This document shows positions 1 to 40,183 of a DNA stretch of 40,183 bases, in pieces (positions within the stretch are counted from its first letter, which is position 1; each line of letters begins with the position of its first letter). This DNA comes from a virus. The translations under genes were made by a program, and so were the position numbers. The notes under the pieces were generated by a model that did no database searches, was not told where the DNA came from, and saw nothing but the letters and a program-made list of their open reading frames with translations. The stretch is from positions 1-40,183 of IMG/VR virus record IMGVR_UViG_3300036823_000084, one strand, 5' to 3'.

Positions 1-228
1 TCGCGGGGTGCTTTAGTGTCTGCACAGGCTCTCATTGGAGACCTATGCTATCGATGTGGAACCATGCTCCAATCGCCTAGAGAGCTAGATGGAGGGAAAG
101 GGTTGGTGTAGGGGCACGGATCGCCTGGAGTGGTGATGCAGAGCTGAGACGGGGTTTTCCACGTTTCCACAGAATTCGCGGCGCTACTACTACATGGTAC
201 TTAACTACATGCCTTAACTAAATGAGTA

Positions 229-445
229 GGGGGTACCGTTTCAGCGGTCGGAGGGGGTACCGTTTCAGCGGTCGAAAAAAAACGCGAAACGGCGACGCTT
301 GGCAATGAAAAAGCGAATACATGTAAAAGCTAAATCACGCAAACACCCGCTCCACTCAAGGACTTTCTTGAGGGGGGGGTACCGTTTCAGCGGTCAGAAA
401 CCGTTCGCTTTTTATGCGCTTGAGGGGGGGGGTACCGTTTCAGCG
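229..445 (+). repeat. four iterons upstream of repA
   Basis: Direct copies of GGTACCGTTTCAGCGGTC preceded by a G-run occur at 229-250, 253-274 and 375-395. A 3'-degenerate copy (ending CAGCGTGG) lies at 428-445. Copies 1 and 2 are 24 bp apart; the others are spaced 122 and 53 bp. All have the same orientation. The G-run before the third and fourth copies is longer (8 to 9 G). They are probably RepA binding sites that control initiation and copy number. Confidence 0.85.
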
Positions 446-485
446 TGGAAAACTTTTGATTCCCACACCGCTCAGTGGAAAATAG

Positions 486-494
486 TTATCCACA
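486..494 (+). promoter_or_regulatory. DnaA box
   Basis: TTATCCACA is an exact match to the consensus DnaA box and lies 40 bp downstream of the last iteron. It would recruit host DnaA to the RepA origin. Weaker matches, TTTTCCACG (155-163) and GTTTCCACA (163-171), lie on the other side of the iterons. Confidence 0.65.
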
Positions 495-626
495 AGGGAC
501 GCAGCACAGAAAAGGCGAAAAGCCAAACATGCAAAATAATGCAAATCCGCTCTCCCTCCACCGACATCGCTAAAGTCGTCTACCCGACAGACCCCACCAA
601 ATCCATTCGCCATGTCTACGCTTTGG

Positions 627-656
627 TTGCCCAGGTACCCAAAAAATATGTATACA
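627..656 (+). promoter_or_regulatory. possible repA promoter
   Basis: TTGCCC (627-632) and TATACA (651-656) are separated by 18 bp and lie about 50 bp upstream of the repA start. Each hexamer matches the sigma-70 consensus at 4 of 6 bases, so this is only a plausible candidate. It lies downstream of the iterons. Confidence 0.3.
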
Positions 657-708
657 AAATTCAGAAAAGATGTAAGGTGGTTTGTCATAAGGAGTTATGT
701 CGTAAGCC

Positions 709-1713
709 ATGGAATCCATCCCCTCCTCCCCAGCAGAGATCGCAGACTCAACGGGCCTAAAAGAAACAATCGGGACCGCCGCAGCCGCCAAAGACGCATC
801 TAAAGCGGCGCTCAAACTCATCCAGGGAGCCGAAGAAATAAAGGGCGATCCTCTCGGAGAAACGGCCTTCCTCGCGCGCTTTCTGGTGCAATGCACCCTA
901 CCCCACAAAGACCCCGGCAAGGTTCCAGTGTGGAAACGCAGAAACGGCGCATACACGCTCGTCATACAGCCTGGCTGGGACGATCGCAACGATTCCCCGC
1001 TCGGCTATCCCTACGGCATTTTGCCCCGCCTGATGCTGATCTGGATGGTGACAGAGGCGAAGCGTACAGGCGTGCGCCGGCTTCATCTGGGAGGCCGCCT
1101 GGCTGACTTCTCGCACGAGCTGGGACTGGACACGACCAAGGGCGGCAAACGCAGCGACACGGCCCGAGTCAAAGAGCAATTCGCGCGGCTCATCGGGTCG
1201 CACATCAGCTATCGAAGGCGGTACCAAAGCACCGCCTGGGATGGTGAAACGCTGCAACGTGGAGAGATGGAATTTACCCGCCAGCAGCCCATCGTCGAAG
1301 AGAGCCAGATTGGTTGGTGGGTACCCGGCAAACGCGCACTATTCGAGAGCTACATCGATCTCAGCCACGATTTTTTTGCAGCCATCATGGAGAGTGCGAT
1401 TCCGTTCGATCTTCGAGCCATCGCTGTGCTCAGAAAGTCGCCGCTGGCGCTGGATTTATACCTCTTCTGCAACTACATCGGCGCGAACCTTACCCAGCGC
1501 GGGAAGACGAAACACCTGCTCACCTGGCGAATGCTCGGCCAGCAGCTCGGATGTGACTACGCAGACCAGAGCAACCTTAAGAAAAAAATTAAAGCCGCGA
1601 TGCGGAAAGTAAAACTTGCCCACCCAGGACTCAAGGTAGGTTACCCCGCAGCCGGCGGCCTCGCCATCTACGTCAGCACGCCGGCGATCGCGCCGCGCAA
1701 GGCGCAGGGCTGA
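709..1713 (+). CDS. repA: plasmid replication initiator RepA (RepA_C-like)
   Basis: This 334-residue protein probably binds the upstream iterons and starts plasmid replication. The central segment PYGILPRLMLIWMVTEAKR, followed by a stretch rich in basic and helical residues (LGLDTTKGGKRSDTARVKEQ), is the hallmark I know from plasmid RepA proteins of the PF04796 type. Full length is normal for that family. The first 40 residues are Ala-rich and probably flexible. The ATG at 709 is preceded by GGAG at 691-694, a rather long spacing. Its stop overlaps the start of a small membrane peptide, and a strong terminator follows. With the ParA pair it marks the element as a self-replicating plasmid. The family call is from recognition, not a search. 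Confidence 0.85.
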   Translation: MESIPSSPAEIADSTGLKETIGTAAAAKDASKAALKLIQGAEEIKGDPLGETAFLARFLVQCTLPHKDPGKVPVWKRRNGAYTLVIQPGWDDRNDSPLGYPYGILPRLMLIWMVTEAKRTGVRRLHLGGRLADFSHELGLDTTKGGKRSDTARVKEQFARLIGSHISYRRRYQSTAWDGETLQRGEMEFTRQQPIVEESQIGWWVPGKRALFESYIDLSHDFFAAIMESAIPFDLRAIAVLRKSPLALDLYLFCNYIGANLTQRGKTKHLLTWRMLGQQLGCDYADQSNLKKKIKAAMRKVKLAHPGLKVGYPAAGGLAIYVSTPAIAPRKAQG

Positions 1714-1844
1714 TGCGCTACTTCTTAGCTGGAGGGCTGTACTGCATCGGCGTGCTGGTGCTCGCCGACCTCCGGCGGACATTCATTTACATCAGGAACG
1801 AGCGGCGCGCCCAGCGCCAGCGTGTTCCGCACAAGCTCTCCTAA
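1713..1844 (+). CDS. small single-pass membrane peptide (43 aa)
   Basis: This short reading frame starts in a TGATG overlap with the repA stop and ends 22 bp before the terminator, so it would be translated from the repA message. The product has a hydrophobic stretch near residues 4-20 (FLAGGLYCIGVLVLA) followed by a strongly basic tail (RRTFIYIRNERRAQRQR), which fits one membrane segment with a cytoplasmic C-terminus. I do not recognise a family. Candidate roles include a plasmid-maintenance or toxin-like peptide, or a holin-like protein, but nothing in the sequence decides this. The coupling and the clear segment make it more likely real than chance. Confidence 0.5.
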   Translation: MRYFLAGGLYCIGVLVLADLRRTFIYIRNERRAQRQRVPHKLS

Positions 1845-1866
1845 CCAGAGAGAACCAAGGCAGATT

Positions 1867-1893
1867 GGCCCGCAGAGATGCGGGCCTTTTTTT
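1867..1893 (+). terminator. intrinsic terminator of the repA operon
   Basis: A perfect 8-bp stem (GGCCCGCA / TGCGGGCC) with a GAGA tetraloop is followed by seven T on the plus strand. It ends the repA transcript just where the convergent partition operon ends. Confidence 0.92.
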
Positions 1894-2240
1894 CAGACCT
1901 GCGGCAAGCATCGATCGATGAAGTCGCGCAGCAGCTCGCTGGGCACGATGCCGCGCTCGGCCTTCAGCTCCTCCAGTCGCTCGATCTGGCTCAGCTTCAA
2001 CCTCACCGAGTACGACACCAGGCGGTCCTTCGCCGAAGCCTTCGCCACGGACGGGAACGCTGGCTCCACTGGCAACGGACGCTTCACAAACGTGCGCATC
2101 GTGTTGCTCGGCTCTGGGAAAGGCGGCCCGTAGTCTTCGCTGGGAGCCTCTACAGGCGCTCGACGGTCTCGGACAGGGGTAAGGTCGATTCGGGCGTCGT
2201 CGAGGGCGTGTGAGGCGATGGTGGCGCGTTGCTGAGCCAT
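1893..2240 (-). CDS. ParG-like ribbon-helix-helix partition protein
   Basis: This 115-residue protein has a probably disordered, Pro-rich N-terminal half (about residues 1-70). Its C-terminal ribbon-helix-helix-like domain (about 73-112) comprises a strand around LVSYSVRLK and two helices SQIERLEELKAERG and SELLRDFIDRCL. Small centromere-binding partners of type Ib ParA proteins, such as ParG, are built this way. The disordered tail normally stimulates the ParA ATPase and the ribbon-helix-helix domain binds the centromere and operator. The gene lies downstream of parA on the same strand and overlaps it by 91 bp in another frame. AAGGAG lies 8 bases before the ATG, which supports this start. 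The partner role is inferred from structure type and position. Confidence 0.7.
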   Translation of the reverse strand: MAQQRATIASHALDDARIDLTPVRDRRAPVEAPSEDYGPPFPEPSNTMRTFVKRPLPVEPAFPSVAKASAKDRLVSYSVRLKLSQIERLEELKAERGIVPSELLRDFIDRCLPQV

Positions 2241-2887
2241 GAAAGGATCTCCTTGGTTAGGTTGACGTACTCCAGCACCGCCGCATGGCTGGGAGCGTAG
2301 TCAACGATGGTTTTGCCGGACCCCGACACTTCCGTGATGGCCGTGCGATCGCCGATGGTGGTGTTGAGGACGACCGCGCCGGCGATCGGCGCGAAGAGAG
2401 TAGCGGCCTGATCTAGCGACTCGCGGCCCAGCAGGTTGTTTTTACGAGCGTTGACCAGGACGGCCACTTTTGTTTCGGCCGCCTTCTCGCGGACCAGGTA
2501 CCGCACGAAGGTGGTCGCCGCCGAGAAGTCGAGCGTTGACGGCCGGAGCGGGACCAGGATCGCATCAGCTCCACGCAGCACTGACCGCGTGAACCTGGCC
2601 GCCACGTCCTCTTCGGTGATGCCTGGAGGACAGTCGATGAGCACCAGATCTTCTTCGACCGACTCCAGCGCCGAAAAGCTCCATTTGAGCTGTCGGCCCG
2701 GTCTCACTTCAAACGGGAGGCTTCCCTGCCCCTGCGCGAGACTCCAGACGGTGGCGCTGGCCTGCGGATCGGCATCGACGACCAGGACCGAGTACTTGGC
2801 CCGCGCGAGGCATCCCGCGAGGTTCATGGTGGTGGTGGTCTTCCCGCAGCCGCCCTTTTGATTCGCTATGGCGATGATGATTGGCAT
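2150..2887 (-). CDS. parA: ParA-family partition ATPase (type Ib, ParF-like)
   Basis: This 245-residue protein carries the deviant Walker A motif KGGCGKTTTT (residues 11-20), a Walker A' region VLVVDADPQ (about 35-43) and a Walker B-like LVLIDCPPG (about 81-89). No N-terminal HTH domain precedes the P-loop. That is the type Ib (ParF) pattern, in which DNA binding is left to the small partner. It would separate plasmid copies at cell division by patterning on the nucleoid. The last 30 residues, after LSNAPPS, look disordered and are encoded where the partner gene already begins. No clear Shine-Dalgarno sequence precedes the ATG at 2887. The repeat cluster upstream is a candidate operator and centromere. 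Confidence 0.9.
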   Translation of the reverse strand: MPIIIAIANQKGGCGKTTTTMNLAGCLARAKYSVLVVDADPQASATVWSLAQGQGSLPFEVRPGRQLKWSFSALESVEEDLVLIDCPPGITEEDVAARFTRSVLRGADAILVPLRPSTLDFSAATTFVRYLVREKAAETKVAVLVNARKNNLLGRESLDQAATLFAPIAGAVVLNTTIGDRTAITEVSGSGKTIVDYAPSHAAVLEYVNLTKEILSWLSNAPPSPHTPSTTPESTLPLSETVERL

Positions 2888-2913
2888 GGGAAAATGATAC
2901 CGCCGTGTGTCCT

Positions 2914-2990
2914 ACATTTGTAGTGCGGATGTGTGTACGTTTGCCGACAAAAGTAATGCCGACAATTGTAATGCGCTTGTATTACAAAAG
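2914..2990. promoter_or_regulatory. repeat cluster upstream of parA: candidate centromere/operator
   Basis: In the intergenic region between parA and the divergent gene at 3089 there are three related direct boxes: ACATTTGTAGTGC (2914-2926), ACAAAAGTAATGC (2947-2959) and ACAATTGTAATGC (2962-2974). A palindrome TTGTATTACAA (2977-2987) follows. The second and third boxes are 15 bp apart and the palindrome continues this phasing. Ribbon-helix-helix partition proteins bind short repeats in such places, both as the centromere and to repress the operon. The function is inferred. Confidence 0.55.
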
Positions 2991-3088
2991 GGCAGAAAGG
3001 GGCGTATTGTGGGTTATGGGAAGGGCTTTCACTAACCCCCCGGCAGACGACAAGGCCGCAGGCTTCGCCCAGGAAAGGAGTTTCGACG

Positions 3089-3649
3089 ATGGCGCGACCG
3101 ATTACATGGCTTCCCCGGCTGTATGAGATCCGCCGATCGGTGGCCGATTCGGTGCGATCGCACTACACGCGTAGGGAGTTGGAAGTGTTATTCCAGATCC
3201 AGCAGGGCGCGGCGTCGAGGTTGCTGGAGATCGTGCCCACGTTGACCGTCAACGGGAGCTACCTGGCCGAACGGGAAGGCTTGCTGGCGTTTCTGGATAA
3301 GGTTTCGGAGACCGCGGACGTAACTACCTTGATGCGCCGGCTAAGAGCCGAGAAGAGCGCCCCAACTCGCCGATCGGTGCGGAACATGGTGAGGCGCGAC
3401 ACGTCGCCGGTGAGCCTCGCAGGGATACCGGACACGCTGCACTTGAATCGCGGTCATCTTGACATCAATTTTCAGACGATGGAGGAGCTGGTTAACACGC
3501 TGTACATTTTGGCGCGCATCCTGGACGACGACCTGGAGGAGTTCGCGCGCGAGTACGAGCCTGTTAAGCCCGATGAGATCGACGAAGGCCGTGAAGACAT
3601 GAAACGGCTGTACGACGAACTGCAGGAGATGGAGGCACGGCACACATAA
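3089..3649 (+). CDS. HTH-like DNA-binding protein, hypothetical
   Basis: This 186-residue protein has an N-terminal segment that resembles an excisionase or MerR-type helix-turn-helix fold: YTRRELEVLFQIQQGAASRL followed by a turn and VNGSYLAEREGLLAFLD (about residues 26-72). The C-terminal third is acidic and helical (about 140-184). It has a good ribosome binding site (AGGAAAGGAG) upstream. It is transcribed divergently from parA across the repeat cluster and convergently with the small reverse-strand regulator. I remember similar proteins only as hypothetical. A regulator of plasmid or phage functions is the best guess from the fold and position. Confidence 0.7.
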   Translation: MARPITWLPRLYEIRRSVADSVRSHYTRRELEVLFQIQQGAASRLLEIVPTLTVNGSYLAEREGLLAFLDKVSETADVTTLMRRLRAEKSAPTRRSVRNMVRRDTSPVSLAGIPDTLHLNRGHLDINFQTMEELVNTLYILARILDDDLEEFAREYEPVKPDEIDEGREDMKRLYDELQEMEARHT

Positions 3650-3652
3650 CGC

Positions 3653-3907
3653 CTAATCCTCATCTGTGTCGTCGTCAGATTTTGGATATTGCTCAAGGAT
3701 TCGATCAAGGTCCACGATGCCCAATTCTTTTTTCGCCGCAGCGATCGCCGCACGCAGACAGAAGTTATTGCGCGAGATCGGGACGTTACGCCGCGCCGCG
3801 TCCTTTTCCGTCGCCTGCTGTATCAACTCAGCCTCAGAAACCGTTGCCCGTAAACCAAGCTCAGCATATGAAGGGATTTTACCTTTCGGTCTACCCGCCT
3901 TAGCCAT
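3653..3907 (-). CDS. ribbon-helix-helix-like repressor candidate (84 aa)
   Basis: This small basic protein begins with a Lys/Arg/Gly/Pro-rich arm (AKAGRPKGKIPS). A strand-helix-helix stretch follows (LGLRATVSEAELIQQATEK, then SRNNFCLRAAIAAAKKEL), like CopG or DUF1778-type DNA-binding proteins, and the tail is acidic. An upstream ATG at 3940 is in frame. However, it lies inside the operator palindrome and almost exactly at the transcription start predicted from the -10 box, whereas the ATG at 3907 has AAGGAAG just before it, so I chose 3907. It is the only reverse-strand gene between the partition operon and 33 kb. Because its own promoter and the ATPase operon promoter share a 23-bp operator, I infer that it is the repressor of both. 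Confidence 0.65.
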   Translation of the reverse strand: MAKAGRPKGKIPSYAELGLRATVSEAELIQQATEKDAARRNVPISRNNFCLRAAIAAAKKELGIVDLDRILEQYPKSDDDTDED

Positions 3908-3937
3908 CTTCTTCCTTTTAACTTTTTTCTTTATCGT

Positions 3938-3977
3938 CATGCCTATATTATATAGGGATGAAATTGATGGGTGTCAA
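3938..3977 (-). promoter_or_regulatory. promoter with palindromic operator for the RHH-like gene
   Basis: Read on the minus strand there is TTGACA (3977-3972), a 19-bp spacer and TATAAT (3952-3947). The -10 box lies in the centre of a near-perfect 23-bp palindrome at 3938-3960, of which the inner 15 bp are perfect. The same palindrome recurs at 33231-33253. A repressor bound here would block RNA polymerase, which suggests autoregulation by the gene at 3653-3907. Confidence 0.75.
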
Positions 3978-4011
3978 ACCCAAGCATAAAGCAAAAAGGC
4001 GATGAATCGGA

Positions 4012-4437
4012 ATGAATATAGAACCTGAGAAGCTGGTCGAATTCACCGTGCCGTACCTCACGCCGCCGAGCGTGAACCACTACACCAAACCCTGCATGTA
4101 TACGGGCAAAGACGGAATGCCGCATCGCGGGAAAAAACTCACCAAAGAAGCGAAGGCCTATAGAGACGCGGTTGCGATTTTCGCCAGAGGCCGCACCGTC
4201 GCACCCAACACAGACTCCGAACGTCGGCGCGTTCGATATCGGATCGTCGTGCGTGTCGTCCTGGGCTTCAACCAGAGGCTTGATAGCGACAACTCGCTTA
4301 AGGTCGCGATCGACTCACTCACTCACTGCGGAGTTATTCATTCGGACGCCTACTCCGAAGACTCTAGGGCGCTCATCGTAAAGAATGACCGCCAGAATCC
4401 ACGAACTGAGTTCACCGTCGAAAGGATGGAGAATTGA
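4012..4437 (+). CDS. rusA: RusA-type Holliday junction resolvase
   Basis: This 141-residue protein would cut four-way DNA junctions, resolving recombination or replication intermediates before packaging. It has the N-terminal PPSVNHY motif (residues 18-24) and the acidic active-site pattern: D91 and D93 in RLDSDNSLKVAIDSL, and D112 in VIHSDAYS. The D-x-D spacing and the 19-residue gap to the third Asp match the catalytic D70, D72 and D91 of E. coli RusA. Length is normal (120-140 residues). Its stop is directly followed by the ATG of the next gene. Confidence 0.88.
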   Translation: MNIEPEKLVEFTVPYLTPPSVNHYTKPCMYTGKDGMPHRGKKLTKEAKAYRDAVAIFARGRTVAPNTDSERRRVRYRIVVRVVLGFNQRLDSDNSLKVAIDSLTHCGVIHSDAYSEDSRALIVKNDRQNPRTEFTVERMEN

Positions 4438-4773
4438 ATGGCTAGAAAAACCTACGACGAAGTGACAACACACTGCGTCATCTGCACAACCGAAGTTCCC
4501 AAAGAGCGACTGATGCGCGGCGCGATCACATGCACCAAGGAACACGCGAAGCTACGGCGCGCGCAGCTCGCCGCCATCACCGACAAAAAGGAATGCCGCT
4601 ACTGCCGCAGGCCCAGCACGCCGGAAGAACGCGAGGCCTACAGGCGATTCCGGACGCTCGAGCGCAAACGTCCAGACCTGCTTTATCCCGAGGACTACGC
4701 GGCCTGGGAATACAGCGGCGGCACACCCACTCCAGAGGCCTTCGCGGAGTTCAGGAAGAAGGGGCAGCAATGA
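4438..4773 (+). CDS. small Cys-rich, probably zinc-binding protein
   Basis: This 111-residue protein has two paired-cysteine sites, C13-x2-C16 and C53-x2-C56, with C32 and H36 between them, consistent with one or two bound zinc ions. The segment after the second pair (PSTPEEREAYRRFRTLERKR) is helical and basic. The gene starts directly after the resolvase stop and its own stop overlaps the next start by ATGA, so translation is probably coupled. I do not recognise a named family. Zinc-ribbon proteins of this size in phages often bind DNA or host proteins, but that is only a general expectation. Confidence 0.65.
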   Translation: MARKTYDEVTTHCVICTTEVPKERLMRGAITCTKEHAKLRRAQLAAITDKKECRYCRRPSTPEEREAYRRFRTLERKRPDLLYPEDYAAWEYSGGTPTPEAFAEFRKKGQQ

Positions 4774-5018
4774 CCAAAGATGAACTCGACAAGCTGGCGT
4801 ACTCCCTGGCTTTTGAATTCGCGGAGTCAGTGCTGTCGTCCGATGGCATCACGATGCGAGATGACGATGGCGAGGCCTGGGAGATGGTTGATCCCGAGGG
4901 CGAGGTTGACCTGTTTGACTGCCTGAACTACCTGGAGGCGCGCGGCCTGCTGGAACGGCATCCCGAGCACAACGATTGGGTGCGTGTGCGCGATGAGAGC
5001 GAGGCAGTCATACCATGA
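4770..5018 (+). CDS. small acidic hypothetical protein (82 aa)
   Basis: This acidic protein (many Asp and Glu, for example DGITMRDDDGEAWEMVDPEGE) starts in an ATGA overlap with the preceding gene and ends in another ATGA overlap, which fixes the start at 4770 although the frame stays open further upstream. The C-terminal half, DCLNYLEARGLLERHPEHNDWVRV, looks like a short winged-helix-type segment (helix, then LLERHPE-x-WV hairpin). I do not recognise a family. Its position between the resolvase and the structural genes suggests an accessory or regulatory role. Confidence 0.6.
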   Translation: MTKDELDKLAYSLAFEFAESVLSSDGITMRDDDGEAWEMVDPEGEVDLFDCLNYLEARGLLERHPEHNDWVRVRDESEAVIP

Positions 5019-5203
5019 AGCCACTCCCGCCAGGCGAGGCCTTCCCCCACGTCCTCACCTGGGAGCGCGAGGGCCGCAAGGGGCAACGCTGCGAGATCAT
5101 CGGCACCAGAAACACGATCGGCGATGTGCAGGTTCGCTTCGAGGATGGGTTCACGGCTATCCTCAACCGCAAGGCGCTCCGTCGAGCGCCACCAAAAAAA
5201 TAA
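5015..5203 (+). CDS. small hypothetical protein (62 aa)
   Basis: This basic 62-residue protein is coupled by ATGA to the gene before it. The core (GQRCEIIGTRNTIGDVQVRFEDGFTAIL) looks like a small beta-barrel of SH3 or KOW type with alternating hydrophobic residues, and the C-terminal tail is basic (NRKALRRAPPKK). I do not recognise a family. It is the last gene before an 80-bp gap that separates this group from the virion genes. Confidence 0.6.
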   Translation: MKPLPPGEAFPHVLTWEREGRKGQRCEIIGTRNTIGDVQVRFEDGFTAILNRKALRRAPPKK

Positions 5204-5283
5204 TTGATTAGACGAAAAACGGATTGGGAGTAGACTTGCCGAGAATGTCGCAACAAAATGCATCATCCCAAGGAGAGTAAGCA

Positions 5284-5913
5284 ATGGCTCTGTCAGATCG
5301 TCCCTATGGCCCGAACTCCGGAGCCGCGAGCGTAGCGAATCAGATCCCCCTTAACCAGCAGGCGACGCAGACCCAGACGCTGGCCGGCGTGTTGCCGGTT
5401 CTGTTCACCCTGGCCACGACCGCCGAGACCATCGTCCCCAGCGCGCCGAATCCGGCCGTTCCCCTTGTGACTCAGCTCGAACCGAACACGGAGATCGAGC
5501 AGACCGAATTCGACTTCTGGGCCTCCGGAATCATTGAGACCACGGCCAGCGGCAACGTCACTCTCAAGTTGTACGAAGGCAGCAGCGAAACCATCGGAAG
5601 CAATACGCTGCTTGGTTCGAGCGGAGCCATCGCACAAGCCAGCGCGACGGCGAGCTGGTGGGCCCATGCCCGACTGATCTTCAATTCGGTTAACGGAGTG
5701 CTGTCCGGCGACGTTGAATTCTATGTCAATAAAATCAAGGTAGCTTCGGTGACACTCTCGAACTTCCCCAGCGGATTCCTCAACCAGGGCGATCCGTCCG
5801 CGAACCCGCCCACCGTGGCGAACCTGCCGAGCTTCACCCTCACCGTCACTTCGAGCGGAGCCACCGGCGGAACGCTGACGACAGTGAACGTGCAGAAGTT
5901 CAGCTGCGGCTAG
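5284..5913 (+). CDS. putative beta-rich virion protein
   Basis: This 209-residue protein is rich in Thr, Ser, Ala and Gly with alternating hydrophobic residues throughout (for example ASGNVTLKLYEGSS and GDVEFYVNKIKVASVTL), which suggests a beta-sandwich. It resembles in size and composition the protein at 13633-14277. It heads the structural module and has a good ribosome binding site (AAGGAGAG). A capsid decoration or head-fibre role is plausible. The 80-bp gap in front of it may hold the late promoter, but no convincing one is visible. No small-terminase features are seen, although that gene usually sits close to here. Confidence 0.65.
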   Translation: MALSDRPYGPNSGAASVANQIPLNQQATQTQTLAGVLPVLFTLATTAETIVPSAPNPAVPLVTQLEPNTEIEQTEFDFWASGIIETTASGNVTLKLYEGSSETIGSNTLLGSSGAIAQASATASWWAHARLIFNSVNGVLSGDVEFYVNKIKVASVTLSNFPSGFLNQGDPSANPPTVANLPSFTLTVTSSGATGGTLTTVNVQKFSCG

Positions 5914-5929
5914 ACGAGATGACCACCGC

Positions 5930-5972
5930 GCCCTGTCCGCAATAAGACCTCTACGGTATGAGCGGACAGGGC
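5930..5972 (+). promoter_or_regulatory. perfect 11-bp stem-loop between virion genes
   Basis: GCCCTGTCCGC (5930-5940) pairs perfectly with GCGGACAGGGC (5962-5972) across a 21-base loop. No T-run follows, so it is not a standard terminator. It may act as an mRNA-stability or processing element, or as an attenuator, between the beta-rich protein and the genes leading to the terminase. Confidence 0.6.
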
Positions 5973-6006
5973 CGGATGGCCATAGAACATTTTCAGGAGA
6001 AGGACG

Positions 6007-6312
6007 ATGGCCGACGAGAAAAAAGACGAAAAACCCAAGAAGAAGCACCTGCACGAGATCCGCAGCGAAGAGACCGAAGACGGGCACATTATCCACCACC
6101 ACACCTACAAAGCTAAAAAGGGTGACGATAAAACCGAGCCTGAGCGCAAGAATATGGCTGTCAGCTCTTCGCCCGATGAAGCGGGGGAACACGTCTCCGA
6201 CCAATTCGCGATGAATCAACCCGCACCCGACGCAGGAGCTGCACCCGATGCGGGAGCCGCACCTGGCGGTGGAGCGCCGGACGCAGCAGCAGAGCCCGCA
6301 GCAGGGATGTAA
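6007..6312 (+). CDS. small charged virion-module protein with Ala/Pro repeat tail
   Basis: This 101-residue protein begins with a strongly charged Lys/Glu segment (MADEKKDEKPKKKHLHEIRS), then a His-rich stretch (GHIIHHHTYKAKKG). It ends in a low-complexity tail with repeated PDAGAA and PGGGAPDA units (about residues 72-101). It probably lacks a compact fold. It lies 4 bp before the large terminase gene, where a small terminase is often found, but no HTH or coiled-coil pattern supports that. An assembly-helper or structural role is possible. Confidence 0.6.
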   Translation: MADEKKDEKPKKKHLHEIRSEETEDGHIIHHHTYKAKKGDDKTEPERKNMAVSSSPDEAGEHVSDQFAMNQPAPDAGAAPDAGAAPGGGAPDAAAEPAAGM

Positions 6313-6316
6313 GTGA

Positions 6317-8011
6317 ATGATCGAACCAGACGATCACGAACGGATTGTCCAGGATGCCGCGTATCGCGACGATATGCGGCATCGGTTCATCACAGACCCA
6401 TTTTTTGCGGGTAGGATGCTGGGCTGGGATTTCCACCCCACCCTGCATCAGCCAGTCGCCGATCTCTATGGCAGGAAAAATCCCCTGCTCGCGATCGAGG
6501 AGCAACGCAAGAAAAAAAAGCTCATGCACTTTGACCCGCGCTTCACCTACAAAACCACATGGAACCGTGTGGATAAGGTGCAGTGGGTTGCGGCGTTCCC
6601 CAAGGTCATCACGCTGTTGAATCAGACGGCGACTCAGCCATTGGCGAAGAAGATATCCAAAGGCATCGCGAATTACTTCTACTGTGCCAAGTACGAGAAG
6701 CCGACCCGGTTTCAACTTTGCTTTCCCGAGCTGGTGGTTAACAAAGAACCGCTGGGCTTCTCCGATACGTGGAACGTGCCGAGCCACGAAATGCACGCGC
6801 TCGACGACACGATCTCTTTTACATCGCCGCAGACCGAGCAGTCGGGTTGGCATCCGTGGTTACTCAACTGCGATGACATGGTGGCGACCAAGAACAGCGG
6901 CATCCGCGCCACCGCAGAGGCGCGGCAAGGTGTCATCGAGACATTCGACACCAACAAAAACACGCTGGTGCCAGGCGGCTACCTGTATCTCGTCGGCACT
7001 CGCTATCACCCATTCGATCTGTACGGAGTCCGGTTGAATGATATGGACCCCGACGAGTGGGATGTGCTGATTCGCCACTCGATCGAGCGCAAGGACGGTT
7101 CCCGGCTTCTGCCTGGAGAGTTCCCGCCCGAGGACGAAGTGGTGTTGCCCTTCTGCGATCTCCCAGGCATGGAGTACAAGCGGCTGCGGGGGATGTTCTA
7201 CGAGAACTACGAGACCTTCATGTGTCAGCAGCAGAACGACCCGCAGGGAGGCCACACGCCAATCTTCGACGAGAAGCTGTATGGAACCTGCGAGGCTGAC
7301 ATCGAGCGCATCCCGCCTTATGGTGGGGAGACGTTTGTGTGTTGGCGTTTGCCCTATGGCAGCAAGCCGGCGACGAGCAAGTTTCTGGAGGGCGCGGCGG
7401 CGCGAATCCTTGACGGCAAGGTCTACGTGATCGACTGCTGGCAGATCGGCGGCACGCCCAGCCACCAGGCCGAGAGGATGGTGAAGATCCACAAGGAGCT
7501 GCAGGCCGATGGAATGATGATTCTGAACACGCCCGGTTGCGACGGCTTTACGCCGCACGTTCGCAATGAGGCTGCGCGGCGCAACGTCAGTCTGCGCATT
7601 CATTGGAGCGATTGGGAAGACAACGACAATCTTCGCAACGGGTCGATCAAGCAGATGGAGCCGATGTTGAAGGTGGGACGAATACTCTTCGCGCGCGGCA
7701 TGACCAAAGGGAGCGAATGCAAAAAGCAGTTTGTCCACTTCGGTCTAATCGAAGAGAACGGTATCGTTGAGTGTGTGTCGAAGCTGCGGAACCTGGTGCC
7801 AATGTCACAGATGCGCGCTTCACTAGAGGATGAAGAGATTGAATACCAGCGCGGGCGCAGAGACGATGCCACGTTGAACTGGCTTCTCAACCTGCAAGGC
7901 ACGCCGATCGTGGATGAGGGACTGAAGAAGAAAGCGATCGCGCACCAGCAGGCGATGCAGGAAGCGACGACGTACAGATTACCGCCGATGCCTGGAGGGT
8001 TAGATGGATGA
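6317..8011 (+). CDS. terminase large subunit
   Basis: This 564-residue protein packages DNA into the head as motor ATPase and nuclease. The ATPase part shows an atypical P-loop (DPRFTYKTT, residues 73-81; K79), Walker B LLNCDD (D186, D187) and the motif GTRYHPFDL (228-236), which is common in large terminases. The nuclease part shows DGKVYVIDCW (366-375) and RRDDATLNWLL (D516, D517), matching the terminal acidic site. The first catalytic Asp expected around 338-350 is not obvious; the sequence there is FVCWRLPYGS. Length is normal. Together with the portal it supports a headful-type, short-tailed phage packaging machine. Confidence 0.9.
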   Translation: MIEPDDHERIVQDAAYRDDMRHRFITDPFFAGRMLGWDFHPTLHQPVADLYGRKNPLLAIEEQRKKKKLMHFDPRFTYKTTWNRVDKVQWVAAFPKVITLLNQTATQPLAKKISKGIANYFYCAKYEKPTRFQLCFPELVVNKEPLGFSDTWNVPSHEMHALDDTISFTSPQTEQSGWHPWLLNCDDMVATKNSGIRATAEARQGVIETFDTNKNTLVPGGYLYLVGTRYHPFDLYGVRLNDMDPDEWDVLIRHSIERKDGSRLLPGEFPPEDEVVLPFCDLPGMEYKRLRGMFYENYETFMCQQQNDPQGGHTPIFDEKLYGTCEADIERIPPYGGETFVCWRLPYGSKPATSKFLEGAAARILDGKVYVIDCWQIGGTPSHQAERMVKIHKELQADGMMILNTPGCDGFTPHVRNEAARRNVSLRIHWSDWEDNDNLRNGSIKQMEPMLKVGRILFARGMTKGSECKKQFVHFGLIEENGIVECVSKLRNLVPMSQMRASLEDEEIEYQRGRRDDATLNWLLNLQGTPIVDEGLKKKAIAHQQAMQEATTYRLPPMPGGLDG

Positions 8012-8207
8012 AGAGATGGAACTGTGCGACACAACATCGACGCCTCGTGTCGCAGCTCATTGGTGCGCCTGCGTAAACCGGACGGACATGATGGGACCGT
8101 GCCTCACTTGGGAACTAGGCGGGAACGGCCGATGCGTATATTGCGATCACGATCACTATTGCCACCAAATGCTAAACGCCGCGCGAGGAGAAAATTTAGA
8201 TGGCTGA
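8004..8207 (+). CDS. small Cys-rich protein between terminase and portal
   Basis: This 67-residue frame overlaps the terminase end by 8 bp and the portal start by 8 bp, as coupled phage genes do. It has C21, C23, C33, C44, C47 and C53, including CVYCDHDHYC, a probable zinc-binding knot. I do not recognise a family. Its place between two packaging genes suggests a packaging accessory, but small zinc proteins are spread all over this element. Confidence 0.6.
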   Translation: MDEEMELCDTTSTPRVAAHWCACVNRTDMMGPCLTWELGGNGRCVYCDHDHYCHQMLNAARGENLDG

Positions 8208-10413
8208 AGAACTCGACATCCCGCGCGAGAGCGACGACGTAGCGGCGCGGCCTGGCGGCGACGGAATGCCACTCGGAAACGAGATGACACCGCGCATCGC
8301 GCAGTCACAGGCCGAAGTGGGCAAAGACGGCGCGACGGAAACCACGTTCGACGATGACGCCGCCGCGACGTTGGTGTGGGAGAACTACCAGGCATGGGTG
8401 GGATGGCTGGACGAGAATGCGTGGCTCGCCGAATGGCAGCTTATCGACTACCTGAAGCAAAGCCCCAACTTCGATCGCAACTGGCGCGCAAGCAGCGGCG
8501 GCGGCACGGCGCGGATCTCGCGGTTCAACGTGGCCAAGAACTCGAACACGATGGCGACGCAGATCAAGCGAGGCGTCTTTGCCGATCAGACTCCATTCCT
8601 GCTGGAGCCGCGCGGTCCGCTGGCCGACGATGACGACCAGCAGATGTACATCGATGCCATCACCGAGATCTTCTCGACGCTGAGCGAACGCGCCGACCTC
8701 GAATACAACATGGGGCTGCTGATCGACTGCCAGGTGCTGCAAGGCACCGGGATAGGCGACATGGGGTACGAGGAGAAGGAATGCGTCTACACCACACGCA
8801 AACGGAAAAAGCAGCCGGAGACGATACAACTGCCTGTCGGACCTCCAAAGATCGTGAACACCTGGGCGAGCGACGAGTTTGAATCTGTACCCCAGAAAGT
8901 AACGGAGACGTGGCCCTACTTCGAATATCGCAAGCTGGGAACGACGCTCTATGATCCTGGCTGGCGTACCCCGAACCGTCCAGAGTTAAGCTCGAGCGGA
9001 AAGATCGATATCGATTACCCGAACCTGCAGGACCTGCAGCAGCTGCGCAACATGGATTGCTATAAGGACATTCCCTCCGACAAGGACCTGAAGCAATTCT
9101 TTTTCGAGAACCCACTCGGCGATGCGCCGCCGGCCTCCACTACCTCCGAGAGTATGAATTCCAATTCTGCTGTCGTCTTCCATGCCCAGGGCGAGCACGA
9201 GCAGACCAATGTCGATCCCACACTGCGGCCATTGATGCGCCTGAAGTATTCGACCAAAGACACGATCATCGAAGTGCTGTGCTACCAAGGGAGGAAAAAA
9301 ACGATACGCAATGGGCCGCATGAGCTGAAGGATTTCGCGCTGGGGGTCACCGCGAATTGGTGGAACATCGACAACAGCGGCTATGGCATGGGCATCGGCC
9401 GGCTGAACGCGGGCGATCAGCGCATGGATCAGGGCGTGCTGAACGAAGTGCTGAAGATGATCGGCTACTGGACGAACGCTCCACTGATGTACGACAGCTC
9501 GAGCGGCAATGAGCCGACGCAAAACGTGGTGATGGGGCTGGGCAATCTATGGGGAGTCAACGTGCCCGGCGGCGACGTGCGTAAGGCCTTCGCCTATGTG
9601 CCGAAGCCCGAGATCCCGCCCGAGGCCTGGAAGATCTACACGCTGGGCAAAGAGGGCGGCGAGGATCTGGTAGGCGCCAACGCGACGACCATGCAGGGCA
9701 ACACCGGACCGGGATCAACCGCGCTGAAGACAGCCACCGGCGTCAACCGGCTGGGGAACAAAGCCGATGACAACGTGGCCACGCCGATCGCGCACATCGA
9801 AGGTGTACTGGTGCGCTGGTACCGCTTTTTGTGGTGGATCGTGCAGACCAAGATGCCGATCGCCGAGATCCGCCGAATCCTGAGCAAGAAATATGCCGAC
9901 ACGATCATCAACAAGATCGATCCGGAGAGACTGGTTAATGCAGAGTTCAACATCAAGATCCTCGCAGGGCAGAAGCTGGCGGCGAAGGCCTCGATTCAGC
10001 AACTGATTCCCTTCATGCTGCAGCTGCTGCAACAGCCGCAGTTGATGGAATTCATGCACCAGAAAGGAAAGACGATCAACTTCGCTGCGATCGAGAGAAT
10101 CTTCATGCGCGTGAGCGAGCTGCAGGGCGCGGAAGACATCATCGTAGATCTGACGCCGGAGGAGATGGCACAGGTGAAGGCGACGAACCCGGCTGCGCAG
10201 AGAACGCAGAGCGCGGCGGCGATCGAGCAGATACGCGGAAGAAATAAGCTGCAGGCCATCGATGCCAAGGGCCACGCCGATACTCAGGTTGCGGTGGTGA
10301 AGGCCGCTGCGGACAAGGCTGCGGAACGGCTGGAGGGGTCGCAGGAGTTCGAGGAAGCCGAAGGCCGCTTAGAACGCAACACGGACATGGGAGAGTTGAA
10401 GGATGGCCTCTAA
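8200..10413 (+). CDS. portal protein (podovirus type)
   Basis: This 737-residue protein would form the dodecameric ring through which DNA enters and leaves the head. The length is typical of portals in short-tailed phages. Signs include an acidic disordered N-terminus (residues 1-55), a region with NWRASSGGGTARISRFNVAKN and IKRGVFADQTPFLLEPRG typical of portal clip and wing segments, and GDQRMDQGVLNEVLKMIGYWTNAPLMYD with a Gly/Asn-rich loop in the middle. A long charged helical C-terminus (about 650-737) could form the barrel. It follows the terminase gene directly, with a Cys-rich protein between. The next gene overlaps its end. Confidence 0.87.
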   Translation: MAEELDIPRESDDVAARPGGDGMPLGNEMTPRIAQSQAEVGKDGATETTFDDDAAATLVWENYQAWVGWLDENAWLAEWQLIDYLKQSPNFDRNWRASSGGGTARISRFNVAKNSNTMATQIKRGVFADQTPFLLEPRGPLADDDDQQMYIDAITEIFSTLSERADLEYNMGLLIDCQVLQGTGIGDMGYEEKECVYTTRKRKKQPETIQLPVGPPKIVNTWASDEFESVPQKVTETWPYFEYRKLGTTLYDPGWRTPNRPELSSSGKIDIDYPNLQDLQQLRNMDCYKDIPSDKDLKQFFFENPLGDAPPASTTSESMNSNSAVVFHAQGEHEQTNVDPTLRPLMRLKYSTKDTIIEVLCYQGRKKTIRNGPHELKDFALGVTANWWNIDNSGYGMGIGRLNAGDQRMDQGVLNEVLKMIGYWTNAPLMYDSSSGNEPTQNVVMGLGNLWGVNVPGGDVRKAFAYVPKPEIPPEAWKIYTLGKEGGEDLVGANATTMQGNTGPGSTALKTATGVNRLGNKADDNVATPIAHIEGVLVRWYRFLWWIVQTKMPIAEIRRILSKKYADTIINKIDPERLVNAEFNIKILAGQKLAAKASIQQLIPFMLQLLQQPQLMEFMHQKGKTINFAAIERIFMRVSELQGAEDIIVDLTPEEMAQVKATNPAAQRTQSAAAIEQIRGRNKLQAIDAKGHADTQVAVVKAAADKAAERLEGSQEFEEAEGRLERNTDMGELKDGL

Positions 10414-10801
10414 TCTGACCGCACACGAGAAGTTTTTACGCGGGGAGCCGCTGACCCCGGAGTTGGAAGCGCTGCGCGATGGACGCGATGCGGAGACGAC
10501 GCGGAGGCCTGCGCCGGCGGAACGCAGAGCCTACGATGATGTTGAACGCGAATTGAACCGTGCGGAACGGTTGGACCTGAAGGAATTCTGGGAGATGCCG
10601 GGGCAGAAGTTGTATCTGCGCATCGCTGAAAAAGCTATTCATTTTCACCAGAAACGTGCTATCTCTCTTAGTCAGGACGACCCACTTGCCAACCGGGATG
10701 CGATCGCAAGCGCCTGGGCCTATGTGAAAATGTATCGTTCCGTCGTAGCAGAATTGGGAGTGATTGTGAACGCGGAGCTGGCCGAGCTGGAGAACGAATA
10801 A
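10403..10801 (+). CDS. helical virion-module protein, hypothetical
   Basis: This 132-residue protein overlaps the portal end by 11 bp and stops in a TAATG overlap with the next gene. It is mostly helical and charged. The second half contains ANRDAIASAWAYVKMYRSVV, an amphipathic helix that could pack into an oligomer. I do not recognise a family. Lying between portal and capsid genes, it is probably involved in head assembly. Confidence 0.65.
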   Translation: MASNLTAHEKFLRGEPLTPELEALRDGRDAETTRRPAPAERRAYDDVERELNRAERLDLKEFWEMPGQKLYLRIAEKAIHFHQKRAISLSQDDPLANRDAIASAWAYVKMYRSVVAELGVIVNAELAELENE

Positions 10802-11613
10802 TGAAGATGGAATGGAGTACAACGCGCCCAAACGGTAAGCCTGTCGAGTCCGGTACCTTCTGCCGCAAACTCGATATGGAGGACGGCACCAACCCGATCT
10901 ACTACTACGGCAAAACCGAGCAGGAAGTGAACGACAAGATCGCGTTGAACAACATGCACGCGCAGCGCGCCCTGGCCCGACGCGCGGAAGTTCCTGACAC
11001 AACCCCCTCCCCCATCGCACCGCGCAAGCGTATGAGCGCCGACGAGACCATGCAGGCAACCACCGACCTGCAGAACCCGGCGAAAGCAGGGGAGGCAGTA
11101 ACCAGGTTGGTACAGGACGCGACCGGCATCGATCTCCGCCAGATGGCGATGGATGCCTTCAAAAAGCGGGCCGACGAATGGGTAGAGGAAACCCCAGATT
11201 TTTACAACTGCAAGCCGAATCGATCGTTGTTGGCGACGCGGTTGGGAGTGCTGGTGAATGGCGATGTGTCGCTCATCTCGAAAGACATGATGACGCAGTG
11301 CTTTCACCAGATGTTGGCAGCCGGGGATTTAGTCGAAGATCCCGGTGAAGCAGTACCGAACGTCACAGCGTTTCCTGACGAGAATCAGGTCCAGCGTGTC
11401 GAGACGAGCCGAGGCGGACGCAGTGGGACAGGAACGCGGAGCACCAACTTCCGTGCCCCCCAGAGCGCCCAGACAAGGACGACACTCAAATACACGCGGG
11501 AGCAGATCGACAGGATGCCGATTTCCAAGTCTGAGGCGTTAATTCGCAGCAACGACAAGGACTATACGGAGGCCTGTGAGTTCTACTACCCGTCAGCGAA
11601 GGCCACGGCCTGA
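10801..11613 (+). CDS. putative scaffolding or head-assembly protein
   Basis: This 270-residue protein lies directly upstream of the major capsid gene, the usual site of the scaffolding gene. It is hydrophilic and probably flexible in places (a Pro/Arg segment near 65-80; a Gly/Ser/Thr/Arg-rich stretch near 200-225). A helical middle part contains RLVQDATGIDLRQMAMDAFKK, and a short conserved-looking end reads YTREQIDRMPISKSEALIRS. No protease motif is visible. The scaffold role rests on position and composition only; it could also be a minor capsid protein. Confidence 0.55.
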   Translation: MKMEWSTTRPNGKPVESGTFCRKLDMEDGTNPIYYYGKTEQEVNDKIALNNMHAQRALARRAEVPDTTPSPIAPRKRMSADETMQATTDLQNPAKAGEAVTRLVQDATGIDLRQMAMDAFKKRADEWVEETPDFYNCKPNRSLLATRLGVLVNGDVSLISKDMMTQCFHQMLAAGDLVEDPGEAVPNVTAFPDENQVQRVETSRGGRSGTGTRSTNFRAPQSAQTRTTLKYTREQIDRMPISKSEALIRSNDKDYTEACEFYYPSAKATA

Positions 11614-11631
11614 CGCTGAGGGAGCGCAACA

Positions 11632-12894
11632 ATGCGTCAGACAATGACGTACCGGACGTGGAAGCGAAAGAAGCAATGGGTGAGCGGGACGAGCAGGCAG
11701 TTCCGCCCAATCGGGATGCGAACCGGGATTCAGGACGGTATCGCTGCATTTTTGTTTAAGTACATTCTGTGGCCTCTGCTGCAACTGCTGATCGCCTTTG
11801 CGACAGCGCTGATGGCGACCGGAGCCACGGCGATGGCGATGGCATCGCAGGCCGCGCACGCGCCGGTGGTAGGCGAGGGTGGAGCAACGGCAGCCGCTCA
11901 AACCTCTGCCAACATGCCGCAGGCGCGTCTGACGGTCTATTACAACCGCGTCTTTATGCAGTGGCTGTACGCCAAAACCAACAAGCTGCTGATGTGCACC
12001 CACATGGACCTGCCCGAGAAGAGCGGACAGACCTGGCGCAACTTTATGTCGATTCCGCTGGGGCCGGACACCACCCAGCAGACCGAGGGCACGCCTGGAC
12101 CGCCGGAGCAGATCAACGTCAACTTCAAGGACATCGTGGTCGGGCAGTGGGCGAACTTCAACACCATCTCCGACTTTGCCGCGTTGACCTCCATCTCGGA
12201 CGATCTGGTCGAGAACAGGCGCATCATGGCCTATCAGCTCGCGCTGACGATCGACGACCTAATCATGTTCCAGATGGACTTCCTGCGCACGATGGATACG
12301 CGGACGACCAACCAGGACGCTACGACCGCGCCCTATGCGTTCACCAAGAACATCATCGAGCAGATGCCGGGTTCGCTCGAAGGTGCCGAGGTGCCGCAGA
12401 TGAAGGATGGCTTCTACAACGGGAGCATTCATCCATTCTTTGTCTCCGACCTGATGCTCGACGATTCCAATAACTCCATCGTCGATATCTGGAAGCACAC
12501 CGACGCGGGACAGTTGAAGCTCGAGCCGCTGGATGGTGATGACGGCGAGGCTCCGGTGCGGACGCTCGAGCTGTTCGGCTGCCACTGGAGAAAGAGCACC
12601 AACCAGACCCAGACCGCAAACTGGCAGAGTTCCGGCGAGACCGGGATCAGCACCTACCTGGCGGGCATGGACGGCATGGTGTTCATTCAGTTCCCTCACG
12701 GCAAACTGACCAAGCCCGGCCACAAATGGCAGAATCTCGATCTGTGGGCTGAGAAGTTCACGGCCCGTACCGCCTATGACGCCAACCAGCTCATCCAGGC
12801 GGGAACCGGATACAACTGCGTGCTGGGCATCGGGCCACCGCCCGACATCACCAGCCGTATGCGGATCGCGATCGCCGTTCCGATGACGACATAA
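11632..12894 (+). CDS. major capsid protein (N4-gp56-like)
   Basis: This 420-residue protein would form the icosahedral shell. The HK97-fold signature as I know it from the N4-gp56 family begins near residue 100 (LTVYYNRVFMQWLYAKTNKL). It continues with the segment around QTEGTPGPPEQINV, then FNTISDFAALTSISDDLVEN and YQLALTIDDLIMFQMDF, which matches the typical tEG...SD...ltiD pattern. The first 67 residues are unusual: a basic start, then a predicted membrane segment (about 37-60, FKYILWPLLQLLIAFATAL). A second in-frame ATG at 11833 has GGAG 8 bases upstream, so a shorter 353-residue capsid may be the main product. Confidence 0.87.
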   Translation: MRQTMTYRTWKRKKQWVSGTSRQFRPIGMRTGIQDGIAAFLFKYILWPLLQLLIAFATALMATGATAMAMASQAAHAPVVGEGGATAAAQTSANMPQARLTVYYNRVFMQWLYAKTNKLLMCTHMDLPEKSGQTWRNFMSIPLGPDTTQQTEGTPGPPEQINVNFKDIVVGQWANFNTISDFAALTSISDDLVENRRIMAYQLALTIDDLIMFQMDFLRTMDTRTTNQDATTAPYAFTKNIIEQMPGSLEGAEVPQMKDGFYNGSIHPFFVSDLMLDDSNNSIVDIWKHTDAGQLKLEPLDGDDGEAPVRTLELFGCHWRKSTNQTQTANWQSSGETGISTYLAGMDGMVFIQFPHGKLTKPGHKWQNLDLWAEKFTARTAYDANQLIQAGTGYNCVLGIGPPPDITSRMRIAIAVPMTT

Positions 12895-12926
12895 AACCCC
12901 AACCAACGGCAACAACCAGCGGCAAA

Positions 12927-12955
12927 CCCCGGATGGCCAGTGGAGGCATCCGGGG
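12927..12955 (+). promoter_or_regulatory. stem-loop after the capsid gene
   Basis: CCCCGGATG (12927-12935) pairs perfectly with CATCCGGGG (12947-12955) across an 11-base loop. It starts 33 bp after the capsid stop and has no T-run. It could protect the 3' end of the abundant capsid message or partly attenuate transcription into the next genes. Confidence 0.6.
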
Positions 12956-12977
12956 TGACGGGCACGAGGAGGACGGC

Positions 12978-13568
12978 ATGGCAGAAAAATCGATGCAGGA
13001 ACAGCTTGAAGAGATCCAGCTGAAGACGGCGCAGATGAACATGAAAATCGCCGAACGCGAACTGCAAAAGTTTGAGGCGGCGGAAAAATCGAAGTCCACC
13101 CAGAACGCGCAGCGTCAGAGCGAGCTGGCCAGCAAGGCGCGTGGACGCGCCCAGGTTGCGGCGAAGTGTTCCCACAGGCAGGGAGCCAGCCCCAAGAACA
13201 TCTACAAGGGGAAGGGCGACACGACGCTGAAGAAGGTAAAGATGATGGATGGATTCACCATCCTGATCCACTGCGCGATCTGCCGGCTGGCCGTCTTTAG
13301 CCCGCATCCCTACGACCAGAATCCCGAGCCGCAGATCGACTACCGCACTCGCAAGATGGAGACCGAAGCGCAGGCGAAGGTACGCGTACGGAAGTGGAAG
13401 GCGGATACCGCAGCCTTCGCCGAGCTGTTGGAGAAGAGCGAAGAGTCGAAGTCCGACGAGTACTCGAGCACGATGGATTGCGGCAATACCTTCGAGGTGA
13501 AGGATGGCAAGGGGATGCCGGTGTATCGGCGTCGGCCGAGCGACTTCTATCCGCAGCCAACAGCATAA
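12978..13568 (+). CDS. coiled-coil and zinc-finger protein of the head module
   Basis: The start at 12978 is chosen because GAGGAGG precedes it by 5 bases; an in-frame ATG at 12933 lies inside the hairpin and has no such signal. The 196-residue product has an N-terminal coiled coil (residues 4-38, EQLEEIQLKTAQMNMKIAER). A basic linker follows, then a probable zinc site C64-x-H66 with C99-x2-C102 and H110, and an acidic C-terminus. I do not recognise a named family. It lies just after the capsid gene, so a head-completion or DNA-contact role is possible. Confidence 0.65.
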   Translation: MAEKSMQEQLEEIQLKTAQMNMKIAERELQKFEAAEKSKSTQNAQRQSELASKARGRAQVAAKCSHRQGASPKNIYKGKGDTTLKKVKMMDGFTILIHCAICRLAVFSPHPYDQNPEPQIDYRTRKMETEAQAKVRVRKWKADTAAFAELLEKSEESKSDEYSSTMDCGNTFEVKDGKGMPVYRRRPSDFYPQPTA

Positions 13569-13632
13569 ATTTTTAACCAGCAATGTCAGATGGATTCGCG
13601 CCGTGCGAGCGGGGCAGAGAGAAGAAAAAACA

Positions 13633-14277
13633 ATGGGTGCAGATCGCGTAACTTACGGACCACCGAGTGCCAGCGGGGTAAACTCCTTCGATCAGAAAGC
13701 GCTGGTGCTCGACCAGACCAACGGCGTGCTGTATGTGAGCGGCGCAGCCAACAATCGCAAGTTGATGCTGGCAATGGGAGCGCCGCTGGTGCTGCCCGCG
13801 CAGACCGCGCTGACTGCGATCACCACCGCGCAGTCGTTACTGTCTTTTATCTTCGGCGCCGGCGCGCTGAATGTGACCGGACGAAAGCTGCGGATCAAAG
13901 GCGTGCTGATCTATTCGACGACATCAACCAACGTCGCCACGATCAGTTTTGCTCTGACCCTGGGCGGGGTTACGCTTTGCACGATCACGACGGCGGCAAC
14001 CAACACCGCAGCCAGCGCCAACCTGCCGATTCAATTTGAATTTGAACTGACGGTGGTAACGCTAGGCGCGACCGCCACCATTGAATCGCATGGCAGGGTC
14101 ATCGCGAACATCGGCACCGTTGCAGCCGCCGCGGGGGCGCTCTACCTCGATACCAACACGGCAGTATCGGCGGCAGTCAACCTGACCGCAGCGGCCACGC
14201 TGGGCGTGACCATCGCAGCCAGCGCAGCCGTACCGAGCGCGCAACTGCGTTCGGCAACGCTAATGTACGAAGCCTAA
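13633..14277 (+). CDS. beta-rich virion protein, possible head decoration protein
   Basis: The frame is open upstream, but the ATG at 13633 with AGAGAGAAG in front gives a 214-residue protein with a sensible N-terminus (MGADRVTYGPPSASG). The sequence is dominated by Ala, Thr, Val and Ile in alternating patterns (NVATISFALTLGGVTLCTIT, AVNLTAAATLGVTIAASAAV), as in a large beta-sandwich such as phage decoration or fibre proteins. It resembles the protein at 5284-5913 in size and style, though not clearly in sequence. It sits shortly after the capsid gene. Confidence 0.65.
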   Translation: MGADRVTYGPPSASGVNSFDQKALVLDQTNGVLYVSGAANNRKLMLAMGAPLVLPAQTALTAITTAQSLLSFIFGAGALNVTGRKLRIKGVLIYSTTSTNVATISFALTLGGVTLCTITTAATNTAASANLPIQFEFELTVVTLGATATIESHGRVIANIGTVAAAAGALYLDTNTAVSAAVNLTAAATLGVTIAASAAVPSAQLRSATLMYEA

Positions 14278-14288
14278 AAGGAGGCATC

Positions 14289-14495
14289 ATGAGGAAAGTG
14301 AAATGGGTAGCACCGAAGGGTAAAGATGCCAAGAAAGAGGCAGCGGCGAAGCCGAAGATAGCCGGCGACGGCGAGACTGCGGAGGCGATGCGGCAGGCCA
14401 CCAAAGGCAAGAAGAAGCCCAGCAAGCCCCACACCCTGGACGAAGTGATCGAGCTGCTGCACAAGCACGGAATCCGCTTCAGCGACGAGGAGTAA
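14289..14495 (+). CDS. small basic protein of the head module
   Basis: This 68-residue protein is very rich in Lys and Ala in its first two thirds (KWVAPKGKDAKKEAAAKPK) and ends in a short helix (TLDEVIELLHKHGIRFSDEE). AAAAGGAGG precedes the ATG. The disordered basic part may contact DNA or other virion proteins. The last helix resembles a short protein-docking helix. No family is recognised. Confidence 0.6.
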   Translation: MRKVKWVAPKGKDAKKEAAAKPKIAGDGETAEAMRQATKGKKKPSKPHTLDEVIELLHKHGIRFSDEE

Positions 14496-14498
14496 GAC

Positions 14499-15503
14499 GT
14501 GGGTAACTCCACCATCAAGCTGAGCAGCGTCTTCAACGTCATCGCCGCGAGGGGAATTCCCGATCCCAGGGGAGGACCCAGCGGCTATGGCGATCAGCTT
14601 GCGCTCGAATGCGCGAGCGAAGTGATGGCGGATATCGTCTGCGAACGCTACAACCAGAAATGGAACCGGGCCTACGCCGCGCCGTTCTACACCAACAGCT
14701 TTCAGCAGGACTATCCCCAGGTCGCGCAGACGGCCGGCCCGATCGGGTGGGGTGAAGACGGCGACGTGATCGACGTGAATAACACCTACATCCCGAAGCC
14801 GATGGACAACATCAAGTGGAGGCGAGGCCTCAGCCGCACCAACCTGAGCCGATGGTGGCCGCAAAACCTCTGCTGGATGTACAACAATGAGCTTGAGATC
14901 GCAGTCTGGCCGGGAGCGGACGTAATTCTCTATCCGCTGCTAGGCGTGAGCGCACCAGGCGGGCAGAACCCGATCCTGAACATGCGGGATAAGAACGGCA
15001 ACATTCTGATCGTGACGACATTCGGCACAACCGGAAACGTCGCGCCTTTCCTGCCAGCCAATAGCGACGAGGGTGTGACCATCGCCGATGGATCTGTGGC
15101 GTGGACGTGCGTAAGTCCCACTTCGCAGGGTTTCCGCATCGACCGGCTGCCGTCCGCCGCGGGGCCCACGCTCGAGATCCGGCCGTACTACCAACTGGAC
15201 CCCCCGCGCTTTGCCACCATGCAGCAGTTCCTCGACCCTATCCCCGACAGCTTCAGCCGGTTTTTCTTTCGCGGGCTACAGGCGCAGTGTCTGCTGAATA
15301 GTCCCAACCCGAACGACGGCAAACGCGGCCAGGAGTTGATGGAACGAGACCGCGACGGCGAGCCGCGATGGATGAAGGAACCGAAGAAACAGGGCGACCG
15401 CGAGCTGAACGTGTATGCGCTGCTGCCGGCGCAGAGCGTCGTCGAACCAAGGTTCGGCTGCAGTGTGCCGCGCACGGCCGATAACCCGTATGGGTGGAAC
15501 TAA
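14499..15503 (+). CDS. putative head-tail connector / tail protein
   Basis: This 334-residue protein starts at GTG, with GAGGAG shortly upstream at the end of the previous gene. The first 130 residues (ALECASEVMADIVCERYNQK, RRGLSRTNLSRWWPQNLCWMYN) and the region after 230 (RFATMQQFLDPIPDSFSRFF) look like a mixed fold. Between them lies a module (about 170-212) with GTTGNVAPFLPANSDEGVTIADGSVAWTC, split here for length as GTTGNVAPF and ADGSVAWTC. That small repeat is common in phage tail proteins and recurs in the large protein at 16519. Position suggests a ring between portal and nozzle. Its stop overlaps the next start (TAATG). Confidence 0.55.
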   Translation: MGNSTIKLSSVFNVIAARGIPDPRGGPSGYGDQLALECASEVMADIVCERYNQKWNRAYAAPFYTNSFQQDYPQVAQTAGPIGWGEDGDVIDVNNTYIPKPMDNIKWRRGLSRTNLSRWWPQNLCWMYNNELEIAVWPGADVILYPLLGVSAPGGQNPILNMRDKNGNILIVTTFGTTGNVAPFLPANSDEGVTIADGSVAWTCVSPTSQGFRIDRLPSAAGPTLEIRPYYQLDPPRFATMQQFLDPIPDSFSRFFFRGLQAQCLLNSPNPNDGKRGQELMERDRDGEPRWMKEPKKQGDRELNVYALLPAQSVVEPRFGCSVPRTADNPYGWN

Positions 15504-15814
15504 TGGGGATAAAAATCCAGCAGGTAGTCCAAAACAACGGAATAGATCATTACGGGTATAACTTCTTTTGCCCTGGATGTAGAAATTTGCACTGCGTGAC
15601 GACAGGTGGAGTGAAGAACAGTCAAGGGGCGACATGGAACTTCACTGGGACACCCGAAAGCCCTACTTTTTCACCCTCGATTCTATGCAACAAAGATGAC
15701 TCTTCGAATCGCTGTCATAGCTTCGTAAAAAACGGGCAAATTCAATTTCTGATGGATTGCTGGCATCAACTCAAAGGGAAGACCGTGCTTATTCCGGATT
15801 TTTGTGAAATATGA
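15503..15814 (+). CDS. DUF6527 (BubE-like) family protein
   Basis: This 103-residue protein shows the pattern I know from phage proteins now grouped as DUF6527: a paired-cysteine start (FFCPGCRNLHCV), then TPESPTFSPSILC, then CHSFVKNGQIQFLMDCWHQL and TVLIPDF. Older annotations call relatives ammonia monooxygenase, which is not credible here. Members also occur in bacterial ubiquitin-like (Bub) operons, where a peptidase role has been proposed; I recall this from memory. The start at 15503 overlaps the stop of the previous gene; a GTG at 15494 would add three residues. It sits among connector and tail genes, unusual for an enzyme-like protein. Confidence 0.75.
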   Translation: MGIKIQQVVQNNGIDHYGYNFFCPGCRNLHCVTTGGVKNSQGATWNFTGTPESPTFSPSILCNKDDSSNRCHSFVKNGQIQFLMDCWHQLKGKTVLIPDFCEI

Positions 15815-16518
15815 GCATCACCCTCAGCGTCCAGGCCTCGATGACCTACGTGCAGACGCTGATCGATAACCAGCGCCTGAACGTAAACAACATGGAACCC
15901 GGCGTGACCATGGCGAACACCGTGCTGGGCACGATGATGGGACCGCCTTTCACCTGGCGGCAGAACCGCAACAACCTCAACTTCGCCATTAACACAGCCG
16001 GGAAAACAGACTATGTGCAATCCGTGCCGACGATGGGATTCATCGAGACGCAGTGGCTGACGGATTCCGATGGAAACATCCTCGAACTGAATGGAGCGAC
16101 CGCGCTGGCAAAGGTGAGTTTCCAGAGGACGCCTACGCTGATCGCCCCGCAGTACGACGACAACCAGGGCAACATCACCTTCCGCGTAAATTCTGTACCC
16201 GACGCAGCCTACACCGCATTCCTGGATTTCCAGAATGCCGCGCCGCTGATCACAAGCCCCGCCGATGCGTTCCTGCCATTAAGTGACTACTTCGGTTACT
16301 TATTCAACAAGGGCATGTTGAGCGAGGGCGCGCTGCTGGTGAACGACTCGCGTTTCTCCATCTGGCGTTCGGAGTGGATTGCACAGTGTCTCGCTACGCA
16401 GGACGGCCTCGACGCGCAGGCGAAGGATATGTTTTACAACCAGTTTATGAATACGACCCGCACGGTGCAGCGCAGCCAGGACATGTCTCGAAACGGTGGA
16501 CAGGGACGGGCGCGATAG
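15811..16518 (+). CDS. putative tail connector protein
   Basis: This 235-residue protein begins in an ATGA overlap with the DUF6527 gene. It has a mixed, probably beta-rich first part (GPPFTWRQNRNNLNFAINT, TDYVQSVPTMGFIETQWL) and a helical end (GLDAQAKDMFYNQFMNTT, then a Gly/Arg-rich tail). I do not recognise a named family, but its place between a connector candidate and the large nozzle-like protein suggests a tail or head-tail joining role. The helical end with FMNTTRTVQRSQDMSRN is the kind of C-terminus seen in small virion proteins. Confidence 0.6.
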   Translation: MSITLSVQASMTYVQTLIDNQRLNVNNMEPGVTMANTVLGTMMGPPFTWRQNRNNLNFAINTAGKTDYVQSVPTMGFIETQWLTDSDGNILELNGATALAKVSFQRTPTLIAPQYDDNQGNITFRVNSVPDAAYTAFLDFQNAAPLITSPADAFLPLSDYFGYLFNKGMLSEGALLVNDSRFSIWRSEWIAQCLATQDGLDAQAKDMFYNQFMNTTRTVQRSQDMSRNGGQGRAR

Positions 16519-19500
16519 ATGCCGGGACCGATCGCAGCAGCCGGAGCGGTAGCCAACCCCACCAAGTACGCGGCGCTGAGCATGGGCGCGCGGCAGATGA
16601 CCGGGCTATGGACCCAGCGCAGCCCCTATCGGGATGCGGCCGTGCCGTACCTGCAGGCGAAGTTCTACGGCGGCAGCCGCTTCGATTCCATCCTTGACGG
16701 ATTGAACCGCGAGATCAGCGTAGATCTCACCGACAAGCGCAGCCCCGGCTCGATCGTCTTCAACGCAGACACCTTTCCGGGGATCGAGAGCTTCTATGCG
16801 TGGAAGACGCTGCGCAACAGTGTGGAAGCGATTCGCGTGCTGGGCGACGGAAGCGACGGAACGCTCTACGATGCAACCCCAGGACAAAAGACCGCACTCT
16901 TCACCAAGAGCGCCGGCGCCGGCGCGAACCGGATGCTGGGCCTGCCCAATGCGCAGTTCTACCTCGGCAACGGAGTGGATCAGAAGAAATGGCTCTTCCC
17001 CGGTGGATGGCAGGCAAGCAAGGTTGTGACGCCGGGAACGCTGATCAATCAAGGCGCGGAGCCAGGAACTCTCTTCATGGCGCTGGGCGGCATCACGGTG
17101 CCGATCGTGGCCACTGCGGTCTCTGGCAGCGGATCGTCATGGCAGCATCTGGTGTACGTCAATCCCGCGCAGGTTCCGATCAACTTCGCCAATCTCGTCG
17201 GCGTCGAAGTGACGTTCTCCGGATTGACCACGGATACGGACTTGAACGGAGAGACGCTGACAGTGGACACGGTGCTGAGTTCCACGCTGGGCATCTTCCA
17301 GGTCACCTTCACCAGCGGGACCGCGCAGGCCTACACGCCGGACACCGGCTCCGCGACGACGGGAGACGGAACCACCGGCGGCAGTTCGCCAGGGTTCGAC
17401 TTCACCCGCCTGCACGTGACACAGGACAGCGGCCAGCAATGGAAGTGCTATGGGGCAGCGGTCGAGAACACCGGACTGACCGCGCCATTGGTGCCGCCGA
17501 CGCTGACGCCGGTAACAGGACGATTCTGGCAGCCCAACACCGCCTTTCCGCAGTTCACCAGCCTGCTCGATTCAAACGGCAACATCGAAGTTCTCGCCTC
17601 GACCATGGGAACCTTGCGTAGCGGACCGCTCTATCCGACATGGACCGTCGCGCCCGCAGCCGCGCAGCTGGTGGCGACCAACCTTACGGGAACCCCAACG
17701 CCGCTCGCCAACACCTTCGGCACGATCTACCAGAACATCAGCGCGAACGTCGAACTGCACCAAGGCTTCGGGAACGTCGTCGCCGGCGGCGCGATTGCAT
17801 GGTTCAAACTGCTCATCGGCCCCACGAGTCCTCCCACGATGAACACCTGGGGAACGACGTTCACGGCGACCGACAAGGCCGGCACCGGCAGCAACGGCCA
17901 ACTTGGATTCAACTTCACCGTTCCGCCCGGATGGTTCTACGAGATGCAGTCCGGGGGAGATGTCGATGCGACCCCCGGCTATTGGGACAGCACCGCGCTG
18001 TCTCCAGTCGCGACCGGGATCGCGACGCCGGGAGGCGCGAACGCTGTCACCAAAGACGGAGGGTTGACCTGGTACAACCTGGGCCAGCCGGGTGTGTGGC
18101 AGGCCGACGCCGCCAACGCCGGCGTGACCGGTTCCTGTCTGATCGACTCGAACAACAACCTGCAGTGGCTCTTCAACGGCGTAGGCGGCACCAGTGGCGT
18201 GACAGAGCCGACTTGGGGAACAGGGCTTGGCGACAATACGACGGACGGCGGCCTGACGTGGGTGTGCATCTCGACCGGAGGCTCGGGAGTGGCGCTGACG
18301 TACAAGACGCTGCAGTACTCCTACAGCCTGCACGGCGTCGATGGCAGCCTGAGCACCGCCGCACCGGTTGCGATCGTCTACGGAGGCGTGCTGGGCACGA
18401 CGCCCGCGGTGCTCGATCCCACGCTTATCGTTGCGGCGACCTCGGCCGGAATGTTCTCCGATCCGCAGATCGATGCCATATGGATCTGGCGCACGGCGCA
18501 GGGGCAGCCAACACTTGTTCTCGAAGACCAGATCCCGGCCGATGGACTGACAAACTCTTTCAGCTATGGAGAGGCCGGAATCGCGGACACGTCGATTCTT
18601 GGGCTTGCTGCATTAAATCCGCTGATCCCGGCTCCCATCAACGGAAGCAGCAATCCGCCGACGCCGACCAGCCTTCCGATGTGCTTCGCGTTTCAGCGGG
18701 TGTGGTGGGCGGACGGCAATCTGGTGCGGTTCTCGGGAGGACCTGACACACTTGCCGCCAACGGCAACACCACACAGCCGCCACTCAACTTTCTTCAATT
18801 TCTGGGGATGGTGTATGACATTGTGCCGGTGACTGTGCAGGACGGAGGCCTGCTCGTGTTCACCAGCTCCGGGATTCAGATCATCCTGGGCAGCGGCACG
18901 GCCAGCGATCCGTTCTATGCGACCAGCTACTACAACAACGTGAACGTGGCCGGTTACAACTGCGTCTGCATCCAGGGCACGATGTTGTTTGTGCTCGAGG
19001 TGAATCTCAAGCTCAGCTCGATCGCGATCCAATATCCGTTCAACCCCAACACTGGATATACCGAGATCGGGTTCCCCATCGGCGACCAGCTGCGCAAGGT
19101 GACGACGGGCGGAATCAGCGCATCGCTGTACAGCTCCGCGACGGCGTTTCTGAGTTACAACGACCAGAGCACCGAAGAAAATGCGCTGTACGTGGCCGAT
19201 GGTGCGGTGGGATGGTTCCGCATGACTGCGGTGTCGCCGCCCGAGAGCGGGCTGATATGGCATCCGCGCCGCGCGATCGTCGGAGGCACGAGCGCGGTGC
19301 AGGCAGTGGAGACCTCGCCGGGCCAGACCCAGCTGCTGATCGGGCCGCCTGCCGGAACGCCGGGCCCCATTCTCTGCCGCGACGACACCGGCGCGGTGTA
19401 CAGCGACAACGGCACAGGATATCCGGGGTGGGATGTCAAAGGCGTCACCCAGCTTTGCACAACCGGCCAGTGGGCCGAGACGGTGCATATCAGCGCGAAG

Positions 19501-19800
19501 TCGATGCCGGTAGGCAAGCGCCCGATCGTGAGCATTCTGCTGGGCGAGATCAAGCCAAGCACCAAGCGGCCGTACCGCGCGCTGAAGCTCGACGACAAGA
19601 GCAACGATCCGGCGCGAACGCCGAAAAGCCAGAGCGTCTTCAGCGACAGGTACGTGCTGAAACAGAGCGGAGTTAATACTCTGAGCGATTCTTTGTTGAC
19701 GAAGTTCGACTATGGCAGCCAGACGGTAGGAGATGAGCTGCTGGATTGGGGCATCTACGCGCGAGAGCACGACGAGCGCGAGGAGCAGGTAGCCAAGTAG
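16519..19800 (+). CDS. large tail protein, nozzle-like
   Basis: This 1093-residue virion protein directly follows the connector gene. Its N-terminus (TGLWTQRSPYRDAAVPYLQA, then FYGGSRFDSILDGLNREIS) and its beta-rich body with FCFAFQRVWWADGN-like and GLLVFTSSGIQIILGSG segments recall tail-tube or nozzle proteins of short-tailed phages. The second and third quarters hold several copies of a small module ending in DGGLTWVC or DGGLTWYN (near residues 515-580), probably surface domains inserted in a beta-propeller. About 60 residues at the C-terminus are charged (YAREHDEREEQVAK). It probably closes the tail and anchors fibres. The nozzle assignment is by analogy with T7 gp12, not by alignment. Confidence 0.65.
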   Translation: MPGPIAAAGAVANPTKYAALSMGARQMTGLWTQRSPYRDAAVPYLQAKFYGGSRFDSILDGLNREISVDLTDKRSPGSIVFNADTFPGIESFYAWKTLRNSVEAIRVLGDGSDGTLYDATPGQKTALFTKSAGAGANRMLGLPNAQFYLGNGVDQKKWLFPGGWQASKVVTPGTLINQGAEPGTLFMALGGITVPIVATAVSGSGSSWQHLVYVNPAQVPINFANLVGVEVTFSGLTTDTDLNGETLTVDTVLSSTLGIFQVTFTSGTAQAYTPDTGSATTGDGTTGGSSPGFDFTRLHVTQDSGQQWKCYGAAVENTGLTAPLVPPTLTPVTGRFWQPNTAFPQFTSLLDSNGNIEVLASTMGTLRSGPLYPTWTVAPAAAQLVATNLTGTPTPLANTFGTIYQNISANVELHQGFGNVVAGGAIAWFKLLIGPTSPPTMNTWGTTFTATDKAGTGSNGQLGFNFTVPPGWFYEMQSGGDVDATPGYWDSTALSPVATGIATPGGANAVTKDGGLTWYNLGQPGVWQADAANAGVTGSCLIDSNNNLQWLFNGVGGTSGVTEPTWGTGLGDNTTDGGLTWVCISTGGSGVALTYKTLQYSYSLHGVDGSLSTAAPVAIVYGGVLGTTPAVLDPTLIVAATSAGMFSDPQIDAIWIWRTAQGQPTLVLEDQIPADGLTNSFSYGEAGIADTSILGLAALNPLIPAPINGSSNPPTPTSLPMCFAFQRVWWADGNLVRFSGGPDTLAANGNTTQPPLNFLQFLGMVYDIVPVTVQDGGLLVFTSSGIQIILGSGTASDPFYATSYYNNVNVAGYNCVCIQGTMLFVLEVNLKLSSIAIQYPFNPNTGYTEIGFPIGDQLRKVTTGGISASLYSSATAFLSYNDQSTEENALYVADGAVGWFRMTAVSPPESGLIWHPRRAIVGGTSAVQAVETSPGQTQLLIGPPAGTPGPILCRDDTGAVYSDNGTGYPGWDVKGVTQLCTTGQWAETVHISAKSMPVGKRPIVSILLGEIKPSTKRPYRALKLDDKSNDPARTPKSQSVFSDRYVLKQSGVNTLSDSLLTKFDYGSQTVGDELLDWGIYAREHDEREEQVAK

Positions 19801-19813
19801 AGGAGGTACGGCT

Positions 19814-20290
19814 GTGAAAAGTCTTCCGGTGTATCAGTTCGACGGTTATACGTTTCGCCCCGCGACTCCGGACGATCAGCCTTTGGCGCGGCAATGGAAC
19901 ATGATGGACCCGGATCACAAATGGGAGATGCAGTATCCGGATTACTGGATCGACCAGAACAGCCAGGTGAACAGCTACGTGTTGGAAGATGCGATCGGCA
20001 TCCTGTTTTTCGTGAAGTCGATCCGGCACATGGGTGGTGAACTGGAGATCTCGCTGCAGTTCGATCGACAGTGCGGCATGGTCTCGAAGACAAGGGTGAT
20101 GCGAGGCATGGAAGTGGGCTTTAAGTGGCTGAAAGCGGCGCTGCCCATGAACGGATTCAAGGCTTTATATTTCGTGAGCAAGAACGAGGACCTGATAGTG
20201 TTCACGGAAAAGAGGTTGGGCTTTGTGAAAGACGGAATGCGGGAGATTTACAGGCTGAAGGACGAACCTGAAGTGAAACAGGCTTCATAA
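19814..20290 (+). CDS. GNAT-like acetyltransferase-fold protein
   Basis: This 158-residue protein starts at GTG with a perfect AGGAGG seven bases upstream. It resembles the GNAT fold: a first strand and helix FRPATPDDQPLARQWNMM, a central pair of strands around GILFFVKSIRHMGGELEISL, a helix after SKTRVMRGMEVGFKWLK, and a last segment LYFVSKNEDLIVFTEKRLGF. The acetyl-CoA loop pattern (R/Q-x-x-G-x-G/A) is only weakly preserved as RVMRGME. It lies between tail and ejection-protein genes, where GNAT-like proteins are known in several podoviruses. It may modify a virion or host protein or be structural. Confidence 0.6.
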   Translation: MKSLPVYQFDGYTFRPATPDDQPLARQWNMMDPDHKWEMQYPDYWIDQNSQVNSYVLEDAIGILFFVKSIRHMGGELEISLQFDRQCGMVSKTRVMRGMEVGFKWLKAALPMNGFKALYFVSKNEDLIVFTEKRLGFVKDGMREIYRLKDEPEVKQAS

Positions 20291-20302
20291 GAGGGAGGCG
20301 CG

Positions 20303-20572
20303 ATGGCAGGTAAGTGGATTCAGAAAGCGGATGCAAAAATGAAGGCCAATCACACTAAAGGATCATTCGGGAAGGCGACCGCGAAGAAAATTTCCGCCGG
20401 TCTCAAAATGGGTGGAAAGATGGCGAAGAAGGCACAATTTGCGAAGAACATGAAAGCGATCGCCGCGAAGCACAAAAACCACGCGGGCAGCGGCGGCATG
20501 CGTGCAGCCAAGGGGCACGATGCGATCGGCGACCATCCCGGCTATTCCATGATGATGAAGATGAAGAAATAG
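20303..20572 (+). CDS. small Lys-rich protein
   Basis: This 89-residue protein is extremely basic (Lys about a quarter) with Gly, Ala and Met (SFGKATAKKISAGLKMGGKM, MMMKMKK at the end). GGGAGG precedes the ATG. It probably has little fixed structure and could bind DNA or travel in the head with it. The genes after it look like ejection proteins, so it may belong to that set. No family is recognised. Confidence 0.6.
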   Translation: MAGKWIQKADAKMKANHTKGSFGKATAKKISAGLKMGGKMAKKAQFAKNMKAIAAKHKNHAGSGGMRAAKGHDAIGDHPGYSMMMKMKK

Positions 20573-20585
20573 TAGGAGGTGTGCT

Positions 20586-21203
20586 ATCTCGGGACCTACG
20601 GCGCAGCAAACGCAGTTGGGCGACGCCCAGCTTGCGGCGTACCAGCAGGCGAGCGATTTAACCAAGCAGCAGTATGCGAATCAGCAGTCCATCTACGGGC
20701 CGATGACGCAGCAGTTCCAATCGATCTTCGCGAAAGGCCCTGGGCAGAAGGGCTTCACCGGCGAAGAAGAATCGGACCTGAACGCGCAGGCCGTAGAAGG
20801 CACGGCCGAAAACTACGGCAACGCCGCGCGCGCAGTCGGCGAGACCACGGCGGCGAGGGGAGGCGGCACTAACCCGTTGCCGAGCGGGGCGGATTCCGCG
20901 ATCCAGGGCAATGTCGCCACCAGCGCAGCCCAGGAGGAATCGAGGCAGGAGAGCCAGATCGAAGCGGCCGACTACTCCGAAGGGCATAGCGATTGGGAGG
21001 CAGCGGGAGCGGGACTGCAGTCGATCGCCGCCGGCGACAACCCGCTGGGATTTGAGAACGCGGCGACCAGCTCCGGAAGCGCGGCAGAAACTACCGCCGG
21101 CGCGATCGCCAGCGAAGACGATAGCTGGCTGAATGCGACGATCGGAGCCGTTGGCACCGCCGCAGGTATGGCATCGGGTGCAAGCATCAGCAAGTGGGGA
21201 TAG
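20586..21203 (+). CDS. putative ejection (internal virion) protein, possible ATC start
   Basis: The frame has no ATG or GTG at its beginning. A perfect AGGAGG at 20574-20579 is followed six bases later by ATC (20586), in frame, which would give a 205-residue protein starting (M)SGPTAQQTQLGDAQLAAY. The alternative is TTG at 20616 with no ribosome binding site. The protein is rich in Gln, Ala and Gly. It has a helical first half (LAAYQQASDLTKQQYANQQ) and a small-residue hydrophobic end (ATIGAVGTAAGMASGAS), as in ejected proteins of short-tailed phages. The start codon is inferred, and a base error in an ATG is also possible. Confidence 0.65.
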   Translation: MSGPTAQQTQLGDAQLAAYQQASDLTKQQYANQQSIYGPMTQQFQSIFAKGPGQKGFTGEEESDLNAQAVEGTAENYGNAARAVGETTAARGGGTNPLPSGADSAIQGNVATSAAQEESRQESQIEAADYSEGHSDWEAAGAGLQSIAAGDNPLGFENAATSSGSAAETTAGAIASEDDSWLNATIGAVGTAAGMASGASISKWG

Positions 21204-21212
21204 GGAGAGACT

Positions 21213-23177
21213 ATGGGCGGAACAACATCGGGAGCACAGGCAGCAAGCCAGATGCAGGATGCGGGAGCGGCCACAGCGGGTGGATGGGATGCGGCGGCGA
21301 CTCCTCCACCAACACCACCACAGTCTGCACCAGCGGGCTCACAGCCGCCCGGCAGCGGGCAGCCTGCCCAATCCCCTGCCGCGACGCCATTGGCGACGCC
21401 TGGAGGCTCTGCACCGGGTTCCACACCTCCACCGCCAGCCCCAACGCAACCAGTGGTCGTGACCTCGCAGAAGGCACCGGGGATTATGGGAGTCGTGGAC
21501 TCGATCGCCGATGCGCTGGTAGGTAAAACGAAGCCGGAGATGGGTACCGATGCCCAGGGCAACCAGTATGTGAAACAGCAGACGATGACGCGCGGCCAGC
21601 AATGGGTGCGGATCGGCGCGGGCTTGCTGGGCGGGGCAGCCAAGGGGTTCGCGGCGGGAAAGGGACGCAACCCCGGAGCTGCAGCGGCGGCGGGATTCGA
21701 CCAGGGCCAGCAGCAGGCGAAGGACGCGGCGGCGCAGACACCCGCGTTACAGAAACAGATCCTCGCCGACGCCAACTATCAGAAGCTGCGCATGGACACC
21801 GCAGAGCAGGCGTGGCATCTGACCGCGTTGCAGCACGAGGCGACACAGCACGATGTGACATTCGCGCAGGGACAGGAAGACAGGCTGATGAAGGTGGACG
21901 GCGCAACGCTGCTGGGAACCGCTGCCCATCCCAACGACATCGACAGAATCCTTAAGGTAGAGCCGAACGTGATGAAGGCCATGATTCAGGATCATCAGAT
22001 CGAGATCCTGCCGCACTACAATCCGGACGGCACCGCAGCCGGAATCCGCGTCTTCAAAATGCCGGACAATTACCGTAAGACGATCGAGCCGGCAGGAACT
22101 GTCTTCCACACCTTCGACAGCACGACGGGCCAGTTTATCGAGCACAAAAGCAGTGAACCTCTGACCGCTGGCGAAGTAGACGACTACGAGACCGCAGCCG
22201 GCAACGCCTCGCAAAAGTTCAAGCTCGACCAGGCGAACATTGCCCAGAAGGCGGCCGAGACCGCAGAACAAAAAGCCAACGCAGGCAAAGCGACCGCAGA
22301 AGCTACGAAGGTGCCGAGCGAAATCGCCGAGGCCAAGGCGCGCACCGCCCAGGCGTATTCAGCGGCCGAGAAGGACAGGGCGCAGGCGAAGCAATTGAAC
22401 GAGGGCGGCGACCAGCAGACGATTCAAAACAACGCGCAGCAACTGGTGGAGGGACAGGCCGACCCGTCGAATCTGAGCAAGCGATCGAAGACCTACGATG
22501 CCACCCTAGCCGCTGCGAACGCATATTCTCTGCAGAAGTATGGAAAGCCGTTCGATGTGGCGAAGGCGGTTGGCGATTATAAATTCGCCACCAACACCCA
22601 GACGTACAACACGCTGAACTACCTCAACAGTCTTACAGGCCGCGATGACAAGAGCGGCAATCTGGGCAAGCTGGTGCAGATGTCCGATGCGATGCCGCGC
22701 GCCACAACGTTCCCGCCTCTGAACGAAGCGGCGCAATGGGCGAAGCTGTCGAGCGGCAATCAACAGGTTGCCAGCTACTACGCCGCCGTGACGGAGGTTT
22801 CCGATCAGATCGCAAAGATTCTGCAGGGCAGCGGTACCGGAGGAGGCGGAACTTCCGATGCGAAGCTGAAACAGGCGCAGGACCTGTTCAGTAAAGGATT
22901 CACGGCAGGCCAGATCCGAGGCGTAGCGAATGACACTCTGCGGCCACTGCTGGCCAACCGAAAGACCGAGATCATCGGCGACAACCGCTATCTGCAGCAG
23001 TGGCACCAGCCACAGCAACAACAGCAGCAGCAGGGAGGACAGCCGCCGGCTCTCCCCACGGATGCGCCGCCACCGGCTCAGGGGATGAGCCGCATCTGGG
23101 CACCCGGTTCGCCGACCTGGAAGGACGTTCCGACGAATCAGATTCCTAAAAACATTCCCGGCCTGGTGGTGAAATGA
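21213..23177 (+). CDS. putative ejection (internal virion) protein
   Basis: This 654-residue protein has a Pro/Ala/Gln-rich disordered N-terminus (about 20-85) and a Gly/Ala-rich stretch that could insert in membranes (about 132-160, VRIGAGLLGGAAKGFAAGKG). A long helical middle is rich in Ala, Gln, Lys and Glu (about 330-420, KAAETAEQKANAGKATAEAT), and a run of seven Gln lies near 608-614. Such helical, low-complexity proteins located after the nozzle gene are typically injected with the DNA in podoviruses. Its stop overlaps the start of the next, larger ejection protein. Codon use and composition match its neighbours. Confidence 0.65.
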   Translation: MGGTTSGAQAASQMQDAGAATAGGWDAAATPPPTPPQSAPAGSQPPGSGQPAQSPAATPLATPGGSAPGSTPPPPAPTQPVVVTSQKAPGIMGVVDSIADALVGKTKPEMGTDAQGNQYVKQQTMTRGQQWVRIGAGLLGGAAKGFAAGKGRNPGAAAAAGFDQGQQQAKDAAAQTPALQKQILADANYQKLRMDTAEQAWHLTALQHEATQHDVTFAQGQEDRLMKVDGATLLGTAAHPNDIDRILKVEPNVMKAMIQDHQIEILPHYNPDGTAAGIRVFKMPDNYRKTIEPAGTVFHTFDSTTGQFIEHKSSEPLTAGEVDDYETAAGNASQKFKLDQANIAQKAAETAEQKANAGKATAEATKVPSEIAEAKARTAQAYSAAEKDRAQAKQLNEGGDQQTIQNNAQQLVEGQADPSNLSKRSKTYDATLAAANAYSLQKYGKPFDVAKAVGDYKFATNTQTYNTLNYLNSLTGRDDKSGNLGKLVQMSDAMPRATTFPPLNEAAQWAKLSSGNQQVASYYAAVTEVSDQIAKILQGSGTGGGGTSDAKLKQAQDLFSKGFTAGQIRGVANDTLRPLLANRKTEIIGDNRYLQQWHQPQQQQQQQGGQPPALPTDAPPPAQGMSRIWAPGSPTWKDVPTNQIPKNIPGLVVK

Positions 23178-26100
23178 GCGCCGCCGCAGATCCCCTTGCT
23201 GGTATCGGCGCTGCAGTTGGAGCGCCACCGCCCGCAAGCGGCAGCGACCCACTCGCTGGGCTTGGAAATCCGGTAGGCGCGGCAGCCTCCTCTCCCGCAC
23301 CCGCGCCTACCGGACTAACCGACAACCCCAAGGGCGAAGGCACCTACCAGATGCAGGGGCCGAGCGGCAATCTGGCCGTGCCTTACTCGAAGGTAGCGAC
23401 GGCCACACAGCAGCACGGCTACACCCTGGCCGACGCCGACGCGCCGCGCTACGCGAAGGACGCGGCCAACGATCCGATTCAGCAGCTCAAGGATCTCAAC
23501 ACCGGATTTACCGGCGCGCTGTCACAAACCGGACGCACCGCAGAGAAGGCCATCACTCACGTTCCGATTCTGGGAAAGATTCTGGCCAACAGCAAAGGCT
23601 TTCAGCAGAGCGAGGCCGAAGACGAGGCGCGCGCGAACGCGCCGAACGACACGCCCGCGAAGATGTCAGGGGCAGCGATCGAAAACATTCTGGAGTTCGC
23701 AGCCGGCGACGAGGCGCTAAAAGGACTGAGCTACAGCGAAAAGCTGATGAAGCTCGCACCCGTAGCGAAGCTGATGGAGAAAAGCCCATACCTAGCCAAA
23801 GCCTTCGACACGGCGATCCGCACAGGCATGGTTGGGGCTGGACAGGCCGCAGGGCATGGCGCGGACGCGGCGACGGCACTTGAAAGCGGAGCTGCTACCG
23901 GAGCCACAGGCGGATTACTGGAGGGCGGCCTGGGCGCAGTAGGCAGCTTTGCCAAGCGCACAGCGCCAGCCATTGAGGACATCGCCGGCGAGAAGGTTCA
24001 GACACTCGCATCGCAGCGGCCGGGAACCGTACCGCGCGGCGACGTGGGTGTTAACGAAGTTCCCAAGGTGGGAGCAGCGCAGCAGGCAGCAGCTCCGCGC
24101 GTCTTCCAGAACCTTGCGCAGCGCGCGACCAAGGACGCGCTCGAGGAGGCCAACCAAAGCCGCGTTGTGGCGGGAAAAATCACCGACCCCGCGCGCATGT
24201 TGCCAGCGCCCGAGGGTGCGCAGCCTTACCCGTTCACGATCGAGGGACCAGGTGCGGGCTTCGAGGAAGTACCAGGCGGAACGGAGCCGCGCAAAAAACA
24301 GATCGGCACGCAGTACGTTGCGGGGAAAGGCTCCGGCACGGCGCCGACGACAGAGCCGTACAACGAGGGCACCTTCAAATACGGCGATAGCCAAGCGTTG
24401 CCACAGGTCAATGACTCCGAGCCATTTCAAGGGCCGACGCACAAAGAGCCGGTGTTTCAATACCTCACCGATCTCAAGCCAGGACAGGAGGCGGGAAGCA
24501 CGAAGGTGACAGGTGGAGGAGATCTCGTCGCAGCGGACCCGGAGACGGCACAGGCCCATCTGAGCCGGTTGAACGATCTGGTAGACCATCCACCAGAAGG
24601 CGCAACCGCTGGCCAGATGGGAGCGATCGAGGAGGCGCGAGACAGTCTGCAAGAGCAGATGGATATGTACCACAGCTATCAGCGCACATTGCCGAACTTC
24701 AATCCGCTCGACTCCACACGCGCAGCCGAGAGCGTGGGACACTTCGGCGATGCCGCCGACCAGCTGCAGAACGCGGCCAAACCGATCTATCAGAAGTTCG
24801 ACGAGGCGACAGACGGCAAGTTCGCTGATCTCAACCGCGCGAGGACCGCAGCCGGCAAGCGCGGCGACTTCACCGCGAAGCACGATTACGAAAACCAGAT
24901 CGACCACCTCATCGACGAGACGCCGGGGATCTCGCGGCCGGACCGCCTGCAGGCCACAAGGCTATGGAATAAATCGAAGGTGCTGGACGGACTCAACGAT
25001 GTTGTGAACGATGCCGCGAACGTCGATGACAAGTACGCCTCGCAGGTTGCCGGTGGCCGCGTGCTGAGCGGCGTACGGATGCGGAACGGGATGCAGCAGC
25101 TCATCAAGCGCTACGGCGCGGACCGCCTCGAGAGCGTGATCGGCAAAGACGGCATGGAGAACATGACCCGCATCTCTGATCTGCTGAATACGCCGAAGGC
25201 CGCGCAGGGTTTCAAGGGAATGAGCCTGAGCGTGTTGCACAATATCATGCACGGCAAGGTGGGAGGCGCGCTGGGTGCGGCGGCGGGACATCACCTGTTC
25301 GGATTCGAGGGAGCGGTCGCGGGATCGTATGCCGGCGCGAAGGCCGAACGATGGATGCTGCAGATGGCCGCGACCAGCCCGCGCGTCGGGAAGCTGCTGG
25401 ACTATGCGGTGCGCAACAACGTGACGCCGAAGGTGGCGGCGGCGGGAATCTCGGCTGCGATGATTCAGGAGAGCCAGCCGGACCAGCCGGCGACGACGAC
25501 GCCATCCGAGAAGAAGAAGCCGCTTACCATGCTGAGCGACGAGGCCAATGACAGCGCGCCGGCGAACAACACAAACGTGGACGCAAGTGCAACGCCGCAG
25601 GCGCAGGCCGACGCTGCGATCGCGAACACGCCGGCAGCGGTGCAGCAGGCTTACCACGCCGTAGACCCCGCAGTGGTGCAGGGCCAGCCGCTGAGCGGCC
25701 GCGGCGGCAATGCAGCCGATGCCAGCGTGGACCAGGGCGCGGGAAACAACACGATCGAGATCAACGATCCGGCCAGCTTCCAGCGCCACCCGGCATCGAC
25801 CACGGCTCACGAGCTCGTCCACACCTGGCAGAACAATCTGCCGCCATCGGTGCAGGCGAATATTCCTGCGGACGCCGAAGACATGAGCGCGTTCAATATC
25901 GCCGACGCCGACAAGCTGCGGGCGCAGGGCCACACGCTGGCAACCATCCCTCGCGAGAAGGCGGCGACGATCGTACAGAAGTACATCGAAGACCCGAAGG
26001 CAAACGCGAACCTGAAACCGTGGGTCGATGACATGGGGAAGACGGCGCTTTCGAGTACGCTACCGACAGCACCGAATGCCACGAAGTTGAACACGACGCC

Positions 26101-26179
26101 GCGATCGCCAGCGGTGCCCGGCGCGGACGTTGCAGGAATGGAAGCGTTCTACGGCCACAAAACGAAAGGGAAAAAATGA
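23174..26179 (+). CDS. giant ejection protein with C-terminal HELVH metallopeptidase motif
   Basis: This 1001-residue protein has a disordered Pro/Ala start (1-60), helical regions, and two Gly/Ala-rich possible membrane segments (about 218-258 and 693-725). Near the end, TTAHELVHTWQN gives H879-E880-x-x-H883, the zinc-peptidase signature, with a following W-Q as in DUF4157-type (HELxHxxQ) domains. Ejection proteins often carry a cell-wall enzyme; a metallopeptidase could cut peptidoglycan crosslinks or process virion or host proteins. No other lysozyme motif was seen. A third zinc ligand is not obvious. The start is in an ATGA overlap with the gene before, and the stop overlaps tad2. Confidence 0.7.
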   Translation: MSAAADPLAGIGAAVGAPPPASGSDPLAGLGNPVGAAASSPAPAPTGLTDNPKGEGTYQMQGPSGNLAVPYSKVATATQQHGYTLADADAPRYAKDAANDPIQQLKDLNTGFTGALSQTGRTAEKAITHVPILGKILANSKGFQQSEAEDEARANAPNDTPAKMSGAAIENILEFAAGDEALKGLSYSEKLMKLAPVAKLMEKSPYLAKAFDTAIRTGMVGAGQAAGHGADAATALESGAATGATGGLLEGGLGAVGSFAKRTAPAIEDIAGEKVQTLASQRPGTVPRGDVGVNEVPKVGAAQQAAAPRVFQNLAQRATKDALEEANQSRVVAGKITDPARMLPAPEGAQPYPFTIEGPGAGFEEVPGGTEPRKKQIGTQYVAGKGSGTAPTTEPYNEGTFKYGDSQALPQVNDSEPFQGPTHKEPVFQYLTDLKPGQEAGSTKVTGGGDLVAADPETAQAHLSRLNDLVDHPPEGATAGQMGAIEEARDSLQEQMDMYHSYQRTLPNFNPLDSTRAAESVGHFGDAADQLQNAAKPIYQKFDEATDGKFADLNRARTAAGKRGDFTAKHDYENQIDHLIDETPGISRPDRLQATRLWNKSKVLDGLNDVVNDAANVDDKYASQVAGGRVLSGVRMRNGMQQLIKRYGADRLESVIGKDGMENMTRISDLLNTPKAAQGFKGMSLSVLHNIMHGKVGGALGAAAGHHLFGFEGAVAGSYAGAKAERWMLQMAATSPRVGKLLDYAVRNNVTPKVAAAGISAAMIQESQPDQPATTTPSEKKKPLTMLSDEANDSAPANNTNVDASATPQAQADAAIANTPAAVQQAYHAVDPAVVQGQPLSGRGGNAADASVDQGAGNNTIEINDPASFQRHPASTTAHELVHTWQNNLPPSVQANIPADAEDMSAFNIADADKLRAQGHTLATIPREKAATIVQKYIEDPKANANLKPWVDDMGKTALSSTLPTAPNATKLNTTPRSPAVPGADVAGMEAFYGHKTKGKK

Positions 26180-26436
26180 ATTTTGGAGATGCGATCGCAG
26201 CTTTGAAGAATGGCCAGCGTGTAGCCCGCGCCGGCTGGAACGGCAAAGGAATGTTTTTGTATTACGTTCCCGAAGGCGCGTACCCCGCGCGCACCGAAGT
26301 AGCAAAGAAAGAGTGGGGCGAGGATGCCCTAGTGCCGTACCAGGCGTACATTGCCATGAAAACCGTGCAGGGAACCGTGGTGCCGTGGCTGGCCTCGCAG
26401 ACCGATATGCTGGCCGAAGATTGGGAGGTGCTGTGA
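26176..26436 (+). CDS. tad2: Tad2-like anti-Thoeris protein (DUF2829)
   Basis: This 86-residue protein has the DUF2829 pattern from end to end: start MNFGDAIAALKNGQRVARAG, then WNGKGMFLYYVP, then YIAMKTVQG and VPWLASQTDMLAEDWEVL. Tad2 proteins of this family bind the cyclic ADP-ribose signal made by the Thoeris defence system and so stop it, and some bind other cyclic nucleotides (established for phage members). Length is normal. The ATG overlaps the stop of the ejection protein, so it would be made with late proteins, and its own stop overlaps the Acb2/Tad1-type gene. The ligand range of this copy is not known from sequence. Confidence 0.87.
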   Translation: MNFGDAIAALKNGQRVARAGWNGKGMFLYYVPEGAYPARTEVAKKEWGEDALVPYQAYIAMKTVQGTVVPWLASQTDMLAEDWEVL

Positions 26437-26834
26437 GACAGGAAGACATCGACAACTGGTTTCAATACCACACGCCCACACCGGCGCGACTCAGCAAATA
26501 CTTCGACCTCCGCAACTCTGCCAAGGCCTTCGCGGAGCAATTCGACAAGAGCGTGCCCGACTGCGCGGACAAGACGGCCGCAATGCGTCATCTGCGCGAA
26601 ACCGTGATGGCGATGAACCTGGCGATCGCGTGCAACCCCGAGGAGAAGCCTGCACCCACTACCTCAAAAGAAAAAGTGCTGGCTCGCTTTCCCGAAGCCT
26701 ATGTGACCTCATCTCCGAAGTTTCCTGCGATGGTCTCCCTCTACACCAACGTAGGCGATTACTACCTCAACGCCACAGACGAACAAACCGCGTGGGATCA
26801 CATGGCAGAGATGATCGAAAAGGCAAACGCATGA
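26433..26834 (+). CDS. Acb2/Tad1-hairpin protein with extra C-terminal domain
   Basis: This 133-residue protein starts at GTG in a GTGA overlap, with GGAGG just before. Residues 1-68 fit the Acb2/Tad1 helical hairpin: FQYHTPTPARLSKYFDLRNS, then helices ending in ETVMAMNLAIACNP, very like the NAAIACN end of that family. Such proteins bind cyclic oligonucleotide or cADPR-type immune signals (anti-CBASS or anti-Thoeris). Y12 and R27 lie near the reported binding Tyr and Lys of Acb2, as I remember it. Residues 70-133 form another domain (KEKVLARFPEAYVTSS, then NATDEQTAWDHMAEMIEK) that I recognise only vaguely from phage proteins. Next to tad2 it makes an anti-defence pair. Confidence 0.75.
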   Translation: MRQEDIDNWFQYHTPTPARLSKYFDLRNSAKAFAEQFDKSVPDCADKTAAMRHLRETVMAMNLAIACNPEEKPAPTTSKEKVLARFPEAYVTSSPKFPAMVSLYTNVGDYYLNATDEQTAWDHMAEMIEKANA

Positions 26835-27025
26835 GCGTCGTGAGCAAGGGCAAAGTCTACGAAGGCAACGAGCGACCACCCGCTGGTGAGCCGGACATTC
26901 TGCTGCCAAAAGAGCAATGCCCGTCGTGCCGAAGATGGTATACCGACATGCTGCTGCACTTATGGCGCGGATGTGATCAGAATGGAGAGAAACGAACGAT
27001 GCCCCACAAAGGAATGAAGCCATGA
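26831..27025 (+). CDS. small zinc-finger protein (64 aa)
   Basis: ATGA coupling with the Acb2-type gene sets the start at 26831. The 64-residue product has C30-x2-C33, H43 and C48 (CPSCRRWYTDMLLHLWRGC), a compact CCHC zinc site with a Trp-rich helix. The N-terminus (KGKVYEGNERPPAGEPD) is flexible. The gene lies downstream of two anti-defence genes, so it may belong to the same cassette. No family is recognised, and a host-takeover or regulatory role is only a guess. Confidence 0.6.
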   Translation: MSVVSKGKVYEGNERPPAGEPDILLPKEQCPSCRRWYTDMLLHLWRGCDQNGEKRTMPHKGMKP

Positions 27026-28092
27026 GTCACAAACCACAGAGCGCGGCACTGCACATCGCACGCCGTCACCAGAGCGCGCCGGCAGCTCACCCAGCCGAAG
27101 CGGAGATCCGCAAGGCGGCCGAGGAGATCGACGGAGGCCGCTACGTGGCCGACACCCGCGCGAGTGACGAGCAGGCGCTGGACGGGCTGGGACTGGCGCT
27201 GGGCATGGGGATCGATGGCGTGGCGGTGGGCGATGCGCCGAGCTTCACCGACTGGCACAAGGAAGAACAGGTCACCCGGCAGATGAACGAGCTGGGCCGA
27301 CATCCGCGCGTGGTGGAGGCGATGGAACGGCTGGAGCGGGAGATCGAGAACGTAAAGACGCCAGAGGAAGAGGTGGAGATGCGCTGGCGGATCCACGAAC
27401 TACTGGCGGCCGAGCAGGAGCGCAACAAGTGGAAGGGCCAGGAGCGATGGGAGGGCCGCGAGAACGAAGAGATGCGGCGCGGCGAGGTATTGAGTCCCTG
27501 GCAGTTTCACGAGCGGCTGTGCAAGTCCCTGGGACGTCCAGACCGCGTCCTGCTGAAAGACGATCGCATTGTGAAGATGAGCAGCACCGGAAAGAGCGGA
27601 CTGCTGGCACTGGTAATCCGCAACCCGATGTGGAACGGTCAGACCGCCATCCAGCACGACTACGCCCAGGTGAAGGCCGGCGAGATGAAGCAGGCGGCAG
27701 AGGGCGAGCTGGTGAAGGCGAAGCGGCTGCGCAAGGCGAAGTACAACGCCGAAGCTGACAAGAGCTTTCACCTGGCCGGCGACATGATCCAGACCGCGAC
27801 CGAGATCCTGATCGAGCGCGAGGCCTACGAGACCGAGGTTCCGGAGTTCCTGAGAGTGGGCACCCTACAGGCTCCGCTGGGCACGGAGTGGATGATTATG
27901 GGATTCGACGAGTTCGGCGTGCCCACTTCGGCGAAGTATGTAGGCTGGCGCACCGCGCTGCTGACGATGATGCGGGCGCGAGTGATTACCGAGGCAGAGG
28001 CGCACCAGGCGTTTCCGCTGGGCAGCGGTCCGGCCGCAGAGTGGTACCTGCAGCAGCTCTACATGCAGCGCAACGGAGAGACGGTGAACTGA
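27022..28092 (+). CDS. hypothetical 356-residue protein, probably structural or DNA-module
   Basis: This protein starts in an ATGA overlap. The N-terminal 90 residues are Ala/Glu-rich and probably disordered. A long charged region follows (about 95-165, EREIENVKTPEEEVEMRWRI) that could be a coiled coil. The second half has mixed character (GKSGLLALVIRNPMWNGQ, KAKYNAEADKSFHLAGDMIQ, LGTEWMIMGFDEFGVPTSAK). GKSG is not a Walker A motif here, since the preceding Gly pattern is missing. I do not recognise a family. It lies in the accessory cassette between ejection protein and hydrolase, so it could be a virion or anti-defence component. Confidence 0.55.
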   Translation: MSHKPQSAALHIARRHQSAPAAHPAEAEIRKAAEEIDGGRYVADTRASDEQALDGLGLALGMGIDGVAVGDAPSFTDWHKEEQVTRQMNELGRHPRVVEAMERLEREIENVKTPEEEVEMRWRIHELLAAEQERNKWKGQERWEGRENEEMRRGEVLSPWQFHERLCKSLGRPDRVLLKDDRIVKMSSTGKSGLLALVIRNPMWNGQTAIQHDYAQVKAGEMKQAAEGELVKAKRLRKAKYNAEADKSFHLAGDMIQTATEILIEREAYETEVPEFLRVGTLQAPLGTEWMIMGFDEFGVPTSAKYVGWRTALLTMMRARVITEAEAHQAFPLGSGPAAEWYLQQLYMQRNGETVN

Positions 28093-28406
28093 TGGTTACT
28101 CAAATGAAGGGCACACTGTCAAAAAAGGTGCTGGAAAAACTTAATTCCGGTATAGCTCTCGCGCTGAAAGATGCGATTGAGCTACTGCCCAACATCGACA
28201 GGACGAATGTCTACGTCATGTATAACCCGGAGCCGCCGGAAGGCGACTATCCCTATCGAGTCGGGTATGACCACAATGGGATAAAAGAGTGGTGGGCTGG
28301 GCCTACCTTCAAAATCGCCGTGGGGCATCTGGCGGAAACGATGTCGCCTGCAGGTATAGCGGAGAGGCGAAGGATGAACGTGCCAATACCGGGTGAGGTG
28401 AACTGA
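28092..28406 (+). CDS. hypothetical protein of the accessory cassette (104 aa)
   Basis: The ATG at 28092 overlaps the previous stop, although the frame is open upstream. The 104-residue product has a helical start (LSKKVLEKLNSGIALALKDA) and a strand-rich end (VYVMYNPEPPEGDYPYRVG, HNGIKEWWAGPTFKIAVGHL). I do not recognise a family. Its stop overlaps the next start by TGATG, so it belongs to a translationally coupled string of small genes. Confidence 0.55.
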   Translation: MVTQMKGTLSKKVLEKLNSGIALALKDAIELLPNIDRTNVYVMYNPEPPEGDYPYRVGYDHNGIKEWWAGPTFKIAVGHLAETMSPAGIAERRRMNVPIPGEVN

Positions 28407-28657
28407 TGGCCTCATTCGATCAGGAAGAGAGAAAGATTCAGGCGCGCGCGGACCGGGCGAGAGAAGAGCAGAGAGAGGAGCTGTGGCGGACACAGTGCGC
28501 GCCGAGGTTTTCCAATGCTGGGCTGTCTCCGCAACAGATCGAAGTGGCGAAGAGCACCTTTTGCGCCGGCTTCGATGCGGGATGGGAGAGCCACCAGGCG
28601 TTTCTGATGACTGAATTCATTCTCGACAATCAGAAAAAGAAAGTGCATCTGGCATGA
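28406..28657 (+). CDS. small charged hypothetical protein (83 aa)
   Basis: This 83-residue protein has an acidic/basic helical start (SFDQEERKIQARADRAREEQ), then PQQIEVAKSTFCAGFDAGWE, an Ala/Gly-rich helix often seen in small phage proteins with an FxAGFxAGW pattern. It starts and ends in stop-start overlaps (TGATG and ATGA). The family is not known to me; the AGFDAGW part is a recurrent phage motif without assigned function. Confidence 0.6.
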   Translation: MASFDQEERKIQARADRAREEQREELWRTQCAPRFSNAGLSPQQIEVAKSTFCAGFDAGWESHQAFLMTEFILDNQKKKVHLA

Positions 28658-28887
28658 CAACGTTCCTATGTCGAAGAGTGTTCAACCTGGATAAAAGCTG
28701 CACGTGCTGCCCACGTCGCGCAACGCATATCTATCGCGTGCTGCGCGACACCGGAGCTGATAGCTGGCAGGTAGAGAACTACAGAATGTGTGCGCGGTGC
28801 TTTGCGTCCTACAGGGATAAGAATCGACACGCGATCAACATCGATCACGCGTGGCCTCATCGCTGCAAGCTGAGAGGACACGCATGA
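28654..28887 (+). CDS. small zinc-binding protein (77 aa)
   Basis: The gene is coupled by ATGA at both ends. The product has C6, C16, C18, C19 and a CARC pair (C46, C49), with His residues near the end (HAWPHRCKLRGH), a pattern consistent with a zinc ribbon. Charged and aromatic residues around the pairs (VFNLDKSCTCCPRRA, MCARCFASYRDK) suggest binding to nucleic acid or protein. No family is recognised. Confidence 0.6.
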   Translation: MTTFLCRRVFNLDKSCTCCPRRATHIYRVLRDTGADSWQVENYRMCARCFASYRDKNRHAINIDHAWPHRCKLRGHA

Positions 28888-29093
28888 GCGTCATCCAAAC
28901 GAAAGAAGAGCTGCTGGCACTTCCGGACGAAAAGTTTGCGTGTTCGATGGGGCACGTCATCACCGCTCGAAATGCCGTTGGCGCGCCGCAGGATCTGACG
29001 GGCTACTTCTGCCCTGTTTGCATGGGTGCGATCGTCGGAGCTGGGAAGATGATCGACGCTCGAATCCTCGCACCCGTTCAGGAACCGACATGA
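28884..29093 (+). CDS. small zinc-binding protein (69 aa)
   Basis: The ATG at 28884 overlaps the previous stop, so I prefer it to the open frame upstream. The 69-residue protein has C20-x3-H24 and C43-x2-C46 (FACSMGH and FCPVC), one probable zinc site. The start is a helix with many Glu (IQTKEELLALPDEKF). No family is recognised. It is the third zinc-site protein in this cassette and stops in an ATGA overlap with the hydrolase candidate. Confidence 0.6.
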   Translation: MSVIQTKEELLALPDEKFACSMGHVITARNAVGAPQDLTGYFCPVCMGAIVGAGKMIDARILAPVQEPT

Positions 29094-29533
29094 CCCAGAA
29101 AGACGTTGACCGCGTGATGTTGGTGCGGTATGCCGCGTTCGAGGCCGGACCGCGCGGGAGCCTCGAGGAGATGAAGGCCATCTGCTATTGCCTTCGCAAT
29201 CGCGTGCGCGCGGGATGGGGCGAGTGGATGGATGTGATCGAGACTGCAGACGAGCACCGCGCCAACGAGCCGAACCAACTTATCCGCATCGACCACAATG
29301 GCCGCGCCTACCAGAGACTGCTGCACGAAGCGGACGATATCTATTTCGGCCATAGCTCAAGCTACAGCGACGGTCCGACGCTTGAAGATACTTTGTGCGC
29401 GAAGGATCGCCCTTACTTCTACTGGTTGTTTCTCAACAAACCGATGCGGCAGTGGTTCAAGGACACCATCGCCGGCGACAAACAAAATCACCCCAGCAAC
29501 GCGACGATGGGGCTTATGATGTTTTTTGAATAA
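29090..29533 (+). CDS. putative cell-wall hydrolase, SleB-like (endolysin candidate)
   Basis: This 147-residue protein starts at ATG 29090 in an ATGA overlap. Its N-terminal stretch, RYAAFEAGPRGSLEEMKAI followed by CYCLRNRVRAGWGEWMDVI, resembles the SleB/hydrolase_2 pattern (an E-A/G segment, then NRV) in which the Glu (here E18) is catalytic. A spacer with ASP, Asn and Arg follows, then CAKDRPYFYWLFLNKP. A wall-cutting enzyme is missing elsewhere, so this is the best endolysin candidate. It has no signal peptide, and no holin gene was found next to it. The similarity is partial and unverified. Confidence 0.45.
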   Translation: MTQKDVDRVMLVRYAAFEAGPRGSLEEMKAICYCLRNRVRAGWGEWMDVIETADEHRANEPNQLIRIDHNGRAYQRLLHEADDIYFGHSSSYSDGPTLEDTLCAKDRPYFYWLFLNKPMRQWFKDTIAGDKQNHPSNATMGLMMFFE

Positions 29534-29541
29534 CCCTCCCC

Positions 29542-30315
29542 ATGCCCCTTACTCCCCAGATCACGTTAACCGCGACCCTGCAGGATGTCAGCGGGACCGC
29601 GGCCGGAACTACGGCAAGCCCTGCGGTGCTGCGAGTCGCGCTGTGCGGGTTTGGCTTGACGCTGCCCTGCATCCAGGGAACCTCGAACGTTGTGCAGGTA
29701 GGCCCCGAAGATTTTTATGACGAAGGTAGCGGCCTCAGCATCAAGCTGTGGGGAAACGACGTACTCTTTCCCGCCAGCACCTACTACGCCATCACCCTGC
29801 TCGACGGCGACGGCAACATTCTGCAGTGCGGTGCCTATCGGTTTGTCGGGACACTGACCATCGACCTCAGCAACGCGCCGCAGATCTACCCGAGCGCGCC
29901 GACCTCGCCGAATTTGATTCCTGTGGTCACCAACCCGCCAGGGGGAGCGCTCCAGACGATCAACGGATCGATCACGATCGACGGCAACCTGATTGTGACG
30001 GGATCGATCAACGGCGGCGGGCTGGTGATCGTGCCGATCGTGGCAGGAGTCGCGGAGTTTGACGGAACCCGCGGAACCAGCCAGAGTCTGACTCTGACCG
30101 AAGACGTGACCTCGACCGCCGCCAACTTCACCGCCGGCGCTGCGATCCTGACGCTGGTAAAACAGGACGCCACCGGAGGCTGGGCGATGACCTGGCCGGC
30201 GAACTTTCAGAACGTACCGGCGATCAACCCGGCACCGAATGGCGCAACAACACAAGAGTGGATGAAGGATGAAGCCGGGAACTATTACCCGTTTGGAGCG
30301 GCCGTATGGAGCTGA
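29542..30315 (+). CDS. tail fibre or fibre-adaptor protein
   Basis: This 257-residue protein lies before the large fibre/SGNH gene. The first 120 residues look like an immunoglobulin-like or fibronectin-like beta domain (TPQITLTATLQDVSGTAA, DEGSGLSIKLWGNDV, YYAITLLDGDGNIL). A linker follows, then a collar-like part with ITIDGNLIVTGSINGGG, typical of phage fibre repeats, and a C-terminal beta domain. It is probably an adaptor joining the receptor-binding fibre to the tail. Its last codons overlap the next gene by 10 bp. Confidence 0.6.
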   Translation: MPLTPQITLTATLQDVSGTAAGTTASPAVLRVALCGFGLTLPCIQGTSNVVQVGPEDFYDEGSGLSIKLWGNDVLFPASTYYAITLLDGDGNILQCGAYRFVGTLTIDLSNAPQIYPSAPTSPNLIPVVTNPPGGALQTINGSITIDGNLIVTGSINGGGLVIVPIVAGVAEFDGTRGTSQSLTLTEDVTSTAANFTAGAAILTLVKQDATGGWAMTWPANFQNVPAINPAPNGATTQEWMKDEAGNYYPFGAAVWS

Positions 30316-33077
30316 AAAAGAAAAAACTTTGGCTGGGACTCATACTTATATGGTTTGGCCTGATACTCGTTTTTCTGAGGGTCGAATGCTTCGCACAGCA
30401 GACGATCGCGCCGTTCAAGACGCAGCAGGCCAACACGGTTTTCTACGTCAACATGGGCAACACCACGCTCACGACGATTCAGAAGACCGTAACCGCCGCG
30501 TGCGCGTATTCGACCGCGACGGTGGTAGACATTCTGCCGGGGTCGAACCCGAGCGACACGATCGGAGGCCTGACCAGCGCGTGTACGAATACGAGGATAT
30601 TCGATCAGCGAGTCAGTCCGGCCGACAACTACAGCTGCACTTCCGGAGGCTGCACGCTTGTCCCTTATGCCACCACCGCTCCGGTATTTCCGGCGCTGGT
30701 GGCGCTGCCAACGCCGGCATCGACGACCTACCTGCAAGCGCAGAACAATGCGAAGAATGTTCCGGTCCACATCGCAGTGCTGGGAGATTCTTTTACCGTG
30801 GCCTGCCAGCCCCTGAGTTCACCCGGAACCGGCCCGGTCAGTTGCGCGAACCGCTGGCCAGAGCAGATCCGGATGCAGCTGCAGGCGATCTACGGATCGC
30901 ACGGTACCGGCGTCTACCCCGTCATTGTGGCGACGGGTGCGGTAATCAACAATCAGGCATGGAGCTGCAGCGGAAGCTTCTCAACCTCAAACATCCTCGG
31001 CCCGACGCAAAGCGGCAGCGGCGCCGGCAACACGCTCGTCGCCCTGGGACCAAGCGCCTCCTGCACCTTCCACGACAACCGGAACATCGCATGGGATACC
31101 CTCAACACCTACTGCGGAACAAATTCAACGTCGGTAGGGATCGCGGTCAACATCGACAGCGGAGCCTTCACCGGAACAGCCTGCGGATCGACGACGGGCA
31201 GCGCGACGGCGCATATCGTGACTCTGGCGGCGGCGGCCTCGACCTCTCACTCGGTTACGTTCACCAACACCGCAGGGTCAGGCACGGCCTATCTCTACGC
31301 TGCGGAGGGACAGTCAGGAACCACCGGAGTAAGCGTAGACAACATGGGTCTCGGTGGTGCCACATCGAACGCCTTCGGTTCTGCCGTGACAACCGAACTC
31401 GCGTTCAGCGACCTTATTCCAGGCGGCGCGCAGGCTGCGCTCTTTATGGACCAGACCAACGATGCGTCGCTGGGCGTGGCGACCGCAACCTTCTCGACTA
31501 ACGTTCAAAACTTCATCACCCATGAGCAGGGGTTGGCGAGCGCGCCCACCGTCATGCTGACAATTCCGCCTGTAGACATCATCAACAACACGTCTCCGAT
31601 GGGTCCCTACACGACGATTCAGGTTGGGCTTTGCTCCTCGAATTCGTTGACCTGCATCGACATCCAAAATCGAGGAACAACCGTCGGCTCTACGGTGGTG
31701 GGGTGGGGCACATCGTTTCCCGGATGCCCGAACATCCTGTGGGACTGCACCGGCTCCTCGGCTGGGATACACCCGAACGACGCCGGAAATCTTGACGAGT
31801 TTCAGTTGATCTATGCCGCCCTTGTGAATCCAACAAGCGGAGGGACTTCTGTGCCCAGCACGAACAACCTCCTCAATGCACCGGGCGGCACCCTGGCGGC
31901 AATTCCGGGGATCGCGCCGGTTGTTGTGGCGACAGGGGGAGCCTTCAATGGACTTGGCATCGCCTCCGCCCCTGGAGGATTCAGCAACCTGACGACTTAC
32001 ATAGGAAACGTGCTTGGACTGCAGGGCGTAAACAGCACAAACACTATTTTCGACGGCACCAACTGGAGATACACCGTGAACGGGATTGCGGTTGCCTTCA
32101 GGACAGAGAACAGCTCGGGATCAGACTCAGCATTTCACGTTGCCGTTTGTCCGGCTGGCACAGCCGGAGCGATCCTGCTGATGGATACCACATGCACGGC
32201 GCAGTACACGCGATCGAGTGGAAGCGGCAACCAAACGTGGTTCAACTCGCAGTTGGGCAATCCCAGCTTTCCCGCAAATGCAGCGGTGGTAGCGAACCCC
32301 TCTGCAAATTGGATGGTGGACTTCAGCGGCAATGAGACAGCCAACAGCGTGACCGCGCCCACCGGAGCTTTCAGCTCAGAGCTGGATGTGAAGAGCGGAG
32401 CGTCAACCGGACTCTTCCAGACACCGACCTTGGTACTAGGCGAGAACGGCAGCCAGATCGCCTACTCGCTCGCTCCTCAAACCGGCGTGGCAGCCTATGG
32501 ACTCGGAGCAGGAGGGCAATTCAGCATCACTCCGAATGGAACGATCGCGGGAGCCAACGCCGGCACGCCGCAATGGTCGATCTCCAACCTCACCGGCGCG
32601 GCAGCTTTTCTTTCTACTTCGATTCAGGCAACGACTGTCACCGGCGACGTTATCACCACCGACAACACCACCGGCCACATTCACGACAGCGGCATTCCGT
32701 CGAGCACGCTTGCATCGACGGGACTCTCGAATTCGTGGGCGGCATCACAAGACTTTACGACTATCGCCGTAACCAATTCAATCAACAACGAACCCGGAAT
32801 GCAGATCGTCTCCGTCGCAGGCTGCGCCATCACCGCAGGCGTTATCGGTACGTTTTGCGTGACGACAATCACAATGTCTACGCCAGAGCCAGATACCGGC
32901 TACGAGGTTTCGGGGTGCTCTTTCACCGAAGGTGTCGGAACGACCGGGCCACTGACTATGGGAAGCGTATTCAACAAGACCACCACCACCTTCGAGCTGA
33001 GTCTTGTAGCGCCAACGGTGGGATCAGCCAACACGGCAAGTACCGGCGCGATCATCTGTATGGTGACGCACCCGTAA
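30306..33077 (+). CDS. large SGNH-hydrolase fibre protein with N-terminal signal-like segment
   Basis: This 923-residue protein has a hydrophobic segment at residues 8-26 (WLGLILIWFGLILVFL) preceded by lysines and followed by ECFAQQ, which looks like a signal peptide or lipoprotein-like start. About residues 155-510 form an SGNH hydrolase: GDSF with S162, the QTNDAS segment with N385, and IHPNDAG with H489, the usual Ser, Asn and His blocks. The rest is beta-rich and repetitive (TGAFSSELDVKSGASTGLF, then the C-terminal domain). Tail spikes with SGNH esterases remove acetyl groups from surface sugars. A signal segment on a virion protein is unusual. A secreted product that is not part of the virion is the alternative. 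Confidence 0.7.
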   Translation: MELKKKKLWLGLILIWFGLILVFLRVECFAQQTIAPFKTQQANTVFYVNMGNTTLTTIQKTVTAACAYSTATVVDILPGSNPSDTIGGLTSACTNTRIFDQRVSPADNYSCTSGGCTLVPYATTAPVFPALVALPTPASTTYLQAQNNAKNVPVHIAVLGDSFTVACQPLSSPGTGPVSCANRWPEQIRMQLQAIYGSHGTGVYPVIVATGAVINNQAWSCSGSFSTSNILGPTQSGSGAGNTLVALGPSASCTFHDNRNIAWDTLNTYCGTNSTSVGIAVNIDSGAFTGTACGSTTGSATAHIVTLAAAASTSHSVTFTNTAGSGTAYLYAAEGQSGTTGVSVDNMGLGGATSNAFGSAVTTELAFSDLIPGGAQAALFMDQTNDASLGVATATFSTNVQNFITHEQGLASAPTVMLTIPPVDIINNTSPMGPYTTIQVGLCSSNSLTCIDIQNRGTTVGSTVVGWGTSFPGCPNILWDCTGSSAGIHPNDAGNLDEFQLIYAALVNPTSGGTSVPSTNNLLNAPGGTLAAIPGIAPVVVATGGAFNGLGIASAPGGFSNLTTYIGNVLGLQGVNSTNTIFDGTNWRYTVNGIAVAFRTENSSGSDSAFHVAVCPAGTAGAILLMDTTCTAQYTRSSGSGNQTWFNSQLGNPSFPANAAVVANPSANWMVDFSGNETANSVTAPTGAFSSELDVKSGASTGLFQTPTLVLGENGSQIAYSLAPQTGVAAYGLGAGGQFSITPNGTIAGANAGTPQWSISNLTGAAAFLSTSIQATTVTGDVITTDNTTGHIHDSGIPSSTLASTGLSNSWAASQDFTTIAVTNSINNEPGMQIVSVAGCAITAGVIGTFCVTTITMSTPEPDTGYEVSGCSFTEGVGTTGPLTMGSVFNKTTTTFELSLVAPTVGSANTASTGAIICMVTHP

Positions 33078-33081
33078 CGGC

Positions 33082-33177
33082 TTAGAAGCTATAGGGACGC
33101 CACTCGTCCTGTTCCTCTTCGGTGGGCCAGTGAACGCGCCGCCGATAGGCATCCCACAGTCTCTTGAGTAGCTTCAT
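33082..33177 (-). CDS. candidate 31-residue reverse-strand peptide
   Basis: A short frame runs from CAT at 33175-33177 to a stop at 33084-33082 in the gap between the fibre gene and the ATPase operon. The peptide (MKLLKRLWDAYRRRVHWPTE and so on) is basic, then acidic, and Trp-rich, with an amphipathic helix-like start. It is preceded only by a weak GGCGGG. It would be transcribed towards the fibre gene. Chance cannot be excluded. The rest of this 200-bp gap holds the promoter described next. Confidence 0.25.
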   Translation of the reverse strand: MKLLKRLWDAYRRRVHWPTEEEQDEWRPYSF

Positions 33178-33214
33178 CCCGCCATTCTAGCCCAGAGTTC
33201 ATAGAATGATCCTG

Positions 33215-33253
33215 TTGACGCCCTGAGAGCCATCCCCATATAATATGGGGATG
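33215..33253 (+). promoter_or_regulatory. strong promoter with 23-bp operator before the ATPase operon
   Basis: TTGACG (33215-33220), an 18-bp spacer and TATAAT (33239-33244) give a near-consensus sigma-70 promoter about 37 bp before the ATPase start. The -10 box sits in a perfect 23-bp palindrome at 33231-33253 (arms CATCCCCATAT and ATATGGGGATG around a central A). The same palindrome, with a few changes, lies over the promoter of the RHH-like gene at 3938-3960. A repressor bound here would keep the operon silent. Confidence 0.85.
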
Positions 33254-33280
33254 CTATAGAGGGGTCAAAAGGAGCGGCAC

Positions 33281-34699
33281 ATGGCACGGATTCCCAAGGA
33301 AGAGCGTCACGCCCAGGTGGACGCGATTGTCGAAGCCAGCAGCAATAACATGCACATCATCGAGATGCGCATCGAGAACATCAAGCGCGTCAAACTGGCG
33401 CACATCAAACCCAAAAATAATCTAGTCGTCGTCGCCGGCAAGAACGGCCAAGGCAAGAGCTCCGTCCTCGACGCGGTGAGTTGGGCGCTGACCGGTACCT
33501 CGACGGTGCCGCGCTACCCCATCCGCAAGGGCCAGCGCACCGGCAGCGTGAAGGTGGACATCGGCGATTTCGTTGTCACGCGGTACTTCACCCACGTGGA
33601 CGAGGAGAAGAGTGAAAAGGGATTGACCTACATGTCGAAGCTCGTCATCACCGGCAAGCGCGGCGAGGCCTTTCCCAGCCCACAGGTCCTCCTCGACAAG
33701 CTGCTGGGCAAGATCAGTTTTGATCCGATGGCGTTCCTGCGCAAGGACGACGACGCCCAGCTCGAGGAGCTGCGCAGCCTGGTGACGTTCGACGTGGATA
33801 TCGACGCGATGGAGGCCGAGCAGAAAGCCGACTATGACGCGCGGCGCGAAGCCGGCCGGGTGGCCGAGTCGCTAAAGAGCCGCGTGGCTGCGATGCCCGC
33901 TCCGGCGCCGGATCTGCCCACGGAAGCGATCGACGTGGCAGCGTTGACCCTGAAGCTGCAGAATGCGGCCCAGCACAACAGCCAGGTCGCAGCATGGAAG
34001 CAGAAGAAGGCTGGGCTGATGGAGAAGGCCGCCGCGGCCGGACAGGCGGCAGGGAAAAAGCGCGACGAGGCACTGTCAATGCTGCTCGAAGCACAGGAAC
34101 TGGACGGCTTGACCGTCTATCTCCCGGAAGGCGTACAGGGAGAGGGCCAGATGCAGGAGCTACTGGCCGAGGCTGACGCGATCACTCCCGGCGAGGAGAT
34201 CGACACCGCCGGCGTTGCCGCCGAACTGACCAAGGGGAACGAGACCAACGCGGCCATCCAGCGCGCGGCGAACTATCGCCAGCTCGAAAAGGATCTCGAG
34301 TCGGCCGACGCGGCCTGGGACGCGATCGACAAGCGGATGAAGGAGCGGGACACCACGCGCGAGGCCGCGATCGCGCGGGCCAAGATGCCCATCGAGAAAC
34401 TTTCGATCGCAAACGGTGAGGTTGTTTACGACGGGTTCCCACTCAACCAGGCGTCGAACGCCGCGCAGATCCGCGTGAGCATGGCGATCGGCATGGCCGC
34501 CAACCCCAAGCTGCGCGTGCTGCGCATCAGCGATGGGAGTTTGCTGGACGACGACAGCCTGCAGCTCGTCGGCGACGAGGCGAAGGCGAAGGACTTTCAG
34601 GTGTGGATCGAGCGCGTGGAGACAGACGGCAAGGTGAGCGTGGTGATGGAGGATGGCAACGCGACGGGCGAGGACGTGGAGGTGGAGGAGAAGAAATGA
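33281..34699 (+). CDS. SMC/RecF-like AAA ATPase
   Basis: This 472-residue protein has an N-terminal half typical of SMC/RecF/SbcC-type ATPases: strand HIIEMRIENIKRVKLAHIKP, then Walker A GKNGQGKSSVLDAVSWAL (K59). A central charged helical region (about 160-370) could form a short coiled coil. The C-terminal part contains FPLNQASNAAQIRVSMAIGM, which resembles the ABC signature, followed by LRVLRISDGSLLDDDSL (Walker B-like, with Asp but not the usual D-E). Such proteins act in DNA end processing or recombination. GGAG precedes the ATG. It heads the operon controlled by the operator at 33231 and is followed by small genes and an HNH nuclease. Confidence 0.8.
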   Translation: MARIPKEERHAQVDAIVEASSNNMHIIEMRIENIKRVKLAHIKPKNNLVVVAGKNGQGKSSVLDAVSWALTGTSTVPRYPIRKGQRTGSVKVDIGDFVVTRYFTHVDEEKSEKGLTYMSKLVITGKRGEAFPSPQVLLDKLLGKISFDPMAFLRKDDDAQLEELRSLVTFDVDIDAMEAEQKADYDARREAGRVAESLKSRVAAMPAPAPDLPTEAIDVAALTLKLQNAAQHNSQVAAWKQKKAGLMEKAAAAGQAAGKKRDEALSMLLEAQELDGLTVYLPEGVQGEGQMQELLAEADAITPGEEIDTAGVAAELTKGNETNAAIQRAANYRQLEKDLESADAAWDAIDKRMKERDTTREAAIARAKMPIEKLSIANGEVVYDGFPLNQASNAAQIRVSMAIGMAANPKLRVLRISDGSLLDDDSLQLVGDEAKAKDFQVWIERVETDGKVSVVMEDGNATGEDVEVEEKK

Positions 34700-34905
34700 G
34701 CCAGCCGATCAATTGGAACGGCGTCGATGTACATCTGGACGAAGGACAAAGACAGATGGTCCTTTTAGCCCTGGCCAAACTCGCGATCGAGCGGCCAGGG
34801 TTTATGTACGCGCTGGAGGAGATCGCGCGTCCGATGGATAACATCGACGCAGACAACCGACCTGAGTTATTTCATAAGTTTCACAAGTTGCATAGCGAGG
34901 GGTAG
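34696..34905 (+). CDS. small hypothetical protein coupled to the ATPase gene
   Basis: ATGA overlap with the ATPase stop sets the start at 34696. The 69-residue product is mixed, with a helix-rich centre (DEGQRQMVLLALAKLAIERP) and a charged end (NRPELFHKFHKLHSEG). No family is recognised. Because it is coupled to the ATPase gene, it may act with that enzyme. Confidence 0.6.
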   Translation: MSQPINWNGVDVHLDEGQRQMVLLALAKLAIERPGFMYALEEIARPMDNIDADNRPELFHKFHKLHSEG

Positions 34906-35154
34906 ATGAAGAACCTGCGAATGCGCGAGAAGTTGGACCTGGGCGAGTGCGTCGATGTGAACAAGGTAGGCCGCTCGATCGGACACGGCTTGTTTATCCT
35001 GAGAGTCTACGAAGACGGCGTGGACTACTGCGATGCAGCAAACGATCAGTGGATATGGAGCATAGGCAAAGACCTTGCCAGCGGCGAGATTGTGGCCGCC
35101 AGCGACACGCGGTTTTATCAGCATCCGGAGTATGAATGCCTTTGGTTGAGGTAG
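34906..35154 (+). CDS. small hypothetical protein (82 aa)
   Basis: This gene follows the previous stop directly. The product has a strand-rich pattern (IGHGLFILRVYEDGVDYCD, NDQWIWSIGKDLASGEIVAA) and a Trp/Tyr-rich end (RFYQHPEYECLWLR), consistent with a small beta-barrel-like fold. The family is not known to me. GAGGGG is the nearest ribosome binding site. The next ATG lies 3 bp after its stop. Confidence 0.6.
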   Translation: MKNLRMREKLDLGECVDVNKVGRSIGHGLFILRVYEDGVDYCDAANDQWIWSIGKDLASGEIVAASDTRFYQHPEYECLWLR

Positions 35155-35157
35155 ACG

Positions 35158-35580
35158 ATGAGAGAGTTTACGCAGGAAGAGCGGAAAGCTGCAGCGCGAA
35201 GAGTTCTAGACGCAGGCACGTCACAAGCGCCCAAATTACGCGAGACGACGCAGGAGTTGATAGCGGAGGCCTGGGCGGGGGGAGAAGTGACTTATTGCGT
35301 GTCGAACCAATACGCCATGTATCTAGTGCTGATGCTGGCCGCGGCGACGGAGCCGAAGACGACATCCATCCGAACGGCCACAGGCGCATCTAGGAAGGTG
35401 TTCAGCGAAATCTACAACAAGCATTTTCCGCAGAGCGAACGTCCTCTCACCGACAAGGCGAGTCTTCCAGCGACATTCACTTGCCCGAAATGCGGCGCGG
35501 TGAGCTACAACCCGAACGATGTAAAAGAGAGATACTGCGGTGCGTGTCATGAGTTTTTCAAGGCTGAAGGCGTGAGATGA
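35158..35580 (+). CDS. protein with C-terminal zinc ribbon (140 aa)
   Basis: Residues 1-100 are helical and probably form one domain (EERKAAARRVLDAGTSQAP, VSNQYAMYLVLMLAAATEP). The last 35 residues form a clear four-Cys ribbon: C109-x2-C112 and C127-x2-C130 in TCPKCGAVSYNPNDVKER and YCGAC, a module often seen at the end of phage proteins of unknown function. It is probably a DNA- or protein-binding accessory in the ATPase operon. The stop overlaps the next start (ATGA). Confidence 0.65.
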   Translation: MREFTQEERKAAARRVLDAGTSQAPKLRETTQELIAEAWAGGEVTYCVSNQYAMYLVLMLAAATEPKTTSIRTATGASRKVFSEIYNKHFPQSERPLTDKASLPATFTCPKCGAVSYNPNDVKERYCGACHEFFKAEGVR

Positions 35581-35912
35581 GAACGCTCACGATAGTTGAC
35601 TATGTGCTGGCGTGGCCGCCGATGCCGTTCATTTCCACTTTTCCGCAATCTCTCCGTTTTCATTTAACGGATGTATCGGCCTCTTACCACAAATATGTGT
35701 GCGGCGCGTGCGCAACGAGAGATAGCAGGTACGACAATTCCCGCTACAGCAGCCGCGTTTTTCCAAAACAATCCGACATCGATGAGATCCCGACCAAGGC
35801 GGCGCAATGGATGACAGAACACGCCGAAGAACACATCAGGATCGCACTTTGGGCGGTCAGTCTCGATACGCAACCCTGGACAAAGCCCGATGCCGATCCT
35901 GCCAGAAAATAA
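35577..35912 (+). CDS. hypothetical protein with one paired-Cys site (111 aa)
   Basis: The gene starts in an ATGA overlap. The product has a hydrophobic, Trp/Phe-rich first third (VDYVLAWPPMPFISTFPQSL), then a CGAC pair near residues 42-45, and a helical acidic end (TKAAQWMTEHAEEHIRIALW). The HNH gene starts 23 bp before its end, so both ends are coupled. No family is recognised. Confidence 0.55.
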   Translation: MRTLTIVDYVLAWPPMPFISTFPQSLRFHLTDVSASYHKYVCGACATRDSRYDNSRYSSRVFPKQSDIDEIPTKAAQWMTEHAEEHIRIALWAVSLDTQPWTKPDADPARK

Positions 35913-36222
35913 GGCGAAGTATCCGAAGGACTGGCCAGCGATCAGCGATCGCATCCGGTTCGAGCGCGCGGAGTCGCAGTGCGAGATGAAGACCTACGAC
36001 GGCGAACGCTGCACAGCCAGGCACGGCCAGAGACATCCGTACACCGGAGTGATCGTGGTGTTGACCGTGGCACACCTGAATCACAAAGAAGCTGACTGCC
36101 GCGACGAGAACCTTCTAGCGGCGTGCCAGCTTCACCACAACCGCTACGACCTAGAACACCGGATGCGAAGCCGGCAGCGTCGGTTGCGATCGGAGAAGCG
36201 AACCTTGGAGCTATTCGCATGA
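35890..36222 (+). CDS. HNH endonuclease
   Basis: This 110-residue protein carries an HNH-type catalytic core: VVLTVAHLNHKEADCRDENL followed by LAACQLHHNRYD, with H62, N74 and H82/H83 as the likely histidine, asparagine and metal-binding residues. Cysteines at 31, 41, 70 and 79 could bind zinc. The start overlaps the previous gene and the stop overlaps the next. HNH enzymes in phages often act in packaging or as small homing nucleases. Away from the terminase and inside the ATPase operon, a role in DNA processing is more likely than a free homing element. Confidence 0.8.
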   Translation: MPILPENKAKYPKDWPAISDRIRFERAESQCEMKTYDGERCTARHGQRHPYTGVIVVLTVAHLNHKEADCRDENLLAACQLHHNRYDLEHRMRSRQRRLRSEKRTLELFA

Positions 36223-36503
36223 AACAGCCTTCGACGCTAATGAAGACGGCACTCCTGCGATGCGCGGAGTGGAATCAGGACTATCTCGGCAAGACAAGAA
36301 AAGAGGCATTGATCTGGATCAACATTACCGGTTCAGCCAAGATTCGCGCCGAAGATGTGACGATGGGCGAGAGCTTCACCTGGACAACAGACAGCGGCGA
36401 CGCTATCGAACTTTTAGGCGTGAATAACGAAGGACTGCCGATCTACTCCGGCGGCAAGTTGAACCACGAACAAAAAGCGCGGTGGAAGAGGATAACCGGA
36501 TGA
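36219..36503 (+). CDS. small hypothetical protein (94 aa)
   Basis: ATGA overlap with the HNH stop sets the start at 36219. The product has a helical start (LMKTALLRCAEWNQDYLGKT) and strands with acidic loops (EDVTMGESFTWTTDSGDAIE) and a basic end (HEQKARWKRITG). No family is recognised. It is part of the same coupled string of genes. Confidence 0.55.
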   Translation: MKQPSTLMKTALLRCAEWNQDYLGKTRKEALIWINITGSAKIRAEDVTMGESFTWTTDSGDAIELLGVNNEGLPIYSGGKLNHEQKARWKRITG

Positions 36504-36685
36504 GCGACGAGATCCCGATCATCAAAGAGGCGTGGCAGATTATCGAAACCCACCACCTGGCCTGCATGTGTGCCATCTGTACGGCCTACGTCAACGGCCG
36601 GACGCCGAACGAAGGCATCATGCAGGCGGCCGACGCGCTGCGCGACATGCGCGGCGCTGGGCTGTTTGAGAAGAGGCCAAACTGA
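36500..36685 (+). CDS. small Cys-containing protein (61 aa)
   Basis: The start is at the ATGA overlap (36500). A short helix leads to a CxCxxC cluster (LACMCAICTAYVNG, C22, C24, C27), and a second helix follows (EGIMQAADALRDMRGAGLFE). The cluster could bind zinc or an iron-sulfur group, but three cysteines are few for that. No family is recognised. Confidence 0.55.
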   Translation: MSDEIPIIKEAWQIIETHHLACMCAICTAYVNGRTPNEGIMQAADALRDMRGAGLFEKRPN

Positions 36686-36686
36686 G

Positions 36687-37010
36687 ATGGATCAAGAAGA
36701 ATTTACCCACCGAGTGGCCATGCTACTCGAAGAAGAACTTAACAAGCCGCTGCAATGGTTCTATCTGTCCTTCGCAGACGATAGCGGCTTTAGAGGAGCT
36801 GTGATTGTCGAAGCGCGTGGTATCACGTCCGCTTTACTACGCTGCAACGTCCTGGGCGTCAACCCCCACGGGCAGGTAATGGGCTTGGCGATCGGAGAGT
36901 GGCCATCGCATCTATCGACCGAGATCCGCGAACGGGTGCTTTCCAAAGATGAATTGAATTCGATTTTCCCCGATATGAAGACGCTGGGCGAGCTGGAGAA
37001 CAGAGACTGA
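36687..37010 (+). CDS. hypothetical protein (107 aa)
   Basis: The start at 36687 is one base after the previous stop; the frame is open further upstream but the short distance supports this start. The product is acidic with a helical start (EEFTHRVAMLLEEELNKPLQ), a central strand pair (FYLSFADDSGFRGAVIVEAR) and an acidic end. I do not recognise a family. The next gene starts 4 bp after its stop. Confidence 0.55.
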   Translation: MDQEEFTHRVAMLLEEELNKPLQWFYLSFADDSGFRGAVIVEARGITSALLRCNVLGVNPHGQVMGLAIGEWPSHLSTEIRERVLSKDELNSIFPDMKTLGELENRD

Positions 37011-37014
37011 GCCG

Positions 37015-37359
37015 ATGCGCGAACCCAGCAAATTACCGACAGGCGAGGAGTGCCAGTGCCAGTTCCGCACCACCGTAGACGGCCCGACGCACCACTACCA
37101 AGGCTGGGCGCGCGTGGCGATCTACGCCAGCGGGATCTGGATGCAGTGGGAGGGTGACGACGACTGGTACGCGGTGACGTGGTGGGAGATGGCCCACTAC
37201 GCCCACGCGACACCGCCCAAGCTGCGCGAGGAGCTGGAGTGGGAGCGGGACCAGGCGAGGCAGAAAGGGCTGCAGGAGGCGATTGCCGACGCCAAGGCAC
37301 ACCCGGAGCTGTGGATGCCGTCGAACGCCAGCAGAAAGCCCCCTAGCGCGTCACGCTGA
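37015..37359 (+). CDS. Trp-rich hypothetical protein, last gene of the plus-strand operon
   Basis: This 114-residue product has a beta-rich, Trp-rich first half (HHYQGWARVAIYASGIWMQW, DDDWYAVTWWEMAHYAH) and a charged helical end (PKLREELEWERDQARQKGLQ). Its final codons overlap the end of the convergent reverse-strand gene by 9 bp. No family is recognised. No terminator hairpin is visible between the two operons. Confidence 0.55.
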   Translation: MREPSKLPTGEECQCQFRTTVDGPTHHYQGWARVAIYASGIWMQWEGDDDWYAVTWWEMAHYAHATPPKLREELEWERDQARQKGLQEAIADAKAHPELWMPSNASRKPPSASR

Positions 37360-37578
37360 GGAGGCTGGCACGTTCGGCCACTTCACATCCGCTGCGGTGG
37401 CGGCGAAGTCCAGGCAGCAGCAGATCGGCGAAGTGCAATGGCGCGACTTGCAACGCACCGTGACGGGGTTCGGAATCATCCGCGCCTGATCTTTGTAAGT
37501 GGAATGAGTCACGCCGCCTTTACAGTGGCTCGACTCCGGATGCAGGCAACAGGCGCAGACCGCTGTAGGTTCTCCCAT
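37351..37578 (-). CDS. small Cys/His-rich protein, end of the reverse operon
   Basis: This 75-residue product begins with C8, C10, C11, H13, H18 and C19 (VCACCLHPESSHCKGG). Later come H25 and a second cluster VRCKSRHCTSPICCCLDF. Such an HCxGG ... RC...HC..P-C pattern is common in small phage proteins that probably bind two zinc ions; their function is unknown. The start lies just after the stop of the preceding gene, in GGGGGATTTAAATG. Confidence 0.65.
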   Translation of the reverse strand: MGEPTAVCACCLHPESSHCKGGVTHSTYKDQARMIPNPVTVRCKSRHCTSPICCCLDFAATAADVKWPNVPASSA

Positions 37579-37959
37579 TTAAATCCCCCTGTCCGGATGC
37601 TGGCTTTCGATAAATTGTTTGGCGAGATTGAGCCGCTGGAATCCGCGACCGTTGCCGTTTAGAATCCTCTCCCCTGAAGGCGTGAGGATGTAATACGGGA
37701 AATTGGCGGTGGGATGGCCACAGTGGTGAATCGTCCACCCGCTGGCGACGTGGACAAAGAAGGTGTCCAGTTTGCCGAGAGCACCAGCATGTCTCTCCCA
37801 TACCTCCGGTTTGGGCGCGGCTACACTTACGCAATCGTCACAAAGTATTTCGCTCATGATTGCGTCGGTGAAGACCTCCGTTCCACATTGCGGACACGGA
37901 TGGGGGAAAGGTCCCCAATGATTTTTTACGCCGGGGAGAGAGAGCCAGAGCTGCTGCAT
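37579..37959 (-). CDS. zinc-ribbon protein with HCGHPT motif (126 aa)
   Basis: The start at 37959 is chosen because GGGGGAT lies 6 bases upstream and the product then begins MQQLWLSLPG. Residues 22-43 hold two Cys pairs (CPQC and CDDC), a zinc ribbon. Later comes SGWTIHHCGHPTANFPYYI, a short domain I have seen in phage proteins of unknown function. The gene lies in a coupled reverse-strand operon. A DNA-binding or host-interaction role is possible, nothing more specific. Confidence 0.65.
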   Translation of the reverse strand: MQQLWLSLPGVKNHWGPFPHPCPQCGTEVFTDAIMSEILCDDCVSVAAPKPEVWERHAGALGKLDTFFVHVASGWTIHHCGHPTANFPYYILTPSGERILNGNGRGFQRLNLAKQFIESQHPDRGI

Positions 37960-37961
37960 TT

Positions 37962-38276
37962 TTAAATCCCCCTTCGATCGGGTATGTGTTCGTTGAGCGC
38001 GGCGGCGATCCGCTTGGCCAGCGTGTTGCTGACTGCGGTACAGATGGCGCGATCGGAGAACATAACCCGCACGCCCTGGGCGACGTACTGCGGCCGGAGG
38101 GGGAGCTGCACGCCAGCAGCTCGGAAGACTTCGCGCCAACCCTGGCCGACGTGGACGCCATGCCCGTTACTACTCAGCATGACCTGGCCGCGGAGCTGCA
38201 TTCCGAACCAGTCTTTACCGAGAAAGTAATGGGCTAGGTCATCGACCTGGGCGAGGGTGAAATCACGTTCGGCCAT
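37962..38276 (-). CDS. hypothetical protein (104 aa)
   Basis: The start at 38276 has GGAGGAAAAAG just upstream, and 14 bp of its beginning overlap the end of the preceding gene. The frame is open further upstream, but that part would lie inside the previous gene. The product is mixed (FTLAQVDDLAHYFLGKDWFG, VGQGWREVFRAAGVQLPLRP) and ends in helical IAAALNEHIPDRRGI. No family is recognised. Confidence 0.55.
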   Translation of the reverse strand: MAERDFTLAQVDDLAHYFLGKDWFGMQLRGQVMLSSNGHGVHVGQGWREVFRAAGVQLPLRPQYVAQGVRVMFSDRAICTAVSNTLAKRIAAALNEHIPDRRGI

Positions 38277-38574
38277 TCGCTTTTTCCTCCAGTCGTTCAA
38301 TCTTCGCACCACACGGTTTGCAATAGGCGCGATCCTCACTCCAGCTATCGGCCATCGCGTGTTCTTTGTTGCAGTCTGGACACTCGGCGGTGAGCTGCTC
38401 GGCCTCAACCTCCCAATCGGTGATGTAGCCTTTTTCAACCTGAAAATCTTCGGGCAGCTTCTGACGCCATTGGTTCAAGGCGCGGTCCTCTGCCTGATCT
38501 TCGCTGTCCGTGTCCACTTCAACTTCGTACTCGCACTCGGCATGGATTTTTACTTTGACCTTGAATTTACTCAT
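38263..38574 (-). CDS. beta-alpha protein with C-terminal zinc ribbon (103 aa)
   Basis: The first 45 residues form a small beta-alpha-beta pattern (FKVKVKIHAECEYEVEVDTD, then a helix ALNQWRQKLPEDF). The last 40 hold C65-x2-C68 and C85-x2-C88 (CPDC and CKPC), a clear zinc ribbon. AAAGGA lies 6 bases before the ATG, directly after a 7-bp hairpin, as in other genes of this operon. No family is recognised. Confidence 0.65.
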   Translation of the reverse strand: MSKFKVKVKIHAECEYEVEVDTDSEDQAEDRALNQWRQKLPEDFQVEKGYITDWEVEAEQLTAECPDCNKEHAMADSWSEDRAYCKPCGAKIERLEEKANGRT

Positions 38575-38606
38575 CGGAGATCCTTTGGGCGGCTGACGCG
38601 CCGCCC
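38575..38606 (-). promoter_or_regulatory. hairpin followed by Shine-Dalgarno (fourth, divergent copy)
   Basis: On the minus strand, GGGCGGC pairs with GCCGCCC (38606-38600 and 38593-38587) across a six-base loop, and AAAGGA follows directly, then six bases to the ATG at 38574. It shares the architecture, not the exact sequence, of the three leaders further upstream in the operon. It might set translation efficiency. Confidence 0.55.
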
Positions 38607-38667
38607 CTGCGGTTGGACTTCGCTGGTATTCGGCAGGATAATCGCGAACGCTTCGCCGCCGATCCGC

Positions 38668-38799
38668 TCACCCCGCCCAATAGTAGGTGTGGGCGAGTTC
38701 AAACGAACCATTGTTGGCGAACCTGATGACGGAGTGCGGACGCTGGAAGGTGCGGGCGATCGCGAGTGCGCGGGCATGACGTTCGATAGCTTCAAGCAC
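38668..38799 (-). CDS. small protein with GTG start (43 aa)
   Basis: The GTG at 38799 has AAGGAGG seven bases upstream, and the preceding gene stops in a TAGTG overlap with it, so translation is coupled. The 43-residue product begins MLEAIERHARALAIARTFQR and ends SFELAHTYYWAG, an amphipathic helix plus short tail. No family is recognised. The strong ribosome binding site makes it more likely than the other frames here. Confidence 0.55.
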   Translation of the reverse strand: MLEAIERHARALAIARTFQRPHSVIRFANNGSFELAHTYYWAG

Positions 38800-39041
38800 T
38801 AGCGGACCTCCTTGCCGGCCATCTTCGATTCGAGACGGATGATCTGTTGCGCCAGGTCGATAAGTACGAGGGACGCCATATTTTCCCGCTTCGTCTGGCG
38901 GCTGAGATCGGTGGCGAAATACCAGCCAATGCGCGTGAGTTTGTTGTAGGCCGCTTGGTAGTTGAGCGGTGGCTGGGCGCACTCTCTACAGGCATCGAGA
39001 GAGTGCGAATTGAGGGTAGCTGCTGTGGTGTGGAGGTTCAT
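38799..39041 (-). CDS. hypothetical protein (80 aa)
   Basis: The start at 39041 is preceded by AAAAGGA within the first hairpin leader; an ATG at 39077 lies inside that hairpin and would code for a basic stretch without other support. The product is hydrophilic with C18 and C21 (CRECAQ) and a helical end (MASLVLIDLAQQIIRLESKM). No family is recognised. Confidence 0.55.
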   Translation of the reverse strand: MNLHTTAATLNSHSLDACRECAQPPLNYQAAYNKLTRIGWYFATDLSRQTKRENMASLVLIDLAQQIIRLESKMAGKEVR

Positions 39042-39050
39042 CGGTTTGTG

Positions 39051-39075
39051 TCCTTTTCGGTGCTGGGCGCGGCCC
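39051..39075 (-). promoter_or_regulatory. hairpin leader 1 (GGGC-CGC-GCCC + CAGCACCGAAAAGGA)
   Basis: On the minus strand, GGGC, a 3-base loop and GCCC form a 4-bp hairpin (39075-39065), followed by AGCACCGAAAAGGA, which carries the ribosome binding site of the gene starting at 39041. Two further copies with different loops lie upstream (39272-39296 and 39998-40021), which points to a conserved post-transcriptional signal. Confidence 0.7.
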
Positions 39076-39081
39076 ATGCGG

Positions 39082-39261
39082 TTAGATAGTGGGGTTGAGT
39101 GTGTAGGTGTACTTCGCGCCTGGCTGAGAGCACGATTCGAGCCGGCGCACGCTCTCGATGGCCTCCGCTTCGCTGCGAGCTACGCCTACAATCCAGCGAA
39201 CAGGATGGGTGCGAACGATCAGGTAGATGGCGAGCGGTTGAGAAGGAAGAGGTAAGTTCAT
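39082..39261 (-). CDS. small beta-alpha protein (59 aa)
   Basis: The ATG at 39261 is preceded by the second hairpin leader and its AAAGGA. The product (MNLPLPSQPLAIYLIVRTHP and so on) contains strands and helices: a strand IYLIVRT, WIVGVARSEAEAIESVRRL, and a strand YTYTLNP. That resembles a compact beta-alpha-beta fold. Another frame is open over the same stretch, but it reads like a shadow and lacks the leader signal. No family is recognised. Confidence 0.6.
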   Translation of the reverse strand: MNLPLPSQPLAIYLIVRTHPVRWIVGVARSEAEAIESVRRLESCSQPGAKYTYTLNPTI

Positions 39262-39271
39262 TTCGGGTGAT

Positions 39272-39296
39272 TCCTTTCGGTGCTGGGGCGATGCCC
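39272..39296 (-). promoter_or_regulatory. hairpin leader 2 (GGGC-ATC-GCCC + AGCACCGAAAGGA)
   Basis: Second copy of the leader: GGGC, loop, GCCC and AGCACCGAAAGGA, 10 bases before the ATG at 39261. The stem is kept although the loop and flanks differ from copy 1. Confidence 0.7.
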
Positions 39297-39330
39297 AAGG
39301 GGTTAGTCCTAAAAAGTTAGGAGTTATGGT

Positions 39331-39987
39331 TTATTCAGCCAGAAGCAACTCTGTCTGCAACTGCATGAGCGAAGCGCGAACGTTGTTACAAGCCTCTTTG
39401 ACGATGCGCGTAAAGTTGGGACGGGTTGCACCCTGCGGTGCTTCCGACTCCCATACGCGCTCTAAGAGCTGCGCAGTTTGTGTGGATTGACCATGTGATG
39501 AGAATTGAACGGAGATGCAGCGGGAGAGTAAGCGGGCTTGCAGTTTTTCGGTGCTGTTCGCGGTAAGAATGAAGATGGTATCCGGCGGTGGCGCGGTGCT
39601 GTCCAAGATCGACAGCATGTAAAGCTGTGCAGCGGTTGTCATCTGATCGGCCTCATCGATCAAGACAACGTGGCGCTTACATCCCGCGCCGGGTACGTAG
39701 TGGCAATTGGAGACGACTTGCCGTAACCGTTCGACGTTGCAATCCTGCGATGCGACGTGATGAAGCTGCGCAGGTATCTCCGCTGCGAGTGCAAGGGCGA
39801 GTGTGGTTTTACCTATTCCCGGCTCACCGATAAACAAGAGGCCAGCGGTACGCGGTGGATTCGCGGCCAGCTTTGCAGCGATGCGGCGCGGTTTGTCTAG
39901 GCCGATGAAATCGGCTATAGCTTGCGGTCTGTATTTTTCGGTGAGTATGTCTGCGGTGGGAGCGGTTGCTGCGAAGAGTGAATCCAT
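39331..39987 (-). CDS. clamp-loader-like AAA+ ATPase
   Basis: This 218-residue protein has the AAA+ clamp-loader layout: EKYRPQAIADFIGL near the start (17-30), Walker A GEPGIGKTT (54-62), Walker B VVLIDEADQ (107-115), sensor 1 TANS (142-145) and the SRC arginine-finger motif (155-157), which is typical of RFC and DnaX-type subunits. It is shorter than DnaX and lacks the C-terminal collar domains, so it looks like the ATPase core of a small RFC-type subunit. No sliding clamp or polymerase gene was found in the window. It could load a host clamp. AAAGGA in the third hairpin leader precedes the ATG at 39987; an in-frame TTG at 40023 lies within that leader. Confidence 0.85.
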   Translation of the reverse strand: MDSLFAATAPTADILTEKYRPQAIADFIGLDKPRRIAAKLAANPPRTAGLLFIGEPGIGKTTLALALAAEIPAQLHHVASQDCNVERLRQVVSNCHYVPGAGCKRHVVLIDEADQMTTAAQLYMLSILDSTAPPPDTIFILTANSTEKLQARLLSRCISVQFSSHGQSTQTAQLLERVWESEAPQGATRPNFTRIVKEACNNVRASLMQLQTELLLAE

Positions 39988-39997
39988 CTGAGGAACA

Positions 39998-40021
39998 TCC
40001 TTTCGGTGCTGGGCATCGCCC
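39998..40021 (-). promoter_or_regulatory. hairpin leader 3 (GGGC-GAT-GCCC + AGCACCGAAAGGA)
   Basis: Third copy of the leader, 10 bases before the ATG at 39987. The 4-bp stem and AGCACCGAAAGGA are identical in all three copies apart from one extra A in copy 1, while the loops are CGC, ATC and GAT. Confidence 0.7.
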
Positions 40022-40043
40022 AAGGGTGCTGACTGTGGGTATC

Positions 40044-40073
40044 AAGATAGGCTCACCTACCCCATCTTGTCAA
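40044..40073 (-). promoter_or_regulatory. promoter of the reverse operon
   Basis: On the minus strand there is a perfect TTGACA (40073-40068), an 18-bp spacer and TATCTT (40049-40044), which lies about 56 bases upstream of the clamp-loader start. It most likely drives the whole reverse operon from 39987 to 37351. It does not carry the 23-bp palindrome of the two other strong promoters. Confidence 0.75.
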
Positions 40074-40113
40074 GAACTATTTGGAACCAGCTTCCACACG
40101 CGGGAAAAGGGTA

Positions 40114-40157
40114 TGCGAATCGGGTGCAATTCGGGTGCGAGATGGATGCGAACCGCC
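40114..40157. repeat. four tandem 11-bp repeats near the right end
   Basis: TGCGAATCGGG, TGCAATTCGGG, TGCGAGATGGA and TGCGAACCGCC follow one another at 40114, 40125, 40136 and 40147, each 11 bp, close to one DNA turn. Copies 3 and 4 are degenerate. The array lies 40 bp upstream of the reverse promoter. If the window is circular, it would also lie between that operon and the origin. It may bind a regulator. Confidence 0.6.
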
Positions 40158-40183
40158 ATCCAATCGACCGCAAGTGAGGCGTA

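Follow-up and report, generated by a model that had tools for sequence, protein, structure and literature searches.

Do two neighbouring genes in a virus contig of 40,183 bases (the window, i.e., the whole stretch of DNA that was analysed) give a phage two different sponges for bacterial alarm molecules in one coupled unit, as a preliminary description of the sequence had proposed? The first gene, at 26176..26436 on the plus strand, has an ATG start and encodes an 86-amino acid protein of the Tad2/DUF2829 family (PF11195) in its short, ModTad2-length form. The second gene, at 26433..26834 on the plus strand, has a GTG start at 26433 and encodes a 133-amino acid protein matching the Pfam family Acb2_Tad1_hairpin (PF24729), referred to here as the Acb2-like protein. 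Both open reading frames (ORFs) were found exactly at the positions given in that description, as was the GTGA stop/start overlap (26433..26436, plus strand; read from the sequence), and both family assignments were borne out by Pfam matches exceeding the curated cut-offs. Homologues in three sister contigs (L002, L003, and L004) begin at the position of GTG 26433, backing this start; a 234-amino acid ORF with a TTG start (26130-26834) was ruled out as the second gene because relatives begin at the GTG.

Within the gene run at 21213-28887, 4-nt overlaps occur at six junctions and 1-nt overlaps at two more. The GTGA overlap is therefore ordinary for the operon and says little. Of the coupling proposed earlier, the overlap itself is real and the pair recurs in unrelated phages, but overlapping reading frames are a general feature of this operon. 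Placement in a late operon was plausible as judged by gene order. A head-tail adaptor-like gene lies at 8200-10413 and long virion-protein-like genes occupy 16519-26179. Directly upstream of the pair, the gene at 23174-26179 encodes a 1001-amino acid protein with a HELVH zinc-peptidase-like motif in a terminal region; its L003 and L004 homologues appear shorter by about 240 amino acids, and the HELVH-bearing end may therefore also be accessory. Elsewhere in the window, a plasmid RepA_C family protein (PF04796, 2.7e-18) is encoded near the contig start (709-1713), which is unusual for a contig otherwise laid out as a tailed-phage genome, and an AAA/SMC-type ATPase (33281-34699) matched phrog_1499 (function not known; 1.8e-87). 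A host search in genome_contigs returned one distant match only, to a Calditrichia MAG.

Single sponge proteins can cover several signals. Tad2 is a homotetramer that binds gcADPR, His-ADPR, or cyclic dinucleotides. The Tad2-like protein of the window matched PF11195 over its full length (profile 1-73/73; E 4.4e-29; 101.3 bits against a cut-off of 25), and the solved structures that it matched best by sequence were Tad2 entries from Myroides odoratus (8v3e and 9eib; E about 1e-26). In phmmer, the match to ModTad2 9eib reached 8.6e-27 at about 50% identity. The AlphaFold2 model of the protein had a pLDDT of 96.8. A Foldseek comparison with Tad2 structures, suggested in the preliminary description as a check, returned 9eib (ModTad2 with hisADPR) as the top match (E 2.2e-11; VIA Z 11.9). 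Every solved Tad2 entry listed had a VIA Z of 11-12, and the next unrelated entry had 5.8. ModTad2, which comes from an M. odoratus prophage, shares the PF11195 family, the full-length match, and the fold with the Tad2-like protein. At 88 and 86 amino acids, respectively, both proteins are without the 10-16 residue insertion of HgmTad2 and SptTad2, its absence from the Tad2-like protein being read from phmmer alignments.

Across 35 Tad2 homologues, the following residues were invariant: R18, G20, W21, N22, G23, W71, S74, D77, and L79. These map to the beta1-beta2 loop (G20-G23) and to the last loop/helix (W71, S74, D77, and L79), elements that line the gcADPR pocket of Tad2 (PMC12043709). With the pocket taken from this published description, the conserved residues of the Tad2-like protein would lie in the pocket-forming loops. 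In some Tad2 proteins, a long insertion between beta2 and beta5 has been described as the site for cyclic dinucleotides (PMC12043709). Because the Tad2-like protein is without it, its ligands are predicted to be mainly of the ADP-ribose type (His-ADPR or gcADPR), and not cGG. The signal targeted by MoTad2 is His-ADPR, and that targeted by SPO1 Tad2 is gcADPR (PMC13299392). ModTad2 was solved with His-ADPR, whereas the ligand of the window's protein is a prediction. Many Tad2 homologues (L017, L058, L082, L270, and others) carry an N-terminal domain ahead of the Tad2 domain, with a motif like GYxVxYxDGxxSWSPKxxFexaY.

Acb2 is composed of a short N-terminal helix and two long antiparallel helices, and forms a hexamer binding cyclic di- or trinucleotides. 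In Tad1, an antiparallel beta sheet at the N terminus precedes two long helices at the C terminus. The Acb2-like protein matched PF24729 over residues 12-67 only (E 1.8e-9; 38.1 bits against a cut-off of 27). The experimentally proven T4 Acb2 (Vs.4) scored 71.4 bits with the same profile, which had matches in none of 14 well-known control genomes. In the model, the hairpin part (26433..26642, plus strand) formed a short N-terminal helix (residues 3-9) and two long antiparallel helices (17-40 and 45-67), with a block pLDDT of 81-98. Of the Acb2/Tad1-type assignment made earlier, the Acb2 topology was retained and the Tad1 form was not, as the model had no strands ahead of the hairpin (residues 17-67) and thus no N-terminal beta sheet of the Tad1 type. 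The hairpin family is common to both proteins, and SREN..AL..VEEALMWMN, a motif of Tad1, resembles the wider hairpin family, but the hairpin is C-terminal in Tad1 and N-terminal in the Acb2-like protein.

In the VIA comparison of the Acb2-like model, T4 Vs.4 was the top entry (Z 6.6) and Acb2 8h2x the third (Z 6.4), tied with unrelated helical entries. Foldseek with the whole model gave no significant match (E 1.5 to solved Acb2), and direct phmmer against the PDB matched nothing. A profile of the wider hairpin family searched against the PDB gave 'Acb2 homolog 43' (9ptq) at E 1.4e-4, Tad1 at 0.01, and Vs.4 at 1.1. The near relatives in L002, L003, and L004 are 73 amino acids long and 82-91% identical to the Acb2-like protein in the hairpin. 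Like known Acb2 proteins (T4 Vs.4 and gp24 of PaP2/PaMx33), the Acb2-like protein has the Pfam hairpin domain with a short N-terminal helix and a long helical hairpin; unlike them, it has an extra C-terminal part and falls in PHROG 1454/31113 rather than PHROG 717. Acb2-like hairpin proteins of four Paenibacillus and Brevibacillus phages (H13, H34, H38, and H43) are annotated as 'phosphomannomutase', which is apparently a propagated misannotation.

Vs.4 contacts cGAMP through Y8, H11, K23, R79, and F82, and has an interface alanine, A77 (PMC10097602). In a weak profile alignment of the Acb2-like protein with Vs.4 (E 1.5e-4), the tyrosine and basic pocket positions were kept (Y8 as Y12 and K23 as R27), three others were lost (H11 to P15, R79 to L63, and F82 to A66), and A77 corresponded to M61. 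Y12 and R27 are highly conserved across the hairpin family. The family consensus SREKSLA...MWANASIARN reads CADKTAA...MAMNLAIACN in the clade of the Acb2-like protein. Because the equivalents of H11, R79, and F82 are missing, the protein is classed from its sequence as a divergent hairpin-family relative, not a strict Vs.4-type Acb2, and it probably works as a sponge.

The lost R79 and F82 equivalents and the clade-wide departure from the family motif would also fit a possible, though doubtful, alternative in which the Tad2-like protein is a sponge for ADP-ribose-type signals and the hairpin protein binds some other ligand or uses its extension for a new job, so that the pair would deal with two signals, one of them novel. 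The wider hairpin family, however, also substitutes R79 and F82 (Ala and Ala), and the pocket may simply be built differently. Consistent with another ligand are the retained Tyr and Arg, the extension being unique to the window's phage, and the differing ligand ranges of known Acb2, Tad1, and Tad2 proteins (PMC12043709).

The C-terminal extension of the Acb2-like protein (26643..26831, plus strand; about 60 amino acids) begins exactly where the L002 protein ends (GAGGAGAAG). It was absent from L002-L005, where the proteins terminate either right after NPE or within a few residues of it, and at its 3' end the frame overlaps the following small ORF by ATGA. The extension was predicted as alpha-beta-beta-alpha with low confidence (block pLDDT about 51-78). 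No relatives of the extension were found in phages, viral_contigs, or Pfam, and PHROGs matched at E 0.1 only. An open frame as long as the extension arose in 7% of shuffles; a length not improbable by chance makes the function of the extension uncertain. VIA entries for this low-confidence part of the model were mostly double-stranded-RNA-binding domains (Z 5-6.5). In such domains the last helix should open with a basic stretch. Because this stretch was not evident in the extension, capture of CBASS-activating phage RNA appears unlikely from the model.

Among the sister phages, L002 and L004 carry both genes, with ATGA at the pair junction. In L003, the closest sister, the hairpin gene is present and tad2 was not found within the available stretch; the pair is therefore not obligatory. 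The small ORFs following the hairpin gene differ: L004 has an unrelated small ORF, L002 and L003 have none, and the window has a Cys-containing ORF of 64 amino acids (26831..27025, plus strand), which follows the hairpin gene, precedes the next conserved gene, and shares the accessory slot of the pair. This ORF has a CPSC...C spacing and no Pfam match. The position after the hairpin gene is a variable cargo slot. Such varying small ORFs between conserved genes in the window, L002, L003, and L004 speak for the main alternative to a cassette, namely that the two genes are neighbours only through shared permissive accessory slots (an anti-defence island) with no functional link. Four-nucleotide overlaps are generic in the gene run and anti-CBASS genes are known in anti-defence islands (PMC11722364; PMC10767833), both of which agree with this alternative; we nevertheless consider it the less probable account, given how the two families are spaced in other phages.

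The spacing was examined in a set of viral contigs around Acb2-like and Tad2-like genes, with flanks of up to 8 kb, each searched with the partner profiles. Around 113 distinct Acb2 anchors there were six Tad2 genes (all in the same orientation as the anchor and <500 bp away; none in the other 1.24 Mb), and around 142 distinct Tad2 anchors there were eight Acb2 matches, two of them weak (all <500 bp away; none in 1.19 Mb), counts that overstate independence because some anchors are relatives of L183 that were added once its pairing was known. The +/-1 kb zones made up 15% of bases for the Acb2 anchors and 19% for the Tad2 anchors. Co-occurrence across several lineages was always at <500 bp on the same strand and never farther out in the flanks, which argues against shared slots as the sole link. 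So does the same order, tad2 then acb2 with overlapping stop/start, in unrelated contigs: L220 (ATGA), and L183 and L291 (TAATG). Looser Tad2/Acb2 neighbours were found in L124, L066, L270, L222, and L032. In L124 (4518-4722) the Acb2-like gene appears broken, the first half of the hairpin forming a 52-amino acid ORF and the second half lying in another frame, and the nearby tad2-like gene is intact. L291 has two Acb2-like genes (8031-8222 and 14392-14580), one paired with tad2 and the other about 6 kb off.

In cultured Mycobacterium phage MalagasyRose, gp4 (Tad2; PF11195 3.7e-23) overlaps gp5 (hairpin; PF24729 2.4e-22). MalagasyRose gp5 has added residues around the hairpin too, but these are unrelated to the extension of the Acb2-like protein. 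The gp4-gp5 genes directly precede terS and terL, and terminase genes also lie near the pair in L183 and L220. That the pairs of L183, L220, L124, and MalagasyRose adjoin terminase and portal genes, and that of the window adjoins long virion-protein-like genes, would suit a routine phage role for one or both proteins, as virion or packaging accessories, in place of a role in immunity. This is very improbable: Z was high for the Tad2 fold only, and tad2, which was not found in L003, comes and goes among close relatives, as accessory genes do.

In quick family trees, which rest on few columns, the paired state fell in several separate places, with 10 changes in the Tad2 tree and six in the Acb2 tree, of which well-supported branches force at least four and at least two, respectively. 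The paired label was no more clustered in the Tad2 tree than shuffled labels, and pairing was a minority arrangement (1/80 loci in the A3 scan). No plasmid record had one place covering both genes. The pairing as such was not reported in the searchable literature, most subscription papers being outside the search. Because the same two families adjoin in several unrelated phages, the pairing has the look of a two-part counter-defence kit that recurs, not of an accident. A true functional unit, with co-translated and perhaps physically associated sponges that unrelated phages assembled several times independently, and with the window's extended hairpin protein binding an immune signal outside the known Acb2 range, is improbable.

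Overall, the two genes very probably encode two distinct proteins, each soaking up bacterial alarm molecules. The pair is fairly likely to be a two-sponge counter-defence cassette, with Tad2 for ADP-ribose-type signals and the hairpin protein for cyclic oligonucleotides. Homology, the Tad2 fold, recurrence with close linkage, and the part of the Acb2 pocket that is kept speak for the cassette. The lost R79, F82, and H11 equivalents, the departure of the clade from the consensus, L003 without a detected tad2, and the minority arrangement were counted against it. Recurrence in unrelated phages strengthened the proposal of a unit with two sponges; the hairpin protein has lost part of the cGAMP pocket. 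For the cassette we infer ligand binding, oligomerisation, timing, and a benefit of pairing as follows. Both sponges would be produced jointly from a single phage operon. The Tad2 homologue would sequester ADP-ribose-type Thoeris signals (gcADPR or His-ADPR), leaving Thoeris effectors inactive, and the Acb2-like hairpin protein would oligomerise and sequester cyclic oligonucleotides from CBASS or related systems. As adjacent genes, they would form a single block that a phage could acquire and express for protection against two classes of alarm that differ in chemistry.

Both anti-defence islands and phages that carry several anti-signal genes are already documented (PMC11722364, PMC10767833). 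The SPO1 acb4 cluster and T4, with acb1 and acb2, resemble the window in having more than one anti-signal gene per phage, but the two genes of the window directly adjoin and overlap each other, in an order that recurs. If phages repeatedly build Tad2 and Acb2 pairs, selection may favour combined cover against ADP-ribose-type and cyclic-oligonucleotide signals. With MalagasyRose, which is grown on M. smegmatis mc2 155, the pair could be studied directly in culture. If true, the pairing would also suggest a simple way to search for new counter-defence genes, namely beside tad2 or acb2.
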